Shown here in pieces: positions 1-64,000 of a stretch of DNA of 64,000 bases (position 1 is the first letter of the stretch; each line of letters begins with the position of its first letter). The stretch is from assembly GCA_015665455.1 (NCBI GenBank), contig JADFAD010000006.1, positions 868,001 through 932,000 of the forward strand, in the 5' to 3' direction. Below the pieces are notes generated by a model. The model ran no database searches, was not told where the DNA came from, and saw only the letters and a list, made by a program, of their open reading frames with translations. This DNA comes from Oceanospirillaceae bacterium (GTDB lineage: Bacteria > Pseudomonadota > Gammaproteobacteria > Pseudomonadales > Litoribrevibacteraceae). Made by a program: the position numbers and the translations under genes.

Positions 1-887
1 CAGCCGCTGCAGGCCACAACTTATTGATGAGCGGGCCTCCCGGAACAGGAAAAACCATGTTAGCCAGCAGGTTAACCACTATCCTTCCTGAAGTTGATCA
101 CGTAGAGGCATTAGAAATCGCCAAAGTGCAATCCATATGCAACCCTCTTAATATTCAACATTGGAGTAACCGCCCCTTTCGAGCGCCTCATCATTCTGCT
201 TCCGCAGCGGCCTTAGTTGGTGGGGGGTCAAACCCTAAACCAGGAGAAATCACACAAGCTCATCTTGGTGTGCTGTTCTTGGATGAGCTGCCCGAATTCG
301 ACCGAAAAGTACTAGAAGTACTTAGAGAGCCGTTAGAAAGCGGAGAAATCACTATCTCACGCGCACGACATCAAATCACCTACCCAGCACAATTCCAACT
401 CATCGCGGCAATGAACCCCACTCCATGTGGAAAGATTTGCGGCCCCAATGACATCTGTTTCTGTACTAAAGCCAAAATAGATAAATACAGAAGTAAACTG
501 TCAGGTCCATTACTTGATCGTATTGATTTACAAATCGAAGTCAGCCCAATCCCCAAAGAGCTTTTAGTCTCAGGAAACAGTCAACAAGAGGAAACCAGTA
601 GAACTGTAAAGGAACGAACGTCCTCCGCAAGGCAGAGGCAGCTATCAAGAGCAAAAAAACCGAACAGCGAGCTGAATAGCAAAGAAGTCGAAAAATATTG
701 CCAAATAAGTCGTTCCGATTTTGATCTTATGAACCAAGCCATCGATCAATTAGGACTATCAGCCCGTGCTTATCATCGAATATTAAAAGTTGCTCGTACC
801 ATAGCAGATCTGGAGGATCACGACATCATATCGACACAGCACTTAACGGAAGCTCTAAGTTATCGAAAATTAGATTTCAGAGGTTGA
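1..887 (+). CDS. comM: ComM/YifB family Mg-chelatase-like AAA+ ATPase, C-terminal part (5' end outside window)
   Basis: The reading frame is open to the left edge (codons in phase with base 3), so the N-terminal part lies outside the window. What is visible is the AAA+ core and the C-terminal domain of the YifB/ComM family: Walker A GPPGTGKT, the family-specific RAPHHSAS and LVGGG segment, Walker B LFLDELPEF, and a C-terminal region with four Cys (CGKICGPNDICFC) followed by the ChlI-type helical domain. In naturally transformable gammaproteobacteria ComM is a hexameric helicase that promotes branch migration when imported single-stranded DNA integrates. Its role here is inferred from family. 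The ATG at 27 is internal, not the start. The gene converges on a minus-strand gene only 17 bases away. Confidence 0.93.
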   Translation, partial: AAAGHNLLMSGPPGTGKTMLASRLTTILPEVDHVEALEIAKVQSICNPLNIQHWSNRPFRAPHHSASAAALVGGGSNPKPGEITQAHLGVLFLDELPEFDRKVLEVLREPLESGEITISRARHQITYPAQFQLIAAMNPTPCGKICGPNDICFCTKAKIDKYRSKLSGPLLDRIDLQIEVSPIPKELLVSGNSQQEETSRTVKERTSSARQRQLSRAKKPNSELNSKEVEKYCQISRSDFDLMNQAIDQLGLSARAYHRILKVARTIADLEDHDIISTQHLTEALSYRKLDFRG

Positions 888-904
888 GGTCTATCTTTAC
901 AACC

Positions 905-1471
905 TTAAAAGCGCATATGAAATCTGACACCCGAGTTATCAAGCCCTTGATTCCGATCTTCACAAAAACCGCCATGAGACAAATGGTCCGTCATAACGGA
1001 AATAGCGTATCGATCAGAAAACCGCCAACCAATATCAATCGCTTCTCGAAAAACCAAACGACATCCTAACCCCCTGCGATCATCCTCTGGCTGGATTTCT
1101 CCGTCGTGGATGGCAGCCCCAAAAAAAGGAACAATAAGAAGACCTTGACCAGTGTCACCAATATCAATGTCAAACTGCCAACTCAGCCCCGCATACCCAA
1201 AACTGGTGTATCCAATATTATTAACCACAGCCCCAACCGTCGGCTGACCATTCAGCATCACCGGTATTGCGTTAAATACCGCTTCAACGTTTAAATCGAC
1301 GCCATGCTCAACTTTACTCGCAATTAACCCTCGATTATGAGCCAGTAATCCTACTCGAACCTGCTTAATTTCGGCGCTCTCTGCGAATAAAGGCAAAGTC
1401 ATTGCACTGATGCACAACGCACTGACTGCACCTAAAATACGTAATGAGAACAACTTCAAGCCAACAAACAT
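905..1471 (-). CDS. PagL-like lipid A deacylase / acyloxyacyl hydrolase family outer-membrane protein
   Basis: 188 aa with a signal peptide (hydrophobic 5-28, likely cleavage after LPLFA). It has alternating beta-strand character and a C-terminal Phe, as in small outer-membrane barrels. The diagnostic segment is DHLSHGG (His163-x-Ser165) followed by GLDNSG, which matches the catalytic His-x-Ser and nearby NPGL-NS-type motif of the PagL/acyloxyacyl hydrolase family. Members remove the 3-O-acyl chain of lipid A. A Cys pair (137, 170) could form a disulfide. The gene stands alone, convergent with comM and divergent from rep. Overall similarity to characterised PagL is weak, so the substrate is an inference. 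Confidence 0.65.
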   Translation of the reverse strand: MFVGLKLFSLRILGAVSALCISAMTLPLFAESAEIKQVRVGLLAHNRGLIASKVEHGVDLNVEAVFNAIPVMLNGQPTVGAVVNNIGYTSFGYAGLSWQFDIDIGDTGQGLLIVPFFGAAIHDGEIQPEDDRRGLGCRLVFREAIDIGWRFSDRYAISVMTDHLSHGGFCEDRNQGLDNSGVRFHMRF

Positions 1472-1688
1472 AATGACCCCTTATCTATCAAAGAAAGTCG
1501 ATCAGGATTTGTCGAACTACAACCACCTCCAAACGGAAACAAGCAAACGCATTACTACCATTCAGTATGGTTAAAGAATGATTTCTATCAAGTCACGATC
1601 TTTCCGCATAACACCTCCTTTTACCCTCTCTTTTACGGCCAGTATTTGATAAAATGGCCGCCATCCTCCATCTGATACTGACCCTCCC

Positions 1689-3728
1689 ATGAGCCAAATA
1701 GAAAACCGCATCAATCAATTAAACGATCGACAAAAAGATGCGTGTAAATACATAAGCACGCCACTATTGGTTATTGCAGGCGCAGGCAGTGGTAAAACCA
1801 GTGTAATCACCACTAAAATTGCTTATCTAATCGATACTTGCGGAATTAAGGCGCATAACATTGTTGCTTTGACCTTCACCAACAAAGCCGCTCGAGAAAT
1901 GAAAGAGCGTGTCGGCCAACTGGTGAAAGGGAAAGCCAGCCGAGGGCTTACAGTTTCAACATTCCACAATCTTGGCCTTAATATCATTCGTAAAGAATGT
2001 AAAACACTGGGCTACAAAGCAGGGTTCTCAATCTTTGATCAACAAGATGCCCTTGGACTCATCAAAGAAATTATGATCCGAAAGTACGATGATGACGGAG
2101 GCATGGCGGATACAGTACAAAACCAGATATCCAACTGGAAAAACGAAATGTTACTTCCAGAGGATGTTGCAAATGTTGCCGACACACCAGAAAAAGTCGC
2201 AGCCGCCGTTGTCTATGAACATTACAATCGCTACTTAAAAGCATACAACGCCGTCGACTTTGACGATTTGATTTTGCTTCCAACGTTACTGTTTAAAAAC
2301 AACAAAGCAATATTAGATAAATGGCAACGTAAAGTGCACTACATGCTGGTTGATGAATATCAAGACACCAATATCAGCCAGTATTTATTGGTAACTCAAC
2401 TGGTTGGTCTCCGCTGTCAGTTCACGGTGGTTGGAGACGACGATCAGTCTATTTACGCATGGCGTGGCGCTCGACCGGAAAACCTAATTCAGCTTAAGCA
2501 TGATTACCCAAGCTTAAGAGTCGTCAAGCTTGAACAAAACTATCGTTCGACCAGTCGAATTCTAAAAGCCGCAAACATCTTAATTGCCAATAACCCGCAC
2601 GAGTTTGATAAAAAACTCTGGAGTGATTATGGCATGGGCGAAGAAATCCGAGTGGTTGCTTGCAAAAGTGAAGACGCGGAAGCCGAGCGAGTAGCATCCG
2701 ACATCATTGAACAACGACTTCGCCGAAATAATAACTACAGCGACTACGCCATCCTCTATCGAGGTAATCACCAATCCAGATTGATTGAAATGAAACTACA
2801 GGCGTACCAAATTCCGTATAACCTATCCGGAGGAACAAGCTTTTTCTCACGCGCAGAAGTCAAAGACATCATGGCGTATTTAAAGCTTATCGTGAATCCA
2901 GACGACGACAATGCATTCCTGCGAATTGTAAATGTACCACGCAGAGAAATAGGCCCTACAACCCTTGAAAAACTGGGTGAATACGCAAACAAACGCGATA
3001 CCAGCTTATTCAATGCATGCGACGACATAGGCCTAGACCAAATTCTTAGTGAGAAAGCATTACAACGCCTTAGAACCTTCTCCAACTGGATCCAGCGTAT
3101 TACCAAACAATGCTATCAAGGGAACCCCATCGATGCTGTAAGCGAAATGATCAGAGACATTGATTATGAAGCTTGGCTACACCAAACCAGTAACAGCCCT
3201 GCACAAGCAGAGAAGCGGATGAACAATGTCTGGTTCCTCATTGAGTCTCTTCAGCGATCCATTCACCGAGCTCAAGAAGATGGTGATGAAGGAGACATTG
3301 AAGACGCCATTGCCAAGCTCGTATTGAGAGACATGCTCGAACGCCAAGAAGATGAAGAGGAATCAGATAAAGTTCAACTGATGACCCTTCATGCATCAAA
3401 AGGCCTCGAATTCCCGCATGTCTATATTATGGGCATGGAAGAAGAATTATTACCGCACAGAAACAGCATTGACGAAGACAATATCGAAGAAGAAAGACGA
3501 TTAATGTACGTTGGAATCACTCGTGCCAAACGAGTACTAACACTGACGTATGCGGCAAAACGAAAACAATACGGTGAAATATTTAATACCACACCAAGCC
3601 GATTCTTAGAAGAAATCCCACCAGAAGACTTAGTTTGGCAAGGTTTAAAAAATAAGTCAGACCCTGACAAACTCAAAGCCCACGGCCAACAGACACTCAG
3701 CAGTTTAAAATCATTACTCGGCGACTAA
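1689..3728 (+). CDS. rep: ATP-dependent DNA helicase Rep
   Basis: 679 aa, close to the 673 aa of E. coli Rep, with all UvrD/Rep superfamily 1A motifs in order: Walker A AGAGSGKT near the N-terminus, TFTNKAAREMKERV (Ia), DEYQDTN (II), GDDDQSIYAWRGA (III), QNYRST (IV), TLHASKGLEFPHV (V) and YVGITRAK (VI). Rep is a 3'-5' helicase that moves with the replisome and clears proteins such as RNA polymerase from DNA. Closeness to Rep rather than UvrD is indicated by the length and by the segment around VSTFHNLGLNIIRKE. The stop codon overlaps the stop of the convergent GGDEF-EAL gene by 4 bases. Confidence 0.96.
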   Translation: MSQIENRINQLNDRQKDACKYISTPLLVIAGAGSGKTSVITTKIAYLIDTCGIKAHNIVALTFTNKAAREMKERVGQLVKGKASRGLTVSTFHNLGLNIIRKECKTLGYKAGFSIFDQQDALGLIKEIMIRKYDDDGGMADTVQNQISNWKNEMLLPEDVANVADTPEKVAAAVVYEHYNRYLKAYNAVDFDDLILLPTLLFKNNKAILDKWQRKVHYMLVDEYQDTNISQYLLVTQLVGLRCQFTVVGDDDQSIYAWRGARPENLIQLKHDYPSLRVVKLEQNYRSTSRILKAANILIANNPHEFDKKLWSDYGMGEEIRVVACKSEDAEAERVASDIIEQRLRRNNNYSDYAILYRGNHQSRLIEMKLQAYQIPYNLSGGTSFFSRAEVKDIMAYLKLIVNPDDDNAFLRIVNVPRREIGPTTLEKLGEYANKRDTSLFNACDDIGLDQILSEKALQRLRTFSNWIQRITKQCYQGNPIDAVSEMIRDIDYEAWLHQTSNSPAQAEKRMNNVWFLIESLQRSIHRAQEDGDEGDIEDAIAKLVLRDMLERQEDEEESDKVQLMTLHASKGLEFPHVYIMGMEEELLPHRNSIDEDNIEEERRLMYVGITRAKRVLTLTYAAKRKQYGEIFNTTPSRFLEEIPPEDLVWQGLKNKSDPDKLKAHGQQTLSSLKSLLGD

Positions 3729-6244
3729 TCAATCACTGCTGCTAATGACTGCTCAGGGGTTATATAACCATAAGCTTCTTGTTGAACGTCACCTTTGGCC
3801 AGAACATCCGGCAAATCGATTTCGTCAATCGGTCTGGATAACAAAAAGCCCTGCGCGCTGTCACATTGGCTGTTCTGAAGGAACTGCAAATGATCCAGTG
3901 TTTCAATGCCTTCAGCCACCACCGTTTTATTCAGTTTATGAGCCAAATCAATCACCGACTCGACAATAAGACGACTCTCTTCATTAACATCTGTTGGTGC
4001 AATAAAACTACGATCCAATTTAATGACATCAACGGGTAACTGTCTCAAATAACTTAATGAAGAGTAGCCCGTACCGAAGTCATCTAAAGCAACGGTCACG
4101 CCCAATTCATTTGCCTTTTTCATGACGGAAGCTGCCAAATCACTGTTATGAATTAACACGTTTTCTGTGATTTCCAGTTCCAAACGGCTGCCAGAAATAT
4201 CGCCTAAACAATCTTCCAAGTAGCTGACCAATTTATCATCACAGAACTGACGAGCAGATAAGTTAACCGCTAGTTTATATTGACCAAGCCCTGCTTTTTC
4301 TAGACCTTTAATAATGGTCAGACCATGGCTGATCACCCAGCGACCCAACTGAAAAATGAGCTCACCCTGCTCCATTTGAGGAATGAAATGATTAGGCATA
4401 ATCATTCCTTTCTCTGGGTGCCTCCAACGTACCAATGCTTCAAAACTGTCCAAAACCCCCGTCTTCATATCAAACTTGGGTTGAAGAAAAAGACAGAACT
4501 GTTCGTCATCCAGTGCCGTTTGCAATTCAGATTCCAGTTCCAAAGCTTTGGATATATCGATTAACATCTGATCATTGAAGAAATGGAAACTGTTTTTACC
4601 ATCGTCTTTGGCCGCATACATCGCCATGTCCGCCTGACGCGTCAAATCTTCAGGTGAAGCATCCTGATTATCACAACAAACAACACCAATACTAGCTGTC
4701 ACTGTAAGTAAGCGCTTATCAATTTCAATGGGCTTACGGAACTCAGCCAAAATCCGATTCAACAAGATATGAATGTCATTTGGGTCATTTAAATGACGAC
4801 AAATAATCGCAAACTCATCACCCCCAAGGCGACACAGAGTATCCTGCTTTGAGATTAAACGCTTCAACCGACGAGACGTCTGTACTAACAGGCTGTCTCC
4901 AGCCATATGACCTAAAGTCTCATTGATTCGTTTGAACGCGTCCAGATCAAGAAAAATAAGACCTACGGTTTCATCCGGATGGTCTTTCAGTTCCGAAACC
5001 GCTTCACGCAATTCATGAACGTACAAAGATCGATTAGGCAAATGCGTCAAGGTGTCATACATCGCCATTCGTTCAAGCTCACCTGTTCTAAGCTCGACTT
5101 CTCGACTCAGAAATTCAAGCTTACGAGATAAATCAACGGTAACTATGTCCAGCTGATCTACTTCGTTATGATAACCATGATGATCTGGCGCCAGACGGTT
5201 TCTCACAACCTCGTATTCGCCTTCGGCCAATAACGGCAACGTTTCACTGTGCAACGTAATTCTTCTCATTGGCCGCCACAATAGAACAAACCCCACAACA
5301 ACCGAGAAACAACCTGCAAGCAGAGCAAATAACAAAGCAAACATCATTAAATTTCGATTACTTTTTTGCTCTTCCGTTAAGTCAGACGCGACCAATAAAA
5401 CATCGCCCTGAGGACTTATTTCCATCCCCCATAAAGCCCAAGCTCTGTCTTCTAGCAAAATCTGTTGCCCTTCCGTCAGCAACTGCTTCAAACTGTAACT
5501 TCGATTGGCCACAGAGAGCACTTCATTCGCCAACGATTGACTGGTTGCGGACATCAAACCGACATTCCAATTCGCTAATCGGCCTAAAAAGCTCGCTTCT
5601 TTATTCACTACTGCTAACGCCAATTCCGCATCAAATGATCGCCTCATTGCCGCAACCACATCGGAAATGGATTGAGCAATGACCATGACATAACGTTCGC
5701 CGTTGGCGAGTAAAATAGGGACACCCAAGTAAATCCGACAATCATCAGAGCAATAAATAAGAGATTCAGGGCGGCTTTTCTGAGGAACCCAATCCATCAA
5801 TTCAGTCACAGGAACCATGCTCACTTGGCCTTTCTTCGCGAGCACTTGAGCTCGATCACCGAGCAAAAGAATGGAGTCGATTTGACCAAATAGGTTTAGG
5901 TTATCCCAATGCAAGTCGATGGCGGCAATGACGTCCTGAAGATCAGGTTCTGACGTTTCTAATACCGTGCTGTTGGCGTTTTCCTCAGGAACACTCACAC
6001 TTGCAAGCAACATGACTTGATCAGCCACATCCACCAAGCTATCACTGGTCATCGAAACCAGCTGCTGAAAGTTCGTCTGATACTTCACAAATTCTGTATT
6101 TAGATATCGATCAAATCGCTCTGAAGACCAAATATAAATAACAACAGCAAACACTAAGACAATTAAAGAGGCCACTAACGCAAATGAACTCGCGACTTGA
6201 AACTTTAAACTTACGAATTTGGAGCCAGCACGTTGTGGGGTCAT
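3725..6244 (-). CDS. Membrane sensor GGDEF-EAL protein (cyclic-di-GMP turnover)
   Basis: 839 aa. Layout: TM1 about 18-40, a periplasmic sensor of about 255 residues (double-Cache/CHASE-like size, not assigned), TM2 about 299-323, a HAMP-like linker, a GGDEF domain with intact GGDEF at 474-478, and an EAL domain with intact EAL (602-604), ELEITEN, DDFGTGYSSL, VIKLD and VAEGIE. Both catalytic sites look competent. The residues where an RxxD inhibitory site would sit read SKQD, so feedback inhibition is probably absent. It is the last gene of a three-gene minus-strand group after a periplasmic binding protein and a porin-like protein (91-base gap), so its sensor may read a ligand or state presented by those two. 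The signal is unknown. Confidence 0.88.
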   Translation of the reverse strand: MTPQRAGSKFVSLKFQVASSFALVASLIVLVFAVVIYIWSSERFDRYLNTEFVKYQTNFQQLVSMTSDSLVDVADQVMLLASVSVPEENANSTVLETSEPDLQDVIAAIDLHWDNLNLFGQIDSILLLGDRAQVLAKKGQVSMVPVTELMDWVPQKSRPESLIYCSDDCRIYLGVPILLANGERYVMVIAQSISDVVAAMRRSFDAELALAVVNKEASFLGRLANWNVGLMSATSQSLANEVLSVANRSYSLKQLLTEGQQILLEDRAWALWGMEISPQGDVLLVASDLTEEQKSNRNLMMFALLFALLAGCFSVVVGFVLLWRPMRRITLHSETLPLLAEGEYEVVRNRLAPDHHGYHNEVDQLDIVTVDLSRKLEFLSREVELRTGELERMAMYDTLTHLPNRSLYVHELREAVSELKDHPDETVGLIFLDLDAFKRINETLGHMAGDSLLVQTSRRLKRLISKQDTLCRLGGDEFAIICRHLNDPNDIHILLNRILAEFRKPIEIDKRLLTVTASIGVVCCDNQDASPEDLTRQADMAMYAAKDDGKNSFHFFNDQMLIDISKALELESELQTALDDEQFCLFLQPKFDMKTGVLDSFEALVRWRHPEKGMIMPNHFIPQMEQGELIFQLGRWVISHGLTIIKGLEKAGLGQYKLAVNLSARQFCDDKLVSYLEDCLGDISGSRLELEITENVLIHNSDLAASVMKKANELGVTVALDDFGTGYSSLSYLRQLPVDVIKLDRSFIAPTDVNEESRLIVESVIDLAHKLNKTVVAEGIETLDHLQFLQNSQCDSAQGFLLSRPIDEIDLPDVLAKGDVQQEAYGYITPEQSLAAVID

Positions 6245-6335
6245 TACTACTTATTTCCGCGTTTATACATTATTACAAATGATCGACTAACCAATATATC
6301 TCGACCATTTTACCTTATTTATCAAGCATCTCTAT

Positions 6336-7571
6336 CTACAATCCAAACCGATATGCCACCTGCCCAGCAATCATGGACCAATCTTCATCTTGCCCATTCG
6401 CGCTATTCGGTTCGAACAAAGGCGGAACCCACGCATAGCCTGTTACATAATGATATTCCACCATTAGAAGCCAATCCGCTGTTGGTTGCCAAGAAACCCC
6501 AAGTGATCGGGTTTTAGAATACGAATATAGGCCAGAACGAATATCGAGCGCATCCATTATAGGCTCTTTCCCATACTTGTCGTTTTTATCCAAATGCAAC
6601 ATATCATACCGGATAAACATCGCCCACTGGTCATCCAAGTGATATCGACCTTGAAGGTAATAACTTTGACTTGTTTGTGCTAAATCTCCGTTTACGATTC
6701 CCATAACGGAGGGCCCAGAAACAATACCTATCGGTAGGTCCATTTTAAGATCAATTTCAGAATACTCTGCGGTTACTTCAAAACGATCAATACTCCATTG
6801 ACCACCCAACACCCAATGATCGATTTCAGCTCGACTGGGAAGCATCGGATTCAAATCCGCCTCAAGTGAATAAGAGTAATCCAGATAGCTAGCGTATAAA
6901 TCCAAGGAATTCGGTAAACTTAATTGAATGTGGCCGCGAACATGATCATTACTCTTCATTGAGCCTTTCACCAAATCCCCTGTAATATTCCGAATCGCCT
7001 GTTCACTATAATCACTGGTACCTGCCGCAAGCCCCCAACTTAAAGCAACGCCCCCCAGCAAATGACTGCCATAAAGTTCCCCACCATCGAGACGTAAGTA
7101 TTGATCCCTTAATGCTTCTGAATACATGGATTGCGGCAAAATAATACTAGGGCGAGCAAAAGGAATATCACGTGTGTCGTTATAAATACCCACTGAATTC
7201 TTTATTCTTCCTAAGCGAATGCCCAGTTCCTGAATGCCATCCGAATAGAACATCCAATCCGCCAGCAAATGATCCAATTCAATACCGTCACTCGGATCTA
7301 AATCACCCACTTCACGATACTGAATCTGGGAAGACACCCTAAACCTAGGCAGCGCTTGATATTGACCGTTTAATGCGATTTCTCGAACATCAAAACTGAT
7401 GTCTTTATCCTCATCAATGAATGTACTGTCCGCATCAATAACACCTTGAGATGCAAAACCGTTCAACTGCCAAGGTTTATCATCAATTAAGTCTGCTTTC
7501 GTCACACTGTTTACGAGCACAAACAGAAAAAAGCCAATTACTTTTAAGCACAGAACCAATGACTTATTCAA
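6336..7571 (-). CDS. Porin-like outer-membrane beta-barrel protein
   Basis: 411 aa with an N-terminal signal peptide (hydrophobic core 8-22, cleavage near TKA). It contains many short amphipathic strands rich in Tyr/Trp, with alternating charged loops, and ends in a strand ...AGQVAYRFGL, typical of outer-membrane barrels. Repeated YRE/YLDYSYS/YHYVTGY strands and the phrase LGRIKNSVGIYNDTRD resemble phosphate-selective or carbohydrate porin-like families, but I cannot name a substrate. Its start overlaps the stop of the upstream periplasmic binding protein by 8 bases, which makes translational coupling likely. A c-di-GMP enzyme follows. Predicted function: channel or sensory barrel of that cassette. 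Confidence 0.72.
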   Translation of the reverse strand: MNKSLVLCLKVIGFFLFVLVNSVTKADLIDDKPWQLNGFASQGVIDADSTFIDEDKDISFDVREIALNGQYQALPRFRVSSQIQYREVGDLDPSDGIELDHLLADWMFYSDGIQELGIRLGRIKNSVGIYNDTRDIPFARPSIILPQSMYSEALRDQYLRLDGGELYGSHLLGGVALSWGLAAGTSDYSEQAIRNITGDLVKGSMKSNDHVRGHIQLSLPNSLDLYASYLDYSYSLEADLNPMLPSRAEIDHWVLGGQWSIDRFEVTAEYSEIDLKMDLPIGIVSGPSVMGIVNGDLAQTSQSYYLQGRYHLDDQWAMFIRYDMLHLDKNDKYGKEPIMDALDIRSGLYSYSKTRSLGVSWQPTADWLLMVEYHYVTGYAWVPPLFEPNSANGQDEDWSMIAGQVAYRFGL

Positions 7572-8004
7572 GAATTAATACACCTGAGTTTTTACCAATA
7601 TCGACACCATGAGGCATATAACCAATTGCACCTTCCGTTTTAGAAATTGCCCGACGCATTTCTTCATAAGATTCAAGATGAACTGGCGCTCTCCCACGAC
7701 CGGAATAAACCAATCGACTCCAATTTCTTTGTAAATGAAATGGCAAAAAACCTAATTTCTCTTTGCAAAACGTATGATGAGCCTCACTGTCCACCGGGAA
7801 GGTAAATACTTTTATTGGCTGACCATCAGACCAGTGGATTAGTCGCCGACTAAAAATAAGCCTAAGCTTTTGTTGAGACAATTCGGTGTCTTTTACTGAA
7901 GGGTGTACAACTATTTCGCAGGCATGCGTATTCGCACCAAGTAACGATGTTACCAAGAGTACGCTTATCAATAATAACTGAGAAAGACCAACAACCAACT
8001 GCAA
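7564..8004 (-). CDS. Small periplasmic PstS-like substrate-binding domain protein
   Basis: 146 aa with a signal peptide (hydrophobic 4-26, cleavage near THA-CEIVV). After it come a beta strand VVHPS and the segment LSQQKLRLIFSRRLIHWSDGQPIKVF. This segment is characteristic of the short single-domain PstS-like (PBP-like) proteins annotated as phosphate ABC transporter substrate-binding proteins. Near the end is GAIGYMPHG, the usual closing strand of that fold. At this length it is about half of a classical binding protein, and no permease genes lie nearby. It begins a three-gene group with a porin and a GGDEF-EAL protein, so a sensory rather than transport role is inferred. Confidence 0.7.
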   Translation of the reverse strand: MQLVVGLSQLLLISVLLVTSLLGANTHACEIVVHPSVKDTELSQQKLRLIFSRRLIHWSDGQPIKVFTFPVDSEAHHTFCKEKLGFLPFHLQRNWSRLVYSGRGRAPVHLESYEEMRRAISKTEGAIGYMPHGVDIGKNSGVLILE

Positions 8005-8078
8005 ACCTTTAAAACTAATTTCAGCGAGAGGGTTATCACCTTAAAGGATAACTAAAAGAAAATGTAGGAAAAAACCAT

Positions 8079-8109
8079 AAAAAAAGGTGAGATAAATCTC
8101 ACCTTTTTT
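8079..8109 (-). terminator. Rho-independent terminator of the cytochrome c5 gene
   Basis: Perfect stem GGTGAGA (8086-8092) / TCTCACC (8097-8103) with a TAAA loop, flanked by runs of A on the left and T on the right, so it can work in both directions. It lies 40 bases after the stop of the minus-strand cytochrome gene and upstream of the next minus-strand cassette, insulating the two. Confidence 0.85.
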
Positions 8110-8148
8110 CTAATAACAATCCGTTTATTATAAATAAACTAAAATGTG

Positions 8149-8565
8149 TTACTTAGTCATGAACTCAACCGCAGCACTGATTTCTTCGTCAGTACAATCA
8201 CCACAAGTACCACGAGGCGGCATAGCGTTTAAACCACCAATAGCATTCGCTAAAACTGTATCGAAGCCGTTATCTAGACGAGGCGCCCAATCAGCAGCAT
8301 CACCAATTTTCGGTGCACCTAAAACGCCAACACTATGGCATGCAGCACAATATGAACCAACAATGTCTTCACCAGAACGAGGACCTGAAGCCGCTGAAGC
8401 CGAAGCACCTGAAGCCGCTGCACACTCTTCACCTTGAATACATACAGAACCGCTAGGCTTTAGGCGTTCATTAATTGATTCAACACTGTTTGAACCTGCT
8501 ACAGCGCCGGCTGTAAGCATTAATCCTGCAACTACCGCAACGACTGAACGGATGACTTTTATCAT
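8149..8565 (-). CDS. Cytochrome c5 family periplasmic monohaem cytochrome
   Basis: 138 aa. Signal peptide (hydrophobic 8-22, cleavage near AVA-GSN), a low-complexity Ala/Ser linker (AAASGASASAASG), then one haem-binding CAACH and a downstream axial Met in NAMPPRG. The Cys pair in GTCGDC near the C-terminus is the disulfide typical of cytochrome c5. The protein is expected to shuttle electrons in the periplasm to terminal oxidases. A vicinal Cys pair also lies in CIQGEEC before the linker. The gene has its own promoter and terminator. In Pseudomonas a cytochrome c5 gene also lies near rep. Confidence 0.9.
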   Translation of the reverse strand: MIKVIRSVVAVVAGLMLTAGAVAGSNSVESINERLKPSGSVCIQGEECAAASGASASAASGPRSGEDIVGSYCAACHSVGVLGAPKIGDAADWAPRLDNGFDTVLANAIGGLNAMPPRGTCGDCTDEEISAAVEFMTK

Positions 8566-8955
8566 TTTTTGGACCTCTGTTATCAGCTAATCAGGACTTC
8601 ATTCCTTTGAGAATTAAGCCTACTTAAATTTTTATCGCGCGATTATAACCGCTATACCCTTAAAGACCAAACGGTGATTATTAGTACAACAAAATGACTA
8701 AAAAACTCTCAATACCGAACTTGATTAATTTACGACCCGTTCACATTTTTTATTGATCAAACACGACTCTGAAATCTACTTGGGCAAATCGGACTATTTA
8801 CTCACATTTCAGACCTATCAAGTAAACCGCTATTTGCTAATTTTAATGCTTGTCATGTTCTAAAAGGTCTAATTCATAAGTAATTACGCCCTTTTATGCA
8901 CCGACAAAACCACAATCAACGATCCATAAATATAAAAAATAAATCGGAGATACAC
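8566..8955. other. 390-base divergent intergenic region
   Basis: It lies between the cytochrome c5 gene and the secreted hydrolase. Apart from the minus-strand promoter at 8642-8670 and a GGAG ribosome site at 8946-8949 for the plus-strand gene, I see only AT-rich sequence. An upstream in-frame ATG at 8896 exists but has no ribosome site. Confidence 0.6.
8642..8670 (-). promoter_or_regulatory. Probable sigma-70 promoter of the cytochrome c5 gene
   Basis: Read on the minus strand, TTGGTC (8670-8665) and a perfect TATAAT (8647-8642) are separated by 17 bases. Transcription would start about 70 bases before the cytochrome start codon. This is sequence inspection only. Confidence 0.5.
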
Positions 8956-10635
8956 ATGAACACACAACAGGCGAACAACCTCGCCCAAACAATATCCAAT
9001 CAATTTATAACCAGCTTGCTCATCCTGCTGTTGGCCACCTTCAGTAGCTTAACGCACGCAACCAACTTATTGGCCGGATTCACGTCCATTCCAGGCCACT
9101 TTCCCAAGTCAGATGCTTATACCGTAGACGATGACGTCGTAGTCACCAGTTTTGATGGGACTGAAATTACTGCCAATGTCATTGTTCCGACGTCAGGACA
9201 AGACAGCTATCCAGCCATCGTGTTTATCAACAGCTGGGCAATGGATGAATATCAATACGTTCCACAAGCCGCTAAGTTTGCTGAGCAAGGCTATGTCGTA
9301 CTGAGCTATGCAACAAGAGGGTTCGGGGAGTCCACAGGAAAAATTGGCACCTCAGGTCCCAAAGATATGATCGACCTGAGCCGAATGATCGATTGGTTAC
9401 TCGAAAATACACCAACCGATGTCAATCGCATCGGCGCATCAGGAATATCCTATGGGTCCGGTATAAGCTTGATGGGAGCAGCCCATGATGAACGAATTTC
9501 TGCCGTTGTGGCCATGAGCACATGGGGCGATCTGGCAGAATCCCTTTACGGTCAAGAAACACCTCGCCTTATATGGGGTGGCCTTCTCACCTTACTGGGC
9601 GAATTAGTGGGTAATCCAGAAGAAGACATCGCCGAGAATTATGAGAACCTGATCAAGCACCAAAATATCGAAGAAACTCTGGAATGGGCCGCAGCAAGAT
9701 CTTCTAAAAGCTATATCGACATACTTAATGACCGAAATGTGCCTATCTACATCGCCAATAATTTTGGAGACAACTTATTTCAACCCAACCAAGTACTTAA
9801 GTTTTATGAACAGCTCACTACGCCAAAGCGCATTGATTTAAGCCAAGGAATGCATGCAAGTGCAGAACTCTGGGGATTGATCACAGTAAATCAGTACCAC
9901 TATTTATGGGACAAGACTGAACGCTGGTTTGATCGTTGGTTAAAAGGTGAGAACAATGGCATTGAACATGAATCAGCCTTCAACGTTGAACCAAAGCACG
10001 CAGACGACCAATACGAAAATTTAATTGAGTGGCCAAGCCCATTAATTAGTGATCAACGCATGTATCTACACTCACGAGGATTACTGACAAACGGAAAAAT
10101 AAAATCGTCAAAGTACAGCCCATGGTGGACACAGACCGACATGATTTTTTCCGGATTAGACACACTAGCAAACACAGGAATCCCAATGATTTCCTCGTTA
10201 ATTGAAGCGGAAATTGACGCACCTGTGATTACCTCCATTCCATTAATCAGTCGAATCAATGGCATCGTGTTCGAAACCGAACGCTTGGAGAATACATTAG
10301 AATTAAGAGGCATTCCGAAGCTTCACGTAAATGTAGAGCCCAGTAAATCCAAGTATCAAATGATTGCTTACCTCTATGATGTAGACTCAGTAGGCATTGG
10401 TCGCTTAATTACACATGGTCCATTAACAGATTACACAGCAAAAGAAGGGGAAACCCAAACTGTGGACATGGAGTTAGTCGCAACTGCGTATGACGTTCCT
10501 GCAGGCCATAAAGTCGCGTTAGTCGTCGATACATTCGACCTGCTATATGCCCCGCCTGCGCTTGATTTATATACATTAAAGTTTCGCTTCAATAAGAACG
10601 AGCAATCTTGGTTAGATTTACCAATTAAAGAGTAG
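8956..10635 (+). CDS. Secreted CocE/NonD-type (X-Pro dipeptidyl-peptidase S15-like) serine hydrolase
   Basis: 559 aa from the ATG at 8956, chosen because GGAG sits 6 bases upstream; an in-frame ATG 60 bases earlier lacks a ribosome site. The signal peptide is about residues 1-35 (ends SSLTHA). The alpha/beta-hydrolase domain has oxyanion segment INSWAMDEY, RGFGES, and nucleophile elbow GISYGS. The C-terminal third (from about 340) has the jelly-roll character of the PepX C-terminal domain. Family members hydrolyse peptides, esters or acylated substrates; the substrate here is unknown. It is followed by a strong inverted repeat, so it is probably monocistronic. Confidence 0.82.
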   Translation: MNTQQANNLAQTISNQFITSLLILLLATFSSLTHATNLLAGFTSIPGHFPKSDAYTVDDDVVVTSFDGTEITANVIVPTSGQDSYPAIVFINSWAMDEYQYVPQAAKFAEQGYVVLSYATRGFGESTGKIGTSGPKDMIDLSRMIDWLLENTPTDVNRIGASGISYGSGISLMGAAHDERISAVVAMSTWGDLAESLYGQETPRLIWGGLLTLLGELVGNPEEDIAENYENLIKHQNIEETLEWAAARSSKSYIDILNDRNVPIYIANNFGDNLFQPNQVLKFYEQLTTPKRIDLSQGMHASAELWGLITVNQYHYLWDKTERWFDRWLKGENNGIEHESAFNVEPKHADDQYENLIEWPSPLISDQRMYLHSRGLLTNGKIKSSKYSPWWTQTDMIFSGLDTLANTGIPMISSLIEAEIDAPVITSIPLISRINGIVFETERLENTLELRGIPKLHVNVEPSKSKYQMIAYLYDVDSVGIGRLITHGPLTDYTAKEGETQTVDMELVATAYDVPAGHKVALVVDTFDLLYAPPALDLYTLKFRFNKNEQSWLDLPIKE

Positions 10636-10640
10636 TCATG

Positions 10641-10680
10641 TTGAAGTCTAGCGCCTAGACTAAGGAGCTAGACTTCAATT
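10641..10680 (+). terminator. Inverted repeat / probable terminator after the S15-like hydrolase
   Basis: A perfect 12-base inverted repeat, TTGAAGTCTAGC (10641-10652) and GCTAGACTTCAA (10667-10678), ends in a short T tract. A second palindrome GTCTAG-CGC-CTAGAC (10646-10660) sits inside it, so two mutually exclusive hairpins are possible. The T tail is weak. Confidence 0.6.
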
Positions 10681-10701
10681 TAATGGAATGAATTGCGCTT
10701 A

Positions 10702-11445
10702 ATGGACACAAAAACACCGTCTCAAAAACAAGAAAATATAACAAACAAGTACGGCCAATCATTAGGTATACCTGTACCAAATTGGGAAGCCCCCAATCCT
10801 CCGGCTGAAATCAATAGTTCTGGAAATCATTGTCGTCTAGAACTGCTTTCTGCAAAAAAACACGCCATTGAACTCTACACCGCGAATGCTGAAGATGCCT
10901 CGACAGAAAGCTGGACTTACTTGCCATACGGGCCATTCACATCCATTCAAGACTACACTCAATGGCTAACAGAGCAGGCCTCTAAATCGGATCAACAGTT
11001 CTACGCCATTATTGACCTAAAAACCAATAAGGCTGTTGGGCTATCTGCCTTTTTAAGAATTTCGCCCCAAGCTGGGTCCATCGAAGTGGGTCATTTAAAA
11101 TTTTCGCCATTGATGCAAAGAACCCCTATTTCCACTGAAGCCATGTATTTAATGATGAAGCATGCCTTTGAGCTCGGTTACCGCCGTTATGAATGGAAAT
11201 GTAACGACCTAAACCAGCCCTCTAAAAGTGCAGCTAAACGACTGGGCTTTCAGTTTGAAGGAATATTTCGCCAAGCCTTGATTGTAAAAGAACATAACAG
11301 AGATACCGCATGGTTTTCCGTTATTGACTCCGAATGGCCTGCCCTTGCAGTGGCCTTCGAGCAATGGCTAAGTCCTATGAACTTTAATGAAGAAGGGGTT
11401 CAAGTTGAACGCCTGTCTGATATACGAGATTCGCTTCTTCCTTAA
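10702..11445 (+). CDS. GNAT family N-acetyltransferase (RimJ/RimL-like)
   Basis: About 247 aa. After a 40-residue N-terminal extension the protein has the GNAT fold of the RimJ/RimL/YncA-like subgroup: WTYLPYGPF, then FYAIID...AVGLSAFLRISP...IEVGHLKFSPLMQRT, then the acetyl-CoA-binding region with SKSAAKRLGFQFEGIFRQ. This class acetylates the N-terminus of proteins or small amines; the target is not identifiable. The ATG at 10702 is given as start; a TTG at 10693 lies 4 bases after GGAA and is an alternative. Solitary gene. Confidence 0.8.
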   Translation: MDTKTPSQKQENITNKYGQSLGIPVPNWEAPNPPAEINSSGNHCRLELLSAKKHAIELYTANAEDASTESWTYLPYGPFTSIQDYTQWLTEQASKSDQQFYAIIDLKTNKAVGLSAFLRISPQAGSIEVGHLKFSPLMQRTPISTEAMYLMMKHAFELGYRRYEWKCNDLNQPSKSAAKRLGFQFEGIFRQALIVKEHNRDTAWFSVIDSEWPALAVAFEQWLSPMNFNEEGVQVERLSDIRDSLLP

Positions 11446-11599
11446 ATATCAATTAACTACAGGGTAAGCACGGATCAACCTGACAGATATTCACACCCAG
11501 CGTCGTGTTTTATCTGTTAACAAGTCTAAAAAGTATACTAAGATATGCTAAAAAATAATTAAAGCAATGCCATCATGTACATTGCTACAGGGACGTTCA

Positions 11600-13465
11600 A
11601 TGCAGCTATATCTCAAACTCTTTGTATTCTTATTCTCTTGCTTGGCTCAGTTATCTTTTGCCAGCGAGCTTATTTCGATTACAGAACATGAACGTCGGAT
11701 TGCTCTGGATAAACACGTGTCTTTCATAGAAGATCCAGATCATAGCCTCTCTTTCGAAGACGTCAGTGAACTCCCTGCAGAACAATGGCATAACAACGAT
11801 CAAGAACAAATCAATTTAGGATACTCAGAATCGTCCTATTGGTTAAAAATTTCATTACGAAACGCTGATTCGGTTTGGCTCGATCGCATTCTTGAGATCG
11901 GTTATCCCGTTTTAGATTTCATTGACATCTACATCGTTAAAAATAACATTTACACCAATCACATCATTTTAGGCGATAAGCTTCCCTTTTATGAGCGATT
12001 AATTCAAAGCCGAAATTTTCTTATCCCTTTGTCTTTTTCAGTAAACGAAAAAATTGATCTCTATATGAAGATCAAGACTTCAAGCTCAGTACAAGCACCA
12101 CTGGAACTTTGGAACCCGATTGATTTTCATCAAGTAGATCAGTCTCGAGTAATATTTCAAGGGGTCTACTTTGGTATCGCGTTAGTGATGATACTTTATA
12201 ACCTGTTTGTGTATTTAGCCGTCAGTGAAAAGACCTACCTCCACTATGTCGGCTACATCAGTTGCATGGCGCTGTTTCTAGGGTCATTAAGTGGCTTAAG
12301 CTTTCAATACCTTTGGCCAACGGCCACTTGGTGGAACGACCAATCCATAGTCTTTTTCCTTAATGGCGTCTTAGTCTTCGGATCATTCTTTTCGATTCGG
12401 TTTTTATCTTTAAAGAGCAGTACACACCTTTGGATTAACCGTTATCTCAATGGTATCGCGTGGCTGGCATCCATTCAGATGATTTGTTCTTTACTTTTCA
12501 CCTACAAAGTAATGATCCAACCCACCATCTATCTAGCCATCACCGCTTGCCTATCATTACTGCTCGTCGGATTATACCGATGCTTTCAAGGGGACATATC
12601 CGCTCGTTACTTCACCGTAGCTTGGACGTCCATGCTGTTTGGTGGCATCGTACTCGCCCTGAACAAATTCACGGTATTACCACAAAATATGATTACTGAA
12701 AGCGCCACTCAAATCGGATCGGCGCTTGAGATTATCTTACTCTCCATCGCACTTGCGGATCGCCTAAACCAAGAAAAACGCAAGGCATTTGCAGCTCAGT
12801 TAGATGCTTTGAAACACGAACGAGAAGCAAGGCAAGCACAAGAAGAAACCCTCCAAGTGCAAAAAGAAGCCAATTTAATGCTTGAGCAACGAGTTATTGA
12901 ACGCACTTCCGAATTAGAAGACCTCAATAAACGACTGCTTGAACTGAGTGCAACGGACGCCCTCACAGGCCTTAAAAACAGAGGCTACTTTGATGATAAA
13001 TTCCAGCACTACTATACAACCGCCTACCGCTTCCAAAAGCCTCTTTCCTTGCTTGTTATCGACATCGATCATTTCAAACAATTTAATGATAATCACGGGC
13101 ATTTGATTGGTGATGAATGCTTAAAGATGGTGGCAGAGAACATTCAACACGTGGTCTCTCGACCAGAAGACAAAACCACTCGTTACGGAGGGGAAGAATT
13201 CGTGGTTTTACTGCCTGATACGAGCGAACAAGGAGCTCAACGCGTTGCAGAAAAAATCCGACAACGCATTGCTGAAACGCCATTTCAGTTAGCCAACTGC
13301 ATGCTTCAAGTCACGGTAAGTATTGGCATAACGACTGAAACGCCGAAAGCAGCGGACAAACGCAAAGAAATGTTTGATCGAGCGGATGAAGCGCTTTATG
13401 TGTCAAAAAATAACGGTAGAAATCAAGTAAACTCATTGCCCGCCATCATTAAGACAGCATCTTAA
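11600..13465 (+). CDS. 7TMR-DISM diguanylate cyclase
   Basis: 621 aa from the ATG at 11600, preceded by AGGGA at 6 bases; an in-frame ATG at 11567 has no such site. Signal peptide 1-21, then an extracellular 7TMR-DISM domain (about 35-175) with SYWLKISLRN, seven membrane helices (about 185-390), a coiled-coil linker (about 392-455) and a GGDEF domain with active-site GGEEF at about 530-534. The product is predicted to make c-di-GMP in response to a periplasmic ligand, possibly a carbohydrate. A paralogue with the same sensor but degenerate output domains lies at 28386. It converges on a solute-binding protein gene with only 4 bases between them. Confidence 0.9.
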   Translation: MQLYLKLFVFLFSCLAQLSFASELISITEHERRIALDKHVSFIEDPDHSLSFEDVSELPAEQWHNNDQEQINLGYSESSYWLKISLRNADSVWLDRILEIGYPVLDFIDIYIVKNNIYTNHIILGDKLPFYERLIQSRNFLIPLSFSVNEKIDLYMKIKTSSSVQAPLELWNPIDFHQVDQSRVIFQGVYFGIALVMILYNLFVYLAVSEKTYLHYVGYISCMALFLGSLSGLSFQYLWPTATWWNDQSIVFFLNGVLVFGSFFSIRFLSLKSSTHLWINRYLNGIAWLASIQMICSLLFTYKVMIQPTIYLAITACLSLLLVGLYRCFQGDISARYFTVAWTSMLFGGIVLALNKFTVLPQNMITESATQIGSALEIILLSIALADRLNQEKRKAFAAQLDALKHEREARQAQEETLQVQKEANLMLEQRVIERTSELEDLNKRLLELSATDALTGLKNRGYFDDKFQHYYTTAYRFQKPLSLLVIDIDHFKQFNDNHGHLIGDECLKMVAENIQHVVSRPEDKTTRYGGEEFVVLLPDTSEQGAQRVAEKIRQRIAETPFQLANCMLQVTVSIGITTETPKAADKRKEMFDRADEALYVSKNNGRNQVNSLPAIIKTAS

Positions 13466-13469
13466 AAAA

Positions 13470-14255
13470 TCACTTCCAATCTTTCAGATCGTATTTATCA
13501 AGCAATCGTTGGAGTTCACCTGAACTCCTTAATGCTTCGATCCCTTTTGACAGCATCTGAGAGTAGAGCTTTGAGCTTTCTAGGTTGGGAGAGAAAGCAT
13601 GATAAATTCCGGGAGCCCCCCCAACTTCATCACGCCCAACATATCGAATACGATCTTGTAAGCCCGCTTGTTTTGCAACCCATGCCACAGCATGCTTATC
13701 ACCTGCTATCACGTCTAAACGGCCATGCACTAAAGAAACCACGTTTTCCTTCAGAGGTTTGCGACCATAACGCACGTAAACCTTTTCTGGGTACGTGTTC
13801 TGATAATCGACAAACCAATCGTTGTAGTCATAACCATCAATGACGCCCAAATAGACGTCCTTTAAAGACTGCTCGCCATCGTATCGCCAAGAAGCGTCAT
13901 TCCGAACATAAAAGCTCAACCCACTTCGACCCAACTCTTCCTTAGGAAAAATAAAATCTGAGGCTTCATTTTTAGTCGCACCAATGATTGCATTAAATCG
14001 TCCTTTTCTCGTTTCTATAATGGCACGATTCCAAGGCAATATTCGATACTCAACGTTATAACCTTCTTTCTCAAAGACAGCTCGAGCGACATCAATCATG
14101 TAACCTTCCAGCTCAGCGTTAGGCCGATCATTAAACGGTGGCCATACATCGGCAACAAACGTAATTGTTTTGGGATCAGACTTAACGGTCGCACTGAGAA
14201 ATAGAGTTAAGACTAGAAATAAAGGAGAAAGAAGTGCAGAAAGTAACTGACGCAT
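13470..14255 (-). CDS. Orphan periplasmic solute-binding protein, family 3 (amino-acid type)
   Basis: 261 aa with signal peptide (hydrophobic 8-23) and an SBP_bac_3 fold: ADVWPPFNDRPNAELEGYMIDVARAVFEKEGY at the N-terminal lobe, then RFNAIIGATKNEASDFIFP, DVYLGVIDGYDYNDW and GRLDVIAGDKHAV. It has no neighbouring permease or ATPase gene, so it may be a sensor or may feed an importer encoded elsewhere. Its gene is convergent with a diguanylate cyclase, and tRNA-Arg lies 53 bases upstream in the same direction. The ligand is unknown, although the family usually binds polar amino acids. Confidence 0.8.
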   Translation of the reverse strand: MRQLLSALLSPLFLVLTLFLSATVKSDPKTITFVADVWPPFNDRPNAELEGYMIDVARAVFEKEGYNVEYRILPWNRAIIETRKGRFNAIIGATKNEASDFIFPKEELGRSGLSFYVRNDASWRYDGEQSLKDVYLGVIDGYDYNDWFVDYQNTYPEKVYVRYGRKPLKENVVSLVHGRLDVIAGDKHAVAWVAKQAGLQDRIRYVGRDEVGGAPGIYHAFSPNLESSKLYSQMLSKGIEALRSSGELQRLLDKYDLKDWK

Positions 14256-14308
14256 AGTTTGCTGTTCGAGTAACTTAGTTTGTAGAGGGTGTAGAATTTA
14301 ACTAACGA

Positions 14309-14385
14309 TGGTACACCCGGCGCGATTCGAACGCGCGACCTTCGCCTCCGGAGGGCGACGCTCTATCCAGCTGAGCTACGGGTGC
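14309..14385 (-). tRNA. tRNA-Arg (anticodon CCG)
   Basis: 77 nt cloverleaf including an encoded 3' CCA. Acceptor strand GCACCCG pairs with CGGGTGT. The D-arm is GCTCAGCTGGATAGAGC, the anticodon stem TCGCC/GGCGA with loop CTCCGGA (CCG anticodon), and the T-arm GCGCGTTCGAATCGCGC. The first acceptor pair is G1-U72 rather than G-C. It decodes CGG. Confidence 0.95.
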
Positions 14386-14412
14386 AAAACATACATAAAT
14401 AACGAAGGCGAA

Positions 14413-14441
14413 ATTCTAACGTTCTGCATTACTAACGTCCA
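14413..14441 (-). promoter_or_regulatory. Probable tRNA-Arg promoter
   Basis: On the minus strand TGGACG (14441-14436) and TAGAAT (14418-14413) are 17 bases apart. The sequence just after the -10 (TTCGCCTTCG) is GC-rich compared with its surroundings, like the discriminator of stable-RNA promoters. The start would be about 20 bases before the tRNA. Confidence 0.45.
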
Positions 14442-14553
14442 GTTTTGCTTGCAGTTATTTCCTGATATTTATTTTTAACGCAAGAATTAACGCTGGACTT
14501 GCTCTGCTTTATAATCAGAGACAACCATCAAATTGAATACAGGAAATTGGCAC

Positions 14554-14880
14554 ATGAGCGAAAATACCTCAGCACACACTCAAGAACTCACAGAAGCTCA
14601 ACAAGACAAACTGGACGCCCAAGCATTTCGTAGACTTCTCTCTCATCTAGATAACCGCAAGGACGTTCAAAATATAGAGCTTATGATTCTTGCTGGTTTC
14701 TGTAGAAACTGTTTTTCCAAGTGGTACAAAGCAGCAGCGGACGATCTCGAAATTGAAATATCGGATGATCAAGCTAGAGAACGAATTTATGGCATGCCTT
14801 ACAGCGAATGGAAAGAAAACCACCAGCTTCCAGCAACTGAAGAGCAAATGGCAGCCTTCAATAAAGTAATGAAAAAATAG
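14554..14880 (+). CDS. DUF1244 family small protein
   Basis: 108 aa from the ATG at 14554 (AGGAAA 7-8 bases upstream; an in-frame TTG at 14533 is less likely). The segment from AFRRLLSHLDNR through NIELMILAGFCRNCFSKWY and RIYGMPYSEWKE is the conserved body of the DUF1244 family, which is widespread in proteobacteria. Small, soluble and mainly helical, with a conserved CRNC Cys pair. No biochemical function is known to me. It converges on ilvA across a long inverted repeat. Confidence 0.85.
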   Translation: MSENTSAHTQELTEAQQDKLDAQAFRRLLSHLDNRKDVQNIELMILAGFCRNCFSKWYKAAADDLEIEISDDQARERIYGMPYSEWKENHQLPATEEQMAAFNKVMKK

Positions 14881-14888
14881 ACATTATT

Positions 14889-14933
14889 GCGAGTAATCCA
14901 CAATGCAATTTATCAACACAGTGCATTACTCGC
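14889..14933. terminator. Inverted repeat between DUF1244 gene and ilvA
   Basis: GCGAGTAAT (14889-14897) pairs perfectly with ATTACTCGC (14925-14933). An overlapping pair AATGCA (14902-14907) / TGCATT (14922-14927) gives an alternative hairpin. There is no strong T tract, so it may be a weak bidirectional terminator between convergent genes. Confidence 0.4.
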
Positions 14934-14947
14934 ATACTAATTCAGCG

Positions 14948-16462
14948 TTATTTAAGGAATAACTGATAAGCAGGGTTCTCTGTTTCATTCCAATAACGGT
15001 AGCCCAGTTGATCCATGTACTCTTGAAGTAACTCTACTTCGCTCTCAGGCACCTGAAGTCCGGCAAGAACACGACCATATGCAGCACCATGGTTTCTATA
15101 ATGAAACATTGAGATATTCCATTTTTGACCCAACTGATTCAGAAACAACATTAATGCACCAGGTCGCTCAGGAAATTCAAAACGAAAGACGACTTCATTA
15201 ACCACGCCTTCAGCACGACCGCCAACCATATAACGAACATGAACTTTCGCCATCTCATCATCCGTCAAATCAATGATTTGATAATCGTGTTTTTCAAGCG
15301 ATTCAACAATAGTTAAACGTTCATTCTGATTGCCCCCCAATTGAATACCTGCAAAGATTTGCGCTTCGTCTTTATCATCAAAACGATAATTAAATTCTGT
15401 TATGTTACGCTTGCCGAGCAAATCACAGAAATGACGGAAAGCACCTGGACGTTCAGGAATCGTCACCGCAAATAATGCCTCGCGATTTTCACCTATTTCA
15501 GCACGTTCAGCCACATGGCGTAGGCGATCAAAGTTCGTATTAGCACCACTTACAACGGCCAGTAAATTTTGCCCTTCTATCTTGTTTTTCTCGACGTACT
15601 TTTTCAAACCAGCAACGGCAAGCGCACCTGCTGGCTCGGCAATCGCGCGAGTGTCATTAAACACATCTTTCATTGCAGCACAGATTTCATCCGTTGAAAC
15701 GGTGATTACTTCATCCACGTAGTCTTTAGCAACTTTCCAAGTGTTTTCACCAATTTGAGCAACGGCGACACCATCAGCAAAAATACCCACCTGATCCAAG
15801 ATCACTCGTTCGTTCGCTTTCATCGCCTCATACAAACAAGCCGACTCATCCGACTCAACACCGATCACTTTAATCTCAGGCTTTAAATACTTGATATAAG
15901 CAGCAATACCCGCAATTAAACCGCCACCACCCACGGGAACAAAAATCGCATCCAGTTCCCCTTGAGTTTGATGAAGCACTTCCATGCCAATGGTGCCTTG
16001 ACCCGCAATGACATCTTCATCATCGTAAGGGTGGATATAAACTAACCCTTTTTCTTTAACCAGCTGCTGGCTATAAGTAAATGCTTCATCAAATGTATCG
16101 CCGTGCAGTACAGCTTCCGAACCACGGGCGCGAACCGCTGCCACCTTAATATCAGGCGTAGTATTTGGCATAACGATGGTGCAAGGCACACCCAACTTTT
16201 GAGCAACCAGAGCCAAACCTTGCGCGTGGTTCCCTGCAGACGCAGCGATCAAACCACGCTTACGTTCTTCCGCCGGAATTTGCATGACTTTATTGCAGGC
16301 ACCACGCAACTTGAATGAATACACAGGCTGAAGGTCTTCACGCTTCAAAATAATATTATTGTTCAGCCTTTCAGATAAAAAACCTGCTTGATCAATTGGT
16401 GTTTCGATGGCTACATCATAAACACGAGCGGTCAGGATTCGTTTGATATATTGCTGAAGCAT
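14948..16462 (-). CDS. ilvA: Threonine ammonia-lyase, biosynthetic
   Basis: 504 aa, the length of the allosteric biosynthetic enzyme. The N-terminal PLP domain has SFKLRGA with the Schiff-base Lys, SAGNHAQG, and the glycine-rich phosphate loop VGGGGL. Two ACT-like regulatory domains follow (from about 325, FAVTIPERPGAFRHFC, and about 425, FRFEFPERPGALMLFL). It deaminates threonine to 2-oxobutanoate, the first committed step to isoleucine, and is normally inhibited by isoleucine through the C-terminal domains. Divergent from rpiA, a common gammaproteobacterial pairing. Confidence 0.97.
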   Translation of the reverse strand: MLQQYIKRILTARVYDVAIETPIDQAGFLSERLNNNIILKREDLQPVYSFKLRGACNKVMQIPAEERKRGLIAASAGNHAQGLALVAQKLGVPCTIVMPNTTPDIKVAAVRARGSEAVLHGDTFDEAFTYSQQLVKEKGLVYIHPYDDEDVIAGQGTIGMEVLHQTQGELDAIFVPVGGGGLIAGIAAYIKYLKPEIKVIGVESDESACLYEAMKANERVILDQVGIFADGVAVAQIGENTWKVAKDYVDEVITVSTDEICAAMKDVFNDTRAIAEPAGALAVAGLKKYVEKNKIEGQNLLAVVSGANTNFDRLRHVAERAEIGENREALFAVTIPERPGAFRHFCDLLGKRNITEFNYRFDDKDEAQIFAGIQLGGNQNERLTIVESLEKHDYQIIDLTDDEMAKVHVRYMVGGRAEGVVNEVVFRFEFPERPGALMLFLNQLGQKWNISMFHYRNHGAAYGRVLAGLQVPESEVELLQEYMDQLGYRYWNETENPAYQLFLK

Positions 16463-16590
16463 GAAAGGCCTACTATGACTAAATTTTCAAGGGAGTATTA
16501 AGGTAACTGCACAGCATACCTTGTTTACTTTTTTACGCAAAGAAACCTAACAGATAGGCCTCAACATTTGCCTTCATTGAATCAGGGTAT

Positions 16591-16599
16591 TGCTATAAA
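16591..16599 (+). promoter_or_regulatory. Extended -10 promoter element upstream of rpiA
   Basis: TGC followed by TATAAA forms an extended -10 element 60 bases before the rpiA start. No good -35 at standard spacing is visible (TTGCCT lies 20 bases upstream). Confidence 0.35.
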
Positions 16600-16658
16600 A
16601 ATCAGCTACCCTTTGGTATCATCCGCACGATCAACTACTAGGCTCGGAATAAAGAACA

Positions 16659-17333
16659 ATGACTCAAGACGAATTAAAGCAGGCTGTGGCAAAAGCAGCG
16701 CTGGATTACATCCTTCCTAAACTTGAGAAAGACAGCATTGTGGGGATTGGCACTGGTTCTACAGCCAATTATTTCATCGATGCACTTGCCGAGCACCAAG
16801 ACTTGTTTGACGGCGCAGTTTCCAGCTCCCAAACATCCGAAGACCGTCTGAAAGGCCACGGAATTCCTGTTTACGACTTAAACAGCACCGGTTCGTTTGA
16901 GTTCTACATTGATGGTGCGGACGAAACAAATGAACGTCTGGAACTGATCAAAGGTGGTGGAGCCGCATTAACACGTGAAAAGATCGTTGCTGCCTGCGCA
17001 AAAGAATTCATCTGCATTGCAGATGACAGCAAGATGGTTGATCTACTGGGCGCTTTTCCTCTGCCCGTCGAAGTCATTCCAATGGCTCGCAGCTACGTTG
17101 CCCGCGAAATCGTAAAGCTTGGCGGTGATCCCGTGTATCGTGACGGAGTAGTCACTGATAACGGCGGTGTAATACTAGATGTCCACAACCTAGCCATCAA
17201 ATCCCCCATGGAACTTGAGAGTAAGATCAATCAGCTTACGGGCGTGATTACTAACGGGTTATTTGCACTTCGTCCGGCCGATACATTATTACTTGGCACT
17301 AAAAACGGTGTCCAAACACTCAAGGCTAAGTAA
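16659..17333 (+). CDS. rpiA: Ribose-5-phosphate isomerase A
   Basis: 224 aa, about the E. coli length (219). Contains the phosphate-binding [13 protein letters not shown], the DGADE catalytic loop with Asp residues, and [12 protein letters not shown] with the conserved Lys. It interconverts ribose-5-phosphate and ribulose-5-phosphate in the pentose phosphate pathway. Its TAA stop overlaps by one base the ATG of the next small gene, suggesting coupled translation. Confidence 0.97.
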
Positions 17334-17548
17334 TGAGCTTATTTTTGAATCGCTTACTTTCTTTTGTTCCTGGTTCCAAGGCCAATCAGAAAAAGAAAAA
17401 GCTACAACAGCTTCGAAAGTTACTCATCACCCAAGGTCAGGACGTCTCCAATCTTAATGATGATCAACTGGAATACGTTGCGCTAGAAGTTCGAAAACAA
17501 GTCCTTCAAAGCGCTCCGACTGAAAAAGAAGCAAAGAAAGCCGAGTAA
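17333..17548 (+). CDS. Small basic hypothetical protein coupled to rpiA
   Basis: 71 aa, Lys-rich, with a helical central part (KKKKLQQLRKLLITQGQDVSNLNDDQLEYVALEVRKQVLQ). It overlaps the rpiA stop by one base and is followed directly by a rho-independent terminator that includes its last codons. Both facts support it as a real translated gene at the end of the rpiA operon. I do not recognise a family. The charge and helix pattern could suit a nucleic-acid- or protein-binding accessory, but that is speculation. Confidence 0.6.
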   Translation: MSLFLNRLLSFVPGSKANQKKKKLQQLRKLLITQGQDVSNLNDDQLEYVALEVRKQVLQSAPTEKEAKKAE

Positions 17549-17561
17549 AGTCGGCTTTTTA
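17537..17561. terminator. Rho-independent terminator between rpiA operon and the PHA-synthase-like gene
   Basis: AAAGCCGA (17537-17544) / TCGGCTTT (17551-17558) with loop GTAAAG and a T run on the plus strand; T-rich on the minus strand as well, so it may serve both convergent units. It overlaps the last codons of the 71-aa gene. Confidence 0.85.
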
Positions 17562-17582
17562 TTTCTCTCCATTTAAATGCGC

Positions 17583-18746
17583 TTAATTGCTGCGACTGTC
17601 CAACCAATCTGCGCTCATTGCCCATGCAAATTGGGACGCTGACGAGCCACCAAAAACACCTGCATGCCCTCCGGGCACAACATAAAACGCTTTATCTTTG
17701 CTGCCCACAACATCCAACAAATGACGCGCCGCACGAATACCCACGATCTTATCGTTATCACCTGCAAATGACATGAGGTTCGCTTTTATGTCCTTAAAGT
17801 AGGCTTTCCCACCATTGATATTCACCACACCTTCGGCAAATTGATTACCAACAGCCAACTTGCTAATGATTTCTTGAATCATCCCTCCCGGATAATCCGC
17901 CATGTCTTCAAACCAGTTCGACATGGTTGTATGTTCTGACAGTTCCTCTCGATCCCCCATGCTGGTCAGTAAATCCCAATAACTGATCAAACTTCCTAGG
18001 GGATTGGTTAACTTAAATGAAATAGCGACCAACCGACCCGGTACATGCAAATGCTCTGGTCGAATAAGAGAAGAGACTGGCGCATTATTCACCCGAGATA
18101 ATATTTTCGCAGCATGATGCATAACTGTCATCAGCTTACCCGCTGGTCCAACCTGCTGTACATCAATAGGGCTTGCAACCGTGACCAAATTTTTTAAATC
18201 TGCATTTTTCGACCAAGCAGCATAAAGAAGACAAAATAAACCTCCCATGCAGTACCCAAATAAGCTAAACGCCTTTTGACCTGATCGCTCAGCAACCACA
18301 TCAAAAACATGAGGCATCCAGTCGGTTACATAATCTTCAAATGTTAGACCCGCGTCACTTCGTCCCGGGTCACCCCAATCGATCAGATAGCAATCATAGC
18401 CTCGTGCTAAATAATATCGAACCAAACTACGCGTCGGCATTAAGTCAAAAATTTGAGCGGTCGCACCCAACGGAGGAACAAACACCAAAGGGACTTTTTT
18501 TTGTTCTTTTGACACGGGAATATCCCGACCATCAACATTGATACTTTCTTCAGTAATGGGACGATAATGTTTTAACGTCATCAACCCCTTTTCAGCAACC
18601 ACGTCATAATCACTTCTGTCAGAAAGAATTAAGTTATCCTTATAAAGCACGCGCTCTGCGGCATTGTTTGCGATAACAAACCCTTTATTAACCAACTCTT
18701 GAGCTTTACCTTTCCCTGCATTCAATAGCTTATTTACATTAAGCAC
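17583..18746 (-). CDS. PHA synthase-like (PhaC/PhaC-type) alpha/beta hydrolase
   Basis: 387 aa from the GTG at 18746, which has GGAG 6 bases upstream; a TTG further out (18794) lacks a site. The nucleophile elbow is GYCMGG, with Cys instead of Ser, the hallmark of polyhydroxyalkanoate synthases. The remaining triad residues fit GDNDKIV (Asp) and PGGHAGVF (His). WGDPGRSD and PTRSLVRYYLARGYDCYLIDWG also match PhaC. The length resembles class III PhaC more than class I (about 560-600). No phaE, phaA/phaB or phasin gene is adjacent, so true polymer synthesis is uncertain. The gene follows nudE in the same direction. Confidence 0.75.
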   Translation of the reverse strand: MLNVNKLLNAGKGKAQELVNKGFVIANNAAERVLYKDNLILSDRSDYDVVAEKGLMTLKHYRPITEESINVDGRDIPVSKEQKKVPLVFVPPLGATAQIFDLMPTRSLVRYYLARGYDCYLIDWGDPGRSDAGLTFEDYVTDWMPHVFDVVAERSGQKAFSLFGYCMGGLFCLLYAAWSKNADLKNLVTVASPIDVQQVGPAGKLMTVMHHAAKILSRVNNAPVSSLIRPEHLHVPGRLVAISFKLTNPLGSLISYWDLLTSMGDREELSEHTTMSNWFEDMADYPGGMIQEIISKLAVGNQFAEGVVNINGGKAYFKDIKANLMSFAGDNDKIVGIRAARHLLDVVGSKDKAFYVVPGGHAGVFGGSSASQFAWAMSADWLDSRSN

Positions 18747-18857
18747 TGTCCACTCCTTTCGATCAAAAACACCGTACGTTCTTCGTGTACTCAACCATTG
18801 ACTCTACACATCATTCAACACCATCACGCTGACTACAAACGTCTTCTAAACTACAAA

Positions 18858-19439
18858 CTAAAAAACAGATTCAAGCGCATCCGGCATTTCAGTTTGTTTA
18901 ATTCGATCCCGAGCCATATAAAGCGCGGCAATAGCTCGTGCTTCTGTTATTTCATCACTGTTTGCTAAATAAATGGCTTGCTCCAAAGACGTAGGGATCA
19001 CCTCTATAGGCTCAGGTTCATCACCTTCTAGTTTTTCAGAATACAAATCCATCGCTAAAACGACTTGAATTCGATACGACATATACCCCGGAGAAACCGT
19101 CATTTCAGTAAGAAATTGAATATTTTCAGCACCAAACCCTGTTTCTTCTTTTAATTCCCGATTAGCCGCATCGAATACCGTCTCACCGTGCTCTATCAGC
19201 CCTTTAGGCAGCGATAACTCATAGGACTCCGTGCCTGCGGAGTATTCACGAATCAACATGACATTGTGATCATTATCCAGTGCCACAATCATAACCGCAC
19301 CCGCGTGATTGCCTTTCCCAACCAAACGTTCGTATGTTCTTTCTACACCATTACTAAAACGTAATTGCTGAGACTCAACACAAAAAATAGCCGTATCGGC
19401 TACAATCTGATGATTCAACACTTGTGGTTTTTCTGGCAT
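18858..19439 (-). CDS. nudE: ADP compounds hydrolase NudE (Nudix)
   Basis: 193 aa with a full Nudix box, GLIEHGETVFDAANRELKEETGFG (G-x5-E-x7-REUxEExGU), in an ADP-sugar-pyrophosphatase-like fold. NudE hydrolyses ADP-ribose, NADH and Ap3A. The assignment to NudE rather than another Nudix is supported by its place beside yrfG-hslR-hslO, the same neighbourhood as in E. coli. Divergent from yrfG. Confidence 0.93.
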   Translation of the reverse strand: MPEKPQVLNHQIVADTAIFCVESQQLRFSNGVERTYERLVGKGNHAGAVMIVALDNDHNVMLIREYSAGTESYELSLPKGLIEHGETVFDAANRELKEETGFGAENIQFLTEMTVSPGYMSYRIQVVLAMDLYSEKLEGDEPEPIEVIPTSLEQAIYLANSDEITEARAIAALYMARDRIKQTEMPDALESVF

Positions 19440-19587
19440 GATATGCTCCTTTGCAAGGTAGAAACCTTATCGATTCTACTACGCCTCAACGCAAGAAAAT
19501 ATACAACGTTCGTATATTTAAAAGTCGTTCATTTCGAACGTCATTAGCTCAAAAATCCTTATTTTAAACTCTTACTCAGGAACTATC

Positions 19588-20256
19588 ATGACAGCCTCTG
19601 TACCTTGGTCCGAAATCGATACTGTATTGCTGGATATGGACGGGACTCTTCTGGATCTGCATTTTGATAATTACTTTTGGCTGACCCACGTCCCTGAAAC
19701 GTTCGCGAAAAAACACAGTATTTCGATCCAGCAAGCCAATCAAGAACTAGATGAACGGATTCACGCTTACAAGGGACAGCTGGAATGGTATTGCTTGGAT
19801 TTTTGGTCCCGAGAATTAGACATGGACATTGCAGGCCTAAAGCGCGAAGTCGAGCACCTCATCGCCATTAGACCTGGGGCAGAGCTCTTTCTGAAGGCCT
19901 TATCTGAAAGTCACAAACGAGCAGTACTGGTCACCAATGCTCACCAAGGCAGCCTGCAACTCAAACTGGCCAACACCCACATCGATCAATATCTGGACAT
20001 GGTACTGTGCTCCCATGACTTTGGGTTACCAAAAGAAGACCGTTCGTTCTGGGATGCATTGCAACGTTCTGAAAAATTTGATCCCGCCAGAACGCTTTTC
20101 ATTGACGACAGTGAACCGGTTTTAGACTCTGCAAGAGACTACGGTATTCAGTATTTACGCTCCATTGTTCAACCTGACAGCAAGAAGCCAAACCGAACAG
20201 AGCACAATTACCCTGCCATCCTTGAATTTTCAGATTTACTCCCCATTAATAAGTAA
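19588..20256 (+). CDS. yrfG: HAD-superfamily GMP/IMP nucleotidase (YrfG)
   Basis: 222 aa with HAD motif I DMDGTLLDL, motif II VLVTNA, the Lys motif LPKEDRSFW and motif IV FIDDSEP. This is the YrfG family, which removes phosphate from GMP and IMP. The neighbourhood (nudE, hslR, hslO, pckA) matches E. coli. It is the first gene of a co-directional set of three; 95 bases separate it from hslR, and these contain a 16-base perfect palindrome. Confidence 0.93.
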   Translation: MTASVPWSEIDTVLLDMDGTLLDLHFDNYFWLTHVPETFAKKHSISIQQANQELDERIHAYKGQLEWYCLDFWSRELDMDIAGLKREVEHLIAIRPGAELFLKALSESHKRAVLVTNAHQGSLQLKLANTHIDQYLDMVLCSHDFGLPKEDRSFWDALQRSEKFDPARTLFIDDSEPVLDSARDYGIQYLRSIVQPDSKKPNRTEHNYPAILEFSDLLPINK

Positions 20257-20298
20257 TGCATTCGATATCTAAAAATCGCTTATCTATTCAACCAAACG

Positions 20299-20314
20299 TA
20301 CTCAAATTTGAGTA
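20299..20314. repeat. Perfect 16-base palindrome upstream of hslR
   Basis: TACTCAAATTTGAGTA is fully self-complementary and lies 37 bases before the hslR start codon. It could be an operator or a small attenuating hairpin; no family consensus is recognised. Confidence 0.5.
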
Positions 20315-20351
20315 TGTTTCATTACTTGAAATAGGTTTTTAAGAGCTAACA

Positions 20352-20753
20352 ATGAGCGCAGAAACACCAATCAAAGTACGATTAGATAAATGGTTATGGG
20401 CAGCAAGGCTTTATAAGACCCGCGCCTTAGCCAAACAATTTATTGAAGGCGGCAAAGTGCACTATAACGGTCAACGGGTAAAACCAAGTCGTATGGTTGA
20501 GCTGGATGCCTTAATCACACTAAGGCAAGGCTGGGATGAGAAAACCATCACCATTAAAGGCATAGCCGAAAAGCGTACTGCCGCCGCCCAAGCTCAACTA
20601 CTTTACGAAGAAACGCCAGAGAGTGCAGAAAAACGAGCCCAAGATGCAATCACTCGTAAAACAATGGGGGCTGCTGCGTTCCTAAGTGATACGAAGCCTA
20701 ACAAAAAAGAACGCCGACAAATTCACCGTTTCAAAACGGATGTTTTTGAATAG
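20352..20753 (+). CDS. hslR: Heat shock protein 15 (S4-domain ribosome-associated protein)
   Basis: 133 aa, as in E. coli Hsp15. An N-terminal S4 RNA-binding domain runs IKVRLDKWLWAARLYKTRALAKQFIEGGKVHYNGQRVKPS, followed by a basic helical tail (KPNKKERRQIHRFK). Hsp15 binds free 50S subunits carrying nascent chain-tRNA and helps rescue stalled ribosomes. It lies between yrfG and hslO. Confidence 0.96.
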   Translation: MSAETPIKVRLDKWLWAARLYKTRALAKQFIEGGKVHYNGQRVKPSRMVELDALITLRQGWDEKTITIKGIAEKRTAAAQAQLLYEETPESAEKRAQDAITRKTMGAAAFLSDTKPNKKERRQIHRFKTDVFE

Positions 20754-20802
20754 AATTCAACTATATTTTTACCCATCATTCATTTAAAGGTATTTCCACT
20801 CC

Positions 20803-21699
20803 ATGAGTAATTCCGATCAAATCCAACGTTTTATGTTCGAACACCATGATATTCGAGGCGAACTGGTTGGCATTGATGAAGCCTATCAGGCAGTCATTAA
20901 AAAACATGACTATCCAGAACAAGTTCAAGTCCTGCTAGGCGAATGGATTGCTGCAGCATCACTATTGAGTGAAATCCTTAAATTTGATGGTTCCGTCATT
21001 CTTCAAGCCAGAGGCGATGCTGGAATAGGCATATTAATGGCGGAATGCACCCATGACCAAAAGATACGAGCAATCGCACAAACCAGCGGCGAAATAAAAA
21101 GCGATAAGATCCAAGAATTGTTTGGCAATGGCCATTTAGTTATCACTATTTCCCCAACGAAAGGCAACCGCTATCAAGGTGTGGTTCCTTTAGACAGCGA
21201 CACGCTTGCTGGATGCCTTGAACATTACTTTCTTCAATCCGAGCAGCTCCCCACTAAACTGTGGCTGAACTGTGATAAAACAAGTGCGGCAGGATTGTTC
21301 TTACAAAAGCTGCCTACTGAAGCGAACGCAACCAAAGAACAGCAACAAGAAAGCGACAACCAGTGGGAACACGTCGTTGCTTTAGCGGATACAATTCAAA
21401 GTGATGAACTGCTTTCTTTAGACAACGAAACAATTCTTCATCGCCTATACCACGAAGAAGAAGTTCGATTGTTTGAAAGCCAAGATGTTGAGTTTCATTG
21501 CACGTGTTCTAAAAAGCGTACGGCTGACTCCATAAAAACTGTGGGGCAATCCGAACTGCTGGATATCTTAGCGATAGAACCGAGCATTAAAGTAACCTGT
21601 CAATTTTGCAACGAAACGTACAGCTTTGATAAAGTGGATGTCAGAGCCCTATTTGAAAACACAACCAACCTTGGCAATAAAGGTAAATCCGTTCATTAG
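20803..21699 (+). CDS. hslO: Redox-regulated chaperone Hsp33
   Basis: 298 aa. The N-terminal chaperone domain is followed by a linker and the C-terminal redox switch with zinc-ligating Cys pairs HCTCS and CQFC (CxC-x27-32-CxxC pattern). Under oxidative stress these Cys release zinc and form disulfides, unfolding the linker and activating the holdase. Slightly longer than the E. coli protein (292). Confidence 0.96.
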   Translation: MSNSDQIQRFMFEHHDIRGELVGIDEAYQAVIKKHDYPEQVQVLLGEWIAAASLLSEILKFDGSVILQARGDAGIGILMAECTHDQKIRAIAQTSGEIKSDKIQELFGNGHLVITISPTKGNRYQGVVPLDSDTLAGCLEHYFLQSEQLPTKLWLNCDKTSAAGLFLQKLPTEANATKEQQQESDNQWEHVVALADTIQSDELLSLDNETILHRLYHEEEVRLFESQDVEFHCTCSKKRTADSIKTVGQSELLDILAIEPSIKVTCQFCNETYSFDKVDVRALFENTTNLGNKGKSVH

Positions 21700-21714
21700 A
21701 ACATTGTAAATTTA

Positions 21715-21728
21715 TGGTATTAATACCA
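21715..21728. repeat. 14-base perfect palindrome between hslO and pckA
   Basis: TGGTATTAATACCA lies 15 bases after the hslO stop. It is too AT-rich in its core and lacks a T tail, so a terminator role is doubtful. An operator is possible. Confidence 0.35.
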
Positions 21729-21848
21729 CTAAAGTATTGGGGGCTGCATGGCCTCCAAGATTGGCAACATATTTGCGTTCTCTTTTATCTGGTTTTTAAG
21801 AATCGTTCACATTAAAGATCAGTTTTTTTAGCTTTAGTCAGAATTTTC

Positions 21849-21937
21849 TGGCATAATTCCGCGCCTAAAACTTTATCATGCTCAATCCTTAACGGGATTG
21901 AGAAGACGTATGTTTCGGTCACTGCTTATAAGGCAGT
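21849..21937 (+). promoter_or_regulatory. pckA promoter and structured 5' leader
   Basis: An extended -10 element TGG-CATAAT spans 21849-21857. The leader then contains two hairpins: CTCAATCC (21881-21888) / GGATTGAG (21895-21902) and ACTGC (21921-21925) / GCAGT (21933-21937). The pckA start codon is at 21965 with GGGGA upstream. Whether the hairpins regulate expression is unknown. Confidence 0.4.
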
Positions 21938-21964
21938 TGTTCATTTATCCGGGGAAAAAACAGA

Positions 21965-23515
21965 ATGACCACAACAAGTGACAAGGTTTATCACAACCTA
22001 TCATCTGCAAAATTGGTAGAAGAAGCGCTTGCTCGCGGAGAAGGAAGTCTAGCGGCAAATGGTTCTTTAGTTGTTGAAACTGGCAAGCGTACTGGCCGCT
22101 CACCAATGGATCGTTTCATTGTTGAAGAGCCTAGCACTGCAGACGCTATCGACTGGGGCAATGTTAACCGTCCTTTCGACGCAGAAAAGTTCGATGCACT
22201 GTGGGAGCGCGTTGAAGCTTTCCTAGCAGAGCAAGAATCTTTTGTATCTGACGTTCACGTTGGCGCTGATCCAGAGCACTATCTACCTGTGCGCATGACA
22301 ACTCAGACCGCTTGGCAGAACTTGTTTGGTCGTAATCTTTTCATACGCCCAACAGAATATAACCCAAAGAATAAGCAAGAATGGCAAATTCTTAACGTAG
22401 CTAACTTTGAGTGTGTACCTGAACGCGACGGAACAAACAGCGATGGCTGTGTAATGATTAACTTTGCTGCGCGCAAAGTTCTTCTTGCAGGCATGCGTTA
22501 CGCTGGTGAAATGAAGAAAGCGATGTTCTCTGTACAGAACTTCCTTCTTCCTGAAAAAGACGTTCTACCAATGCACTGCTCTGCAAACGTTGGTGAAGAC
22601 GGCGATACATGTTTATTCTTCGGCCTTTCTGGCACAGGTAAAACAACACTTTCAGCGGATCCTGCTCGCTACCTAATCGGTGATGATGAGCACGGATGGG
22701 GTGAAGGTACTGTATTTAACTTGGAAGGTGGTTGCTACGCTAAATGTATCGACCTTAGTCAGAAAAATGAGCCTATCATTTGGGACGCAATCCGCTTTGG
22801 TGCGATCGTTGAAAACGTTGTCATTGACAGCGACAACCGCGAACCAGACTACAACGATGTATCTTTAACTGAGAACTCTCGCTGTGCATACCCTCTTGAG
22901 CACGTTGAAAAGCGCGTTCTTGAAAACCTTGCTGGTGAACCAAAGGCTATCGTATTCCTAACATGCGATATGACAGGTGTTCTACCTCCTGTATCCATTC
23001 TTTCAAGAGAAGCAGCTGCATACCACTTCCTAAGCGGTTACACAGCACTTGTTGGCTCAACTGAAATGGGTTCTGAGAAAGGTCTTAAATCTACATTCTC
23101 TACTTGCTTCGGCGCGCCATTCTTCCCACGCCCTGCAGGTGAATACGCAGAACTACTTATGAAGCGTATGGACGCTTTCGGTTCTAAAGTTTATCTAGTA
23201 AACACTGGCTGGACTGGTGGTGCTTACGGTAAAGGCGGTGAGCGTTTCAGCATCCCTACTACTCGTGGCATTATTGCTGCGATTCAGGACGGTTCAATTG
23301 CTAACGCAGAAACAACACGCCTACCTATCTTCAACCTAGACATCCCTACGGAAGTTCCTGGTGTAGATAGCAAGCTTCTTAACCCAACAGAATGCTGGGC
23401 TGATAAAGATGCTTACCAAGATACAGCGCTAAACCTTGCAGGTCAGTTCGTTGCAAACTTCAAGAAATTTGATGTTTCTGCCGAAATCGTAAATGCAGGC
23501 CCTTCTCTGGATTAA
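21965..23515 (+). CDS. pckA: Phosphoenolpyruvate carboxykinase (ATP)
   Basis: 516 aa. It has the kinase P-loop [11 protein letters not shown], a metal-binding region [32 protein letters not shown] for oxaloacetate binding, and the late segment [20 protein letters not shown]. It converts oxaloacetate plus ATP to phosphoenolpyruvate and CO2, the entry to gluconeogenesis. The codon choice looks strongly biased (many GTT, CTT, GCT codons), consistent with high expression. It is followed by a strong bidirectional terminator. Confidence 0.97.
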
Positions 23516-23559
23516 GTTATTGTTTAGGGCGTATAAACGTACGCCCTTATCAAGAGAAG

Positions 23560-23594
23560 AAAAAAGGCGATGATCAATGATCATCGCCTTTTTT
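23560..23594. terminator. Bidirectional rho-independent terminator (pckA / PilZ gene)
   Basis: GGCGATGATC (23566-23575) / GATCATCGCC (23579-23588), loop AAT, flanked by A6 and T6. It separates the convergent pckA and PilZ genes. A second smaller hairpin, GGGCGTA/TACGCCC, lies at 23528-23545. Confidence 0.92.
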
Positions 23595-23638
23595 ATTACT
23601 CAGACCTAAACTCGTCAACAGCGCTCATCGTTAGTCTA

Positions 23639-24025
23639 TTAAATATCTCCTTCTGAATAAGCGCGAAGAAATTCACGATCACTGTCAGAAATACGAGTAA
23701 ACATCATGCCGATCTTAAAGCCAGCACTTGTCGCTACGCTGTAGCGGGACTCAACAATTGCCTCAATCGTTCGCTGAAATTCGCGATACACCAAAGGCAT
23801 TTTAATAAAAAACTTCGTACCTGATTTATAAGCAGTCCCTGTCACGACCTGTAAACCGCCTTCAGAAATATTATCCGTTTTCGTTGTATGCCACTTACCA
23901 TACACATCCTGAAACTGCACAACCCAATACGCCAGCCGCCTTTTATGCTCACGGCGATTATCAGCATCACCACCCTGTACTTCCTCGTGGTTTACTACCT
24001 GATCTATTGCGAATGTTTCAGTCAT
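23639..24025 (-). CDS. PilZ-domain c-di-GMP-binding protein
   Basis: 128 aa, essentially one PilZ domain: a basic RREHKRR motif (RxxxR-type) near residue 25 and DNISEGGLQ (D-x-S-x-x-G) near residue 51, the two c-di-GMP-contacting elements, then beta strands ending GFKIGMMFTRI. It is a likely receptor for c-di-GMP made by the GGDEF proteins encoded in this window; its target process cannot be read from the sequence. Single-gene unit. Confidence 0.85.
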   Translation of the reverse strand: MTETFAIDQVVNHEEVQGGDADNRREHKRRLAYWVVQFQDVYGKWHTTKTDNISEGGLQVVTGTAYKSGTKFFIKMPLVYREFQRTIEAIVESRYSVATSAGFKIGMMFTRISDSDREFLRAYSEGDI

Positions 24026-24103
24026 TAGTCACTTCATTAATAATGAATTATATTGTTGTCGTTCTAAAAAATAGCTACTGCGTCTCAAATCTGATAACAA
24101 GAT

Positions 24104-24130
24104 TAAAAAAAACTCGAAATAATTTCGAGT
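24104..24130 (-). terminator. Rho-independent terminator of the secreted alpha/beta hydrolase
   Basis: ACTCGAAAT (24112-24120) / ATTTCGAGT (24122-24130), followed on the minus strand by a run of eight T. It lies 24 bases after the hydrolase stop. Confidence 0.85.
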
Positions 24131-24153
24131 CGTTTTATGTAAGAAATTGTTTT

Positions 24154-25173
24154 CTACTTAGTCAAGAACACACCTTTCAAGTCCATAGTTGTTAACCAAT
24201 GAAACATTGAACTTTGATACTCTGATTTCAACGGAAACAAGTGCCCTTCAGATTTTCTCATCATCAGAATCCCATTCGGTATTTCTAACTGCATGTGCGT
24301 CATAAATTCTTCAGGAATAAATCTGTCTTCAGTCCCATACAACAACAAGACAGGAGAAGTAACTTCTCTTAAGGAAAATGGCCAAGCCCTCCATTGAATT
24401 TCAAGATCCAGCACAGCACCCTCTGAGCTTTGGGCGAAAGCTTGCTCCTGATTCAACATGAATATCCGCCGGATGCCTTCACGTTCTAATATCCCTTGAT
24501 CACTTAAAGAGACCTCATGTTCCGTCATCTTAAAATATACATTAGGTAAATGCTGACTTGCCCAACCCACCACGCCAACCATGCCATGAAATAGTCTCGG
24601 AGCCTTACTGGATAAAATCGGGCCTGGACGATGGTGCTTACTCATTATAGCCGTAGCCTCAGGTAACTCACCGAAGTTCGTATAACTAGAAGCAACAATA
24701 AGACGTCTAATCTTCTCTGGATAATAATATGCCAAAGCAAGCGTTGGCGGGCCTCCACTGGACCAGCCTACTAAATCGACAGTACCTTTGACCCCTAAGG
24801 ACTCAAGCACAAAAACGGCATCCTCTGCATACATAGTGAGCGAATAGCTGTCATCAAAAGCAGAACAACCAAACCCTGCTCGTTCAATCAAATACACCGT
24901 CCTGTTACTTTCAATCGCTTGATCATGAAAAAACAACAATTCTAATCGAGACCCAGGGTTCCCATGGGCATAAAGGGTGGCAACCCCTTTTTCAGGACCC
25001 ACTCTGGCCCAAGCAATCGCCCTTCCTTCTTTCTCGACAACACCCTGCTTATAAGTAGGGTATTGACCCACCAAGCCTTCAGCCAATGAACTACACTCAG
25101 CAATAACCAGCGAAGAAATCGGAACCAAACAGCACCCGATCAGGAATTTAATCAAAACATGTATATTCAACAC
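24154..25173 (-). CDS. Secreted alpha/beta hydrolase
   Basis: 339 aa. Signal peptide (hydrophobic 6-24, cleavage near VIA-ECSS), HGNPGS oxyanion segment, nucleophile elbow GWSSGG, Asp in YGTEDRFIP and His in KSEGHLFP complete a triad. It resembles generic haloalkane dehalogenase/epoxide-hydrolase-like or proline-iminopeptidase-like hydrolases, but the substrate is not determinable. It lies divergent from puuE (95 bases), so its promoter region also holds the RutR-like operator described at 25180. Confidence 0.8.
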   Translation of the reverse strand: MLNIHVLIKFLIGCCLVPISSLVIAECSSLAEGLVGQYPTYKQGVVEKEGRAIAWARVGPEKGVATLYAHGNPGSRLELLFFHDQAIESNRTVYLIERAGFGCSAFDDSYSLTMYAEDAVFVLESLGVKGTVDLVGWSSGGPPTLALAYYYPEKIRRLIVASSYTNFGELPEATAIMSKHHRPGPILSSKAPRLFHGMVGVVGWASQHLPNVYFKMTEHEVSLSDQGILEREGIRRIFMLNQEQAFAQSSEGAVLDLEIQWRAWPFSLREVTSPVLLLYGTEDRFIPEEFMTHMQLEIPNGILMMRKSEGHLFPLKSEYQSSMFHWLTTMDLKGVFLTK

Positions 25174-25179
25174 AAATAA

Positions 25180-25195
25180 CTAACCACCTAGTCAA
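25180..25195. promoter_or_regulatory. RutR-type operator-like palindrome upstream of puuE
   Basis: CTAACCA-CC-TAGTCAA matches 11 of 14 fixed positions of the RutR-box pattern TTGACCA-NN-TGGTCAA. It lies between puuE and the divergent hydrolase. Similar sites precede xdhA and the nucleoside ABC operon in this window. Confidence 0.4.
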
Positions 25196-25267
25196 TTTTT
25201 AATTTAAACTGGCTCTAAATTTAATCTACGTGAATACCAATGAAATTGTAAGATCGAGAGCATACCT

Positions 25268-26167
25268 ATGAGCTACCCAAGAGACCTTATCGGTTACGGA
25301 CAACACACCCCGAATCCTAAATGGCCAAACAAAGCTAAGATAGCTATTCAGTTTGTAATCAACTACGAAGAAGGTGGTGAGAATTGTATTCTACACGGTG
25401 ACGAATCTTCTGAAGCATTTCTATCAGAAATCGTTGGCGCACCTGCTTTACCTCGCGTACGAAACATGAACATGGAATCTATCTATGAATATGGGAGCCG
25501 TTCAGGTTTCTGGCGTCTGCATAGAATGTTCACAGAAAGAAATATGCCCGTGACGATTTACGGCGTAGCAACCGCTCTAGAAAAGAATCCTGATATTGTA
25601 ACTGCTATGAACGAAGCCGACTGGGAAATTGCTTCCCACGGCTTAAAATGGATTGATTATCAATTCATCGATAAAGACATTGAACGAGAGCACATCCAAC
25701 AAGCCATTGATATACACACTCGCGTGACAGGCCAACGGCCTCAAGGTTGGTATACAGGTCGTATGAGCCCAAATACAAGAGACTTAGTCGTTGAAGCCGG
25801 TGGTTTTTCATATGACTCTGACGCGTATGCAGATGACCTGCCTTACTGGTCAAAGGATCATAAAGATCACTTAATTATTCCTTACACATTGGATGCAAAC
25901 GACATGCGTTTTGCCACCAATCAAGGATTCAACTCTGGAGACCAATTCTTTAGCTATTTGAAAGATTCGTTTGATGTCCTATATCAAGAAGGCAGAACGG
26001 CACCTAAAATGATGAGTATTGGCCTGCACTGCCGACTGGTTGGACGCCCTGGTCGAGCGGCCTCCCTTGCAAGATTTCTCGACTATGTCGCATCACATGA
26101 AGATGCTTGGGTAACTCGTAGAATTGATATTGCTAATCATTGGCGAGAAAACCACAAACACAAATAG
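25268..26167 (+). CDS. puuE: Allantoinase PuuE (polysaccharide-deacetylase-like)
   Basis: 299 aa. The start MSYPRDLIGYGQHTPNPKWP, then FVINYEEGGENCILHGD, EYGSRSGFWRL, HGLKWIDYQ and GLHCRLVGRPGR are diagnostic of the PuuE-type allantoinase, which belongs to the polysaccharide deacetylase (NodB) fold and not the amidohydrolase fold. It opens S-allantoin to allantoate. This is the one step of the purine pathway missing from the main cluster at 37.6-47.8 kb. It sits convergent with the uracil salvage operon upp-uraA. Confidence 0.94.
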   Translation: MSYPRDLIGYGQHTPNPKWPNKAKIAIQFVINYEEGGENCILHGDESSEAFLSEIVGAPALPRVRNMNMESIYEYGSRSGFWRLHRMFTERNMPVTIYGVATALEKNPDIVTAMNEADWEIASHGLKWIDYQFIDKDIEREHIQQAIDIHTRVTGQRPQGWYTGRMSPNTRDLVVEAGGFSYDSDAYADDLPYWSKDHKDHLIIPYTLDANDMRFATNQGFNSGDQFFSYLKDSFDVLYQEGRTAPKMMSIGLHCRLVGRPGRAASLARFLDYVASHEDAWVTRRIDIANHWRENHKHK

Positions 26168-26190
26168 ACCAGCACTCTGCATAAGACATA

Positions 26191-26219
26191 AAAAAGCCGA
26201 ACACGCGTTCGGCATTTTT
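26191..26219. terminator. Bidirectional rho-independent terminator (puuE / uraA)
   Basis: GCCGAAC (26196-26202) / GTTCGGC (26207-26213), loop ACGC, with A5 before and ATTTTT after. Lies between convergent genes. Confidence 0.9.
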
Positions 26220-26242
26220 AGGTATGGAAGCAGCTAAAGTAA

Positions 26243-27466
26243 CTAGCCTAATTTGCGAGGCAGAATAAGGTTCAAAATAATTGCTGAAATAGCCGCTAGG
26301 CCAATGCCCTTGAGCATTAAATCCCCCATTTGAAGAGCCATTCCGCCAATACCAAAAACCAATGTCACTGCAACAATGATCATGTTGCGCGGATCTGTTA
26401 AATCCACTTGAGCTTTCACTAAAGAACTCATACCTATCGCTGCAATTGTACCAAATAACAATACTAAGATTCCGCCCATAACCGGAACAGGTATCGTTGA
26501 TAACACAGCACCTAACTTCCCGCAGAAAGACAACACGATGGCGAATACGGCTGCCCAAGTCATAACAACAGGGTTAAACACTTTCGTCAGCGCAACAGCA
26601 CCTGAAACTTCCGAATATGTAGTATTAGGTGGGCCACCTAAAAAAGCAGCAGTAGAGGTTGCTAGACCATCACCCAGCATGGTCCGATGTAAACCCGGTT
26701 TTTTAAGGTAATCTTTATTCGCAACCGCACTGATCGCAGTTACGTCACCAATGTGCTCTACGGCTGGAGCAATGGCGATCGGCAAGATATACAACACGGC
26801 CTGCCAATTCCACTCGGGCGCTGTAAAATTAGGAACAGCAAACCAAGGTGCCGATGCCACAGCAGAGAAATCAACCATGCCAAACGCAACTGCTGCAATG
26901 TATCCTGCAATAATACCACTCAGAATCGGAAGTAACCTGAATAACCCCTTTGCCCAAACAGATATGCCAATGGTGACAAAAAGAGCGATCGCAGCAACCA
27001 CCAAAGCTTCGCTTTGTTCGACAAGCTGAATTGCACCATCGCCTGTTTTCCCCATGGCCATATGCACTGCTACAGGCGCCAACCCCAAGCCAATAACCAT
27101 AATAACAGGGCCCACAACCACAGGAGGTAATAGCCTATGGATAAATCCTTGTCCTCGCCACGCAATGCATGCACTCAAAACCATATAAAGAACACCCGCA
27201 GCCATCAAGCCCGACATGGTTGCCGCAATGCCCCAAGTCTGGGTTCCATAGATAATGGGTGCAATAAACGCAAAAGATGAAGCAAGAAAGACAGGCACTT
27301 GACGTTTAGTCACCAATTGAAAAATCAAAGTACCAATACCTGCAGTAAACAACGCAACTGCGGGGTCTAATCCCGTTAATATAGGCACTAATACCAGTGC
27401 ACCAAAGGCAACAAATAGCATCTGGCCACCCAACAAAGCCATTTGCCATTTCTTTAGGTTATCCAT
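26243..27466 (-). CDS. uraA: Uracil permease, NCS2 family (UraA)
   Basis: 407 aa with about 14 hydrophobic segments, and NCS2 signatures: the early VLVPILTGLDPAVALFTAGIGTL, IGDVTAISAV (His-Ile-Gly-Asp region of TM8) and GGPPNTTYSEV (TM10). The match with E. coli UraA (429 aa) and its location 30 bases after upp identify it as the proton-coupled uracil importer. NCS2 also includes xanthine and urate carriers, so purine transport is a less likely alternative. Confidence 0.92.
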   Translation of the reverse strand: MDNLKKWQMALLGGQMLFVAFGALVLVPILTGLDPAVALFTAGIGTLIFQLVTKRQVPVFLASSFAFIAPIIYGTQTWGIAATMSGLMAAGVLYMVLSACIAWRGQGFIHRLLPPVVVGPVIMVIGLGLAPVAVHMAMGKTGDGAIQLVEQSEALVVAAIALFVTIGISVWAKGLFRLLPILSGIIAGYIAAVAFGMVDFSAVASAPWFAVPNFTAPEWNWQAVLYILPIAIAPAVEHIGDVTAISAVANKDYLKKPGLHRTMLGDGLATSTAAFLGGPPNTTYSEVSGAVALTKVFNPVVMTWAAVFAIVLSFCGKLGAVLSTIPVPVMGGILVLLFGTIAAIGMSSLVKAQVDLTDPRNMIIVAVTLVFGIGGMALQMGDLMLKGIGLAAISAIILNLILPRKLG

Positions 27467-27496
27467 TATCTGTTCCTTATTATTATCGAATTACTA

Positions 27497-28123
27497 TTAT
27501 TTCGTACCAAAGATTTTGTCGCCTGCATCTCCTAACCCAGGAATAATATATGCTTGCTCGTTTAGGTGGCTATCCACCGACGCAACGTACATATCGACAT
27601 CAGGGTGAGCGGCTTCTACTTTCGCAATACCTTCTGGTGCCGCCACTAAAAACAGCCCCATAATATTTTTACAGCCCGCTTTCTTAAGAAGATCGACCGT
27701 CGCAATAAACGATCCTCCGGTTGCAAGCATTGGATCAAGTACCAAGGCAACACGCTGATCAATGTCTTTCACCAGTTTCTCAAAATAGTAAACCGGTTCA
27801 AATGTTTCTTCATCTCGATATAAACCTACAACCGATATCTTCGAATTAGGCATCATCTCAAGAACACCGTCCAACATACCAATGCCTGCACGTAAGATGG
27901 GTACAACGGTCACTTTTTTACCTTTAATTTGATCCACTTCAACAGGACCAGACCAGCACTCAAGCATTACTTTTTCTGTCTCAAAATTCGCAGTCGCTTC
28001 GTAAGTCAATAACGCACCCACCTCCGCTGCCAATTCACGAAAACGTTTTGTACTGATTTCTTTTTCTCGAAGCAAAGACAGTTTGTGTTGCACTAGAGGG
28101 TGGTTAATTTCATAAACAGACAT
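27497..28123 (-). CDS. upp: Uracil phosphoribosyltransferase
   Basis: 208 aa from the ATG at 28123 (AGGAGT 7 bases upstream), as in E. coli; the longer frame adds seven residues without support. Contains [13 protein letters not shown], the PRPP-binding [10 protein letters not shown], and the C-terminal [13 protein letters not shown] uracil-binding end. Makes UMP from uracil and PRPP. Operon with uraA. Confidence 0.97.
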
Positions 28124-28385
28124 CGACAGGACTCCTAAAATCACACAGTAAGATAATGAAATACCTAAACGGATTAAAACCTACAACCCACAAGGCATAT
28201 ATTAAGACAGAAGTATTAAGGCCGCTATTTTGCCAAACCATCCGCACCTTTAAAAGCTGTCTTATCGATCAGATAATAGATTTAACTACCTATCTCAATA
28301 AATTCATTATTCTGTTTGCATTATTATGTGTAATAGTTGAGCATCATTATTCTTTTAAAATCCAAAAACACTTAAAACAAATATA

Positions 28386-31088
28386 ATGAAATCAATAAAA
28401 TACATCATCGCTTCGATTCTAATTTTATTTTCATACTCAACACTTATCGCAGCAGAAACCACCCATTTAGAGCTCAATCCAAATAATGATAAGTATAAAC
28501 TGGCTGGGCATATTGAGTTTATTGAAGATCCGAACGATACATTAACGCTAAACGATGTACGCCAAAAAGACGCAACACAGTTTAGTTTTTTAGAAAACAA
28601 CACACCTAATTTTGGATTCAGTAACGCTTCTTATTGGTTAAAAGTACGCCTAAAGAATATCTCCAGCGCAGAATCAGATAGCATCACTAAAACAACGCAA
28701 TGGGCACTGACCAGCAGCTATGCCCCCTTGGCTGAGCTGTCTGTCTTCATCATAAATGAAAAAACAAACACACTTATCAATCAATGGAAAACCGGAACAG
28801 AGGTGCCTTTCAATCAAAGACCACTCAATCACCGTAGCTTTATTTTCCCATTTGAAATGACCCAAGGCGACGAACTCACCGTTTATGTGAAAGCCATTTC
28901 AGAAACATCGGTGCAGGTGCCTCTTGAAATTTGGAAGACTGACGAGTTCTTAGCGATCGATGGAAATAGCATATATTACTGGGGCTTATATTTTGGAATA
29001 ATGCTATCTCTTCTCGCTTACAACACTCTGATGTATATCTCTGTCAGGCATTCATCTTACGCATACTATTTAATCTATGTTATAAGCTTGTCTGGTGTGG
29101 TTCTGTTTCTCAACGGCCAAGGTTTCCAGTTTCTATGGCCAAACTTCCAGCTTTGGAATGCCATTGCACTTCCCTTCTTCACGGGAGCCACCGTTGCGAG
29201 TGTCGTGCAATTCAGTCGTATCATCTTTAAATCGAATACCCTAACACCAGTATTCGATCGCATTATGCTGTGTTACATCAGCCTTGGTGTATTTTCTATG
29301 CTAACCCCGTTTATGGGTTTTACAAATACACCTCAAATTGCCGGTCTGATCGGCGCAATGATCCCTATCATACTTATCACCGCAGGCATTCTCTCTTGGA
29401 AAGCAGGCAACACACTCGCCTTATTTTTTACCTGTACCTGGGTTTTCTATTCACTCGCTTTAATCTGCTATTTACTCAATGTGTTTGGGATTATTCCAAG
29501 CAACGCGTTTACTTCTAACGCACTCCAAATAGGTTCTGCCGGTGAAGTCATTCTATTATCGTTTGCTCAAGCCTACAGAATGAGACTCGAACGCCAGAAA
29601 CGTTACCAAGCATTAAAAAACGAAAACACCGCCATCATAAAGTGGCAACAAGCAGAAAAGCACATGCTGCATCAAGCTCAACACCATCCGTTAACCTTTC
29701 TGCCTAATCGGAGCTTATTGAGTCAGAAAATCGATGAACTTCTGAAACATTCCGACAGTCCAAAAATATCCTTTTCCATTATCTTGATACACATAAACCG
29801 CTTCAGTGAAATCAATAAGACACTGGGTAAAATCAACGCAGATCAAATACTGATACAGGCTGCCGATCGTATTCATTTATCCGCGCTGGATACCCATTCT
29901 CTTTTCTCATTGGAGATTAATCAAGACACCAAGTACAACATCGCCATGCTCGACAGTGCCACCTTCGCATGCATCGCAGATACCACAGGCATGCCGGATA
30001 CGGCCAACTTCATAACCAAACAAATCCAACAGGCCATCGCAATCCCCATTAACTTTCAAGGCATGTCTATCAGCTTGGATTGCAGTGCAGGCATCGTGAA
30101 TTACCCAGAAGATGGAATTGACTCAGAAACCTTATTAAAACACGCGGAAGTAGCAACCACGCTAGCTAGAAAACACAGACAATCCATTGCTGTTTATAAC
30201 CCAATACAGGACGATTACAGTACTCGACGATTGCGATTGATGGGAGATCTTCATCAGGCCATTGATGATCAGCAATTAGAGCTGTACTTCCAACCCCAAA
30301 TCGACGCTAAGACAGAACGAGCCATCGGCTTCGAAGCACTACTTCGATGGACACACCCTTCTATGGGTTATATTCCACCCACTGAAATCATTATGCTTGC
30401 AGAACAGTGCGGACTAATGAAATCGATTACTCGTTGGGCTTTGTCCGAATCCATGATGTTTGGGAAAACCCTAGACAGATTAGGTTACCAGCTGCAATTG
30501 GCGGTCAATATCTCTTCAAATAACCTTCACGAGCAAGACTTTACTTTAGTCATTCGGAAAATCATTCAAAATCATCAATACAATCCAACAAAGTTAACGC
30601 TGGAATTTAACGAAAGCTCCATCATCGATCACTCCGCTCAAGCCGAGAAAAGCTTACAAGAGCTACAAAAACTGGGTATTCAACTTTCTCTAGATCAATT
30701 TGGTAGCGGGCACACATCACTCTCAAAACTAAAGACACTGCCTTTAAATCAAGTAAAAATTAGCCCAGAGTTGGTTCTGGATATTACCAATGAAAGTGAT
30801 ACAAAAAACATAGTCGATACCATTATAAAACTGAGTCACCTACTTGGCCTGCCAAACGTGGGAGTCGGCGCCGAGAACTTACTCCTGACAAACAGTTTAA
30901 AAGACATGAACTGCGATACCTTGCAAGGCAATTATATTGCACCTGCGATGAACCATGAAGCCGCTCTGATTTGGTTGAAAGAACACATGTCTACGCCTAA
31001 GAAACCATTAAAAACAGAACGATTAAGAAGCAAACACAAAGAATCCGAAAACGTATATGCTTTCACACCTCAAGAGGATGATAATTAA
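28386..31088 (+). CDS. 7TMR-DISM membrane sensor with degenerate GGDEF and degenerate EAL domains
   Basis: 900 aa. Signal peptide 1-23, a 7TMR-DISM extracellular domain (about 35-185, SYWLKVRLKN), seven helices (about 195-395), then a GGDEF-like domain where the signature reads DSATF (about 523-527), and an EAL-like domain. In the latter EAL (650-652) and LEFNES remain, but the DDFGTG motif is DQFGSG (about 770) and the AEGVET motif is AENLLL. Cyclase activity is almost certainly lost and phosphodiesterase activity doubtful, so it may act as a c-di-GMP binder or protein scaffold. A paralogous sensor with an intact GGDEF lies at 11600. Confidence 0.85.
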   Translation: MKSIKYIIASILILFSYSTLIAAETTHLELNPNNDKYKLAGHIEFIEDPNDTLTLNDVRQKDATQFSFLENNTPNFGFSNASYWLKVRLKNISSAESDSITKTTQWALTSSYAPLAELSVFIINEKTNTLINQWKTGTEVPFNQRPLNHRSFIFPFEMTQGDELTVYVKAISETSVQVPLEIWKTDEFLAIDGNSIYYWGLYFGIMLSLLAYNTLMYISVRHSSYAYYLIYVISLSGVVLFLNGQGFQFLWPNFQLWNAIALPFFTGATVASVVQFSRIIFKSNTLTPVFDRIMLCYISLGVFSMLTPFMGFTNTPQIAGLIGAMIPIILITAGILSWKAGNTLALFFTCTWVFYSLALICYLLNVFGIIPSNAFTSNALQIGSAGEVILLSFAQAYRMRLERQKRYQALKNENTAIIKWQQAEKHMLHQAQHHPLTFLPNRSLLSQKIDELLKHSDSPKISFSIILIHINRFSEINKTLGKINADQILIQAADRIHLSALDTHSLFSLEINQDTKYNIAMLDSATFACIADTTGMPDTANFITKQIQQAIAIPINFQGMSISLDCSAGIVNYPEDGIDSETLLKHAEVATTLARKHRQSIAVYNPIQDDYSTRRLRLMGDLHQAIDDQQLELYFQPQIDAKTERAIGFEALLRWTHPSMGYIPPTEIIMLAEQCGLMKSITRWALSESMMFGKTLDRLGYQLQLAVNISSNNLHEQDFTLVIRKIIQNHQYNPTKLTLEFNESSIIDHSAQAEKSLQELQKLGIQLSLDQFGSGHTSLSKLKTLPLNQVKISPELVLDITNESDTKNIVDTIIKLSHLLGLPNVGVGAENLLLTNSLKDMNCDTLQGNYIAPAMNHEAALIWLKEHMSTPKKPLKTERLRSKHKESENVYAFTPQEDDN

Positions 31089-31156
31089 GCATCAAGTCTT
31101 GGAGGTGTGAAAACTCTACCCTTCAACTCTTAATCGTTCAATTCTCAATCATTCAA

Positions 31157-32560
31157 CTATGAATCGTTTTTAGGCTTGATAAGCTGAGCATAATAGCCAC
31201 TCGCTTTTGCAGCCTCAAAGAACTCACTCGGATCGTTAACAATGCCCCGCCCGTGTTCACTAATTACCAGCGCTTCAAGCAGACATCCAGGGATATTATT
31301 GCCATTAAAATTCGGCATTCTTGGGTACATGTTGAATTTATCCGCACCAATCACCGTTTTATATAAAGACACCCCTTGGTTCGCCAACTTGTTTCTGATG
31401 GGCCGCTTAATGCAAGGATGAGTGTCGTCTGCAACCAAAGCATCGGGCTTAAACCACGCCACAAGATTTTCAATGTCACTTCCCCGCGCAGTCAAAACTA
31501 ACACCAAGTCAGCTTCATACAAACGCTCTGGTCGCCGTGTCTTCAATACCTGAGTCCCATATTCCACAGAACCTATTTCTTCTTGGTATCTGGGATCAAT
31601 CGCTATGACCTTCGAAAACAATTTTGCTAAATCCGATATTAAAGGCTCTCCAATTCGACCTGCACCACCTAAAATGGCGATCTTAAGCTCATGATGTGGC
31701 CTTCCTCGTTTCTCAGCCAACTGCAGTGCAGACTCAACCATTGCAAAACGAGTCCCAAACGCACCATTCACCAAAGGCGGGTCTAATGGAATCCCGGCCC
31801 TCAAAGCAAACCCGGGTAATCGCCCTACGAGGGCAAACGTATCCGCTTTGGAGTAACGCGCTCTTAAACGTTCTATGTACGTTCGAACCTCACCACTGTC
31901 TTCAGCCAACTCATTTTCTGGAACAGGAGAGCTCACCACCATGCCCCATCCAATCTTTGATTTAAACAATCCAATTGAGACCAGTTTCGGGCTCACGTTT
32001 CGAAACCAACCCGGAGTATACGCTCGATGATCACCCTTGGTGCCATACACAGCGAACACAACTTTTGGTTTTAAAATGAGAGAGATTAAAGGGGAGAGAA
32101 TATTGCCCAAGATAAACAGTAATATCCGGCCGTACCGCCACAGAACTCTTTGAAGAAGATAAATCCCATGAAAAGGGTTTTCTGGATCGGATGCTTTTGC
32201 AGCTTGAATATCAGGGTTTAAATACGATTCGTGAGAGCTTTGAACCTTAGAAAGAAAGTCATAATCCCTAGATCCTTTCTGTAAACTATCAACAAATGAC
32301 AACCTCACCACACCATCAGTAACTCGTTCAACTTTGACGCGTCGTTTTAACTGCTCTGTGTCTTGAGTAATCGTGACACCCAATTGCTCCTCATTCAGCA
32401 CATCTCGATCTAATTTCATACAAAGAGGCTGCTTAACCAAGGTTAACTGCACACCTTGCTCAGTCACCTCTGATGCACAGGCCTTATATGAACACTCTCC
32501 AATATCTAAAACTGCGGGTAAATCCATTCCATAAGCTTGGTCTTTTTGTAGCTCAGACAT
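31157..32560 (-). CDS. Unrecognised Rossmann-fold protein with possible PilZ-like N-terminus
   Basis: 467 aa. The N-terminal 90 residues show a beta-rich pattern (KACASEVTEQGVQLTL ... RRVKVERVTDGVVRLSFVD) that resembles a PilZ barrel lacking the RxxxR motif; this is a tentative reading. A hydrophobic stretch at about 146-166 may be a membrane hairpin. The rest is Rossmann-like, with GGAGRIGEP (298-306) followed by VIAIDPRY, as in NAD(P)-dependent oxidoreductases. I cannot name the family or substrate. The C-terminal part contains NFNGNNIPGCLLEALV. Convergent with the degenerate GGDEF-EAL gene. Confidence 0.55.
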   Translation of the reverse strand: MSELQKDQAYGMDLPAVLDIGECSYKACASEVTEQGVQLTLVKQPLCMKLDRDVLNEEQLGVTITQDTEQLKRRVKVERVTDGVVRLSFVDSLQKGSRDYDFLSKVQSSHESYLNPDIQAAKASDPENPFHGIYLLQRVLWRYGRILLFILGNILSPLISLILKPKVVFAVYGTKGDHRAYTPGWFRNVSPKLVSIGLFKSKIGWGMVVSSPVPENELAEDSGEVRTYIERLRARYSKADTFALVGRLPGFALRAGIPLDPPLVNGAFGTRFAMVESALQLAEKRGRPHHELKIAILGGAGRIGEPLISDLAKLFSKVIAIDPRYQEEIGSVEYGTQVLKTRRPERLYEADLVLVLTARGSDIENLVAWFKPDALVADDTHPCIKRPIRNKLANQGVSLYKTVIGADKFNMYPRMPNFNGNNIPGCLLEALVISEHGRGIVNDPSEFFEAAKASGYYAQLIKPKNDS

Positions 32561-33082
32561 AAAAAATTCCTTTTATCTAATTTATTGCTCTCCCCCATCT
32601 ATGACCAAAAATGCCATCCTAGGCATCCAAATTTTGCTAAATCCAGTCAACTTGATGAAGGTTCACTTTCCTAATGAACCCTTACCAGGCATAAATCAAA
32701 GCCCAGAAAAGATACTTTTAAGTATTACCCTGACTTAAACAAAGCTACAACCCAACATAACGGAAAGTTACTTTTCTATACTTTTCAATAAGTTAAATAA
32801 AAATATACCAACATCATTTCTTTGAAATTCGTCTATGTAAACTCAGATCAAACAAAAGTCTCATTCGAACTTTCACTACCAATAAAGAATGAATTATTAA
32901 GTGCGTTTTTCGACTTAAATTCGAACAGGAAAATCAGCTAAAAACGGTAAACCGTTCCATACGTCACATTTTTACAAATCTTATAATTTCATTTTGTAGA
33001 CGCAGTGTTATTATCAAAGGAACAATCGAAAAAGTTTCTATATTGCGTTTCGAACTTTTCTAACAAAAATAATAACAACGGG
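32561..33082. other. 522-base AT-rich divergent intergenic region
   Basis: Contains no convincing gene. Visible elements are a hairpin GGTTCA/TGAACC near 32660-32682, the near-palindrome ATACTTTTAAGTAT near 32716, and AACGG-TAAA-CCGTT near 32942-32956. It must hold promoters for both divergent genes, but none is clear by eye. Confidence 0.5.
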
Positions 33083-36000
33083 ATGTCTGTCGTGGCTAAG
33101 CACTTAGCGTTTCAATCATTGCTGGTATGTTCAATTTCATTTTTAACTGCGTGTGGCGGTGGGTCAGGCGGTGGCGACACCAATTTCGACTCATTTGTTG
33201 GTACCTTCCACGACAGTGAAGTCTCCGGTTTAACTTACGAATCTGATACCCACTCCGGTACGACAAACAGCAAAGGGGAGTTTAACTATTTCCCGGGTGA
33301 AGAAATGACCTTCAAAATCGGAAATAAGGTCATTGGGATTACAAACGGCCGCGCAGTAATTACGCCTGTTGATGTTGTTGCAGGTTTATACTTAAAAGAG
33401 GGGCTGTCAATTGAGGATCGCTCCGAATTACTACTTGTCCCCGATACTGATACTGATACTGATACTGATACTGATACTGATACTGAAACGACAGAAATCA
33501 TTCTTACTACAACGCAAAAAGAACGGGCAAATATCAACTTAGTTCGCCTATTCTTAACCATTGATAGCGATAGAAATCCGGATAACGGCATCCAGATCAG
33601 CGATGCAATGCACCAAGCATTCACTAATGAACTGACAGAAATCCCTAACTTCGCAAAAGACTACATTGAGTTTGAAAACTCTAATGCAATCGCAGAGCTT
33701 ATGGCTTCACCTTCACTCCCAGACGTAGTCGACAGTGCAGATACGGCTGGCAACAACACTCAACTGGCTTCCGCAGAAAACGCACGCCTACACTTTGCAG
33801 CCACATTGCTTGAAGTTAAAAACTCCACAGATACGGACGGCGATGGAATTCCTGACGTCATTGATCAGGAACCAGAAGACGCAGACATTTTCTCGGACAT
33901 TGATGGCGACGGTCGACAAGACTATTTGGACCTCTTTAAATACGACTCTACTGATTGGGCCGATCGTGACGGTGACGGCCATGGCGATAACGCAGACCTA
34001 TTCCCAGACGACCCAGCCGACTGGTTAGATTCCGACAGCGATGGATATGGCGACAACGCCGAAATAGCATGGGGCGCATCTCAAGACCCTATTGATGAGA
34101 ACAGTCATTTGGATCCTGAAACGGGCGTCAATTCCGATGGCGATTCTAAAGATGATCTCGAGGATGACTTTCCGTTCAATCCCAGAGAAACAAATGACGA
34201 AGATGAAGACGCACCTAAATGCACCGATGAAATGCTTGAAGCTGATGCAGCCTTAAAAGCAGACACAAATACAGCGGAAGAGGATAAAGACTATCGTTGT
34301 GATGCACAAGGTTACGACGTTAAGGCGTGTATTATACAACCTGGATTGGACAGCTGCTTACCCGGTGACGGTTTCGGTGACAACTCTGATGCCTTTGATA
34401 ACGATGCAACAGAATGGCTAGACACGGATGATGATGGCGTCGGCGATAATACAGACCCTCGTGTTAATGACCCGGATAACGATTACGACGGCATTCAGCA
34501 AAGTAGCGTTGAAGCAAACTCAGCGGATAAGTTTCCGAACGACATTACCGAGTTTTACGACTCAGATAAAGATGGAACAGGGGATTTCAGTGATCCCTTC
34601 CCTTACGATGACAATGGCTTATTCGATACCGATGAAGACGGTATTCCTGATTATTGGGAAGAAAAGTATTCAGCAAACAGTACTGCACTAGCTCCATCAT
34701 CAGATGCGGATTCCGACGGCTTTAACAACCTTATTGAGTATAAATACGGTTCAATTCCAAACGACAAAACCAGTAGGCCTAATGTTCCTGAAGTCTTTAA
34801 TGTAGCGCAAAATAAACAATCACAATACTTACCGATAGACACTTCAGACATCAGTTTGTTTAATGAATTTTATGACGTCAATGTATTCAACACATTCAAT
34901 GAAGCTGATGATGGCAGTCTCCCTGATCTCGCTTCTGGGCTGACCATGAGCATTAAAACAAACTTATCAAATAACCCTAAAAGTCGATTAATTTTTAGTA
35001 ATGGTATCAAGTCCGCCGCTTTCCATAGCCTGTTAGATAACTACGATGAAAGCGACGGAACCATAGAATGGCACTTACAACACGATACAAACATGGATTC
35101 AGAAACAGACCATTCATTGGTCGGCTGGACAATGAACAACACCTATCAAGTTTCTATTTTCAATGGTTTCTCAGGTAATTCAGCAGGTTACCGCCTAACC
35201 TCTCTTAACGAAAGCAATAATGATAGTCACTTGGTTACAAACAAGTCCTATGACAATGCAAAAGATCTACCTAACAACATGCTGCACGTTGATGCATTCG
35301 CTGTAGGTATTGACGATAAACAGTTCTTCGTAGATATAAGCACTAACCAAATCATTGAAAGCACTTTATCGACAAGCGCCTCCACCTTAAAGACCGTCAC
35401 TTACGATCTATTCATTCAAGAAAACGGTGAGGACGTTGCTGAAACCGATGTCGCTACCGACAAAATGCTTGCTTTCACATCGAACGGAGCCATCGATGTC
35501 GTTGCTCACTACCGTGAAACAGACTCAGTATCACCTCACGGCCGCATATATGTCGAAGTCTATGCTTCCATATCCGGCACAGCAGATGAAACAACAGAAG
35601 AAACCCTAAAAGACAAGTTTGCTATCACACGACCGCTTTGTATTGCTAATGCCAACAATAATGGTTGGCTAGAAAGCTCTGACGTTAACGGCCCTATGAA
35701 TTTCTGCTTAGACGCAGATGACTCATTAACCTGTGATTTCACTGCGGTACAGCAAGATCATGCGGTGCTTAGTTGCTCTTCGGCTAACACAACAGAAACA
35801 TTAATTGCCGCTGTCGATCTTAAAAACCATGAAGTTCTTTGGAATACAAACATTGCGTCAGAAGAACCGCTGTCTGTGCTCATCGATGAAAATAATTACT
35901 TCTACTCAACAACATCAACCGATGACGTCACAACGCACTATTCATCCAAGTTGGTATTCGTTTCAACCAGTTCAGGCCTAAAAAGCTTCCGACTATCAGA

Positions 36001-37336
36001 CGGCGTAGAAATCTCATCAGCAACCTACTCTAATCTAAACAAAGGGTTGATTTCGACGAACAGTCACGTATTCATCACAAATAATGATAATACGTACGCT
36101 CTTAATAAATCGGATCTATCTGAAGCTTGGACTACCAGTAAAGGTGGTCAACTACTGTATTCAGCGGAAGGGAATTTATTTATTTCTGGATCCATACAAA
36201 ACAACAGAATGCACATCATAGGTATCAACCTGAACGGAGATATTGATAACGATGGCATGCTGGACACAGAAGAAGACCAATGGGGCTTCGATAAGTTTGA
36301 TCCCTCTGATGCCGCAAAAGATGAAGACAACGACACATTATCAAACTTAATTGAAGTCATCATGAACCGAGATCCGGATACACCAAGAGATCCGACTGTC
36401 CCTGAAGATGCCGATCAAGATGGCCTACCAGATTATTGGGAATCTAAATTTGGTTTAGACCCTCAAGACCCAACAGGCATCAATGGCGCAACAGGTAACC
36501 CTGATGGTGACCACGATGACAACTTAGCTGAATACCTGCTTAGTGTGGATGAAAATGCTTCTGATGCAGATAAGTTAAGAAGTCCTATTGTTGCGGAAGA
36601 TACAGACAGCGATGGCATTCCTGATTACTGGGAAATTGATAATGGCTTAGATGAAAATGATCCATTAGATGCCGATGGCGACATGGATGGAGACTCGTAC
36701 TCTAACAAAGAAGAATACGAAAATAACACAGACATCAACTTCCCTGAAGATACGGACGGCGATGGCATGCCTGACGGCTGGGAAGAAGAATACAGCTTAC
36801 TGCTTAACGAGGACGACTCCCTGAAAGATCGTGATGCAGATGGCCTAACGAATCTGCATGAATTTCAAAATGGAACAAACCCTCTTATTCAAGAAGACAC
36901 GGATAACGACGGTATGCCAGACGTATGGGAGCTTAAATTTAACCTAGACCCTAATGATCCTTCCGATGCATCTACAGATATTGATGGAGATGAGGCATCG
37001 AACCTTGAGGAGTTCCAGAACGACACCGTTCCAAACGATACGTCTGGCAATGGAATACCTGATCATTGGCAGGCTTTGTATGAAATCACGACTCCAGACG
37101 GGGATAAAGACAACGATGGGTTAACCAACATTGAAGAATTAGGGTTCAATACAAACCCTAATAACTCGGATACAGACGCAGACAGTATGCCTGACAAGTG
37201 GGAGCTGGATAATGATTTAGATCCTAACTACGCAGGTAATGCGAGCGAAGATCCAGACAATGATGCGTTCACAAACCTTCAAGAGTATCAAAACAGCACA
37301 GACCCTAATGTTTTTGATGCCCAACCAGCAAGTTAA
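33083..37336 (+). CDS. Very large secreted lipoprotein with thrombospondin type 3-like calcium-binding repeats
   Basis: About 1417 aa from the ATG at 33083; a GTG at 33092 with GGGA 8 bases upstream is an equally good start, and the frame is open back to 33005. Lipobox LTAC-GGGSGGG makes it a lipoprotein. Order: an N-terminal carboxypeptidase-like beta domain (FVGTFHDSEVSGLTYES ... VITPVDVVAG), a DT-repeat linker, Asp-rich DxDxDGxxD repeats, a central repeat-poor part including a PQQ/beta-propeller-like segment (DLKNHEVLWNT, FISGS), and seven C-terminal units of the form DxDGMPDxWE...GLDP...DGLTNLEEF. Each unit should bind Ca2+. Probable surface or matrix-associated adhesin or scaffold; no sorting signal is seen at the C-terminus. 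Confidence 0.8.
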   Translation: MSVVAKHLAFQSLLVCSISFLTACGGGSGGGDTNFDSFVGTFHDSEVSGLTYESDTHSGTTNSKGEFNYFPGEEMTFKIGNKVIGITNGRAVITPVDVVAGLYLKEGLSIEDRSELLLVPDTDTDTDTDTDTDTETTEIILTTTQKERANINLVRLFLTIDSDRNPDNGIQISDAMHQAFTNELTEIPNFAKDYIEFENSNAIAELMASPSLPDVVDSADTAGNNTQLASAENARLHFAATLLEVKNSTDTDGDGIPDVIDQEPEDADIFSDIDGDGRQDYLDLFKYDSTDWADRDGDGHGDNADLFPDDPADWLDSDSDGYGDNAEIAWGASQDPIDENSHLDPETGVNSDGDSKDDLEDDFPFNPRETNDEDEDAPKCTDEMLEADAALKADTNTAEEDKDYRCDAQGYDVKACIIQPGLDSCLPGDGFGDNSDAFDNDATEWLDTDDDGVGDNTDPRVNDPDNDYDGIQQSSVEANSADKFPNDITEFYDSDKDGTGDFSDPFPYDDNGLFDTDEDGIPDYWEEKYSANSTALAPSSDADSDGFNNLIEYKYGSIPNDKTSRPNVPEVFNVAQNKQSQYLPIDTSDISLFNEFYDVNVFNTFNEADDGSLPDLASGLTMSIKTNLSNNPKSRLIFSNGIKSAAFHSLLDNYDESDGTIEWHLQHDTNMDSETDHSLVGWTMNNTYQVSIFNGFSGNSAGYRLTSLNESNNDSHLVTNKSYDNAKDLPNNMLHVDAFAVGIDDKQFFVDISTNQIIESTLSTSASTLKTVTYDLFIQENGEDVAETDVATDKMLAFTSNGAIDVVAHYRETDSVSPHGRIYVEVYASISGTADETTEETLKDKFAITRPLCIANANNNGWLESSDVNGPMNFCLDADDSLTCDFTAVQQDHAVLSCSSANTTETLIAAVDLKNHEVLWNTNIASEEPLSVLIDENNYFYSTTSTDDVTTHYSSKLVFVSTSSGLKSFRLSDGVEISSATYSNLNKGLISTNSHVFITNNDNTYALNKSDLSEAWTTSKGGQLLYSAEGNLFISGSIQNNRMHIIGINLNGDIDNDGMLDTEEDQWGFDKFDPSDAAKDEDNDTLSNLIEVIMNRDPDTPRDPTVPEDADQDGLPDYWESKFGLDPQDPTGINGATGNPDGDHDDNLAEYLLSVDENASDADKLRSPIVAEDTDSDGIPDYWEIDNGLDENDPLDADGDMDGDSYSNKEEYENNTDINFPEDTDGDGMPDGWEEEYSLLLNEDDSLKDRDADGLTNLHEFQNGTNPLIQEDTDNDGMPDVWELKFNLDPNDPSDASTDIDGDEASNLEEFQNDTVPNDTSGNGIPDHWQALYEITTPDGDKDNDGLTNIEELGFNTNPNNSDTDADSMPDKWELDNDLDPNYAGNASEDPDNDAFTNLQEYQNSTDPNVFDAQPAS
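33443..33484 (+). repeat. Seven tandem copies of hexanucleotide GATACT inside the lipoprotein gene
   Basis: Seven perfect GATACT units encode an Asp-Thr tract. The unit is a multiple of three, so copy-number slippage would change linker length without shifting frame. The flanking gene encodes Asp in repeats mostly by varied codons, so the perfection here suggests recent expansion. Confidence 0.95.
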
Positions 37337-37343
37337 GATATCT

Positions 37344-37368
37344 AAGCCGCTCTCTGAGCGGCTTTTTT
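37344..37368 (+). terminator. Rho-independent terminator of the large lipoprotein gene
   Basis: AGCCGCTC (37345-37352) / GAGCGGCT (37356-37363), loop TCT, followed by a T run, 8 bases after the stop codon. Confidence 0.92.
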
Positions 37369-37567
37369 ATGCGCCATAAGAGTCAACCATCAACAAACCA
37401 CAGATAAAAAAGCTCAATAGAAAAACGGGGAAAAAGCACCTTACTCAACTGCACCAAATAAGCAGCCGGCTCTTATGTAAAGTACTTCTGGCTTAGACAG
37501 ATCAATTGCCAGCCCCAAACACAACGGGTAGTTGCTTACTCGAAGGGAGTTTATGAAAACCAAAGAA

Positions 37568-37595
37568 AAGCTGAGCAGTTAGGGCTACTCAGCTT
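37568..37595 (-). terminator. Probable terminator of the purine operon (after puuD)
   Basis: AAGCTGAG (37568-37575) / CTCAGCTT (37588-37595) with a 12-base loop. On the minus strand it is followed by TTCTTTGG, moderately T-rich. It lies 55 bases after the puuD stop. Confidence 0.5.
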
Positions 37596-37650
37596 AGATT
37601 CTTTAAAAACGAAACAAACTATTTATTCCGAATATTTATTTAGACCAAGT

Positions 37651-38829
37651 TTATTTAGACAGCCAACCAATCACTTGTTGGCGTTCATCGTCAGTCATTT
37701 GCGTTAAGTTACCCAACGGCATGTACTTTGATTGAATGACTTCGATCAGCTTAGGCTTTAGCACATCCACCTGCGCTTTCGTTTCAAGCATTACCCCTGC
37801 CGGAGCAGATGCAAAAGCAGAATTAGAAGGCGTGGCTGCATGGCAGCTCGCGCATCGCTCCGTCATGATTGTCATGCCTTGAGCGTCGGTGAACTTAGCA
37901 ACAGCCGCTTCATCAATTTCAACCGGCTTCGGCGCAATCCAAGCTGCGACACCTGCCATCATGATCACTGCAATGACAAGAATCACTGGCTTAAACTCAC
38001 CTCGATGGCGTAAATTGAAGAAGTGGCGAGCAAAGGCCAAAATCAAACACATGACCGACAACACCAGCCAATTCAATTCATGCGAATAAGTCATCGGGTA
38101 GTGATTACTGATCATGATGAACAGCAAAGGCAAGGTGAAATAGTTGTTATGTGTGGAACGTAATTTCGCGAACGCTCCGTATTTTGGGTCCGGAGCCTCA
38201 CCGCGTTGGACAGCCTCAACCAAAGCTCGCTGCGAAGGCATTATGCCTAAAAATACATTACCCGCCATAATCGTACCGATTAGAGCCCCCACATGGATAA
38301 AGGCACCGCGTGGCGAGAACACTTCCGTCGCAAACCACGCCATGAATACCATAAACGCACTGAGCACTAGACCAAACGCTTTTGCATTCTTCTGCAAAGG
38401 GCTTTTAACCAGCATTTCATACACTGCGAAACCAACAGCAATGAATGCCATGCCAAGGCCAATAGCCTGCCATTGAGTTAATTCAAGACGAGAGTTATCA
38501 ATTAGATAACTTTCTGCGCCGATGTAATAAACAATCCACAACATGGCCATACCTGTTAACCACGTTGTATACGCTTCCCACTTAAACCAATGCAGGTTGT
38601 CAGGCATTTTTTCAGGCCCAAGCTTGTATTTGGCAACTTCGTAGAAGCCACCACCGTGAATGGCCCACAAGTCTCCCCCAATGCCCTTGTCTTTTTTCCA
38701 TTGAGGTGGGTTTTCAAGACTGTTATCCAACCACACAAAGTAAAAAGACGCGCCAATCCAAGCGACACCCGCAATGACATGAAACCACCTAAAGAACAAG
38801 TTGGCCCACTCTAATAAATACGCTTCCAT
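37651..38829 (-). CDS. puuD: PuuD: membrane urate oxidase with C-terminal cytochrome c domain
   Basis: 392 aa. About eight membrane helices in the N-terminal 300 residues (FFRWFHVIAGVAWIGASFYFVWLDNSL at the start is characteristic of PuuD), then a C-terminal haem domain with CASCH and a Met in KYMPLGN. PuuD oxidises urate to 5-hydroxyisourate and passes electrons to the respiratory chain instead of to oxygen directly. The start overlaps the guaD stop by one base. Last gene of the alc-uraD-uraH-allA-guaD-puuD operon. Confidence 0.93.
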   Translation of the reverse strand: MEAYLLEWANLFFRWFHVIAGVAWIGASFYFVWLDNSLENPPQWKKDKGIGGDLWAIHGGGFYEVAKYKLGPEKMPDNLHWFKWEAYTTWLTGMAMLWIVYYIGAESYLIDNSRLELTQWQAIGLGMAFIAVGFAVYEMLVKSPLQKNAKAFGLVLSAFMVFMAWFATEVFSPRGAFIHVGALIGTIMAGNVFLGIMPSQRALVEAVQRGEAPDPKYGAFAKLRSTHNNYFTLPLLFIMISNHYPMTYSHELNWLVLSVMCLILAFARHFFNLRHRGEFKPVILVIAVIMMAGVAAWIAPKPVEIDEAAVAKFTDAQGMTIMTERCASCHAATPSNSAFASAPAGVMLETKAQVDVLKPKLIEVIQSKYMPLGNLTQMTDDERQQVIGWLSK

Positions 38830-40169
38830 TAGACTGCCCCTACCGTATCCGTATTCACTTGATCACGATCATGCACGCGATTACCCGCAACGTACGTTGC
38901 CTGTACAGCGCGATCATCACCAAGAATGATCATGGCAAATAGCTTTTCAGCCAAGGTTTTACACTTGCTTTGTTTCAAGCTCATGAGCGGCGTACTGTTG
39001 AAATCCAGAACTGCGAAATCTGCTTCATTACCTTGTTTAAACGAACCGATCTTGTCTTCTAGTTGTAGGGTTTTTGCATTACCTAGTGTCGCGAGATACA
39101 AACTCTTCAACGCAGACAATTTATTGCCATTCAGCTGGGTCACTTTATACGCTTCATTTAACGTTTGAAGCATAGAGAAGCTAGTGCCTCCCCCCACATC
39201 CGTTGCGACACTGTAAGCAACATTCTCTTGCTCCAGTTCCTTAATATCCAATAAGCCACTGCCTAAAAACAAATTGGACGTCGGACAAAAAGAAACACTT
39301 GAACCCGTTTCACGGAAGCGTTCATGTTCACGTGGCGTTAAGTGAATGCCGTGCGCGAAAACACTGCGCTTACCCAGCAAACCAAACTGGTCGTAAACGT
39401 CCAAATAGTCTTTGCTGTCTGGAAACAGTTCTTGTACGAACGCCACTTCATCTTTGTTTTCAGAGATGTGAGTTTGCATGTATACGTCCGGATACTCTTC
39501 CATCAACTGACCCGCTTTCTTGAGTTGCTCTTCTGTGGAAGTAATAGCAAAACGAGGCGTAACTGCATAAAGCTGACGACCGTTATTGTGCCAAGTATCG
39601 ATCAGCGTCTTGCTGTCTTCGTAGCTGCTTTCTGGAGTATCACAAAGAAATTCAGGCGCGTTGCGATTCATCATCACCTTGCCACAAATCATTCGAGTAT
39701 TACGTTGTTCAGAGGCTTCGAAAAACGCGTCGACTGATTGCTTATGCACCGTACCAAATACCAACGCTGTGGTTGTACCGTTTTTTAAAAGTTCATCAAT
39801 AAAGAAGTTAGCAATTTTAGACGCGTATTCTTTGTCTTCAAACTGACGCTCAGCGGGGAACGTATAGTTATTCAACCAATCCAACAACTGCTCACCGTAG
39901 GAGGCAATCACCTCTACTTGTGGAAAATGGATGTGCGTATCAATCATTCCAGGAATGATCAGGTGATTCTTGTATGCAACGACGTTAATGTCATCTGATA
40001 ACTGAGCCAGAACCTCTTCTGCTTCACCCAGTTGAACCACTTTGCCATCGTTAATGACCAAAGCGCCATCTTCAAAAAATTGGTAGGCCTTATCACCATC
40101 CACATCTGGGTCAGACAAGAAGTGTAAAATAGCAGCTCGATAAACAGTCGGGCTTTGTGCATTCTTCAT
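38829..40169 (-). CDS. guaD: Guanine deaminase
   Basis: 446 aa from the ATG at 40169; an in-frame GTG two codons upstream is an alternative. Amidohydrolase fold with DTHIHFPQ (metal-binding HxH), the guanine-specific LLDWLNNYTFPAERQFED, QTHISENKDEV, FAHGIHL, FCPTSNLFLGSGL and ATDVGGGTSFSM. Converts guanine to xanthine and ammonia, feeding xanthine dehydrogenase encoded upstream. 12 bases after allA; overlaps puuD by one base. Confidence 0.96.
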   Translation of the reverse strand: MKNAQSPTVYRAAILHFLSDPDVDGDKAYQFFEDGALVINDGKVVQLGEAEEVLAQLSDDINVVAYKNHLIIPGMIDTHIHFPQVEVIASYGEQLLDWLNNYTFPAERQFEDKEYASKIANFFIDELLKNGTTTALVFGTVHKQSVDAFFEASEQRNTRMICGKVMMNRNAPEFLCDTPESSYEDSKTLIDTWHNNGRQLYAVTPRFAITSTEEQLKKAGQLMEEYPDVYMQTHISENKDEVAFVQELFPDSKDYLDVYDQFGLLGKRSVFAHGIHLTPREHERFRETGSSVSFCPTSNLFLGSGLLDIKELEQENVAYSVATDVGGGTSFSMLQTLNEAYKVTQLNGNKLSALKSLYLATLGNAKTLQLEDKIGSFKQGNEADFAVLDFNSTPLMSLKQSKCKTLAEKLFAMIILGDDRAVQATYVAGNRVHDRDQVNTDTVGAV

Positions 40170-40181
40170 TATCACGGTCTC

Positions 40182-40706
40182 TTATACATCTATTGTTATG
40201 TCTAGGTTCTTATCAAAAAAGAACTCTTCACAGTTATTGCCTTCGCCTTTTCGATCCACCACTAAGAAGTCACATACTTTATTCAATTCACCTCCTAGCG
40301 CCAGAACAGGGTGATGCCAAGTGTTCATGTGATAGTTAATGCCTTGAGTGCTCTTAGCCAAGAATAAATGAAGATTCTCAGGGGTTAATGTTTCAACCTG
40401 ATCCGCCACCAGCACAAGGTAATCTTCACCAGAAACAGGGTGAAATGATTGGCTACCTCGAGGGTGTCGCTCCATCATTTCAATCTTCATCGGCAACTGG
40501 CGAGGTTGAGCACGGAAGATATTAATCACAGCCCTGTCTTCAGGGGATTCCAGCTGAACCTTCACTAAAGAGTCATAACGTTCGGTATTACCACCGTTAA
40601 TCATGATCAATGACTCTTTAGAAGTCTCACCCGCTTCAACAACATCACCAAACGCAGCGAACGCTTCTTTGGTTAATGGCTTAGGCGTTAATTTGTAAGT
40701 ACTCAT
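40182..40706 (-). CDS. allA: Ureidoglycolate lyase
   Basis: 174 aa cupin-like protein. Conserved AllA segments include KEAFAAFGDVVEAG, INGGNTERY, MMERHPRGSQSFHPV and YHMNTWHHPVLAL. It splits ureidoglycolate to glyoxylate and urea, the last step of the pathway here. The start overlaps the uraH stop by one base. Urease genes, needed to use the urea, are not in the window. Confidence 0.95.
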   Translation of the reverse strand: MSTYKLTPKPLTKEAFAAFGDVVEAGETSKESLIMINGGNTERYDSLVKVQLESPEDRAVINIFRAQPRQLPMKIEMMERHPRGSQSFHPVSGEDYLVLVADQVETLTPENLHLFLAKSTQGINYHMNTWHHPVLALGGELNKVCDFLVVDRKGEGNNCEEFFFDKNLDITIDV

Positions 40707-41047
40707 TAACTGCCTCTGTACGTAGAAATGCCGTAAGCGGAAACAAGAAGCGGCACGTGATAATGCTCTTCCGGTTTTTCAATACGAAAATCAAAAGTGA
40801 CAACAGGGTAAAAACACGTCTTACCCTGTTTCTCAAAATAGGGATCGGTTGCAAACTCAATTCGATAAATCCCTTTTTCCCGCTGCTGTCCATCCAACCA
40901 ATCCAAGATACGGCCATCACTGTTGGTCACGCCTGATGCAATTTCTACCAAAGAACCATCCACTCGTTTGTAGAGTGTTACCGCCATACCAGCCGCTGGG
41001 CCGCCTAAGTTTGTATCCAGTACATGAGTCGTAATAGGGCTTGCCAT
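40706..41047 (-). CDS. uraH: 5-Hydroxyisourate hydrolase (transthyretin-like)
   Basis: 113 aa. N-terminal ITTHVLDTNLGGPAAGM, the HYHVPLL segment and C-terminal YRGS are the three hallmark motifs of 5-hydroxyisourate hydrolase and separate it from true transthyretin. It hydrolyses 5-hydroxyisourate to OHCU. No periplasmic signal peptide. Nine bases after uraD and overlapping allA by one base. Confidence 0.97.
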   Translation of the reverse strand: MASPITTHVLDTNLGGPAAGMAVTLYKRVDGSLVEIASGVTNSDGRILDWLDGQQREKGIYRIEFATDPYFEKQGKTCFYPVVTFDFRIEKPEEHYHVPLLVSAYGISTYRGS

Positions 41048-41056
41048 GATGATTCC

Positions 41057-41611
41057 TTATCGCTCAGAGATTTTTGTTTCAGGGTTGGTGTCATTGGGCA
41101 GAAGCTTTCCAATACGGATCGCAGTAATTTTTGCCTGCTCGCCGGCTGCAATTTTCAACTCTTGCTCACGTGTATTCGGTAAACGAGATTGAAGAATGTC
41201 CAACATCTCAACAGCACTCTTCCCCGTTGCGCAGACAATAAAAATAAACCCGTTTTGCTCTTCGTACTGAGTGTTGCCATCAGCCAATGCTTGGATCGTT
41301 TCCTCTGACGCAACATTCACAGAAGATTGCTCGCCTGAAGCCAATTGCTTTGTGTGAGCAAATTTCTTACGAAGACTCGTAACATCCCCAATCTTTGGAT
41401 GACCTTCAAAAGCCTCCAAAAAATCAGACGCACCCAGTGCATTCCACACGTCAAGCGCGACTTCCTGACATTGTTGAATGGAGACAAATGGCCGTCTGGC
41501 CGCCATACCTTCAATCCAACGAGAAGACGTGCAGCAATTCTCAAATGCGAACGCAGCATCCTCTCCTGACAGGTTGTTCAGCTGACTTAACGTATAAGTT
41601 AGGTCACTCAT
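41057..41611 (-). CDS. uraD: OHCU decarboxylase
   Basis: 184 aa, helical. Family motifs: FENCCTSSRWIEGMAARRPF (catalytic His is replaced in position by context I cannot align by eye), FLEAFEGHPKIGDVTSLR with the conserved HPKIGD, QLASGEQSSV, and FIFIVCATGKSA. Converts OHCU stereospecifically to S-allantoin. The start overlaps the alc stop by one base. Confidence 0.94.
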   Translation of the reverse strand: MSDLTYTLSQLNNLSGEDAAFAFENCCTSSRWIEGMAARRPFVSIQQCQEVALDVWNALGASDFLEAFEGHPKIGDVTSLRKKFAHTKQLASGEQSSVNVASEETIQALADGNTQYEEQNGFIFIVCATGKSAVEMLDILQSRLPNTREQELKIAAGEQAKITAIRIGKLLPNDTNPETKISER

Positions 41612-42732
41612 TACTTCCCTTCCCCATTGACGGACTCAGGAAATCCCCATAAACGAAGGCGACTGATACCTCCGTCTGGATACATTTTGATGCGAACATG
41701 CGTGAATGCGTTTTTATCACTCACCAATTCCTCTTTAAATGTATGCTCACGGTCTTCATACAACTTAGTGCGACCAATGATTGGCTGCCAGTTAATGTCC
41801 GAATTACTTTCTGTTGATTGTGTTAATGCATCAGCATGAGCATCCACTTTTAACAGCTCCGTATCCGCCGCTTGTTCATCGGTTAATACTGCGCCTTCCA
41901 AAGCAAATGCGTCTGGGTAATTGCCTTTAAAGTGACAAGTGTCGATCAAAATCTTATTAATGGAGCCTTTCGCTGCCAACTGAAGCACCAACCAATCGTT
42001 ATCACGATCAACCTGCGCATCGTCCACGGAACGGCGTCGCTTAGTTTCCCAACCGTCGCCCATGTTAGCGCCACGTTCTGGCATGATGAGATTTTCCATG
42101 TGACTGAAAAACATATCAGAACACACTAACGGGCGAGCACCGTTCTTGATGTAAGCCAAATCCACAGGCTCACCTTCTAAGAACCAATTCCAATCAGGAA
42201 CAATGTCACCGTAAACGCGTAAGCGAGCAACGCCACCGTCTGGGTACATATGAAAACGTACGTGTGTCCAGACACCTTCAACTTCTGCATCTATAAGGTT
42301 TTCACTGCCAGGCTCAACGTCTGTCACTGAAACAATTTCAGTCCATTGCGTTGCATCATCTGGCTCACCTTTAATACGACACGCTTCCAGTGAAACCTTC
42401 TGAGGTGCATTTCCTAAGAAGTGATTCGTATCGGCATTAATGCCCACAATCTTGCCTTGGGCACCTAACTTAATGATGCACCAATCATGGTCCAAACCAT
42501 CAGAGGAAGAACCGTCTGGGCGAAAACGACGTCGGCGAGACTCCCAGCCGTCCATCCACTTACCTCGGTCTGTGTACTTATCATCGATAAACACACCACG
42601 ACCAGGCTTTAACAGGTTTTCCATTTCAGCAAAGAAATCATCACTGCATGAAAGTGTTTGTCCGCCTAATCGACGACTTGCTAAATCGGTATAGCGCTGA
42701 GAAAAACGGTTCATCTCTACTTGTGTTGCCAT
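41611..42732 (-). CDS. alc: Allantoicase
   Basis: 373 aa from the ATG at 42732 (a TTG three codons upstream is possible). Two tandem jelly-roll domains, each with the motif CSD-x-FF-x-x-MENL followed by GWE(S/T)(R/K)RRR and THVR-x-x-MYPDGG-x-(A/S)RLR(V/L)(Y/W)G. Splits allantoate into ureidoglycolate and urea. First gene of the six-gene operon; a hairpin separates it from xdhC. Confidence 0.96.
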   Translation of the reverse strand: MATQVEMNRFSQRYTDLASRRLGGQTLSCSDDFFAEMENLLKPGRGVFIDDKYTDRGKWMDGWESRRRRFRPDGSSSDGLDHDWCIIKLGAQGKIVGINADTNHFLGNAPQKVSLEACRIKGEPDDATQWTEIVSVTDVEPGSENLIDAEVEGVWTHVRFHMYPDGGVARLRVYGDIVPDWNWFLEGEPVDLAYIKNGARPLVCSDMFFSHMENLIMPERGANMGDGWETKRRRSVDDAQVDRDNDWLVLQLAAKGSINKILIDTCHFKGNYPDAFALEGAVLTDEQAADTELLKVDAHADALTQSTESNSDINWQPIIGRTKLYEDREHTFKEELVSDKNAFTHVRIKMYPDGGISRLRLWGFPESVNGEGK

Positions 42733-42865
42733 GTATTCCAATACCTTTCACTGTCTATCACCGCGTCTTCTGAGATATCAAATACAGAAATTACGACTGA
42801 TATGATCTATTAATGCTCAAGAGACGGAGAACACTCCAATCCCGTTATTATTTAATACGTTTAAT

Positions 42866-42879
42866 GGCCCGAACGGGCC
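42866..42879 (-). terminator. GC-rich hairpin between xdhC and alc
   Basis: GGCCCG (42866-42871) / CGGGCC (42874-42879). On the minus strand it lies 36 bases after the xdhC stop and is followed by ATTAAACG, without a T run. It could be a partial terminator letting some xdh transcription read into alc. Confidence 0.45.
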
Positions 42880-42915
42880 TAATTGCTTTAGCCAATCACT
42901 TCATGCTCTAAGCAC

Positions 42916-43791
42916 TTAAGTACTGGTCACTTTTAGGATGGAACCTTGACCTTCGGTATTCACCTCACCGCCAAGCTCTTGTTTGATGTCTTTCCAAGCC
43001 AAGCCACGGCGTACTGCCGTTTCCTTACCTTGGTTTTCAATTGCAATCAGTTCACCCGCAATGGAAACCGCAACTTCCATAGGTAACTTGCCTGGCACTT
43101 CACTCAACCCCACGGGGCAAGTAATTCGATCAATGTCGGTTTGATCTACCCCTCGATGCTGCATGCGTTTTACAAAACGCTCCGCTTTGGTAAGCGATCC
43201 GATCAGACCAACATGACGTAAATTGCCGTGTTTAATAGCAGACAGGCATAACTCATAATCCAACTGGTGGTTATGAGTTAGAATTAAAGCGTCCGCGCCA
43301 GTAGGTAAACGCTCTAGTTCATAGATTGGTTGATCACTGACTACTTTCGTCACGTTCGCAGGAATTAATTCTGGGAACTCCGCTTCTCTCTGATCAACCC
43401 AAGTCACCTTACACGGCAACCCAGAGAGAATATTGATTAATGCTTTCGCCACATGGCCTGCACCGAACACACCGATATGAAAGTCACAACCCGCAAAGGT
43501 CTCCATCAACACCGTTGCACTGCCACCGCAGCATTGCCCCAACGACGCGCCTAACGGAAAATGCTGAATTTCTTGAACGGATTTATTTTCAGAAACCATC
43601 TCCCGCGCCTTGTTCGTAACCACAAATTCCAAGTGGCCACCACCAATGGTGTCAAAGGTGCTTTCACCCGTAATCACCATTTTGCTGCCCTGATCCCGAG
43701 GCGTAGACCCAGTACAACCAAGCACCGTCACCAACGCATAAGCTTCGCCTGTATGTTGACAACACTGAACCGCATCAAACCATCGACTCAT
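42916..43791 (-). CDS. xdhC: Xanthine dehydrogenase accessory protein XdhC
   Basis: 291 aa. XdhC/CoxI family: N-terminal ALVTVLGCTGSTPRDQGSKMVI with a conserved Cys and GGGHLEF, then a C-terminal Rossmann domain with GVFGAGHVAKAL, and HNHQLDYEL, GLIGSLTKA, CPVGL. Binds molybdenum cofactor and promotes its sulfuration and insertion into XdhB. Follows xdhB by 8 bases. Confidence 0.95.
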   Translation of the reverse strand: MSRWFDAVQCCQHTGEAYALVTVLGCTGSTPRDQGSKMVITGESTFDTIGGGHLEFVVTNKAREMVSENKSVQEIQHFPLGASLGQCCGGSATVLMETFAGCDFHIGVFGAGHVAKALINILSGLPCKVTWVDQREAEFPELIPANVTKVVSDQPIYELERLPTGADALILTHNHQLDYELCLSAIKHGNLRHVGLIGSLTKAERFVKRMQHRGVDQTDIDRITCPVGLSEVPGKLPMEVAVSIAGELIAIENQGKETAVRRGLAWKDIKQELGGEVNTEGQGSILKVTST

Positions 43792-43799
43792 ACAACCCC

Positions 43800-46244
43800 C
43801 TATGCATTCCCAGTATTAAAAGGCGCTGCATCCTGAGCAAGCTGGGCTTCTTTAGCGCGCTCCGTTGCCAGTACCGAATTCAACACGCATTCAGGTGTTG
43901 CTGGCGTATTCATTGGCGGACTAAAACGATAATCAGCAATGCTAGAAACGGCATCACGCAACGCAGACCAAACAGAAATACCTAACATAAACGGTGGTTC
44001 ACCCACGGCTTTCGAACGGTAAACCGTTTCTTCGCCATTCGGGCGGTCTTCAAGCAATTTCACACGAAAATCGATGGGTGCATCGCCCACTGCCGGAATT
44101 TTATAAGTTGCCGGACCGTTAGAAAGCAGTTTACCTTGGTTATTCCACACCAACTCTTCCGTGGTTAACCAACCCATACCTTGGACGAAAGCGCCTTCAA
44201 TTTGGCCGATATCAATGGCAGGATTTAAAGAACGACCTACATCATGAAGAATGTCGGCACGCAGTACTTTGTATTCACCCGTTAAGGTATCCACAAGCAC
44301 TTCTGAAACGGCGGCACCGTTTGCGTAATAATAGAAAGGACGACCCTTTCCAGATTCGCGATCATAATGAATCTTAGGGGTCTTATAAAAGCCGGTCGAC
44401 GATAACGGTACTCGACCCATATACGCTTGCTGCACGAAATCAGCAAACGGTACCCATTGTTCACCTGCGTCCGTATTAATCACAAGATGATTACTTTCGA
44501 AGCGCACTTGCGACTCCACCACCTGATAGTGCTCACAAGCAAACTTAAACAACCCGTCTTTAATGCGTAGACAGGCATCACGCGCAGCCATACCATTTAA
44601 ATCAGTGCCAGAAGATGCGGCTGTCGGCGATGTATTAGGAACTTTATCCGTACGAGTGGAAGATACTTGGATCGTATCCAGATCCACTTGAAATTCCTCC
44701 GCAACCACCTGAGCAACTTTCAAGAACAAGCCTTGGCCCATTTCCGTACCACCATGGCTTAAATGAATACTGCCATCGGTGTACACATGAACCAGCGCTC
44801 CGGCCTGATTCAAAAACTGAACGGTAAATGAGATTCCAAACTTCACCGGAGTCAGCGCCAAGCCTTTCTTCATAAAGGGGCTTTGCGCATTAAACGCTTT
44901 GATTTCTTCACGGCGCTTCCAATAATCGGAAGTGTTTTCTAACTCATCGATCAATTCAGGCAATAAATTATGTTCAACCGTTTGCCCATAATGCGTTTGA
45001 TTACGTGCATCAATCTGACCGTCTTCCGTCTTAATATGGTCGTATTTAATGCCATATAGGTTGCGCTTTCGGATGGTTAAAGGATCTTCCCCCATATGAC
45101 GCGCAATATCATCCATCATTAACTCAGCGACCATCATCCCCTGAGGGCCACCAAATCCACGATAAGCCGTTGCTGAAACGGTGTGCGTCTTACAACGATG
45201 ACCTGTCACCGTAGCGTTATTCAGGTAATACGCGTTATCTGAATGGAACATGGCTCGATCAACAATCGCATCGGATAAATCAGGCGAGTTACCACACTTA
45301 CCCGCCACCATGATTTCAGCCCCCTGAATAATGCCTTGCTCATCCACACCCACATCATACGTATTGTAGAAATCATGTCGCTTACCCGTCATCTCCATAT
45401 CGTCTTGGCGAGACATCCGGTATTTAACAGGCTTGCCGGTTTTGTTGGCTAAAATCGCAGCTATACATGCGAGAGGCGCAGCCTGAGTTTCTTTACCACC
45501 AAAACCGCCCCCCATACGACGCACATCCACTTGTACTTTATTGATACTGACACCAAGCACTTCAGCAACCAGCTTTTGTACTTCAGTTGGGTGCTGACTC
45601 GACGTAAAAACTTCCATACCGCCGTCTTCAGTAGGCACAACCGAACTGACCTGACCTTCCAAATAGAAGTGTTCTTGGCCTTTTACGTACTGCTCACCCT
45701 GAATTCGATGTGGTGCATTCTTAAGTGCTTTTGAAGAATCACCGCGTTTGTGTTGATGCGTTGGACGAACAAAGAAATTATCTTCCAGTGCTTTTTCAAC
45801 CGTCAGCACAGGCTCGAGTACGTCGTATTCAATTTCAGCCAGTGCTGCGGCTTTCTTGGCCTGCTCAAATGACTGGGCCGCCACAGCAAAAATAGGCTGC
45901 CCAATGAATTCACACTCGCCATCCACCAAAACTGGATCGCCAGGAAACACAGGGCCAATATCCGTATGCCCCGGTACATCTTTTACCGTAATAACCGCTT
46001 CAACACCCGGTGCAGAACGAACTGCCGATAAATTCATTAACTTAATCTTTGCATGTGCGTGTTTACTGCCACCCACAACAACATGTAATTGGTTCGGATA
46101 TTCAGGCATATCATCGACATACACTGCTTTACCCGTTACATGTTTCTCAGCACTCTCATGCTTCATGCTCTGGCCCGTCTTGCCTTTAGATGGACGAGCC
46201 CTCATTGGTAACTCAGTAGTAGTCGTCTCAATTAACTTACGCAT
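43800..46244 (-). CDS. xdhB: Xanthine dehydrogenase, molybdopterin-binding subunit
   Basis: 814 aa. Molybdopterin-binding signatures are RRMGGGFGGKETQAA, TAYRGFGGPQGM, HGGTEMGQGLFLKV, the loop TSPTAASSGTDLNG, and the catalytic Glu in SKAVGEPPFMLG. It oxidises hypoxanthine/xanthine to urate at the Mo centre. Overlaps xdhA by 8 bases. Confidence 0.97.
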   Translation of the reverse strand: MRKLIETTTTELPMRARPSKGKTGQSMKHESAEKHVTGKAVYVDDMPEYPNQLHVVVGGSKHAHAKIKLMNLSAVRSAPGVEAVITVKDVPGHTDIGPVFPGDPVLVDGECEFIGQPIFAVAAQSFEQAKKAAALAEIEYDVLEPVLTVEKALEDNFFVRPTHQHKRGDSSKALKNAPHRIQGEQYVKGQEHFYLEGQVSSVVPTEDGGMEVFTSSQHPTEVQKLVAEVLGVSINKVQVDVRRMGGGFGGKETQAAPLACIAAILANKTGKPVKYRMSRQDDMEMTGKRHDFYNTYDVGVDEQGIIQGAEIMVAGKCGNSPDLSDAIVDRAMFHSDNAYYLNNATVTGHRCKTHTVSATAYRGFGGPQGMMVAELMMDDIARHMGEDPLTIRKRNLYGIKYDHIKTEDGQIDARNQTHYGQTVEHNLLPELIDELENTSDYWKRREEIKAFNAQSPFMKKGLALTPVKFGISFTVQFLNQAGALVHVYTDGSIHLSHGGTEMGQGLFLKVAQVVAEEFQVDLDTIQVSSTRTDKVPNTSPTAASSGTDLNGMAARDACLRIKDGLFKFACEHYQVVESQVRFESNHLVINTDAGEQWVPFADFVQQAYMGRVPLSSTGFYKTPKIHYDRESGKGRPFYYYANGAAVSEVLVDTLTGEYKVLRADILHDVGRSLNPAIDIGQIEGAFVQGMGWLTTEELVWNNQGKLLSNGPATYKIPAVGDAPIDFRVKLLEDRPNGEETVYRSKAVGEPPFMLGISVWSALRDAVSSIADYRFSPPMNTPATPECVLNSVLATERAKEAQLAQDAAPFNTGNA

Positions 46245-47772
46245 GATAAGCCTCGCCTTGTTTATCAGAGCCGCTCATGGCTGTTAACACAGAAGTTTGT
46301 TCCAGTTGTGCAGTATGCACTTGTTCAATACGAGAAATTTTCTCAGGGTTCATCAGCTCTAATGCACACTTTCGCATCAAACCTTTTGCTACCTGAATCC
46401 GATACTCAGCGGTTGCACGCACATCTGTTAAAGGTGTGAAATCGTTCGAAAGCTCATTCGCTGCATTAATAAACGTCATCTCGGACAAGGGTTTCCCAAT
46501 CAGAGCTTGTTCCACATTACTCGCAGCTTTGGGAATACCTGCCATACCACCAAAACCGGATCGAACATCTTTAACCATGCCGTCATCAAGAGTGACGACA
46601 AACGCGGCAAGCACAGCAGAAATATCATCTTCAATGCGCTTAGAGATTTTGAACACTTTCAAACATTGGTTTTCTTGAAGTCTAGGAATTCGAATGGCGC
46701 GTATGTACTCGCCTGATTGAAGCGCGGTCTGTTTATAATCCAAGAAAAATTGATCTATCGGTAACCAGCGATGTGTCTGCTTACTTACTAACTCTAATTC
46801 CGCGCCCAAGGCAATCAATACGGGAGGGGTATCACCAATGGGCGAAGCATTCCCAACATTGCCGCCTAATGTACCGTTATTACGAACCTGTCGGGAACCC
46901 AAACGATCCAACAAGGCAGCAAACTCAGAATAGTGCTGTCTTAGCGTATCCTCAATCTCAGCATACGTTGCTGCGCCACCAAAAGTAACACTTTCGTCTG
47001 ACACATCGATGGCTCTTAATGAATCAATACCACCAATGGAAACCAGTTTGTTAATTGATTTATGAAGCTGTGTGACTTCTAACGCCAAGTCCGTTGCGCC
47101 TGCAACCATACGAGCGTCAGGGTGCTCGGCCAATAAATCTTTCAGTTGCTGTTCATCCTCAGCCACCCACGACTGTTCTTTCTTCTTACGTAAATTGCGC
47201 GTTCTACGCTCCGCTTCCGTACCTGCGTTATGAACAACACCTGTTGTCTGCTCTTCAGGCTGCCAAATACCGACATTCGCAACATTTGGATACGCATTCA
47301 TATTTCGTGCAGCATCAATGATCGGGCGGTAGCCTGTGCATCGGCATAAATTTCCGGACAAGGCGTCTAAGATATCGTGCTCTGAAGGTTGCTCCCCATC
47401 CACTTTTTGATGAAGTGCCGCCAAAGACATAATAATTCCCGGCGTACAAAAACCACACTGCGACCCATGATGATCAACCATTGCTTGCTGTACAGGGTGT
47501 AATGCATCTCCTTCAGCCAACGCATCGACAGTAATAACGCTCTTTCCATGCAATTGCGCTAGAAAGGTTATACAGCCATTAATTGCTTTATAAGCCCACT
47601 TCCCTGCTTGCTTTTCGCCCAAAAGAACACTGCAAGCGCCACAGTCGCCTGATCCACAGCCTTCTTTTGTGCCGGTTAAGGTTTGGCGCGTTCTAAGATA
47701 ACGCAGCACCGTCATATCAGGTACGATGTCAGCTTCTTCAATCCACCGACCATTTAGACAAAATTTAATCAC
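46237..47772 (-). CDS. xdhA: Xanthine dehydrogenase small subunit (2Fe-2S and FAD)
   Basis: 511 aa from a GTG start (AAGG about 8 bases upstream). The N-terminal ferredoxin domain has GCGSGDCGACSV, then the second cluster with CGFCTPG and CRCTGYRPI. The FAD domain (from about 215) has MVAGATDL and NNGTLGGNVGNASPIGD. It passes electrons from the Mo centre to NAD+. First gene of the xdhABC operon; a RutR-like palindrome and a weak -24/-12 motif lie about 140 bases upstream. Confidence 0.97.
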   Translation of the reverse strand: MIKFCLNGRWIEEADIVPDMTVLRYLRTRQTLTGTKEGCGSGDCGACSVLLGEKQAGKWAYKAINGCITFLAQLHGKSVITVDALAEGDALHPVQQAMVDHHGSQCGFCTPGIIMSLAALHQKVDGEQPSEHDILDALSGNLCRCTGYRPIIDAARNMNAYPNVANVGIWQPEEQTTGVVHNAGTEAERRTRNLRKKKEQSWVAEDEQQLKDLLAEHPDARMVAGATDLALEVTQLHKSINKLVSIGGIDSLRAIDVSDESVTFGGAATYAEIEDTLRQHYSEFAALLDRLGSRQVRNNGTLGGNVGNASPIGDTPPVLIALGAELELVSKQTHRWLPIDQFFLDYKQTALQSGEYIRAIRIPRLQENQCLKVFKISKRIEDDISAVLAAFVVTLDDGMVKDVRSGFGGMAGIPKAASNVEQALIGKPLSEMTFINAANELSNDFTPLTDVRATAEYRIQVAKGLMRKCALELMNPEKISRIEQVHTAQLEQTSVLTAMSGSDKQGEAYHA

Positions 47773-47913
47773 AAGCTTACCTTCATCGAGCCAAAACTTT
47801 CCGATAAACGAATAGGAAAGATAATTATTATTTTATAACTGTATTAATAATGAACTATTTTCAGAGAATAAAGTGACCGATAATCTGAATAGAACATAAA
47901 CACAAGCAATTAA

Positions 47914-47929
47914 CTGACCAAATAGTCAG
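47914..47929. promoter_or_regulatory. RutR-type operator-like palindrome upstream of xdhA
   Basis: CTGACCA-AA-TAGTCAG, a near-perfect inverted repeat close to the RutR-box TTGACCA-NN-TGGTCAA. On the minus strand it overlaps TGGTCAGTTAATTGCTT, which keeps GG-N10-GC spacing and may be a weak sigma-54 promoter for xdhA. Confidence 0.5.
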
Positions 47930-48268
47930 CTTTTATAAAATACAGACTAATTTATTAAAAGAAAAGTAAGAAATACAAATACTAGACAAAATGCACTTAT
48001 AATTCTTGACTAAAGTATCCAATTACAATTACCGATTAATTACCAATGAATTTCTTATCGCACCAAAATTAACCAATTGGTTACTTTTTTGCACCAATCA
48101 ATCTCAAAAATACAACACCAATCAAAACAGACTATTTTTCATACAGCAAATCTTACCTACCTCTCTATTCTTTATTACATTTACATGACCAGCCAACCCG
48201 CATAGTTACTGACCCTATGGACAATATTTAAATAAAAGTCTATTTTTTGCACGCGATTTTAAGAAATA

Positions 48269-48284
48269 TGGCAGAAAACTTGCC
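48269..48284 (+). promoter_or_regulatory. Sigma-54 (-24/-12) promoter match upstream of the nucleoside ABC operon
   Basis: TGGCAG-AAAAC-TTGC keeps the invariant GG and GC with 10 bases between them and matches TGGCAC-N5-TTGCW except at two positions. Transcription would begin near 48295, about 25 bases before the ATPase start. Confidence 0.55.
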
Positions 48285-48293
48285 TCATAATTT

Positions 48294-48309
48294 CTGTTCA
48301 CTTGGTCAA
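48294..48309. promoter_or_regulatory. RutR-type operator-like site at the start of the ABC operon
   Basis: CTGTTCA-CT-TGGTCAA: the right half matches the RutR-box exactly, the left half at 4 of 7 positions. It lies over the transcription start expected from the -24/-12 motif and 10 bases before the start codon, a natural repression position. Confidence 0.45.
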
Positions 48310-48319
48310 GTAATAAAAT

Positions 48320-49882
48320 ATGAAACGCATTGAGTTAAAAGAAATTACAAAACGATACCCTGGTTGTGTTGCAAATCAATCGGTTGAATTGTCCGTAAGT
48401 GCAGGAGAAATTCACGCGCTTCTGGGTGAAAATGGCGCAGGTAAAAGCACGCTAATGAAGATTATCTATGGTGTTGTAAAGCCTGATGAAGGTGAAATGC
48501 TGTGGGAAAATCAATCGATCGAAGTCAAAGGCCCTGCTCATGCCCGAGAGCTTGGCATAGGTATGGTCTTTCAGCACTTCTCATTATTTGAAACCTTGAC
48601 CGTTGCTGAAAACATCGCTTTAAGTTTACCCAAGGCCGAAGCAAAATCCTTAGACGCACTAAAAAAGCGCATATCTGACGTATCAAAACGGTATGGCATG
48701 CAGCTCGACCCTAACCGTTACGTTCACACCTTATCAATTGGGGAACAACAGCGAGTTGAAATCGTTCGCTGCCTTCTACAAGACGTTAAGTTACTTATAC
48801 TCGATGAACCCACATCGGTGCTTACGCCGCAAGAAGTAGAAACCTTATTTAAAACGCTTCATCAACTGTCCGATGAAGGCTGCAGCATTTTATTTATTTC
48901 ACACAAATTGGATGAAGTAAGAGCACTGTGTGATAACGCCACCATTTTACGCGGCGGTAAAGTCAGCGGTCATTGCATTCCAAAAGACACAACCACCGAC
49001 GAAATTGCTCGATTAATGGTGGGTGATGACACCCCTCTTTCTGAAGACTATAAAAAAGCGACCGGCGGTGAACCCTACCTCACCATCACGAACCTAAGCT
49101 ACAAATCAGAAGACCCGTTCGCGACGCCTTTGAAAGACATCTCCTTTGATGTGAAAGCAGGAGAGATTCTAGGCATCGCTGGCGTTGCAGGCAACGGGCA
49201 AGAAGAACTACTGAACCTCATCAGTGGCGAAGAGACGACAACCGCTTCGTGCGTTAAATTTGCTAAGAAAGCCGTCGCCAATTTAACCCCTGAAAAGCGA
49301 AGAATACTCGGTCTAGGATTTGTTCCCGAAGAACGCTTAGGTCGTGGCGCAGTGCCAGACATGTCACTGGAAGAAAATGCCTTATTAACGGGTTATCAAG
49401 GTGAACTAACCAACAAAGGCTGGATTAACACAACCAAAGTAAAAGCGTTTGCGAAACAAATCATCGAACAATTCAATGTTAAAACGGCTGGTTCATTAGC
49501 CCAAGCAAAGAGTTTGTCTGGTGGTAACCTACAGAAATACATTATTGGTCGTGAAATCCTTCAAAACCCAAAGCTCTTGGTTTGCTCGCATCCGACCTGG
49601 GGTGTAGACATTGGCGCCGCAATTTTAATCCGCCACGCCTTAATTGAGTTACGAGACCAAGGCGCAGCCATTTTGGTGGTCTCTGAAGACATTGATGAAC
49701 TTTACGCCATCAGTGATCGAGTTTGCGCCATCTGCGACGGTGAACTTTCACCTGTGGCGCCCACCAATGAAGTCACCATCAATCAACTCGGTAAATGGAT
49801 GGCGGGCGACTTCAGTCCATCTGACACCCACTCTGACACGGCATCCGCAGGCCCTCTGGCAAATGTAGGAGGCCTATCATGA
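48320..49882 (+). CDS. Nucleoside/purine ABC importer, ATP-binding protein (two ATPase domains)
   Basis: 520 aa with two fused ABC domains of the ribose/BMP-importer class. Domain 1: Walker A GENGAGKST, Q-loop FQHFSLF, signature LSIGEQQR, Walker B LLILDEP. Domain 2 is degenerate at Walker A (GVAGNGQEE) but has LSGGNLQK. Family relatives are NupA/YufO type ATPases that import nucleosides with BMP-family binding proteins. It begins a four-gene operon and overlaps the first permease by 4 bases. Context with xdh suggests purine nucleosides. Confidence 0.92.
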   Translation: MKRIELKEITKRYPGCVANQSVELSVSAGEIHALLGENGAGKSTLMKIIYGVVKPDEGEMLWENQSIEVKGPAHARELGIGMVFQHFSLFETLTVAENIALSLPKAEAKSLDALKKRISDVSKRYGMQLDPNRYVHTLSIGEQQRVEIVRCLLQDVKLLILDEPTSVLTPQEVETLFKTLHQLSDEGCSILFISHKLDEVRALCDNATILRGGKVSGHCIPKDTTTDEIARLMVGDDTPLSEDYKKATGGEPYLTITNLSYKSEDPFATPLKDISFDVKAGEILGIAGVAGNGQEELLNLISGEETTTASCVKFAKKAVANLTPEKRRILGLGFVPEERLGRGAVPDMSLEENALLTGYQGELTNKGWINTTKVKAFAKQIIEQFNVKTAGSLAQAKSLSGGNLQKYIIGREILQNPKLLVCSHPTWGVDIGAAILIRHALIELRDQGAAILVVSEDIDELYAISDRVCAICDGELSPVAPTNEVTINQLGKWMAGDFSPSDTHSDTASAGPLANVGGLS

Positions 49883-50997
49883 TGTTCAATCGAATAGCGT
49901 TAGAAAAACGATCTTCCGATTCAAAGACGATGTCGTACCTATCTCCGGTACTCGCCATATTATTAACGTTAATCAGCGGCGGCTTGTTGTTTGCGAGCTT
50001 AGGGCAAGATCCTTTTCACGCCTTACACACGTTTTTTGTTGCCCCTCTTTCGGACCTATATGGCTGGACAGAGCTCGGCACCAAGGTAGCGCCATTACTA
50101 CTATGCGCTATGGGCCTTACGTTATGTTTCCGAGCTAAGATTTGGAACATTGGCGCCGAAGGTCAATTCATTCTCGGCGGTCTCGGTGGCGGTTACATTG
50201 CCTTAGAGCTACTGGATGTTGAAGGGTTGTGGGTGTTGCCGTGTGTGCTTATTTTTGGCGCTCTGTGCGGCATGTTTTGGGCCGCACTTGCTGCACTTCT
50301 AAAAACTCGATTCGGCGCGAATGAAATTCTTACTACCATCATGCTCAACTACATTGCATTGAACTGGCTATTGTATGGTGTTCATGGTCCCCTGAAAGAC
50401 CCGGAAGGATTTAACTTCCCTGAATCAGCGATGCTCTCCGAGTTTACGACCCTACCCGTCATATTCGATGACTACCGATTGAATATCAGTATTTATTTCG
50501 CGTTATTTGCCGCAGCCGTGATCTGGGCGCTCATGTCGAAAACCTTAATTGGTTTCCAGATCTCTGTCATGGGAGAGGACAAAGCCGCTGCCCGTTTTGC
50601 AGGCTTTAAAGAAACGCGCCTTACTTGGTTTGTCCTACTTACGTGCGGTGCCTTGGCGGGCTTAGCCGGCGTATCGGAAGTCACTGGCCCGGTAGGTCAA
50701 TTAACACCTTACATATCATCAGGCTACGGTTACACCGCCATCATTATTGTGTTTCTTGGACGTATGCACCCCGTAGGGATTGTCCTTGCCAGCATGCTCT
50801 TGGCCCTAACGTACATGGGGGGAGAAATGGCTCAAATGGATCTATCCCTGCCCAAATCTCTCACTGGATTATTCCAAGGCATGTTGCTGTTTTATTTATT
50901 GGCCTGCGACCTACTGATCAGTTATCGCATTGTTCGCAAGCCGGCATCCAAAAATCACTCGCAGAGTGCGACTCAGAACATCAACGCGCAAGCGTAG
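49879..50997 (+). CDS. Nucleoside/purine ABC importer permease 1
   Basis: 372 aa, about ten hydrophobic helices; contains the BPD_transp_2 family stretch FRAKIWNIGAEGQFILGGLGGGY and GFQISVMGEDKAAARFAGF, corresponding to NupB/YufP-like permeases. Start overlaps the ATPase stop; a second ATG follows directly at 49882. Pairs with permease 2 to form the membrane channel. Confidence 0.93.
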   Translation: MMFNRIALEKRSSDSKTMSYLSPVLAILLTLISGGLLFASLGQDPFHALHTFFVAPLSDLYGWTELGTKVAPLLLCAMGLTLCFRAKIWNIGAEGQFILGGLGGGYIALELLDVEGLWVLPCVLIFGALCGMFWAALAALLKTRFGANEILTTIMLNYIALNWLLYGVHGPLKDPEGFNFPESAMLSEFTTLPVIFDDYRLNISIYFALFAAAVIWALMSKTLIGFQISVMGEDKAAARFAGFKETRLTWFVLLTCGALAGLAGVSEVTGPVGQLTPYISSGYGYTAIIIVFLGRMHPVGIVLASMLLALTYMGGEMAQMDLSLPKSLTGLFQGMLLFYLLACDLLISYRIVRKPASKNHSQSATQNINAQA

Positions 50998-51010
50998 TGA
51001 AGGCAGTATT

Positions 51011-51937
51011 ATGGACATTGAATTAATAACGAACATTCTTTTTGCAACCATTCGCACAGGTACCCCTCTTATTTTGATTGCCCTAGGGGAAATGGTCTGT
51101 GAGAAATCAGGCGTGCTTAACTTAGGTCAAGAAGGCATGGTGCTGATGGGTGCGGTACTCGGTTTTATCGCTTCCGTCGTCACCGGTCACGCAGGCTTTG
51201 GCATCCTTGCAGCCATTTTTGCAGGTATGCTGATGTCTGTCTTATTTGGTTTTTTAGCCATTTCTTTAGTATCCAATCAAGTGGCAACGGGCTTAGCGTT
51301 AACCATTTTTGGTATTGGTTTAAGCGCTTTCTTAGGTGCAGGTTATGTGGGCATGGCCATTGACGGCATCACCGCATGGGAAATTCCTTACCTGAGCGAC
51401 ATTCCCATCATCGGTAAAATACTCTTTTCTCATGACCCACTGGTGTACCTATCTTGGGGCATATTTGGGCTTTTGTTTTGGTGCTTTAAAAGCACGCGCC
51501 TTGGCTTAACCATCCGCGCAGTGGGTGAAAACCCTGAAGCAGCAAACGCCATTGGTATTTCAGTCATGAAAGTTCGCTACGGCGCCGTCTTATTCGGCGG
51601 AGCAATGGCAGGGCTTGCTGGCGGCTACCTTTCCATAGCTTACACCCCGATGTGGAGTGAAGGCATGTCCGCAGGTCGTGGCTGGATCGCATTGGCTTTA
51701 GTTGTATTCGCAAGCTGGAAAGCGGAACGGATCCTCTTAGGTGCTTATCTGTTTGGCGCTGCAAGCATTATGCACCTTGTCCTTCAAGGCCTGGGCTTCG
51801 AAGCATCACCAAACTTACTGGCCATGCTGCCGTACGCAGCCACCATTATCGTGTTGGTTGTTCTAGCAAGCGACGCCGTTAAAACCAAATTAAGTACACC
51901 GTTAGCCCTCGGTCAGCCTTATCGCCCGCAGGTTTAA
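51011..51937 (+). CDS. Nucleoside/purine ABC importer permease 2
   Basis: 308 aa from the ATG at 51011 (AAGG at good spacing; the frame extends upstream into permease 1 without a ribosome site). NupC/YufQ-like: GEMVCEKSGVLNLGQEGMVLMGAVLGF, GLTIRAVGENPEAANAIGISV and GAMAGLAGGYLS. It forms the importer with permease 1 and the ATPase. 13 bases after permease 1. Confidence 0.93.
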   Translation: MDIELITNILFATIRTGTPLILIALGEMVCEKSGVLNLGQEGMVLMGAVLGFIASVVTGHAGFGILAAIFAGMLMSVLFGFLAISLVSNQVATGLALTIFGIGLSAFLGAGYVGMAIDGITAWEIPYLSDIPIIGKILFSHDPLVYLSWGIFGLLFWCFKSTRLGLTIRAVGENPEAANAIGISVMKVRYGAVLFGGAMAGLAGGYLSIAYTPMWSEGMSAGRGWIALALVVFASWKAERILLGAYLFGAASIMHLVLQGLGFEASPNLLAMLPYAATIIVLVVLASDAVKTKLSTPLALGQPYRPQV

Positions 51938-52030
51938 CACGACTTAGAAAGGCTTAAAAGCCAACACAATAATAAAGTAACCGTAAAAGAAAACAGAACA
52001 TCAACTTAACCAGCACAGTAAGGAGAACAC

Positions 52031-53140
52031 ATGATACGTCTGGCTGAAAAACGTCTGTCCAAAAAAGGCAGCACACTGACTAAATTACTCACGGCGGCAA
52101 CTTTGGCCGTTAGCTGCAACGTAGCATCTGCAGCAGATCCATTAAAAGTAGGCTTTGTCTACGTGGGCCCAACTGGTGATGCAGGCTGGACATACGCGCA
52201 TGACGAAGGTCGTAAGTACATGGTTGACCAGCTAGGCGACCAAGTTGAAACCACGTTCGTTGAAAGTGTTGCCGAAGGCGCTGATTCTGAACGAGTTATC
52301 CGCCAAATGGCAGCTAAAGGCCACGACCTGATCTTCACAACATCTTTCGGCTACATGAACCCGACTCTAAAAGTCGCTAAGCGTTTCCCGAAAGTAAAAT
52401 TCGAACACGCGACTGGCTATAAGCGTGGAAAAAACACAGGCACTTACTTTGCTCGTGCTTATCAAGGCCGTTACTTAACTGGTTTGATTGCAGGCAAGAT
52501 GACCGAGTCTAACGTCATTGGTTACGTTGCTTCATTCCCAATCCCTGAAGTGATTCGTGGCATCAATGCCTTCACGAAAGGCGCTCAAGAAGTAAACCCG
52601 GATGTAAAAGTAAAAGTGGTCTGGGCAAGCACTTGGTACGACCCAGCGAAAGAGCGTGAAGCTGCAGAAACACTGATTCTTCAAGGTGCAGATATCTTAA
52701 CTCAGCACACAGATTCTGCCGCCGTAATTCAAGCAGCCCAATCAAAAGGGAAATTCGCAATCGGATACCACTCAGATATGTCGCCATACGGTGCTAAAGC
52801 GCACTTAACGGCCACCATTCATAACTGGGGTGCGCTTTACACACAAAAAGCTAAATCGGTCCTGGATGGCACTTGGAAATCAGAAGATCTATGGCCTGGT
52901 ATCGCAGAAGGCGTAACGGACTTAGCGCCGCTAAACGATGCAATTCCAGCAGACGTGAAAGCATTGGTTATGGCTAAAAAGCAAGAAATCAAAGAAGGCA
53001 AAGCACGCGTATTTGACGGCCCAGTTCTTAACCAAGCGGGTGAGGAAGTGGTTCCTGCAGGCCAAAGCATGAGCGATAACGATCTAAAAGGCTTTAACTG
53101 GTATGTGAATGGCGTTGAAGGTCAGCTACCAAAGTCTTAA
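52031..53140 (+). CDS. BMP-family (PnrA-like) periplasmic nucleoside-binding protein
   Basis: 369 aa with a signal peptide ending SCNVASA and no lipobox. BMP-family pattern: VGFVYVGPTGDAGWTYAHDEGRKYM, IFTTSFGYMNPTLKVAKRFP, GYVASFPIPEVIRGINAF and GADILTQHTDSAAVIQAA. It should bind purine nucleosides or related bases and deliver them to the permeases. Its AAGGAG ribosome site 6 bases upstream is strong, as usual for a binding protein made in excess. Confidence 0.93.
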   Translation: MIRLAEKRLSKKGSTLTKLLTAATLAVSCNVASAADPLKVGFVYVGPTGDAGWTYAHDEGRKYMVDQLGDQVETTFVESVAEGADSERVIRQMAAKGHDLIFTTSFGYMNPTLKVAKRFPKVKFEHATGYKRGKNTGTYFARAYQGRYLTGLIAGKMTESNVIGYVASFPIPEVIRGINAFTKGAQEVNPDVKVKVVWASTWYDPAKEREAAETLILQGADILTQHTDSAAVIQAAQSKGKFAIGYHSDMSPYGAKAHLTATIHNWGALYTQKAKSVLDGTWKSEDLWPGIAEGVTDLAPLNDAIPADVKALVMAKKQEIKEGKARVFDGPVLNQAGEEVVPAGQSMSDNDLKGFNWYVNGVEGQLPKS

Positions 53141-53162
53141 TAAAAAATACAACAAGAATTCA

Positions 53163-53187
53163 GTGTGAAAGCCTCACGCTTTCACAC
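53163..53187 (+). terminator. Stable hairpin between binding-protein and Tsx genes
   Basis: GTGTGAAAGC (53163-53172) / GCTTTCACAC (53178-53187), loop CTCAC, no T run. It is more likely an mRNA-stabilising or processing hairpin that raises binding-protein expression than a full terminator. Confidence 0.5.
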
Positions 53188-53286
53188 ACTTTCAAGTCGA
53201 AAGCACACAGAAAGCGCTGATCTAAGCGATTAATGTGGTTTAGACGCTTGAACGCATAACGAGAAATAGCAACAAGGAAATACATA

Positions 53287-54048
53287 ATGAAAAACCTGAA
53301 AACTTTACCTCTAGCTGCCGCCATCGCTGCTGGTTCTTTAATGTCTGCAACGGCTCAAGCTGAAATGTTCTGGAGCGATAATAGCCTGACATTACTTTAT
53401 GGCGAAAACTATGAGAACCCATTCGGCGATGACCGAGACCTGACAACTATGACGTTAGAGCACGTTTCTGGTCACAACTGGGGTGATGTATTCATGTTTG
53501 TTGATCGCCACGACGGTGGTGATGACAACCTGACTGAAATCTACGGCGAACTTGCTCCGCGTTTCAGCTTAAGTAACTTGTCCGGTTCTAAGCTAGAGCT
53601 TGGCCCAATCAAAGACGTACTTATTGCGACTACTTACGAATTCAACGATTGGCAGAACGACTTTGCTAGCGGTTCTCAAGATAACTTCCTATACGGTATC
53701 GGTCTTGATTGGAACATCCCTGGTTTGAAGTTTTTCCAAACCAACTTTTACCAAGTAAGCAATGACAACACAGAAGACGACCAGCAGCTAACGGTTGTAT
53801 ACGGCGCACCATTCTCTGTGGGTTCATTAGATGTAATGATCGACGGTTACATTGACTGGTCTACCGGTGAAGAAGATCACAAATCTGATTTCCATTTCAA
53901 CCCACAAGTACGTGCGGATGTTGGTAAGTACATGGGCATCACAAAATCGAAATTAGAAGTAGGTTTTGAATACTCATACTGGCACAACAAGTTCGGCAGC
54001 AATGCTGACGAAAGTGTATTCAGTGCATTAGCTAAATTCCATCTATAA
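53287..54048 (+). CDS. Tsx-like outer-membrane nucleoside channel
   Basis: 253 aa. Signal peptide MKNLKTLPLAAAIAAGSLMSATAQA. The mature protein starts with FWSDNSLTLLYGENYENPFGDD, then TMTLEHVSGHNWGDVFMFVDRHDG, and ends in SALAKFHL, matching the nucleoside-specific channel-forming (Tsx) family, a 12-stranded monomer. It would pass nucleosides across the outer membrane to the BMP-type binding protein encoded just upstream. Confidence 0.9.
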   Translation: MKNLKTLPLAAAIAAGSLMSATAQAEMFWSDNSLTLLYGENYENPFGDDRDLTTMTLEHVSGHNWGDVFMFVDRHDGGDDNLTEIYGELAPRFSLSNLSGSKLELGPIKDVLIATTYEFNDWQNDFASGSQDNFLYGIGLDWNIPGLKFFQTNFYQVSNDNTEDDQQLTVVYGAPFSVGSLDVMIDGYIDWSTGEEDHKSDFHFNPQVRADVGKYMGITKSKLEVGFEYSYWHNKFGSNADESVFSALAKFHL

Positions 54049-54080
54049 TTGATCTAACGATCAGCTATTGATGCCGATAG

Positions 54081-54125
54081 AGCCATGATTTGGGAATTTT
54101 AGAACCTTTTAATCATGGCTTTTTC
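54081..54125 (+). terminator. Rho-independent terminator after the Tsx-like gene
   Basis: AGCCATGATT (54081-54090) / AATCATGGCT (54111-54120) with a 20-base loop, followed by TTTT. Ends the importer/Tsx unit. Confidence 0.8.
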
Positions 54126-54225
54126 GTTACGAAGAACATTCTGTTACAATTGCGCCGATTTATTCTGCACCTCGTTCAGAATACCTATATTCTAAATGGA
54201 AGTGAGCACCACTAAGAGGTTTGTT

Positions 54226-54873
54226 TTGAGTACTGAGCCAAGAAAATATAAACCAGGAAAGATCCGCGAACATAACAGCCAAAAAATCTTAGAAGCGGCT
54301 GAATGTGAGTTTGTAAAACACGGATACAAAGGCACCAGTATGCAGTCCATCGCTGATGCAGCTGAGTTACCCAAGGCCAATGTTCATTACTACTTCAAGA
54401 GTAAAGCTAAGCTCTACAATGCCGTACTTGAAGACATTCTTCAGCGCTGGAACGAAGTGCTTGCAGAAATGAGCGAAGAAGGTGATCCAGCTGAAACACT
54501 GGAAAACTACATTCGCGCGAAAGTAGATCTTTCAATTCGCTTCCCTCAAGCATCCAAGATTTTCGCCACTGAAATCATCCAAGGTGCACCGAATCTAAAA
54601 GAACATATCCGTACAGACTTACGTCACTGGGTACGTTCTAAAACCAAGATTATTGAAACATGGATTGAACAAGGCAAAATGACCGCCGTTGATCCTGAAC
54701 ATCTTATTTTCATGATCTGGTCCACCACTCAGCATTACGCCGACTTTGAAACTCAAGTATTAACCATTACTAATAAGCTTGAATACGAACCAGAAGACGT
54801 GAAAAAGATCAGTGATTTCTTATGTCACATGATTCTGACCGGTTGTGGTCTAAAGCCAAGCGTAAGCCTATAA
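54226..54873 (+). CDS. RutR-type TetR family regulator
   Basis: 215 aa from a TTG at 54226, preceded by AAGAGG at 6 bases; an in-frame ATG at 54196 has no ribosome site. N-terminal TetR HTH: ILEAAECEFVKHGYKGTSMQSIADAAELPKANVHYYFKSK. The C-terminal domain is of the RutR/YcdC subgroup (FPQASKIFATEIIQGAPNLKEHI, MIWSTTQHYADFE). RutR in E. coli senses uracil/thymine and controls pyrimidine and purine catabolism through TTGACCA-NN-TGGTCAA boxes. Here the neighbours are purine genes and similar boxes precede three of them, so a purine or pyrimidine base ligand is inferred. Confidence 0.88.
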   Translation: MSTEPRKYKPGKIREHNSQKILEAAECEFVKHGYKGTSMQSIADAAELPKANVHYYFKSKAKLYNAVLEDILQRWNEVLAEMSEEGDPAETLENYIRAKVDLSIRFPQASKIFATEIIQGAPNLKEHIRTDLRHWVRSKTKIIETWIEQGKMTAVDPEHLIFMIWSTTQHYADFETQVLTITNKLEYEPEDVKKISDFLCHMILTGCGLKPSVSL

Positions 54874-54930
54874 AATGAATTGTATGTCGATTCAACTTGG
54901 TGAATGTTAAGCCGAGTAGAAAATGCAGAC

Positions 54931-54959
54931 AAAAAAATGCCGGATCATATGAGCCGGCA
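54931..54959 (-). terminator. Terminator-like hairpin oriented against the flanking genes
   Basis: TGCCGG (54938-54943) / CCGGCA (54954-54959). The run of seven T follows the stem on the minus strand only. No minus-strand gene lies nearby upstream of it, although both flanking genes are on the plus strand. Confidence 0.6.
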
Positions 54960-55059
54960 AAGGTTGGATTCGAGAAATTAGCCGAAGAAACTAACTAACT
55001 TGTATAAATAGACCCGGCTATAACGATTAAGTTCAGATAAATTTCAAAAAAATTAAAAA

Positions 55060-55118
55060 GGCAGATTAACACGCAAGTCACTGCCATGTACCGAGTAGGT
55101 ACTTGGCCGTGTTACGCC
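55060..55118 (+). ncRNA. Candidate structured RNA (possible xanthine/urate riboswitch) upstream of 8-oxoguanine deaminase
   Basis: A composite hairpin. The outer pairs GGC (55060-55062)/GCC (55116-55118) and TAACACG (55067-55073)/CGTGTTA (55108-55114) enclose a nine-base bulge CAAGTCACT (55074-55082) on one side only. The inner stem is GCCA-T-GTACC (55083-55092)/GGTAC-T-TGGC (55098-55107) with loop GAGTA. A hairpin with asymmetric internal loops upstream of purine-oxidation genes recalls the NMT1-type xanthine/urate riboswitch, but I cannot confirm its consensus from memory. Confidence 0.4.
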
Positions 55119-55142
55119 TGATTTTCAGTTCAGTCTCGACGT

Positions 55143-55176
55143 CCAGTGCCGACTCACTCAACCGTGAGGTAACTGG
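55143..55176 (+). promoter_or_regulatory. SD-sequestering hairpin in front of the 8-oxoguanine deaminase start codon
   Basis: CCAGT (55143-55147)/ACTGG (55172-55176) and CTCAC (55153-55157)/GTGAG (55164-55168) form a two-part stem. The ribosome site GAGG (55166-55169) lies inside the paired right arm, and the ATG follows at 55178. Folding would block translation. Confidence 0.55.
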
Positions 55177-55177
55177 C

Positions 55178-56539
55178 ATGAACAAAACGACTAATACAAC
55201 CACTTGGATTAAACACCCCTTAGCGGTGTTCACAGCAAACGAACACGATGCATCCAATGGCATCGTCATCAAAAATAACAAAATCATCGAACTGGTTGGC
55301 CACCAGCAACAACCCAATACCCCCATCGATGAAGTATTTGACGCATCTCGTCATGTGGTACTGCCAGGCTTGATTAATACGCATCATCATCTCTACCAAA
55401 CCTTAACACGTGCTTTTCCACCCGCACTCAACAAGCGATTATTTCCGTGGTTGCAAACCCTTTATCCTGTATGGGCCAAACTGCAGCCAAACATGCTTCA
55501 ATCGGCAACGGAATTAGGACTAGCAGAACTTATGCTTTCCGGCTGTACAACGGTCGCAGATCATCACTATTTATTCCCAGAAGCACTTACGGAAGCAATC
55601 GACATTCAAGTCCAAGCAGCCAATAGCATTGGAAATCGGGTTTTGTTAACCCGAGGATCAATGAGCCTTGGTCAAGATCAAGGTGGCCTCCCGCCTCAGA
55701 GCACCGTTCAAACCGATGAGATCATTCTGAAAGACTGCCAACGCGTCATTCAGAAATACCACCAAGCAGATGAAGGCGCCATGGTTCAAATCGCTTTAGC
55801 GCCGTGTTCCCCTTTCTCTGTGACCACTGAATTGATGAAACAGACAGCCTCTCTTGCTCGCCAGCATGACTTAAGACTCCACACCCATCTGGCCGAAACC
55901 GAAGATGAAAACAGCTTCTGCTTGAAAACCTTTGGGTTAAGGCCTCTGGATTACCTAGAATCGGTCGATTGGTTAAGCAACGACGTTTGGCTAGCCCACG
56001 GAATTCACTTCAATGACGAAGAAATAAAGCGCCTCGGTAAGGCCGAAACAGGCGTTTGCCACTGCCCATCCTCTAACATGGTATTGGCGTCGGGCATTTG
56101 TCGCACGAAAGAACTTCAAGCTGCAGGCGCCCACGTGGGTTTGGGTGTGGATGGATCAGCCTCAAACGATGGGTCGAACATGATTCAAGAAGTAAGACAG
56201 GCATTATTAATTAACCGATTACGCTACCAAGCCGATGAAGTTTCACACCTTGATGCGCTGTATTGGGCAACCAAAGGATCGGCAAACGTGATTGGCCGTA
56301 CCGACATTGGTGAATTAGACGTTGGAAAGCAAGCAGACATTGCCCTCTATAATCTCGATGAACCTAGATTCTCAGGTGCTCACGATCCACTGGCAGCATT
56401 GATTCTGTGTGGCGCACATTCAGCAGATCACGTAATGGTGGCTGGGCAGTGGACGGTATCAAATGGGCAACTGCTTAATCAAAGCCTACCAAACATCCAA
56501 TCTCGCCATCATCAACTCGCCATGCAGCTGATTAATTAA
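55178..56539 (+). CDS. 8-Oxoguanine deaminase-like amidohydrolase
   Basis: 453 aa from the ATG at 55178 (GAGG 8 bases upstream). Subtype III amidohydrolase: PGLINTHHHLYQTLTRAFPPALNKRLFPWLQTLYPVW, HTHLAETEDE, WLAHGIHF, CHCPSSNMVLASG and GLGVDGSASNDGSNM. These match bacterial 8-oxoguanine deaminases (converting 8-oxoguanine to urate) and related aminohydrolases such as the AtzB/TrzN relatives. Urate formed would enter the PuuD pathway encoded in this window. The 5' leader has unusual RNA structure, suggesting regulated translation. Confidence 0.85.
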   Translation: MNKTTNTTTWIKHPLAVFTANEHDASNGIVIKNNKIIELVGHQQQPNTPIDEVFDASRHVVLPGLINTHHHLYQTLTRAFPPALNKRLFPWLQTLYPVWAKLQPNMLQSATELGLAELMLSGCTTVADHHYLFPEALTEAIDIQVQAANSIGNRVLLTRGSMSLGQDQGGLPPQSTVQTDEIILKDCQRVIQKYHQADEGAMVQIALAPCSPFSVTTELMKQTASLARQHDLRLHTHLAETEDENSFCLKTFGLRPLDYLESVDWLSNDVWLAHGIHFNDEEIKRLGKAETGVCHCPSSNMVLASGICRTKELQAAGAHVGLGVDGSASNDGSNMIQEVRQALLINRLRYQADEVSHLDALYWATKGSANVIGRTDIGELDVGKQADIALYNLDEPRFSGAHDPLAALILCGAHSADHVMVAGQWTVSNGQLLNQSLPNIQSRHHQLAMQLIN

Positions 56540-56605
56540 ACAGGATAATATAATTGGATAACTGATTTTAGTTAACCGAGTTCAAAAACCAAATCATTAC
56601 TTTTA

Positions 56606-56652
56606 AAAAGACGCGTCACAAGTTAGGTAGTACTCACTTATGACGCGTTTTA
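56606..56652. terminator. Bidirectional terminator between the deaminase and M48 protease genes
   Basis: ACGCGTCA (56611-56618) / TGACGCGT (56641-56648), extended by AAGT/ACTT, with A5 before the stem and TTTT after it. Lies between convergent genes. Confidence 0.8.
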
Positions 56653-56662
56653 GACGATTAAA

Positions 56663-57487
56663 CTAAGCAGGGTCAACCTGCTGATCCGCTTGAACCGCCA
56701 TCGTAGAACCGGACGCAGAGAAACTGCCCACCTCTTGATCATTAAGTGCAATTAAACGCTTAGTCATACGAGGGTGACTGGAAAGAATTTCTTGTAAAAA
56801 ACCGAACATGCCGGGCACTTGCTGCTCTTGCGCAATAAACGCAGATTGATTGGTATGCGAAACCAATTCACGGCTGCCAGACGCAAGAGAAATCAGAGCC
56901 TTTGCACTGGATTGCTTATCTTGTACGACTTGAGCGGCAATTCGATCACACGTGAGTTCACATGAACGACTGTAGGCAGAGCCTAGGAACGGAATGATCA
57001 TCGCAGGTTTCATGATTAAGTTTGGCCAAAAGTTCACATGACCCGCAGCGTGGTGAGCAAGTTCATGCGCAATCACAAAACGTAGCGTATTTTCTTTTTC
57101 AGATTCATCCCATAGCAAATCAACTAAGTTACTGAATAATAAAACATACTTACCAGATAGAAACTTAATCGCAAGGGCATTCGTTAATCCTTCAGAGTTC
57201 ATAACAAACATTTCAGGCTTCTTTTCTAACGCCAATTGAGACGTTACTTCCGCAGACAACTGATTTAGCTTTTCATATTGATTGCCGTTCACATGAACCG
57301 CATTCCCATAGATACTGGCCTGAAAGAACTTTTCACTTAGCCATAAGCTGATGGCTACCGGAATTAGAATAACGAGGATACTGAACATAGTGCCAAGTAA
57401 TAAAGCGACCCAAATTAAGCCTCCAATGGCCAAACACAGAGTACGATAAAGCTTTTCTTTGGGATGCCTAAGTTCTGAAATATTCAT
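56663..57487 (-). CDS. M48-family membrane metalloprotease
   Basis: 274 aa. Two adjacent hydrophobic segments (about 17-50), then a zinc-protease domain with HELAHH (141-146, HExxH) and the third ligand Glu in CELTCD (Glu177). HtpX-like topology, but shorter and without similarity I can see to BepA. The cytoplasmic-membrane location suggests a role in membrane protein quality control. No operon partner. Confidence 0.85.
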   Translation of the reverse strand: MNISELRHPKEKLYRTLCLAIGGLIWVALLLGTMFSILVILIPVAISLWLSEKFFQASIYGNAVHVNGNQYEKLNQLSAEVTSQLALEKKPEMFVMNSEGLTNALAIKFLSGKYVLLFSNLVDLLWDESEKENTLRFVIAHELAHHAAGHVNFWPNLIMKPAMIIPFLGSAYSRSCELTCDRIAAQVVQDKQSSAKALISLASGSRELVSHTNQSAFIAQEQQVPGMFGFLQEILSSHPRMTKRLIALNDQEVGSFSASGSTMAVQADQQVDPA

Positions 57488-57741
57488 TGCGGATAATCCT
57501 TATCAAATGATTAATAGTCCATGAGCGGAAATGCTATAAAATAATAACTTCTACCTAAAAAACATCCAAAGACATCTGTGTATGTTTTTGTAGGAGTTCC
57601 TCCACACACCCAATAAATAGGAATCATTCCTACTTTCTGTCATCAAAATATCAAATCTACAGCTTTATTCTGATTGTCACCTATTTAAAATCGGTTTAGA
57701 AATTAAGGCCCCAACCAACCCCAAGAGTGTAGGAGCCAACC

Positions 57742-58593
57742 ATGTATTATCTCGCAATGTTTATTATTGTCATTGCTTGCAGTTGGCCCATCGTCAGTTT
57801 CTCTCAGACCATTCATCCCATATTATTAGCGAACACTTACCAAGGCACTGAGCAACTCAATCACTATTGGGTCAGTGAAAAATACGACGGCGTCAGGGCT
57901 TATTGGACGGGATCAGAACTCATTACCCGTGCAGGCAAAAAAATTCATGCGCCTATCTCATGGACAAAGCAACTGCCAAAGCAAGCCATTGATGGTGAAC
58001 TCTGGATCGACTATCAGCAATTTGACCGAATCTCCGGACTTATTCGGAAAAAACACCCAATTGCATACGATTGGCAATCGGTGAAATTCATGGCTTTTGA
58101 CCTACCCTCGTATCCGGGAGTTTTCACCGAGCGCTATCAACGTCTAGCAACCGTCATCAAGGATCACCAACAACTGAATGGCACCACACCATTACGATTA
58201 GTTGAGCATTCACCTATCGAAAACCACCGAGCATTAAAAGACTATTTACAGATACAAGTACAGCGCGGCGCAGAAGGCTTAATGCTGCGTAAGGTAGACA
58301 GTATTTACCGCTCCGGCCGTAGCAAAGATCTTCTGAAAGTGAAGCCTTACATGGATGCGGAAGCGATGGTTATCGGACATCAAGCGGGGCATGGAAAATA
58401 CGAAGGCATGCTAGGCGCACTCATTGTAGAAGATCAAAGCGGGCAACAGTTTAAAATTGGCACAGGTTTCAGCGATCAACAGCGATCTTATCCACCAAAA
58501 TTAGGTGAAACCATTACCTTTCGTTATCATGGGCACACCCGTACAGGTTTGCCTCGTTTTGCGAGTTTTTTAAGAACTCGAAAGCCCGAATAG
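57742..58593 (+). CDS. Periplasmic minimal ATP-dependent DNA ligase (LigE type)
   Basis: 283 aa with a signal peptide (hydrophobic 3-21, VSFSQT). The nucleotidyltransferase motif is EKYDGVR with adenylated Lys47; other motifs are DGELW (III), FMAFDLPS (IIIa), EGLMLRK (IV) and LLKVKPY (V). A short OB domain follows, with no extra DNA-binding domain. Exported minimal ligases occur in many gram-negative bacteria and are suspected to act on DNA in the periplasm, for example during DNA uptake or in extracellular matrix; that role is a hypothesis. Confidence 0.9.
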   Translation: MYYLAMFIIVIACSWPIVSFSQTIHPILLANTYQGTEQLNHYWVSEKYDGVRAYWTGSELITRAGKKIHAPISWTKQLPKQAIDGELWIDYQQFDRISGLIRKKHPIAYDWQSVKFMAFDLPSYPGVFTERYQRLATVIKDHQQLNGTTPLRLVEHSPIENHRALKDYLQIQVQRGAEGLMLRKVDSIYRSGRSKDLLKVKPYMDAEAMVIGHQAGHGKYEGMLGALIVEDQSGQQFKIGTGFSDQQRSYPPKLGETITFRYHGHTRTGLPRFASFLRTRKPE

Positions 58594-58707
58594 CATTTAC
58601 CCTCCCTCTTATCTGCAAACACGTCAATATGAAGTGATAATTCCCCACAAGAATGCAAATAGTTGACCAAGCTGTTAGAATTCATCCCTTTAAATTTTTA
58701 GCTTCAG

Positions 58708-58738
58708 TTGATCAACCAACAGGGTGTTGGATCATCAA
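58708..58738 (+). promoter_or_regulatory. Leader hairpin upstream of gpt
   Basis: TTGAT (58708-58712)/ATCAA (58734-58738) and CCAAC (58716-58720)/GTTGG (58726-58730), separated by a symmetric 3x3 internal loop and capped by AGGGT. It ends 23 bases before the gpt start. It may be a regulatory RNA or operator; no family recognised. A TTGACCA half-site lies at 58663-58669. Confidence 0.4.
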
Positions 58739-58761
58739 AGTAATCGCCTGGGAATTCGCAT

Positions 58762-59238
58762 ATGAGTAAGTACGAACTGGATTTTTTTGTTTCATGGGAA
58801 GAGCTACATAAAACCGGCCGCCGTCTCGCTAAAACACTGCATGAGCTGAAAGAATGGAAAGGCATCTTATGCGTAACTCGTGGCGGAATGGTTCCTACTG
58901 CAATTATTGCTCGTGAACTGAACATTCGTCTGATCGATACCATTTGCATCACCAGTTACGATGGCCAGCAACAAGGCGACTTCATGCTGAATAAAGCACC
59001 TGATGTTGAAAACGACGGTGAAGGTTGGTTAATCATTGATGATTTGGTTGATACAGGTAAAACAGCCGCAGAAGTTCGTCGCCATTACCCTAAAGCGCAC
59101 TTTGCCACCCTCTACGCAAAGCCTGCAGGTCTTGAGTATGTGGATAGCTACGTTGAAGAAGTCACACAAAATACTTGGATTCGTTTTCCATGGGATATGA
59201 AGCTAAGTTATGCCGACCCGATCGTCAAGGGCGGTTAA
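58762..59238 (+). CDS. gpt: Xanthine-guanine phosphoribosyltransferase
   Basis: 158 aa (E. coli 152). N-terminal FFVSWEELHKTGRRLAKTL, WKGILCVTRGGMVPT, the PRPP loop LIIDDLVDTGKTA, and the C-terminal WIRFPWDM base-binding segment. Salvages xanthine and guanine to XMP and GMP, competing with the catabolic route in this window for the same bases. Confidence 0.95.
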   Translation: MSKYELDFFVSWEELHKTGRRLAKTLHELKEWKGILCVTRGGMVPTAIIARELNIRLIDTICITSYDGQQQGDFMLNKAPDVENDGEGWLIIDDLVDTGKTAAEVRRHYPKAHFATLYAKPAGLEYVDSYVEEVTQNTWIRFPWDMKLSYADPIVKGG

Positions 59239-59260
59239 CAGCCAAATATAGGTATCGAAT

Positions 59261-59289
59261 AACCGCGAAACTGTTCGCGGTTATTTTTT
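59261..59289 (+). terminator. Rho-independent terminator of gpt
   Basis: AACCGCGAA (59261-59269) / TTCGCGGTT (59274-59282), loop ACTG, then ATTTTTT. It lies 22 bases after the gpt stop. Confidence 0.92.
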
Positions 59290-59323
59290 ATGAAAAACAA
59301 GTAAAGCAACCTCTGTGGCTTTA

Positions 59324-59827
59324 TTAAAAACCCAAACCTTTTTTTGAAATCTTAACTGTTGGAAGTTTGTAATAGCCTATAGAAAAAATTGCTTCTGAAC
59401 TAAACCCTGAAACATTGATTGAAGCAGTGATAATCACATCACCATCTTGCTCCCATTGAACATAGTTGGCAGATTGAGTTTTATATTGCCCAAACAGGGT
59501 TGTTAGCTTAGATATCAGTGAATAGTAATCTTCACCATCAAAGTATACCGATACGCCATTTAAACGATCATCAGCATCAAAGATAAAAGATATCTTGGAA
59601 TCACTATCTCTTGAAACACCTAAAACTTCTCGTCCATCCTCTATAGTTAACTGACTGATATTTTTCAACCTATCAACTTTTGACTCTGGATATAACTCTT
59701 TAATCTTAGAAAATTTTTCACCCCATTTAGTATCATAAACACCTTCGTTGAAAGTGTCCGAAATCCCCCCCGCAAAACTCACAGTGCTATATATAATCAC
59801 CCATAAAAAAATTATCGTCTTTTTCAC
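59324..59827 (-). CDS. Hypothetical secreted protein
   Basis: 167 aa. Signal peptide MKKTIIFLWVIIYSTVSFAG. The mature part is mixed alpha/beta with one low-complexity beginning (GGISDTFNEGVYDTKWGEKFSKIKELYPESKVD) and a body similar in feel to small periplasmic proteins annotated as hypothetical with a WGE/W-x-F motif; I do not recognise a family. The gene is more AT-rich than its neighbours, which could indicate acquisition. No operon partner; convergent with gpt. Confidence 0.6.
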   Translation of the reverse strand: MKKTIIFLWVIIYSTVSFAGGISDTFNEGVYDTKWGEKFSKIKELYPESKVDRLKNISQLTIEDGREVLGVSRDSDSKISFIFDADDRLNGVSVYFDGEDYYSLISKLTTLFGQYKTQSANYVQWEQDGDVIITASINVSGFSSEAIFSIGYYKLPTVKISKKGLGF

Positions 59828-59884
59828 TAACTGCCATCCTTTGCAATTTGTTTAAACATACTCTTATCTTATTACTTAACCTCA

Positions 59885-59911
59885 AAATAAAAAAGGCCTC
59901 CGAAGAGGCCT
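59885..59911 (-). terminator. Rho-independent terminator of the cytochrome b561/yceI unit
   Basis: AGGCCTC (59894-59900) / GAGGCCT (59905-59911), loop CGAA. On the minus strand it is followed by a T-rich run. It lies 30 bases after the yceI stop. Confidence 0.88.
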
Positions 59912-59940
59912 AATCTTAAGCAAACACACCATTCATATAC

Positions 59941-60513
59941 TTACTGACGGATACCTTCCGCTTGAAGGTACAACTCAACGTCTTTAGACGCTGGGCCTAG
60001 GTTAAAATTCATGTTGAAGTCAGACAGTGTAATTTTTGCTGTGCCCTCAAAGCCGTTACGGAAACCACCCCATGGATCATTACCGCCACCAATATGATGC
60101 GCATCAATTGTAATTTCTTTCTTCACGCCATGAAGCGTCAAATCACCAACAATTTGAAACTTACCATCGGTACCCGGAATAACTTTTGTGCTTTGAAAAA
60201 CAGCTTTCGGGAACTCATCCACTTCTAGAAAATCATTACCACGAAGGTGCTTATCTCGTTCTGCATGGTTGGAATCAATACTTTTTGTTTCAATCACAAC
60301 ATTCACCTGGCTCGCAGCCAAGTTGTTTTCATCGTAAGTAAATTCACCTTTGAAATCATTAAAGCGGCCAACCAACCAGCTGTAGCCCAAGTGCTTAATC
60401 TTAAACTCTACCGAAGCGTGAGCACCTTCAGTATCAATTGTGTATTTATCAGCCCATGCAGACACAGACATCAAAGCAGCTAATGAAGCAGCAGCAAACG
60501 TTCTTAATTTCAT
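59941..60513 (-). CDS. YceI-family periplasmic lipocalin-like protein
   Basis: 190 aa from the ATG at 60513 (GGAGA upstream; the longer frame to 60561 has no ribosome site). Signal peptide ending SAWA, then KYTIDTEGAHASVEFKIKHLGYSWLVGRFNDFKGEF and LHGVKKEITIDAHHIG, typical of YceI, a beta-barrel that binds polyisoprenoids in other bacteria. It follows a cytochrome b561 gene, the same pair as yceJ-yceI in E. coli, suggesting quinone- or isoprenoid-linked redox work in the envelope. Confidence 0.93.
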   Translation of the reverse strand: MKLRTFAAASLAALMSVSAWADKYTIDTEGAHASVEFKIKHLGYSWLVGRFNDFKGEFTYDENNLAASQVNVVIETKSIDSNHAERDKHLRGNDFLEVDEFPKAVFQSTKVIPGTDGKFQIVGDLTLHGVKKEITIDAHHIGGGNDPWGGFRNGFEGTAKITLSDFNMNFNLGPASKDVELYLQAEGIRQ

Positions 60514-60597
60514 TCTTATTTTCTCCAGTTTTAAGTTATATCTCAGTACACAATGCTGCATACCTAAGTTCTTGTTTCATTAAGTTTCGAGTTAAAT

Positions 60598-61146
60598 CTA
60601 TTTACCTTTAATCATTCTAAATAGCGTTCTGTCTTTGTCGATGAAGTGATGCTTAAGAGCCCCTAAAGCATGCAAACCCGCTAAGCCCAATAAGCCATAT
60701 GCGAGATACTCATGCAGCATCCCCGCTAAATCACCTTGACCAGCAATGCCATGTAGCGTTGCTGGCACTTCGAATAAATCAAACACATTAACGCCATGGC
60801 CTTTCGCCGTAGAAATCAAATAGCCCGCAACCATCACTGCCAACATCAGCAGATACAACCCAATATGAGCTAGCTTTGCGCCTTTCTTTTCCAGGCTAGA
60901 ATGGGTATCCAATGATTTTGGTTGAGGATTGATGAACCGCCATACGATTCTGAAAAGAATCAACAACATCAAAATCACACCGATGGATTTATGGTAGTAC
61001 GGCAATACTTGATACAAGCTATCGTAATAGGTCAAAGATCGCATATACAAACCGGATGCAAACAAACCTATTACTGCCAAAGCAGCAATCCAATGAACGC
61101 TGATCGCTACTAAACCAAACTGATTTTCTGTGTTTTTAATCTTCAT
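60598..61146 (-). CDS. Cytochrome b561 (YceJ/CybB type)
   Basis: 182 aa with four membrane helices and His residues positioned for two b haems: SVHWIAALAVIG (helix 1), YYHKSIGVILMLLILFRIVWR (helix 2), AHIGLYLLMLAVMVAGY (helix 3), LHEYLAYGLLGLAGLHALGALKHH (helix 4). Expected to transfer electrons between quinol and periplasmic partners. First gene of the pair with yceI. Confidence 0.93.
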   Translation of the reverse strand: MKIKNTENQFGLVAISVHWIAALAVIGLFASGLYMRSLTYYDSLYQVLPYYHKSIGVILMLLILFRIVWRFINPQPKSLDTHSSLEKKGAKLAHIGLYLLMLAVMVAGYLISTAKGHGVNVFDLFEVPATLHGIAGQGDLAGMLHEYLAYGLLGLAGLHALGALKHHFIDKDRTLFRMIKGK

Positions 61147-61369
61147 ACAGCCAAACTAATTAAATAAGATAATGTTGAGACATCAGAATAACCATTAAAA
61201 TTCCGATAATCTTCTTGAATATTTTGGTTAAAACGATCAACTTAATTGATCTATCAAACAAAAGCTCTGATCTTTACGGACCTTTACAAATAACCATTTT
61301 AACCAATAAGTCAATTTTGTACTAAACATCTAGAATCAAAGTAGCTAGACTTTTAAGATCATTCTCTGG

Positions 61370-62224
61370 ATGCATCGAATGTCAGAATCTGCTCGCTATC
61401 ATCATGTTAAACCACTCAATAACTTAGAATTGCTCGATGCAAGGTTTCGCCGTCAAACCTTTGGTAAACACGTGCATGAAGGGTTTTGCATCGGCGTGAT
61501 TGAAGACGGCGCCCAAGCCTTCTATCGCTCAGGTGAGATTCATGTGGCCAGCACCAACAAAATCATTCTCGTCAATGCAGATCAGGTACATACCGGCCAC
61601 TCGGCCACTGATCATGGCTGGTCTTATCGAGCCATCTATCCAACGACACAACACTTCGATTTGATCTGTGAGGAAAACCTAGGCCTGAATGCAGGTATTC
61701 CGTATTTTGATGCGTCCGTTGTTCAAGACCCTCTCATGGCGGGGCAATTAAAATATCTATTCAATCTAATGACCTCCGAAGACAGCTCAACACTGGAGGT
61801 TCAAACCACCTATATAGAGGTCATGAACACACTGATTCAACGCCACAGCCGAAGCGGAGCCAAACCACCAAAAGCAGGCAAAGAACATTGGGCCATCGAA
61901 CTCATCAAAGAATTTCTCACTGCTAACATGGATCAAAACATTCCACTGGAACAATTAAGTGAATTAGTAAACCTAAACCCGCACTACTTAGTTCGAACCT
62001 TTCAAAAAGCCATGGGCATGCCACCCCACGCATATCATGTTCAAGTTCGATTGCAACAAGCCAAAGCCATGTTGTCCCATGGAATGAAAATCCATGACGT
62101 TGCGTTTGATACCGGCTTTACAGATCAAAGCCACCTAACCCGCCACTTTAAGAAAGCCATTGGGGTTACGCCGGGTCTGTTTCAAAGACAGATTTCAAAC
62201 GCAGGCTCGTTAGTGGTCAACTGA
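61370..62224 (+). CDS. AraC-family transcriptional regulator
   Basis: 284 aa. N-terminal cupin-like sensing domain (FGKHVHEGFCIGVIEDGAQAFYRSGE, a typical AraC ligand-binding segment), and a C-terminal double HTH (about 180-275): LEQLSELVNLNPHYLVRTFQKAMGMPPHAYH and IHDVAFDTGFTDQSHLTRHFKKAIGVTPGLF. The ATG at 61379 is an alternative start. Target genes are unknown; it precedes a metal-related group by 73 bases and may control it. Confidence 0.88.
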   Translation: MHRMSESARYHHVKPLNNLELLDARFRRQTFGKHVHEGFCIGVIEDGAQAFYRSGEIHVASTNKIILVNADQVHTGHSATDHGWSYRAIYPTTQHFDLICEENLGLNAGIPYFDASVVQDPLMAGQLKYLFNLMTSEDSSTLEVQTTYIEVMNTLIQRHSRSGAKPPKAGKEHWAIELIKEFLTANMDQNIPLEQLSELVNLNPHYLVRTFQKAMGMPPHAYHVQVRLQQAKAMLSHGMKIHDVAFDTGFTDQSHLTRHFKKAIGVTPGLFQRQISNAGSLVVN

Positions 62225-62297
62225 ATGTTGTCATTCACGTCTTCCCAACGAATAATAAGCAAGGTATGATTTCCGGCGACTTCAGACGTGATGCCTT

Positions 62298-62615
62298 ATG
62301 AAACTTCCCACGACCTTTTTACTCATCATTCAGCTATTGTTCGTTAGTTTAACAACGGGCGCTCATGGCCATGAGTCTGATCATGATAAGCACGACGGCA
62401 TGCACATTCATGTGCACGATGACGCCTTTCTGGATAACAACAATTCAGATCATGAAACCAATCAACACATTCACTTCACCATTGATTTACTGCAACACAA
62501 TGAATTCCGACTGACATTCAATAAAGTCAAACCTTCTTCAGAGTTCAACCCCAGTCATCGCAACCAATATTACCGACCTGCAGTTCCTCCTCCTGACAAC
62601 CTGAACCTCGTTTAA
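62298..62615 (+). CDS. Small His-rich periplasmic protein
   Basis: 105 aa. Signal peptide (hydrophobic 4-20, TTGA), then HGHESDHDKHDGMHIHVHDD, a His/Asp cluster fitting Zn2+, Ni2+ or Co2+ binding. The C-terminal half has FTIDLLQHNEFRLTFNKVKPSSEFN. I do not recognise a family. It is followed by HupE/UreJ and a transmembrane anchor protein, a gene set frequently linked to metal efflux, so a metal-chaperone role is inferred. Confidence 0.62.
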   Translation: MKLPTTFLLIIQLLFVSLTTGAHGHESDHDKHDGMHIHVHDDAFLDNNNSDHETNQHIHFTIDLLQHNEFRLTFNKVKPSSEFNPSHRNQYYRPAVPPPDNLNLV

Positions 62616-62692
62616 CTCAATCACAATGTTTATCTCGCACAATATCAACGCAGGTCAGATGCCTGCGTGTGTGAAAATTCAAGAGGTTATTT

Positions 62693-63403
62693 ATGCAATG
62701 TTATTTACCCTCAAAGCGCCTTAAAAACGTGCTTTTGAGCTTTCTACTGATTCTATTCCCTATGGGGTTAGCGTTTGCCCATGGCGTAACGCAAGGCGAT
62801 CAAGGCTACATCCAAGAAATATCAGGTATGAACATCATTCCTTATATGTACCTTGGTGCAAAACATATGGTAACCGGATACGATCACCTACTCTTCCTAC
62901 TTGGCGTGATTTTCTTCCTCTATCGCCCATCCCATATTGGCATCTACGTCAGTCTCTTTGCACTGGGTCACTCGGCCACGTTACTGCTCGGCGTGTTGTT
63001 CGATATTCCAGCCAATGCCTATCTGATCGACGCCATTATTGGTCTATCAGTGGTCTATAAAGCACTGGATAATATGGGAGCGTATCAACGCTGGTTCGGC
63101 GTACAACCCAATACCAAGTTAGCAACGTTAATTTTTGGTCTTTTCCATGGCTTTGGGTTAGCCACAAAAATCCAAGCGTTTGAAATGTCTGAAGTGGGGC
63201 TTATCCCCAATTTAATCGCATTCAATATCGGCGTGGAAATAGGGCAATTACTCGCCTTGTTCGCCATCCTGATTCTCATCAGTATTTGGCGTAAGCATCC
63301 GCGTTTTTACCAACACGCCTACACCTCAAATACGCTACTTATGTGTGCCGGATTTATGCTCATCGGCTTCCAATTAACGGGCTATGTCATCGGCCAATCG
63401 TAA
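62693..63403 (+). CDS. HupE/UreJ-family membrane protein
   Basis: 236 aa with a signal-like first segment and about six helices. Signatures: HMVTGYDHLLFLLGVIFFL, SLFALGHSATLLLGVL and LFHGFGLATKI, with several His in membrane segments that suit nickel or other metal transport. The family (HupE/UreJ) is known as a secondary nickel permease in hydrogenase and urease clusters, but members beside transmembrane anchor proteins are often found with CzcCBA efflux genes. Confidence 0.9.
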   Translation: MQCYLPSKRLKNVLLSFLLILFPMGLAFAHGVTQGDQGYIQEISGMNIIPYMYLGAKHMVTGYDHLLFLLGVIFFLYRPSHIGIYVSLFALGHSATLLLGVLFDIPANAYLIDAIIGLSVVYKALDNMGAYQRWFGVQPNTKLATLIFGLFHGFGLATKIQAFEMSEVGLIPNLIAFNIGVEIGQLLALFAILILISIWRKHPRFYQHAYTSNTLLMCAGFMLIGFQLTGYVIGQS

Positions 63404-63421
63404 CTGATTTAAGGAATAATT

Positions 63422-64000
63422 ATGTATAACGCAAACAAACCTGCAGACGTGAATCTGCCAAGCACAAAACAACTTCTGATCTCGACCGTCGTCGCTTTAG
63501 TCGCTGCGTTCCTAATTTTAATCATTGCCATTTTACCCGCCGAATATGGCATAGACCCTACGGGGTTAGGTAAAAAGCTGTCGTTAACTCAAATGGGGGA
63601 AATCAAAGCACAGCTTGCAGAAGAAGCACTTCAGGACCAATCTCTTCAGGGCAATTCCAGTCAAGATAAGTCCAATCAAAACAACGCCAGTCAAGACAAA
63701 GCAAACACGGTAACAAAGGCAGAAGAGCAGCCTCTACCCGCAGCACCATTGAATGCCGCTCAAGCGGTTTCAGAATCAGTATCATCAAAGGTTGCTGCCA
63801 ATTCAGAGCAAGTTTCTGTCACCCTGAAACCCGGACAAGCGGCTGAGATCAAGCTGGCAATGAAGTCTGCTGAAACGGTCGAATTCTCATGGTCCGTCAA
63901 CGTCGGTCATGTAAACTTCGACACCCATGCAGACAATAGAAAAGTGAAATACCACAATTACAGCAAAGGCAAAGCAGTGACCCAAGACAAAGGCCAGTTA
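63422..64000 (+). CDS. Transmembrane anchor protein (3' end outside window)
   Basis: At least 193 codons, running off the right edge. An N-terminal MYNANKPADVNLPSTKQLL, one TM helix (about 20-40), LPAEYGIDPTGLGKKLSLTQMGEIK, then a Gln/Ser/Asn-rich linker (SLQGNSSQDKSNQNNASQDK) and a periplasmic domain starting VSVTLKPGQAAEIKLAM...VNFDTHAD. This is the pattern of proteins annotated as transmembrane anchor protein, typically encoded after HupE/UreJ and before RND-type metal efflux genes. A CzcC-like gene is therefore expected just to the right, which is a prediction. Confidence 0.85.
   Translation, partial: MYNANKPADVNLPSTKQLLISTVVALVAAFLILIIAILPAEYGIDPTGLGKKLSLTQMGEIKAQLAEEALQDQSLQGNSSQDKSNQNNASQDKANTVTKAEEQPLPAAPLNAAQAVSESVSSKVAANSEQVSVTLKPGQAAEIKLAMKSAETVEFSWSVNVGHVNFDTHADNRKVKYHNYSKGKAVTQDKGQL

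Follow-up and report, generated by a model that had tools for sequence, protein, structure and literature searches.

A near-invariant leader hairpin with competing downstream folds as a likely cis-regulatory RNA switch of 8-oxoguanine deaminase genes

The leader of an 8-oxoguanine deaminase gene from an Oceanospirillaceae bacterium (GCA_015665455.1, contig JADFAD010000006.1) likely contains a bistable cis-regulatory RNA switch, which would lie at or near the 5´ end of the deaminase mRNA and occupy positions 55060-55114 of the 64,000-nt stretch of DNA that was analysed (the window, to which position numbers refer unless another locus is named). Sequence comparison shows a 26-nt hairpin, P1 (GGCAG-ATTAACACGCAAGTCA-CTGCC), its near-invariant loop, covariation of its outer pairs, and a competition between P1 and either a second hairpin, P2, or a downstream strand complementary to the loop. 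The hairpin, at 55060-55085 in the window, is almost letter-perfect in 35 distinct leaders, whose 8-oxoguanine deaminase genes fall into one gammaproteobacterial clade, mostly from marine bacteria. The leader thus appears to hold a conserved, structured candidate sensor domain; the product of the gene behind it is assigned as 8-oxoguanine deaminase by family model (Table 1).

Table 1. Positions of the leader elements and of the gene in the window
Feature	Position	Strand	Remark
-10-like hexamer TAAATT (best)	55038..55043	+	22 nt before P1; weak evidence
P1 5´ arm GGCAG (family RRCAG)	55060..55064	+	
16-nt near-invariant loop ATTAACACGCAAGTCA	55065..55080	+	variable tip GCAA 55073-55076
P1 3´ arm CTGCC (family CTGYY)	55081..55085	+	last bases common to P2
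P2 hairpin GCCA-T-GTACC-GAGTA-GGTAC-T-TGGC	55083..55107	+	mutually exclusive with full P1
Anti-core strand CGTGTTA	55108..55114	+	partner TAACACG 55067-55073 in competing fold
Downstream hairpin over part of ribosome site GAGG 55166-55169	55143..55176	+	
8-oxoguanine deaminase gene	55178..56539	+	NF006055, 694 bits versus cut-off 532

A DNA search of 56 relatives found the leader conserved only in part. Within the order, a search of 390 genomes for the 20-mer GATTAACACGCAAGTCACTG with up to 3 mismatches gave matches with 0-1 mismatch in 12 genomes, and all 12 lie directly before a deaminase gene. The 82 further matches with 2-3 mismatches compare with about 67 for the reversed control pattern, both counted by hand, and no deaminase signature was seen beside any of the 29 of these loci that were fetched. 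The deaminase model NF006055 was found in 68 of 381 genomes of the order, of which 12 carry the motif. An exact-pattern scan of an 84,980-species collection, with 19 fixed positions and a partly free loop tip, returned 23 contigs, from Endozoicomonas, Parendozoicomonas, Psychromonas, Colwellia, Pseudocolwellia, Catenovulum, Pseudoalteromonas, Oleispira, Bermanella, Thalassolituus, Bacterioplanes, Reinekea, Marinobacter, and unclassified relatives. A deaminase reading frame follows the motif in 22 of the 23, several of these frames ending at the edge of the fetched stretch; as the contigs were drawn with a fixed pattern, variation can be read only from the mismatch-tolerant searches. The order search and the species scan left 31 distinct sequences after 4 duplicates were removed, and family searches added four more (L166, L170, L177, and L222). 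Left out were L225, whose leader is identical to that of L081, L172, which has no gene, and L179-L181, which lie inside coding sequence. The gene starts 85-268 nt after the start of the core in the 35 leaders.

The family searches also indicate how densely the element occurs. One family had matches in 18 of its 44 genomes; three of these matches fall in coding sequence, and the motif precedes the gene in 14 of the 15 that remain, L172 being the exception. True members were present in 6 of 37 genomes of the family holding Endozoicomonas (one of them L225, with its broken gene), against any match in 15 of 37. Exact matches in the Colwellia family came from 5 of 295 genomes, all already in the set, and any match from 55 of 295, the inexact ones being checked at fetched loci only. 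A class-wide search of 369 genomes with a covariance model scored the source genome at 52.8 bits; seven matches in six other genomes (21-24 bits, E 0.002-0.009) were judged from their sequences to be chance. With filters off, the motif was not found before other deaminases, at 59 loci above the NF006055 cut-off and one below it (best E 0.21), nor did a plasmid collection contain a match. The presence of the motif before deaminase genes is all-or-none.

A few loci depart from the usual arrangement. In Parendozoicomonas callyspongiae (L081) and in L225 the motif is intact, whereas only a broken remnant of the deaminase gene follows it. In L172 (genome G771, minus strand, about 1380-1525) P1, with two changes (TAGATC), and P2 are present with no deaminase behind them; the next long frame starts about 540 nt further on and resembles a purine/uracil permease. 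This leader is probably a relic after gene loss.

We consider it highly improbable that the invariant loop is the pairing site of a trans-acting small RNA. The loop is invariant and looks unpaired, as such a target would, but the 20-mer has no other site within 3 mismatches on either strand of the source genome, and an equally invariant small RNA would be needed across many families. For a possible resemblance to 16S rRNA, a search of the source genome returned only the core itself and one 13-mer elsewhere, and no rRNA. On contig 6 of that genome (L274, 1501-1513, minus strand), an exact second copy of TAACACGCAAGTC lies between exopolysaccharide-type genes and is followed by a hairpin, GCCAGTAAC...GTTACTGGC. 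The P1 arms are absent there, and the copy is likely due to chance.

The age of the element within its clade can be judged from a quick tree of 70 rows, made of 30 motif genes and 40 of the 59 motif-less loci, with long branches flagged among the outgroup rows and five motif leaders left out because their gene is broken or cut off. Mapped onto this tree, the motif label changes twice, as compared to 22.7 times for shuffled labels, and fits a single clade in which the motif was gained once and lost once. The loss is seen in genome G244 (gene L234, upstream region L106), the only deaminase within the motif clade that lacks the motif, and is a natural one. Inside the clade, protein identity falls as low as 0.59, and median identity is 0.39 at third codon positions and 0.31 at four-fold sites, with the core unchanged. 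Because divergence within the clade is so large, the 20 intact core letters are not what drift alone would have left. Outside the core, the five columns directly before it have identities of 0.31-0.48, and directly after the core an AT is still common (0.90 and 0.86) before identity drops to 0.28-0.59.

The original prediction had named covariation in the leaders of orthologous genes as a check, and the P1 arms, GGCAG:CTGCC, do covary, with a score of 0.176 over 27 distinct rows that lies above all 500 of 500 shuffles and decreases when the partner is slid by 1-3 columns. Two of five measures of P1 covariation do not exceed the shuffles: the count of doubly changed pairs is reached by 310 of 500, and that of pair types by 396 of 500 (27 rows). 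Over the 35 leaders, pair 1-26 is GC in 24, AT in 6, GT in 4, and AC in 1, pair 2-25 is GC in 28, AT in 5, and GT in 2, and pair 3-24 is CG in 34 and TG in 1, so that 69 of the 70 cells of the two outermost pairs are standard. Each of these two pairs changes six times on the protein tree of the 30 motif genes; an independent-pairs sign test has n=2 and n=3, too few to reach significance.

The loop varies at its tip, which reads GCAA in 28 leaders, GCGA in 3, GAAA in 2, GTAA in 1, and ACAC in 1. Outside the tip only L222 deviates, with T8>C accompanied by the arm change C3>T, and the gene-less L172 has both changes too. A compensating pair within the loop, hinted at by L179-L181, was dropped since these three lie in coding sequence. 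A small hairpin with an invariant loop, dedicated to one gene and with four of five tip states that fit GNRA, could also be the docking site of an RNA-binding protein, possibly the deaminase itself, which would repress or protect the mRNA while the competing fold tunes access. We regard this as unlikely, since the downstream competition built into the leaders would be superfluous for plain docking and no candidate protein partner was identified.

The fold that the window leader itself is predicted to adopt is a different one. The minimum-energy fold of 55055-55185 (131 nt) has -40.8 kcal/mol and a z of -2.37, with 5 of 200 shuffles equally stable, and is moderately unusual; folded alone, the 68-nt 5´ part reaches a z of -3.59 (1 of 200 shuffles). 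The composite stem of the original prediction is contained in this fold, with the outer 7 bp formed by TAACACG and CGTGTTA, the one-sided 9-nt bulge CAAGTCACT at 55074-55082, and an inner stem of 4+5 bp, and so is the second stem, which pairs the GAG of the ribosome site GAGG, whose end lies 8 nt upstream of the ATG (55178). Across many families, however, it is the 26-nt core that is kept nearly letter-perfect, not the outer composite stem, and the outer 7-bp stem is not retained in a related genome (G001, locus L002). The hairpin GGCAG:CTGCC and the composite stem cannot coexist. The composite stem is thus a competing state rather than the conserved fold; the proposal that a structured, switch-like RNA precedes a purine-catabolism gene holds up, through the conserved core, the covariation, and the competing fold.

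For P1, modelling and statistics predict a mutually exclusive alternative fold: P2 takes the 3´ arm of P1 in many leaders, and most of the rest have a GTGAC element complementary to the loop. P2 begins with bases of that arm, and the hairpin right after P1 is stronger overall than in shuffled sequences (Fisher 4e-5), with p<0.05 in 9 of 35 leaders and no hairpin as defined in 7. In 16 representative leaders the fold-defined P2 starts at the first Y, and in 15 of these 16 a pyrimidine follows P2, which allows P2 to take the G of CTG as well. Among downstream 5-mers, GTGAC, the complement of GTCAC in the loop of the core, shows the strongest enrichment and is found in 11 of 29 leaders where 2.3 are expected (uncorrected p 7.5e-6). 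It occurs in 8 of the 11 leaders without an arm-taking P2 versus 3 of the 18 with one (p 0.005, for a split that was noticed before it was tested).

The downstream sequence acts against P1 in the predicted energies as well. Native sequence disfavours P1 by a mean of 3.2, 2.9, and 1.6 kcal/mol when 65, 80, and 100 nt are considered, whereas shuffled downstream sequence gives -0.1, 0.0, and 0.1 kcal/mol (Fisher 4.9e-9, 1.8e-7, and 4e-4, weaker at 100 nt); the leaders are mutually related, which makes these combined p-values optimistic. The penalty on P1 exceeds 0.5 kcal/mol for 19, 21, and 19 of 29 leaders at the three lengths, and 8 of 29 show no such effect at 80 nt. Given the difference between native and shuffled sequence, the alternative state looks as if it has been selected for. 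The complementarity to the downstream leader is not significant for the 16-nt loop alone (31 leaders, Fisher 0.17) and becomes so when the CAG and CTG of the arms are added (31 leaders, Fisher 1e-4). Strands that could form a pseudoknot with the loop are present in the window (CGTGTTA) and in L066 (CGTGTTAAT); given the family-wide Fisher value of 0.17, we dropped a conserved loop-downstream pseudoknot and kept these only as competing strands.

How the switch would act on the gene is less uniform across leaders. Masking of the ribosome site, which the original prediction took to be the expression platform, is not consistent across leaders: with P1 forced, the predicted openness of the site increases in 9 of 29 leaders and decreases in 8 (p 0.98), and that of the wider start region increases in 12 and decreases in 7 (p 0.14). 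In the window leader, the predicted openness of the site is about 0.25 in both states, that is, it is masked in both. Terminator-like hairpins were seen in 2 of 29 leaders, and intrinsic termination is an unlikely output. An upstream ORF with a ribosome site is present in 1 of 29.

At 54930-54960 the window has an inverted repeat, TGCCGG...CCGGCA, followed by seven T on the minus strand, which is terminator-like toward that strand. No minus-strand gene is near, weak matches to sRNA models overlap the repeat, and it is absent from the terminator scan.

In 24 of 29 leaders the best -10-like hexamer starts 8-25 nt ahead of P1, a count made without a shuffle control, and a stricter scan found no full promoter in the window. 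Read as a sigma-54 promoter, TTGGCAG...GC departs from the sigma-54 consensus, with a spacing of 11 versus 10 and a GG that is not kept (by eye), and this reading was discarded. The position of the 26 bp shortly after the best hexamer would also suit a DNA operator near the transcription start, to which a regulator might bind, for instance the RutR-like TetR protein whose gene lies at 54196-54873; the motif has 5-bp inverted arms, and RutR-like genes are near it in 12 of 29 loci. We find an operator quite improbable, however. With up to 3 mismatches allowed, the 20-mer has a single site in the source genome and hence no regulon, the arms are 16 bp apart around an invariant centre that is not palindromic, G-U type cells are tolerated (7 of 105 arm cells in the three outer pairs, with A-C once), and the competition acts at the RNA level.

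The new cis-regulatory RNA switch proposed here is probably a riboswitch for a purine-pathway ligand. In our model, P1 would form first during transcription, close to the mRNA 5´ end, and a ligand, which may be 8-oxoguanine, urate, xanthine, or guanine, would hold the loop and stabilise P1. When the ligand is absent, P2 or the anti-core strand would displace P1, and the P2/anti-core fold would dominate. The change of fold could then alter translation or survival of the deaminase mRNA, possibly through translation itself, Rho, or RNA decay. A narrower proposal, a new riboswitch class with a tiny 26-nt sensor that serves a single gene, senses 8-oxoguanine or urate, and switches when P2 or the anti-core strand exchanges strands with P1, is one we put forward tentatively, with slightly more doubt than confidence.

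A purine-pathway metabolite is the natural guess for the ligand. Positions 37651-54873 of the window form a purine-catabolism island that ends with a Tsx-like channel and the RutR-like TetR regulator just before the deaminase. Its members include genes that, judging by their sequences, we take to encode PuuD, guanine deaminase, allantoicase, and XdhABC; family models match the Tsx-like, BMP-type, and RutR-like genes with scores below the cut-offs. The recurring neighbours at the 29 motif loci are, by names that we presume to fit, RutR-like regulators (12), permease-like (7) and BMP-like (6) genes, allantoate amidohydrolase (5), and a pathway aminotransferase (4). If an RNA sensor is dedicated to one enzyme for the removal of 8-oxoguanine-like purines, it would offer a way into the bacterial sensing of oxidised purines, and the tiny invariant core should make ligand and structure tests easy.

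With respect to known RNAs, the leader element matches no Rfam 15 family credibly, and by sequence it appears to be a new RNA element, deeply conserved and unmatched in that release. The only Rfam match in the window at gathering score is a tRNA (14312-14385), and no model matched 55040-55190 at E<=10. Permissive settings on a wider stretch returned frnS (17.6 bits) and ncS025 (14.7 bits) on the minus strand, where the gathering scores are 60 and 46; among related leaders, L066 gave three weak, unrelated matches and L089 none. Titles and abstract openings in the literature, for one search the best 10 of 245 entries, describe no RNA motif for the 8-oxoguanine deaminase gene.

The closest parallel in gene context is the xanthine riboswitch NMT1 (RF03054), the family that the original prediction had raised. 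According to the available portions of the two reports (PMC7373994, PMC8266621), NMT1 RNAs are likewise short leader RNAs of purine-catabolism genes, with intrinsic terminators few or absent in both cases, and they also precede deaminase-like amidohydrolases (PMC7373994). The window leader, too, stands before a purine-oxidation gene, and the bulged stem of its competing fold recalls the family. The associated genes are therefore not enough to tell the two apart; structure and sequence do so, since both differ. RF03054 has no match at E<=10 in 55040-55190, in the L066 and L089 leaders, or in the source genome, although a relative of the same order (G048) scores 43.7 bits against a gathering score of 36. 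The conserved letters are other ones, and the published crystal construct, as far as given in PMC8266621, has no core stretch in common with the window. As set out in those portions of the reports, the NMT1 topology is P1-J1-P2a-J2-P2b with conserved J1 and J2, unlike the covarying P1 hairpin with a 16-nt loop found here. The element described here is, in addition, tied to one gene only. Membership in NMT1 is thus refuted at the sequence level, and we give it next to no probability. The G048 match itself (L272) lies before a gene that looks by eye like an isopenicillin-N-synthase-type dioxygenase.

Guanine-type purine riboswitches and their xanthine and 2´-deoxyguanosine variants, in the available part of PMC9295807, have purine-related genes in common with our element. 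They differ from it in that the leader matches no such Rfam model and has no three-way junction in its conserved part. Purine riboswitches also have 8-oxoguanine variants. Small riboswitches of the preQ1-I type differ in the missing Rfam match and in the pseudoknot, whose conserved strand was not found in our leaders (Fisher 0.17), and resemble the element in the similarly small size of the sensor domain. If the switch works as we propose, its 26-nt hairpin with a 16-nt invariant loop would be among the smallest sensor domains of riboswitches, and P1 would face competition from either of two unrelated elements, a P2 that takes its arm or an anti-core strand.
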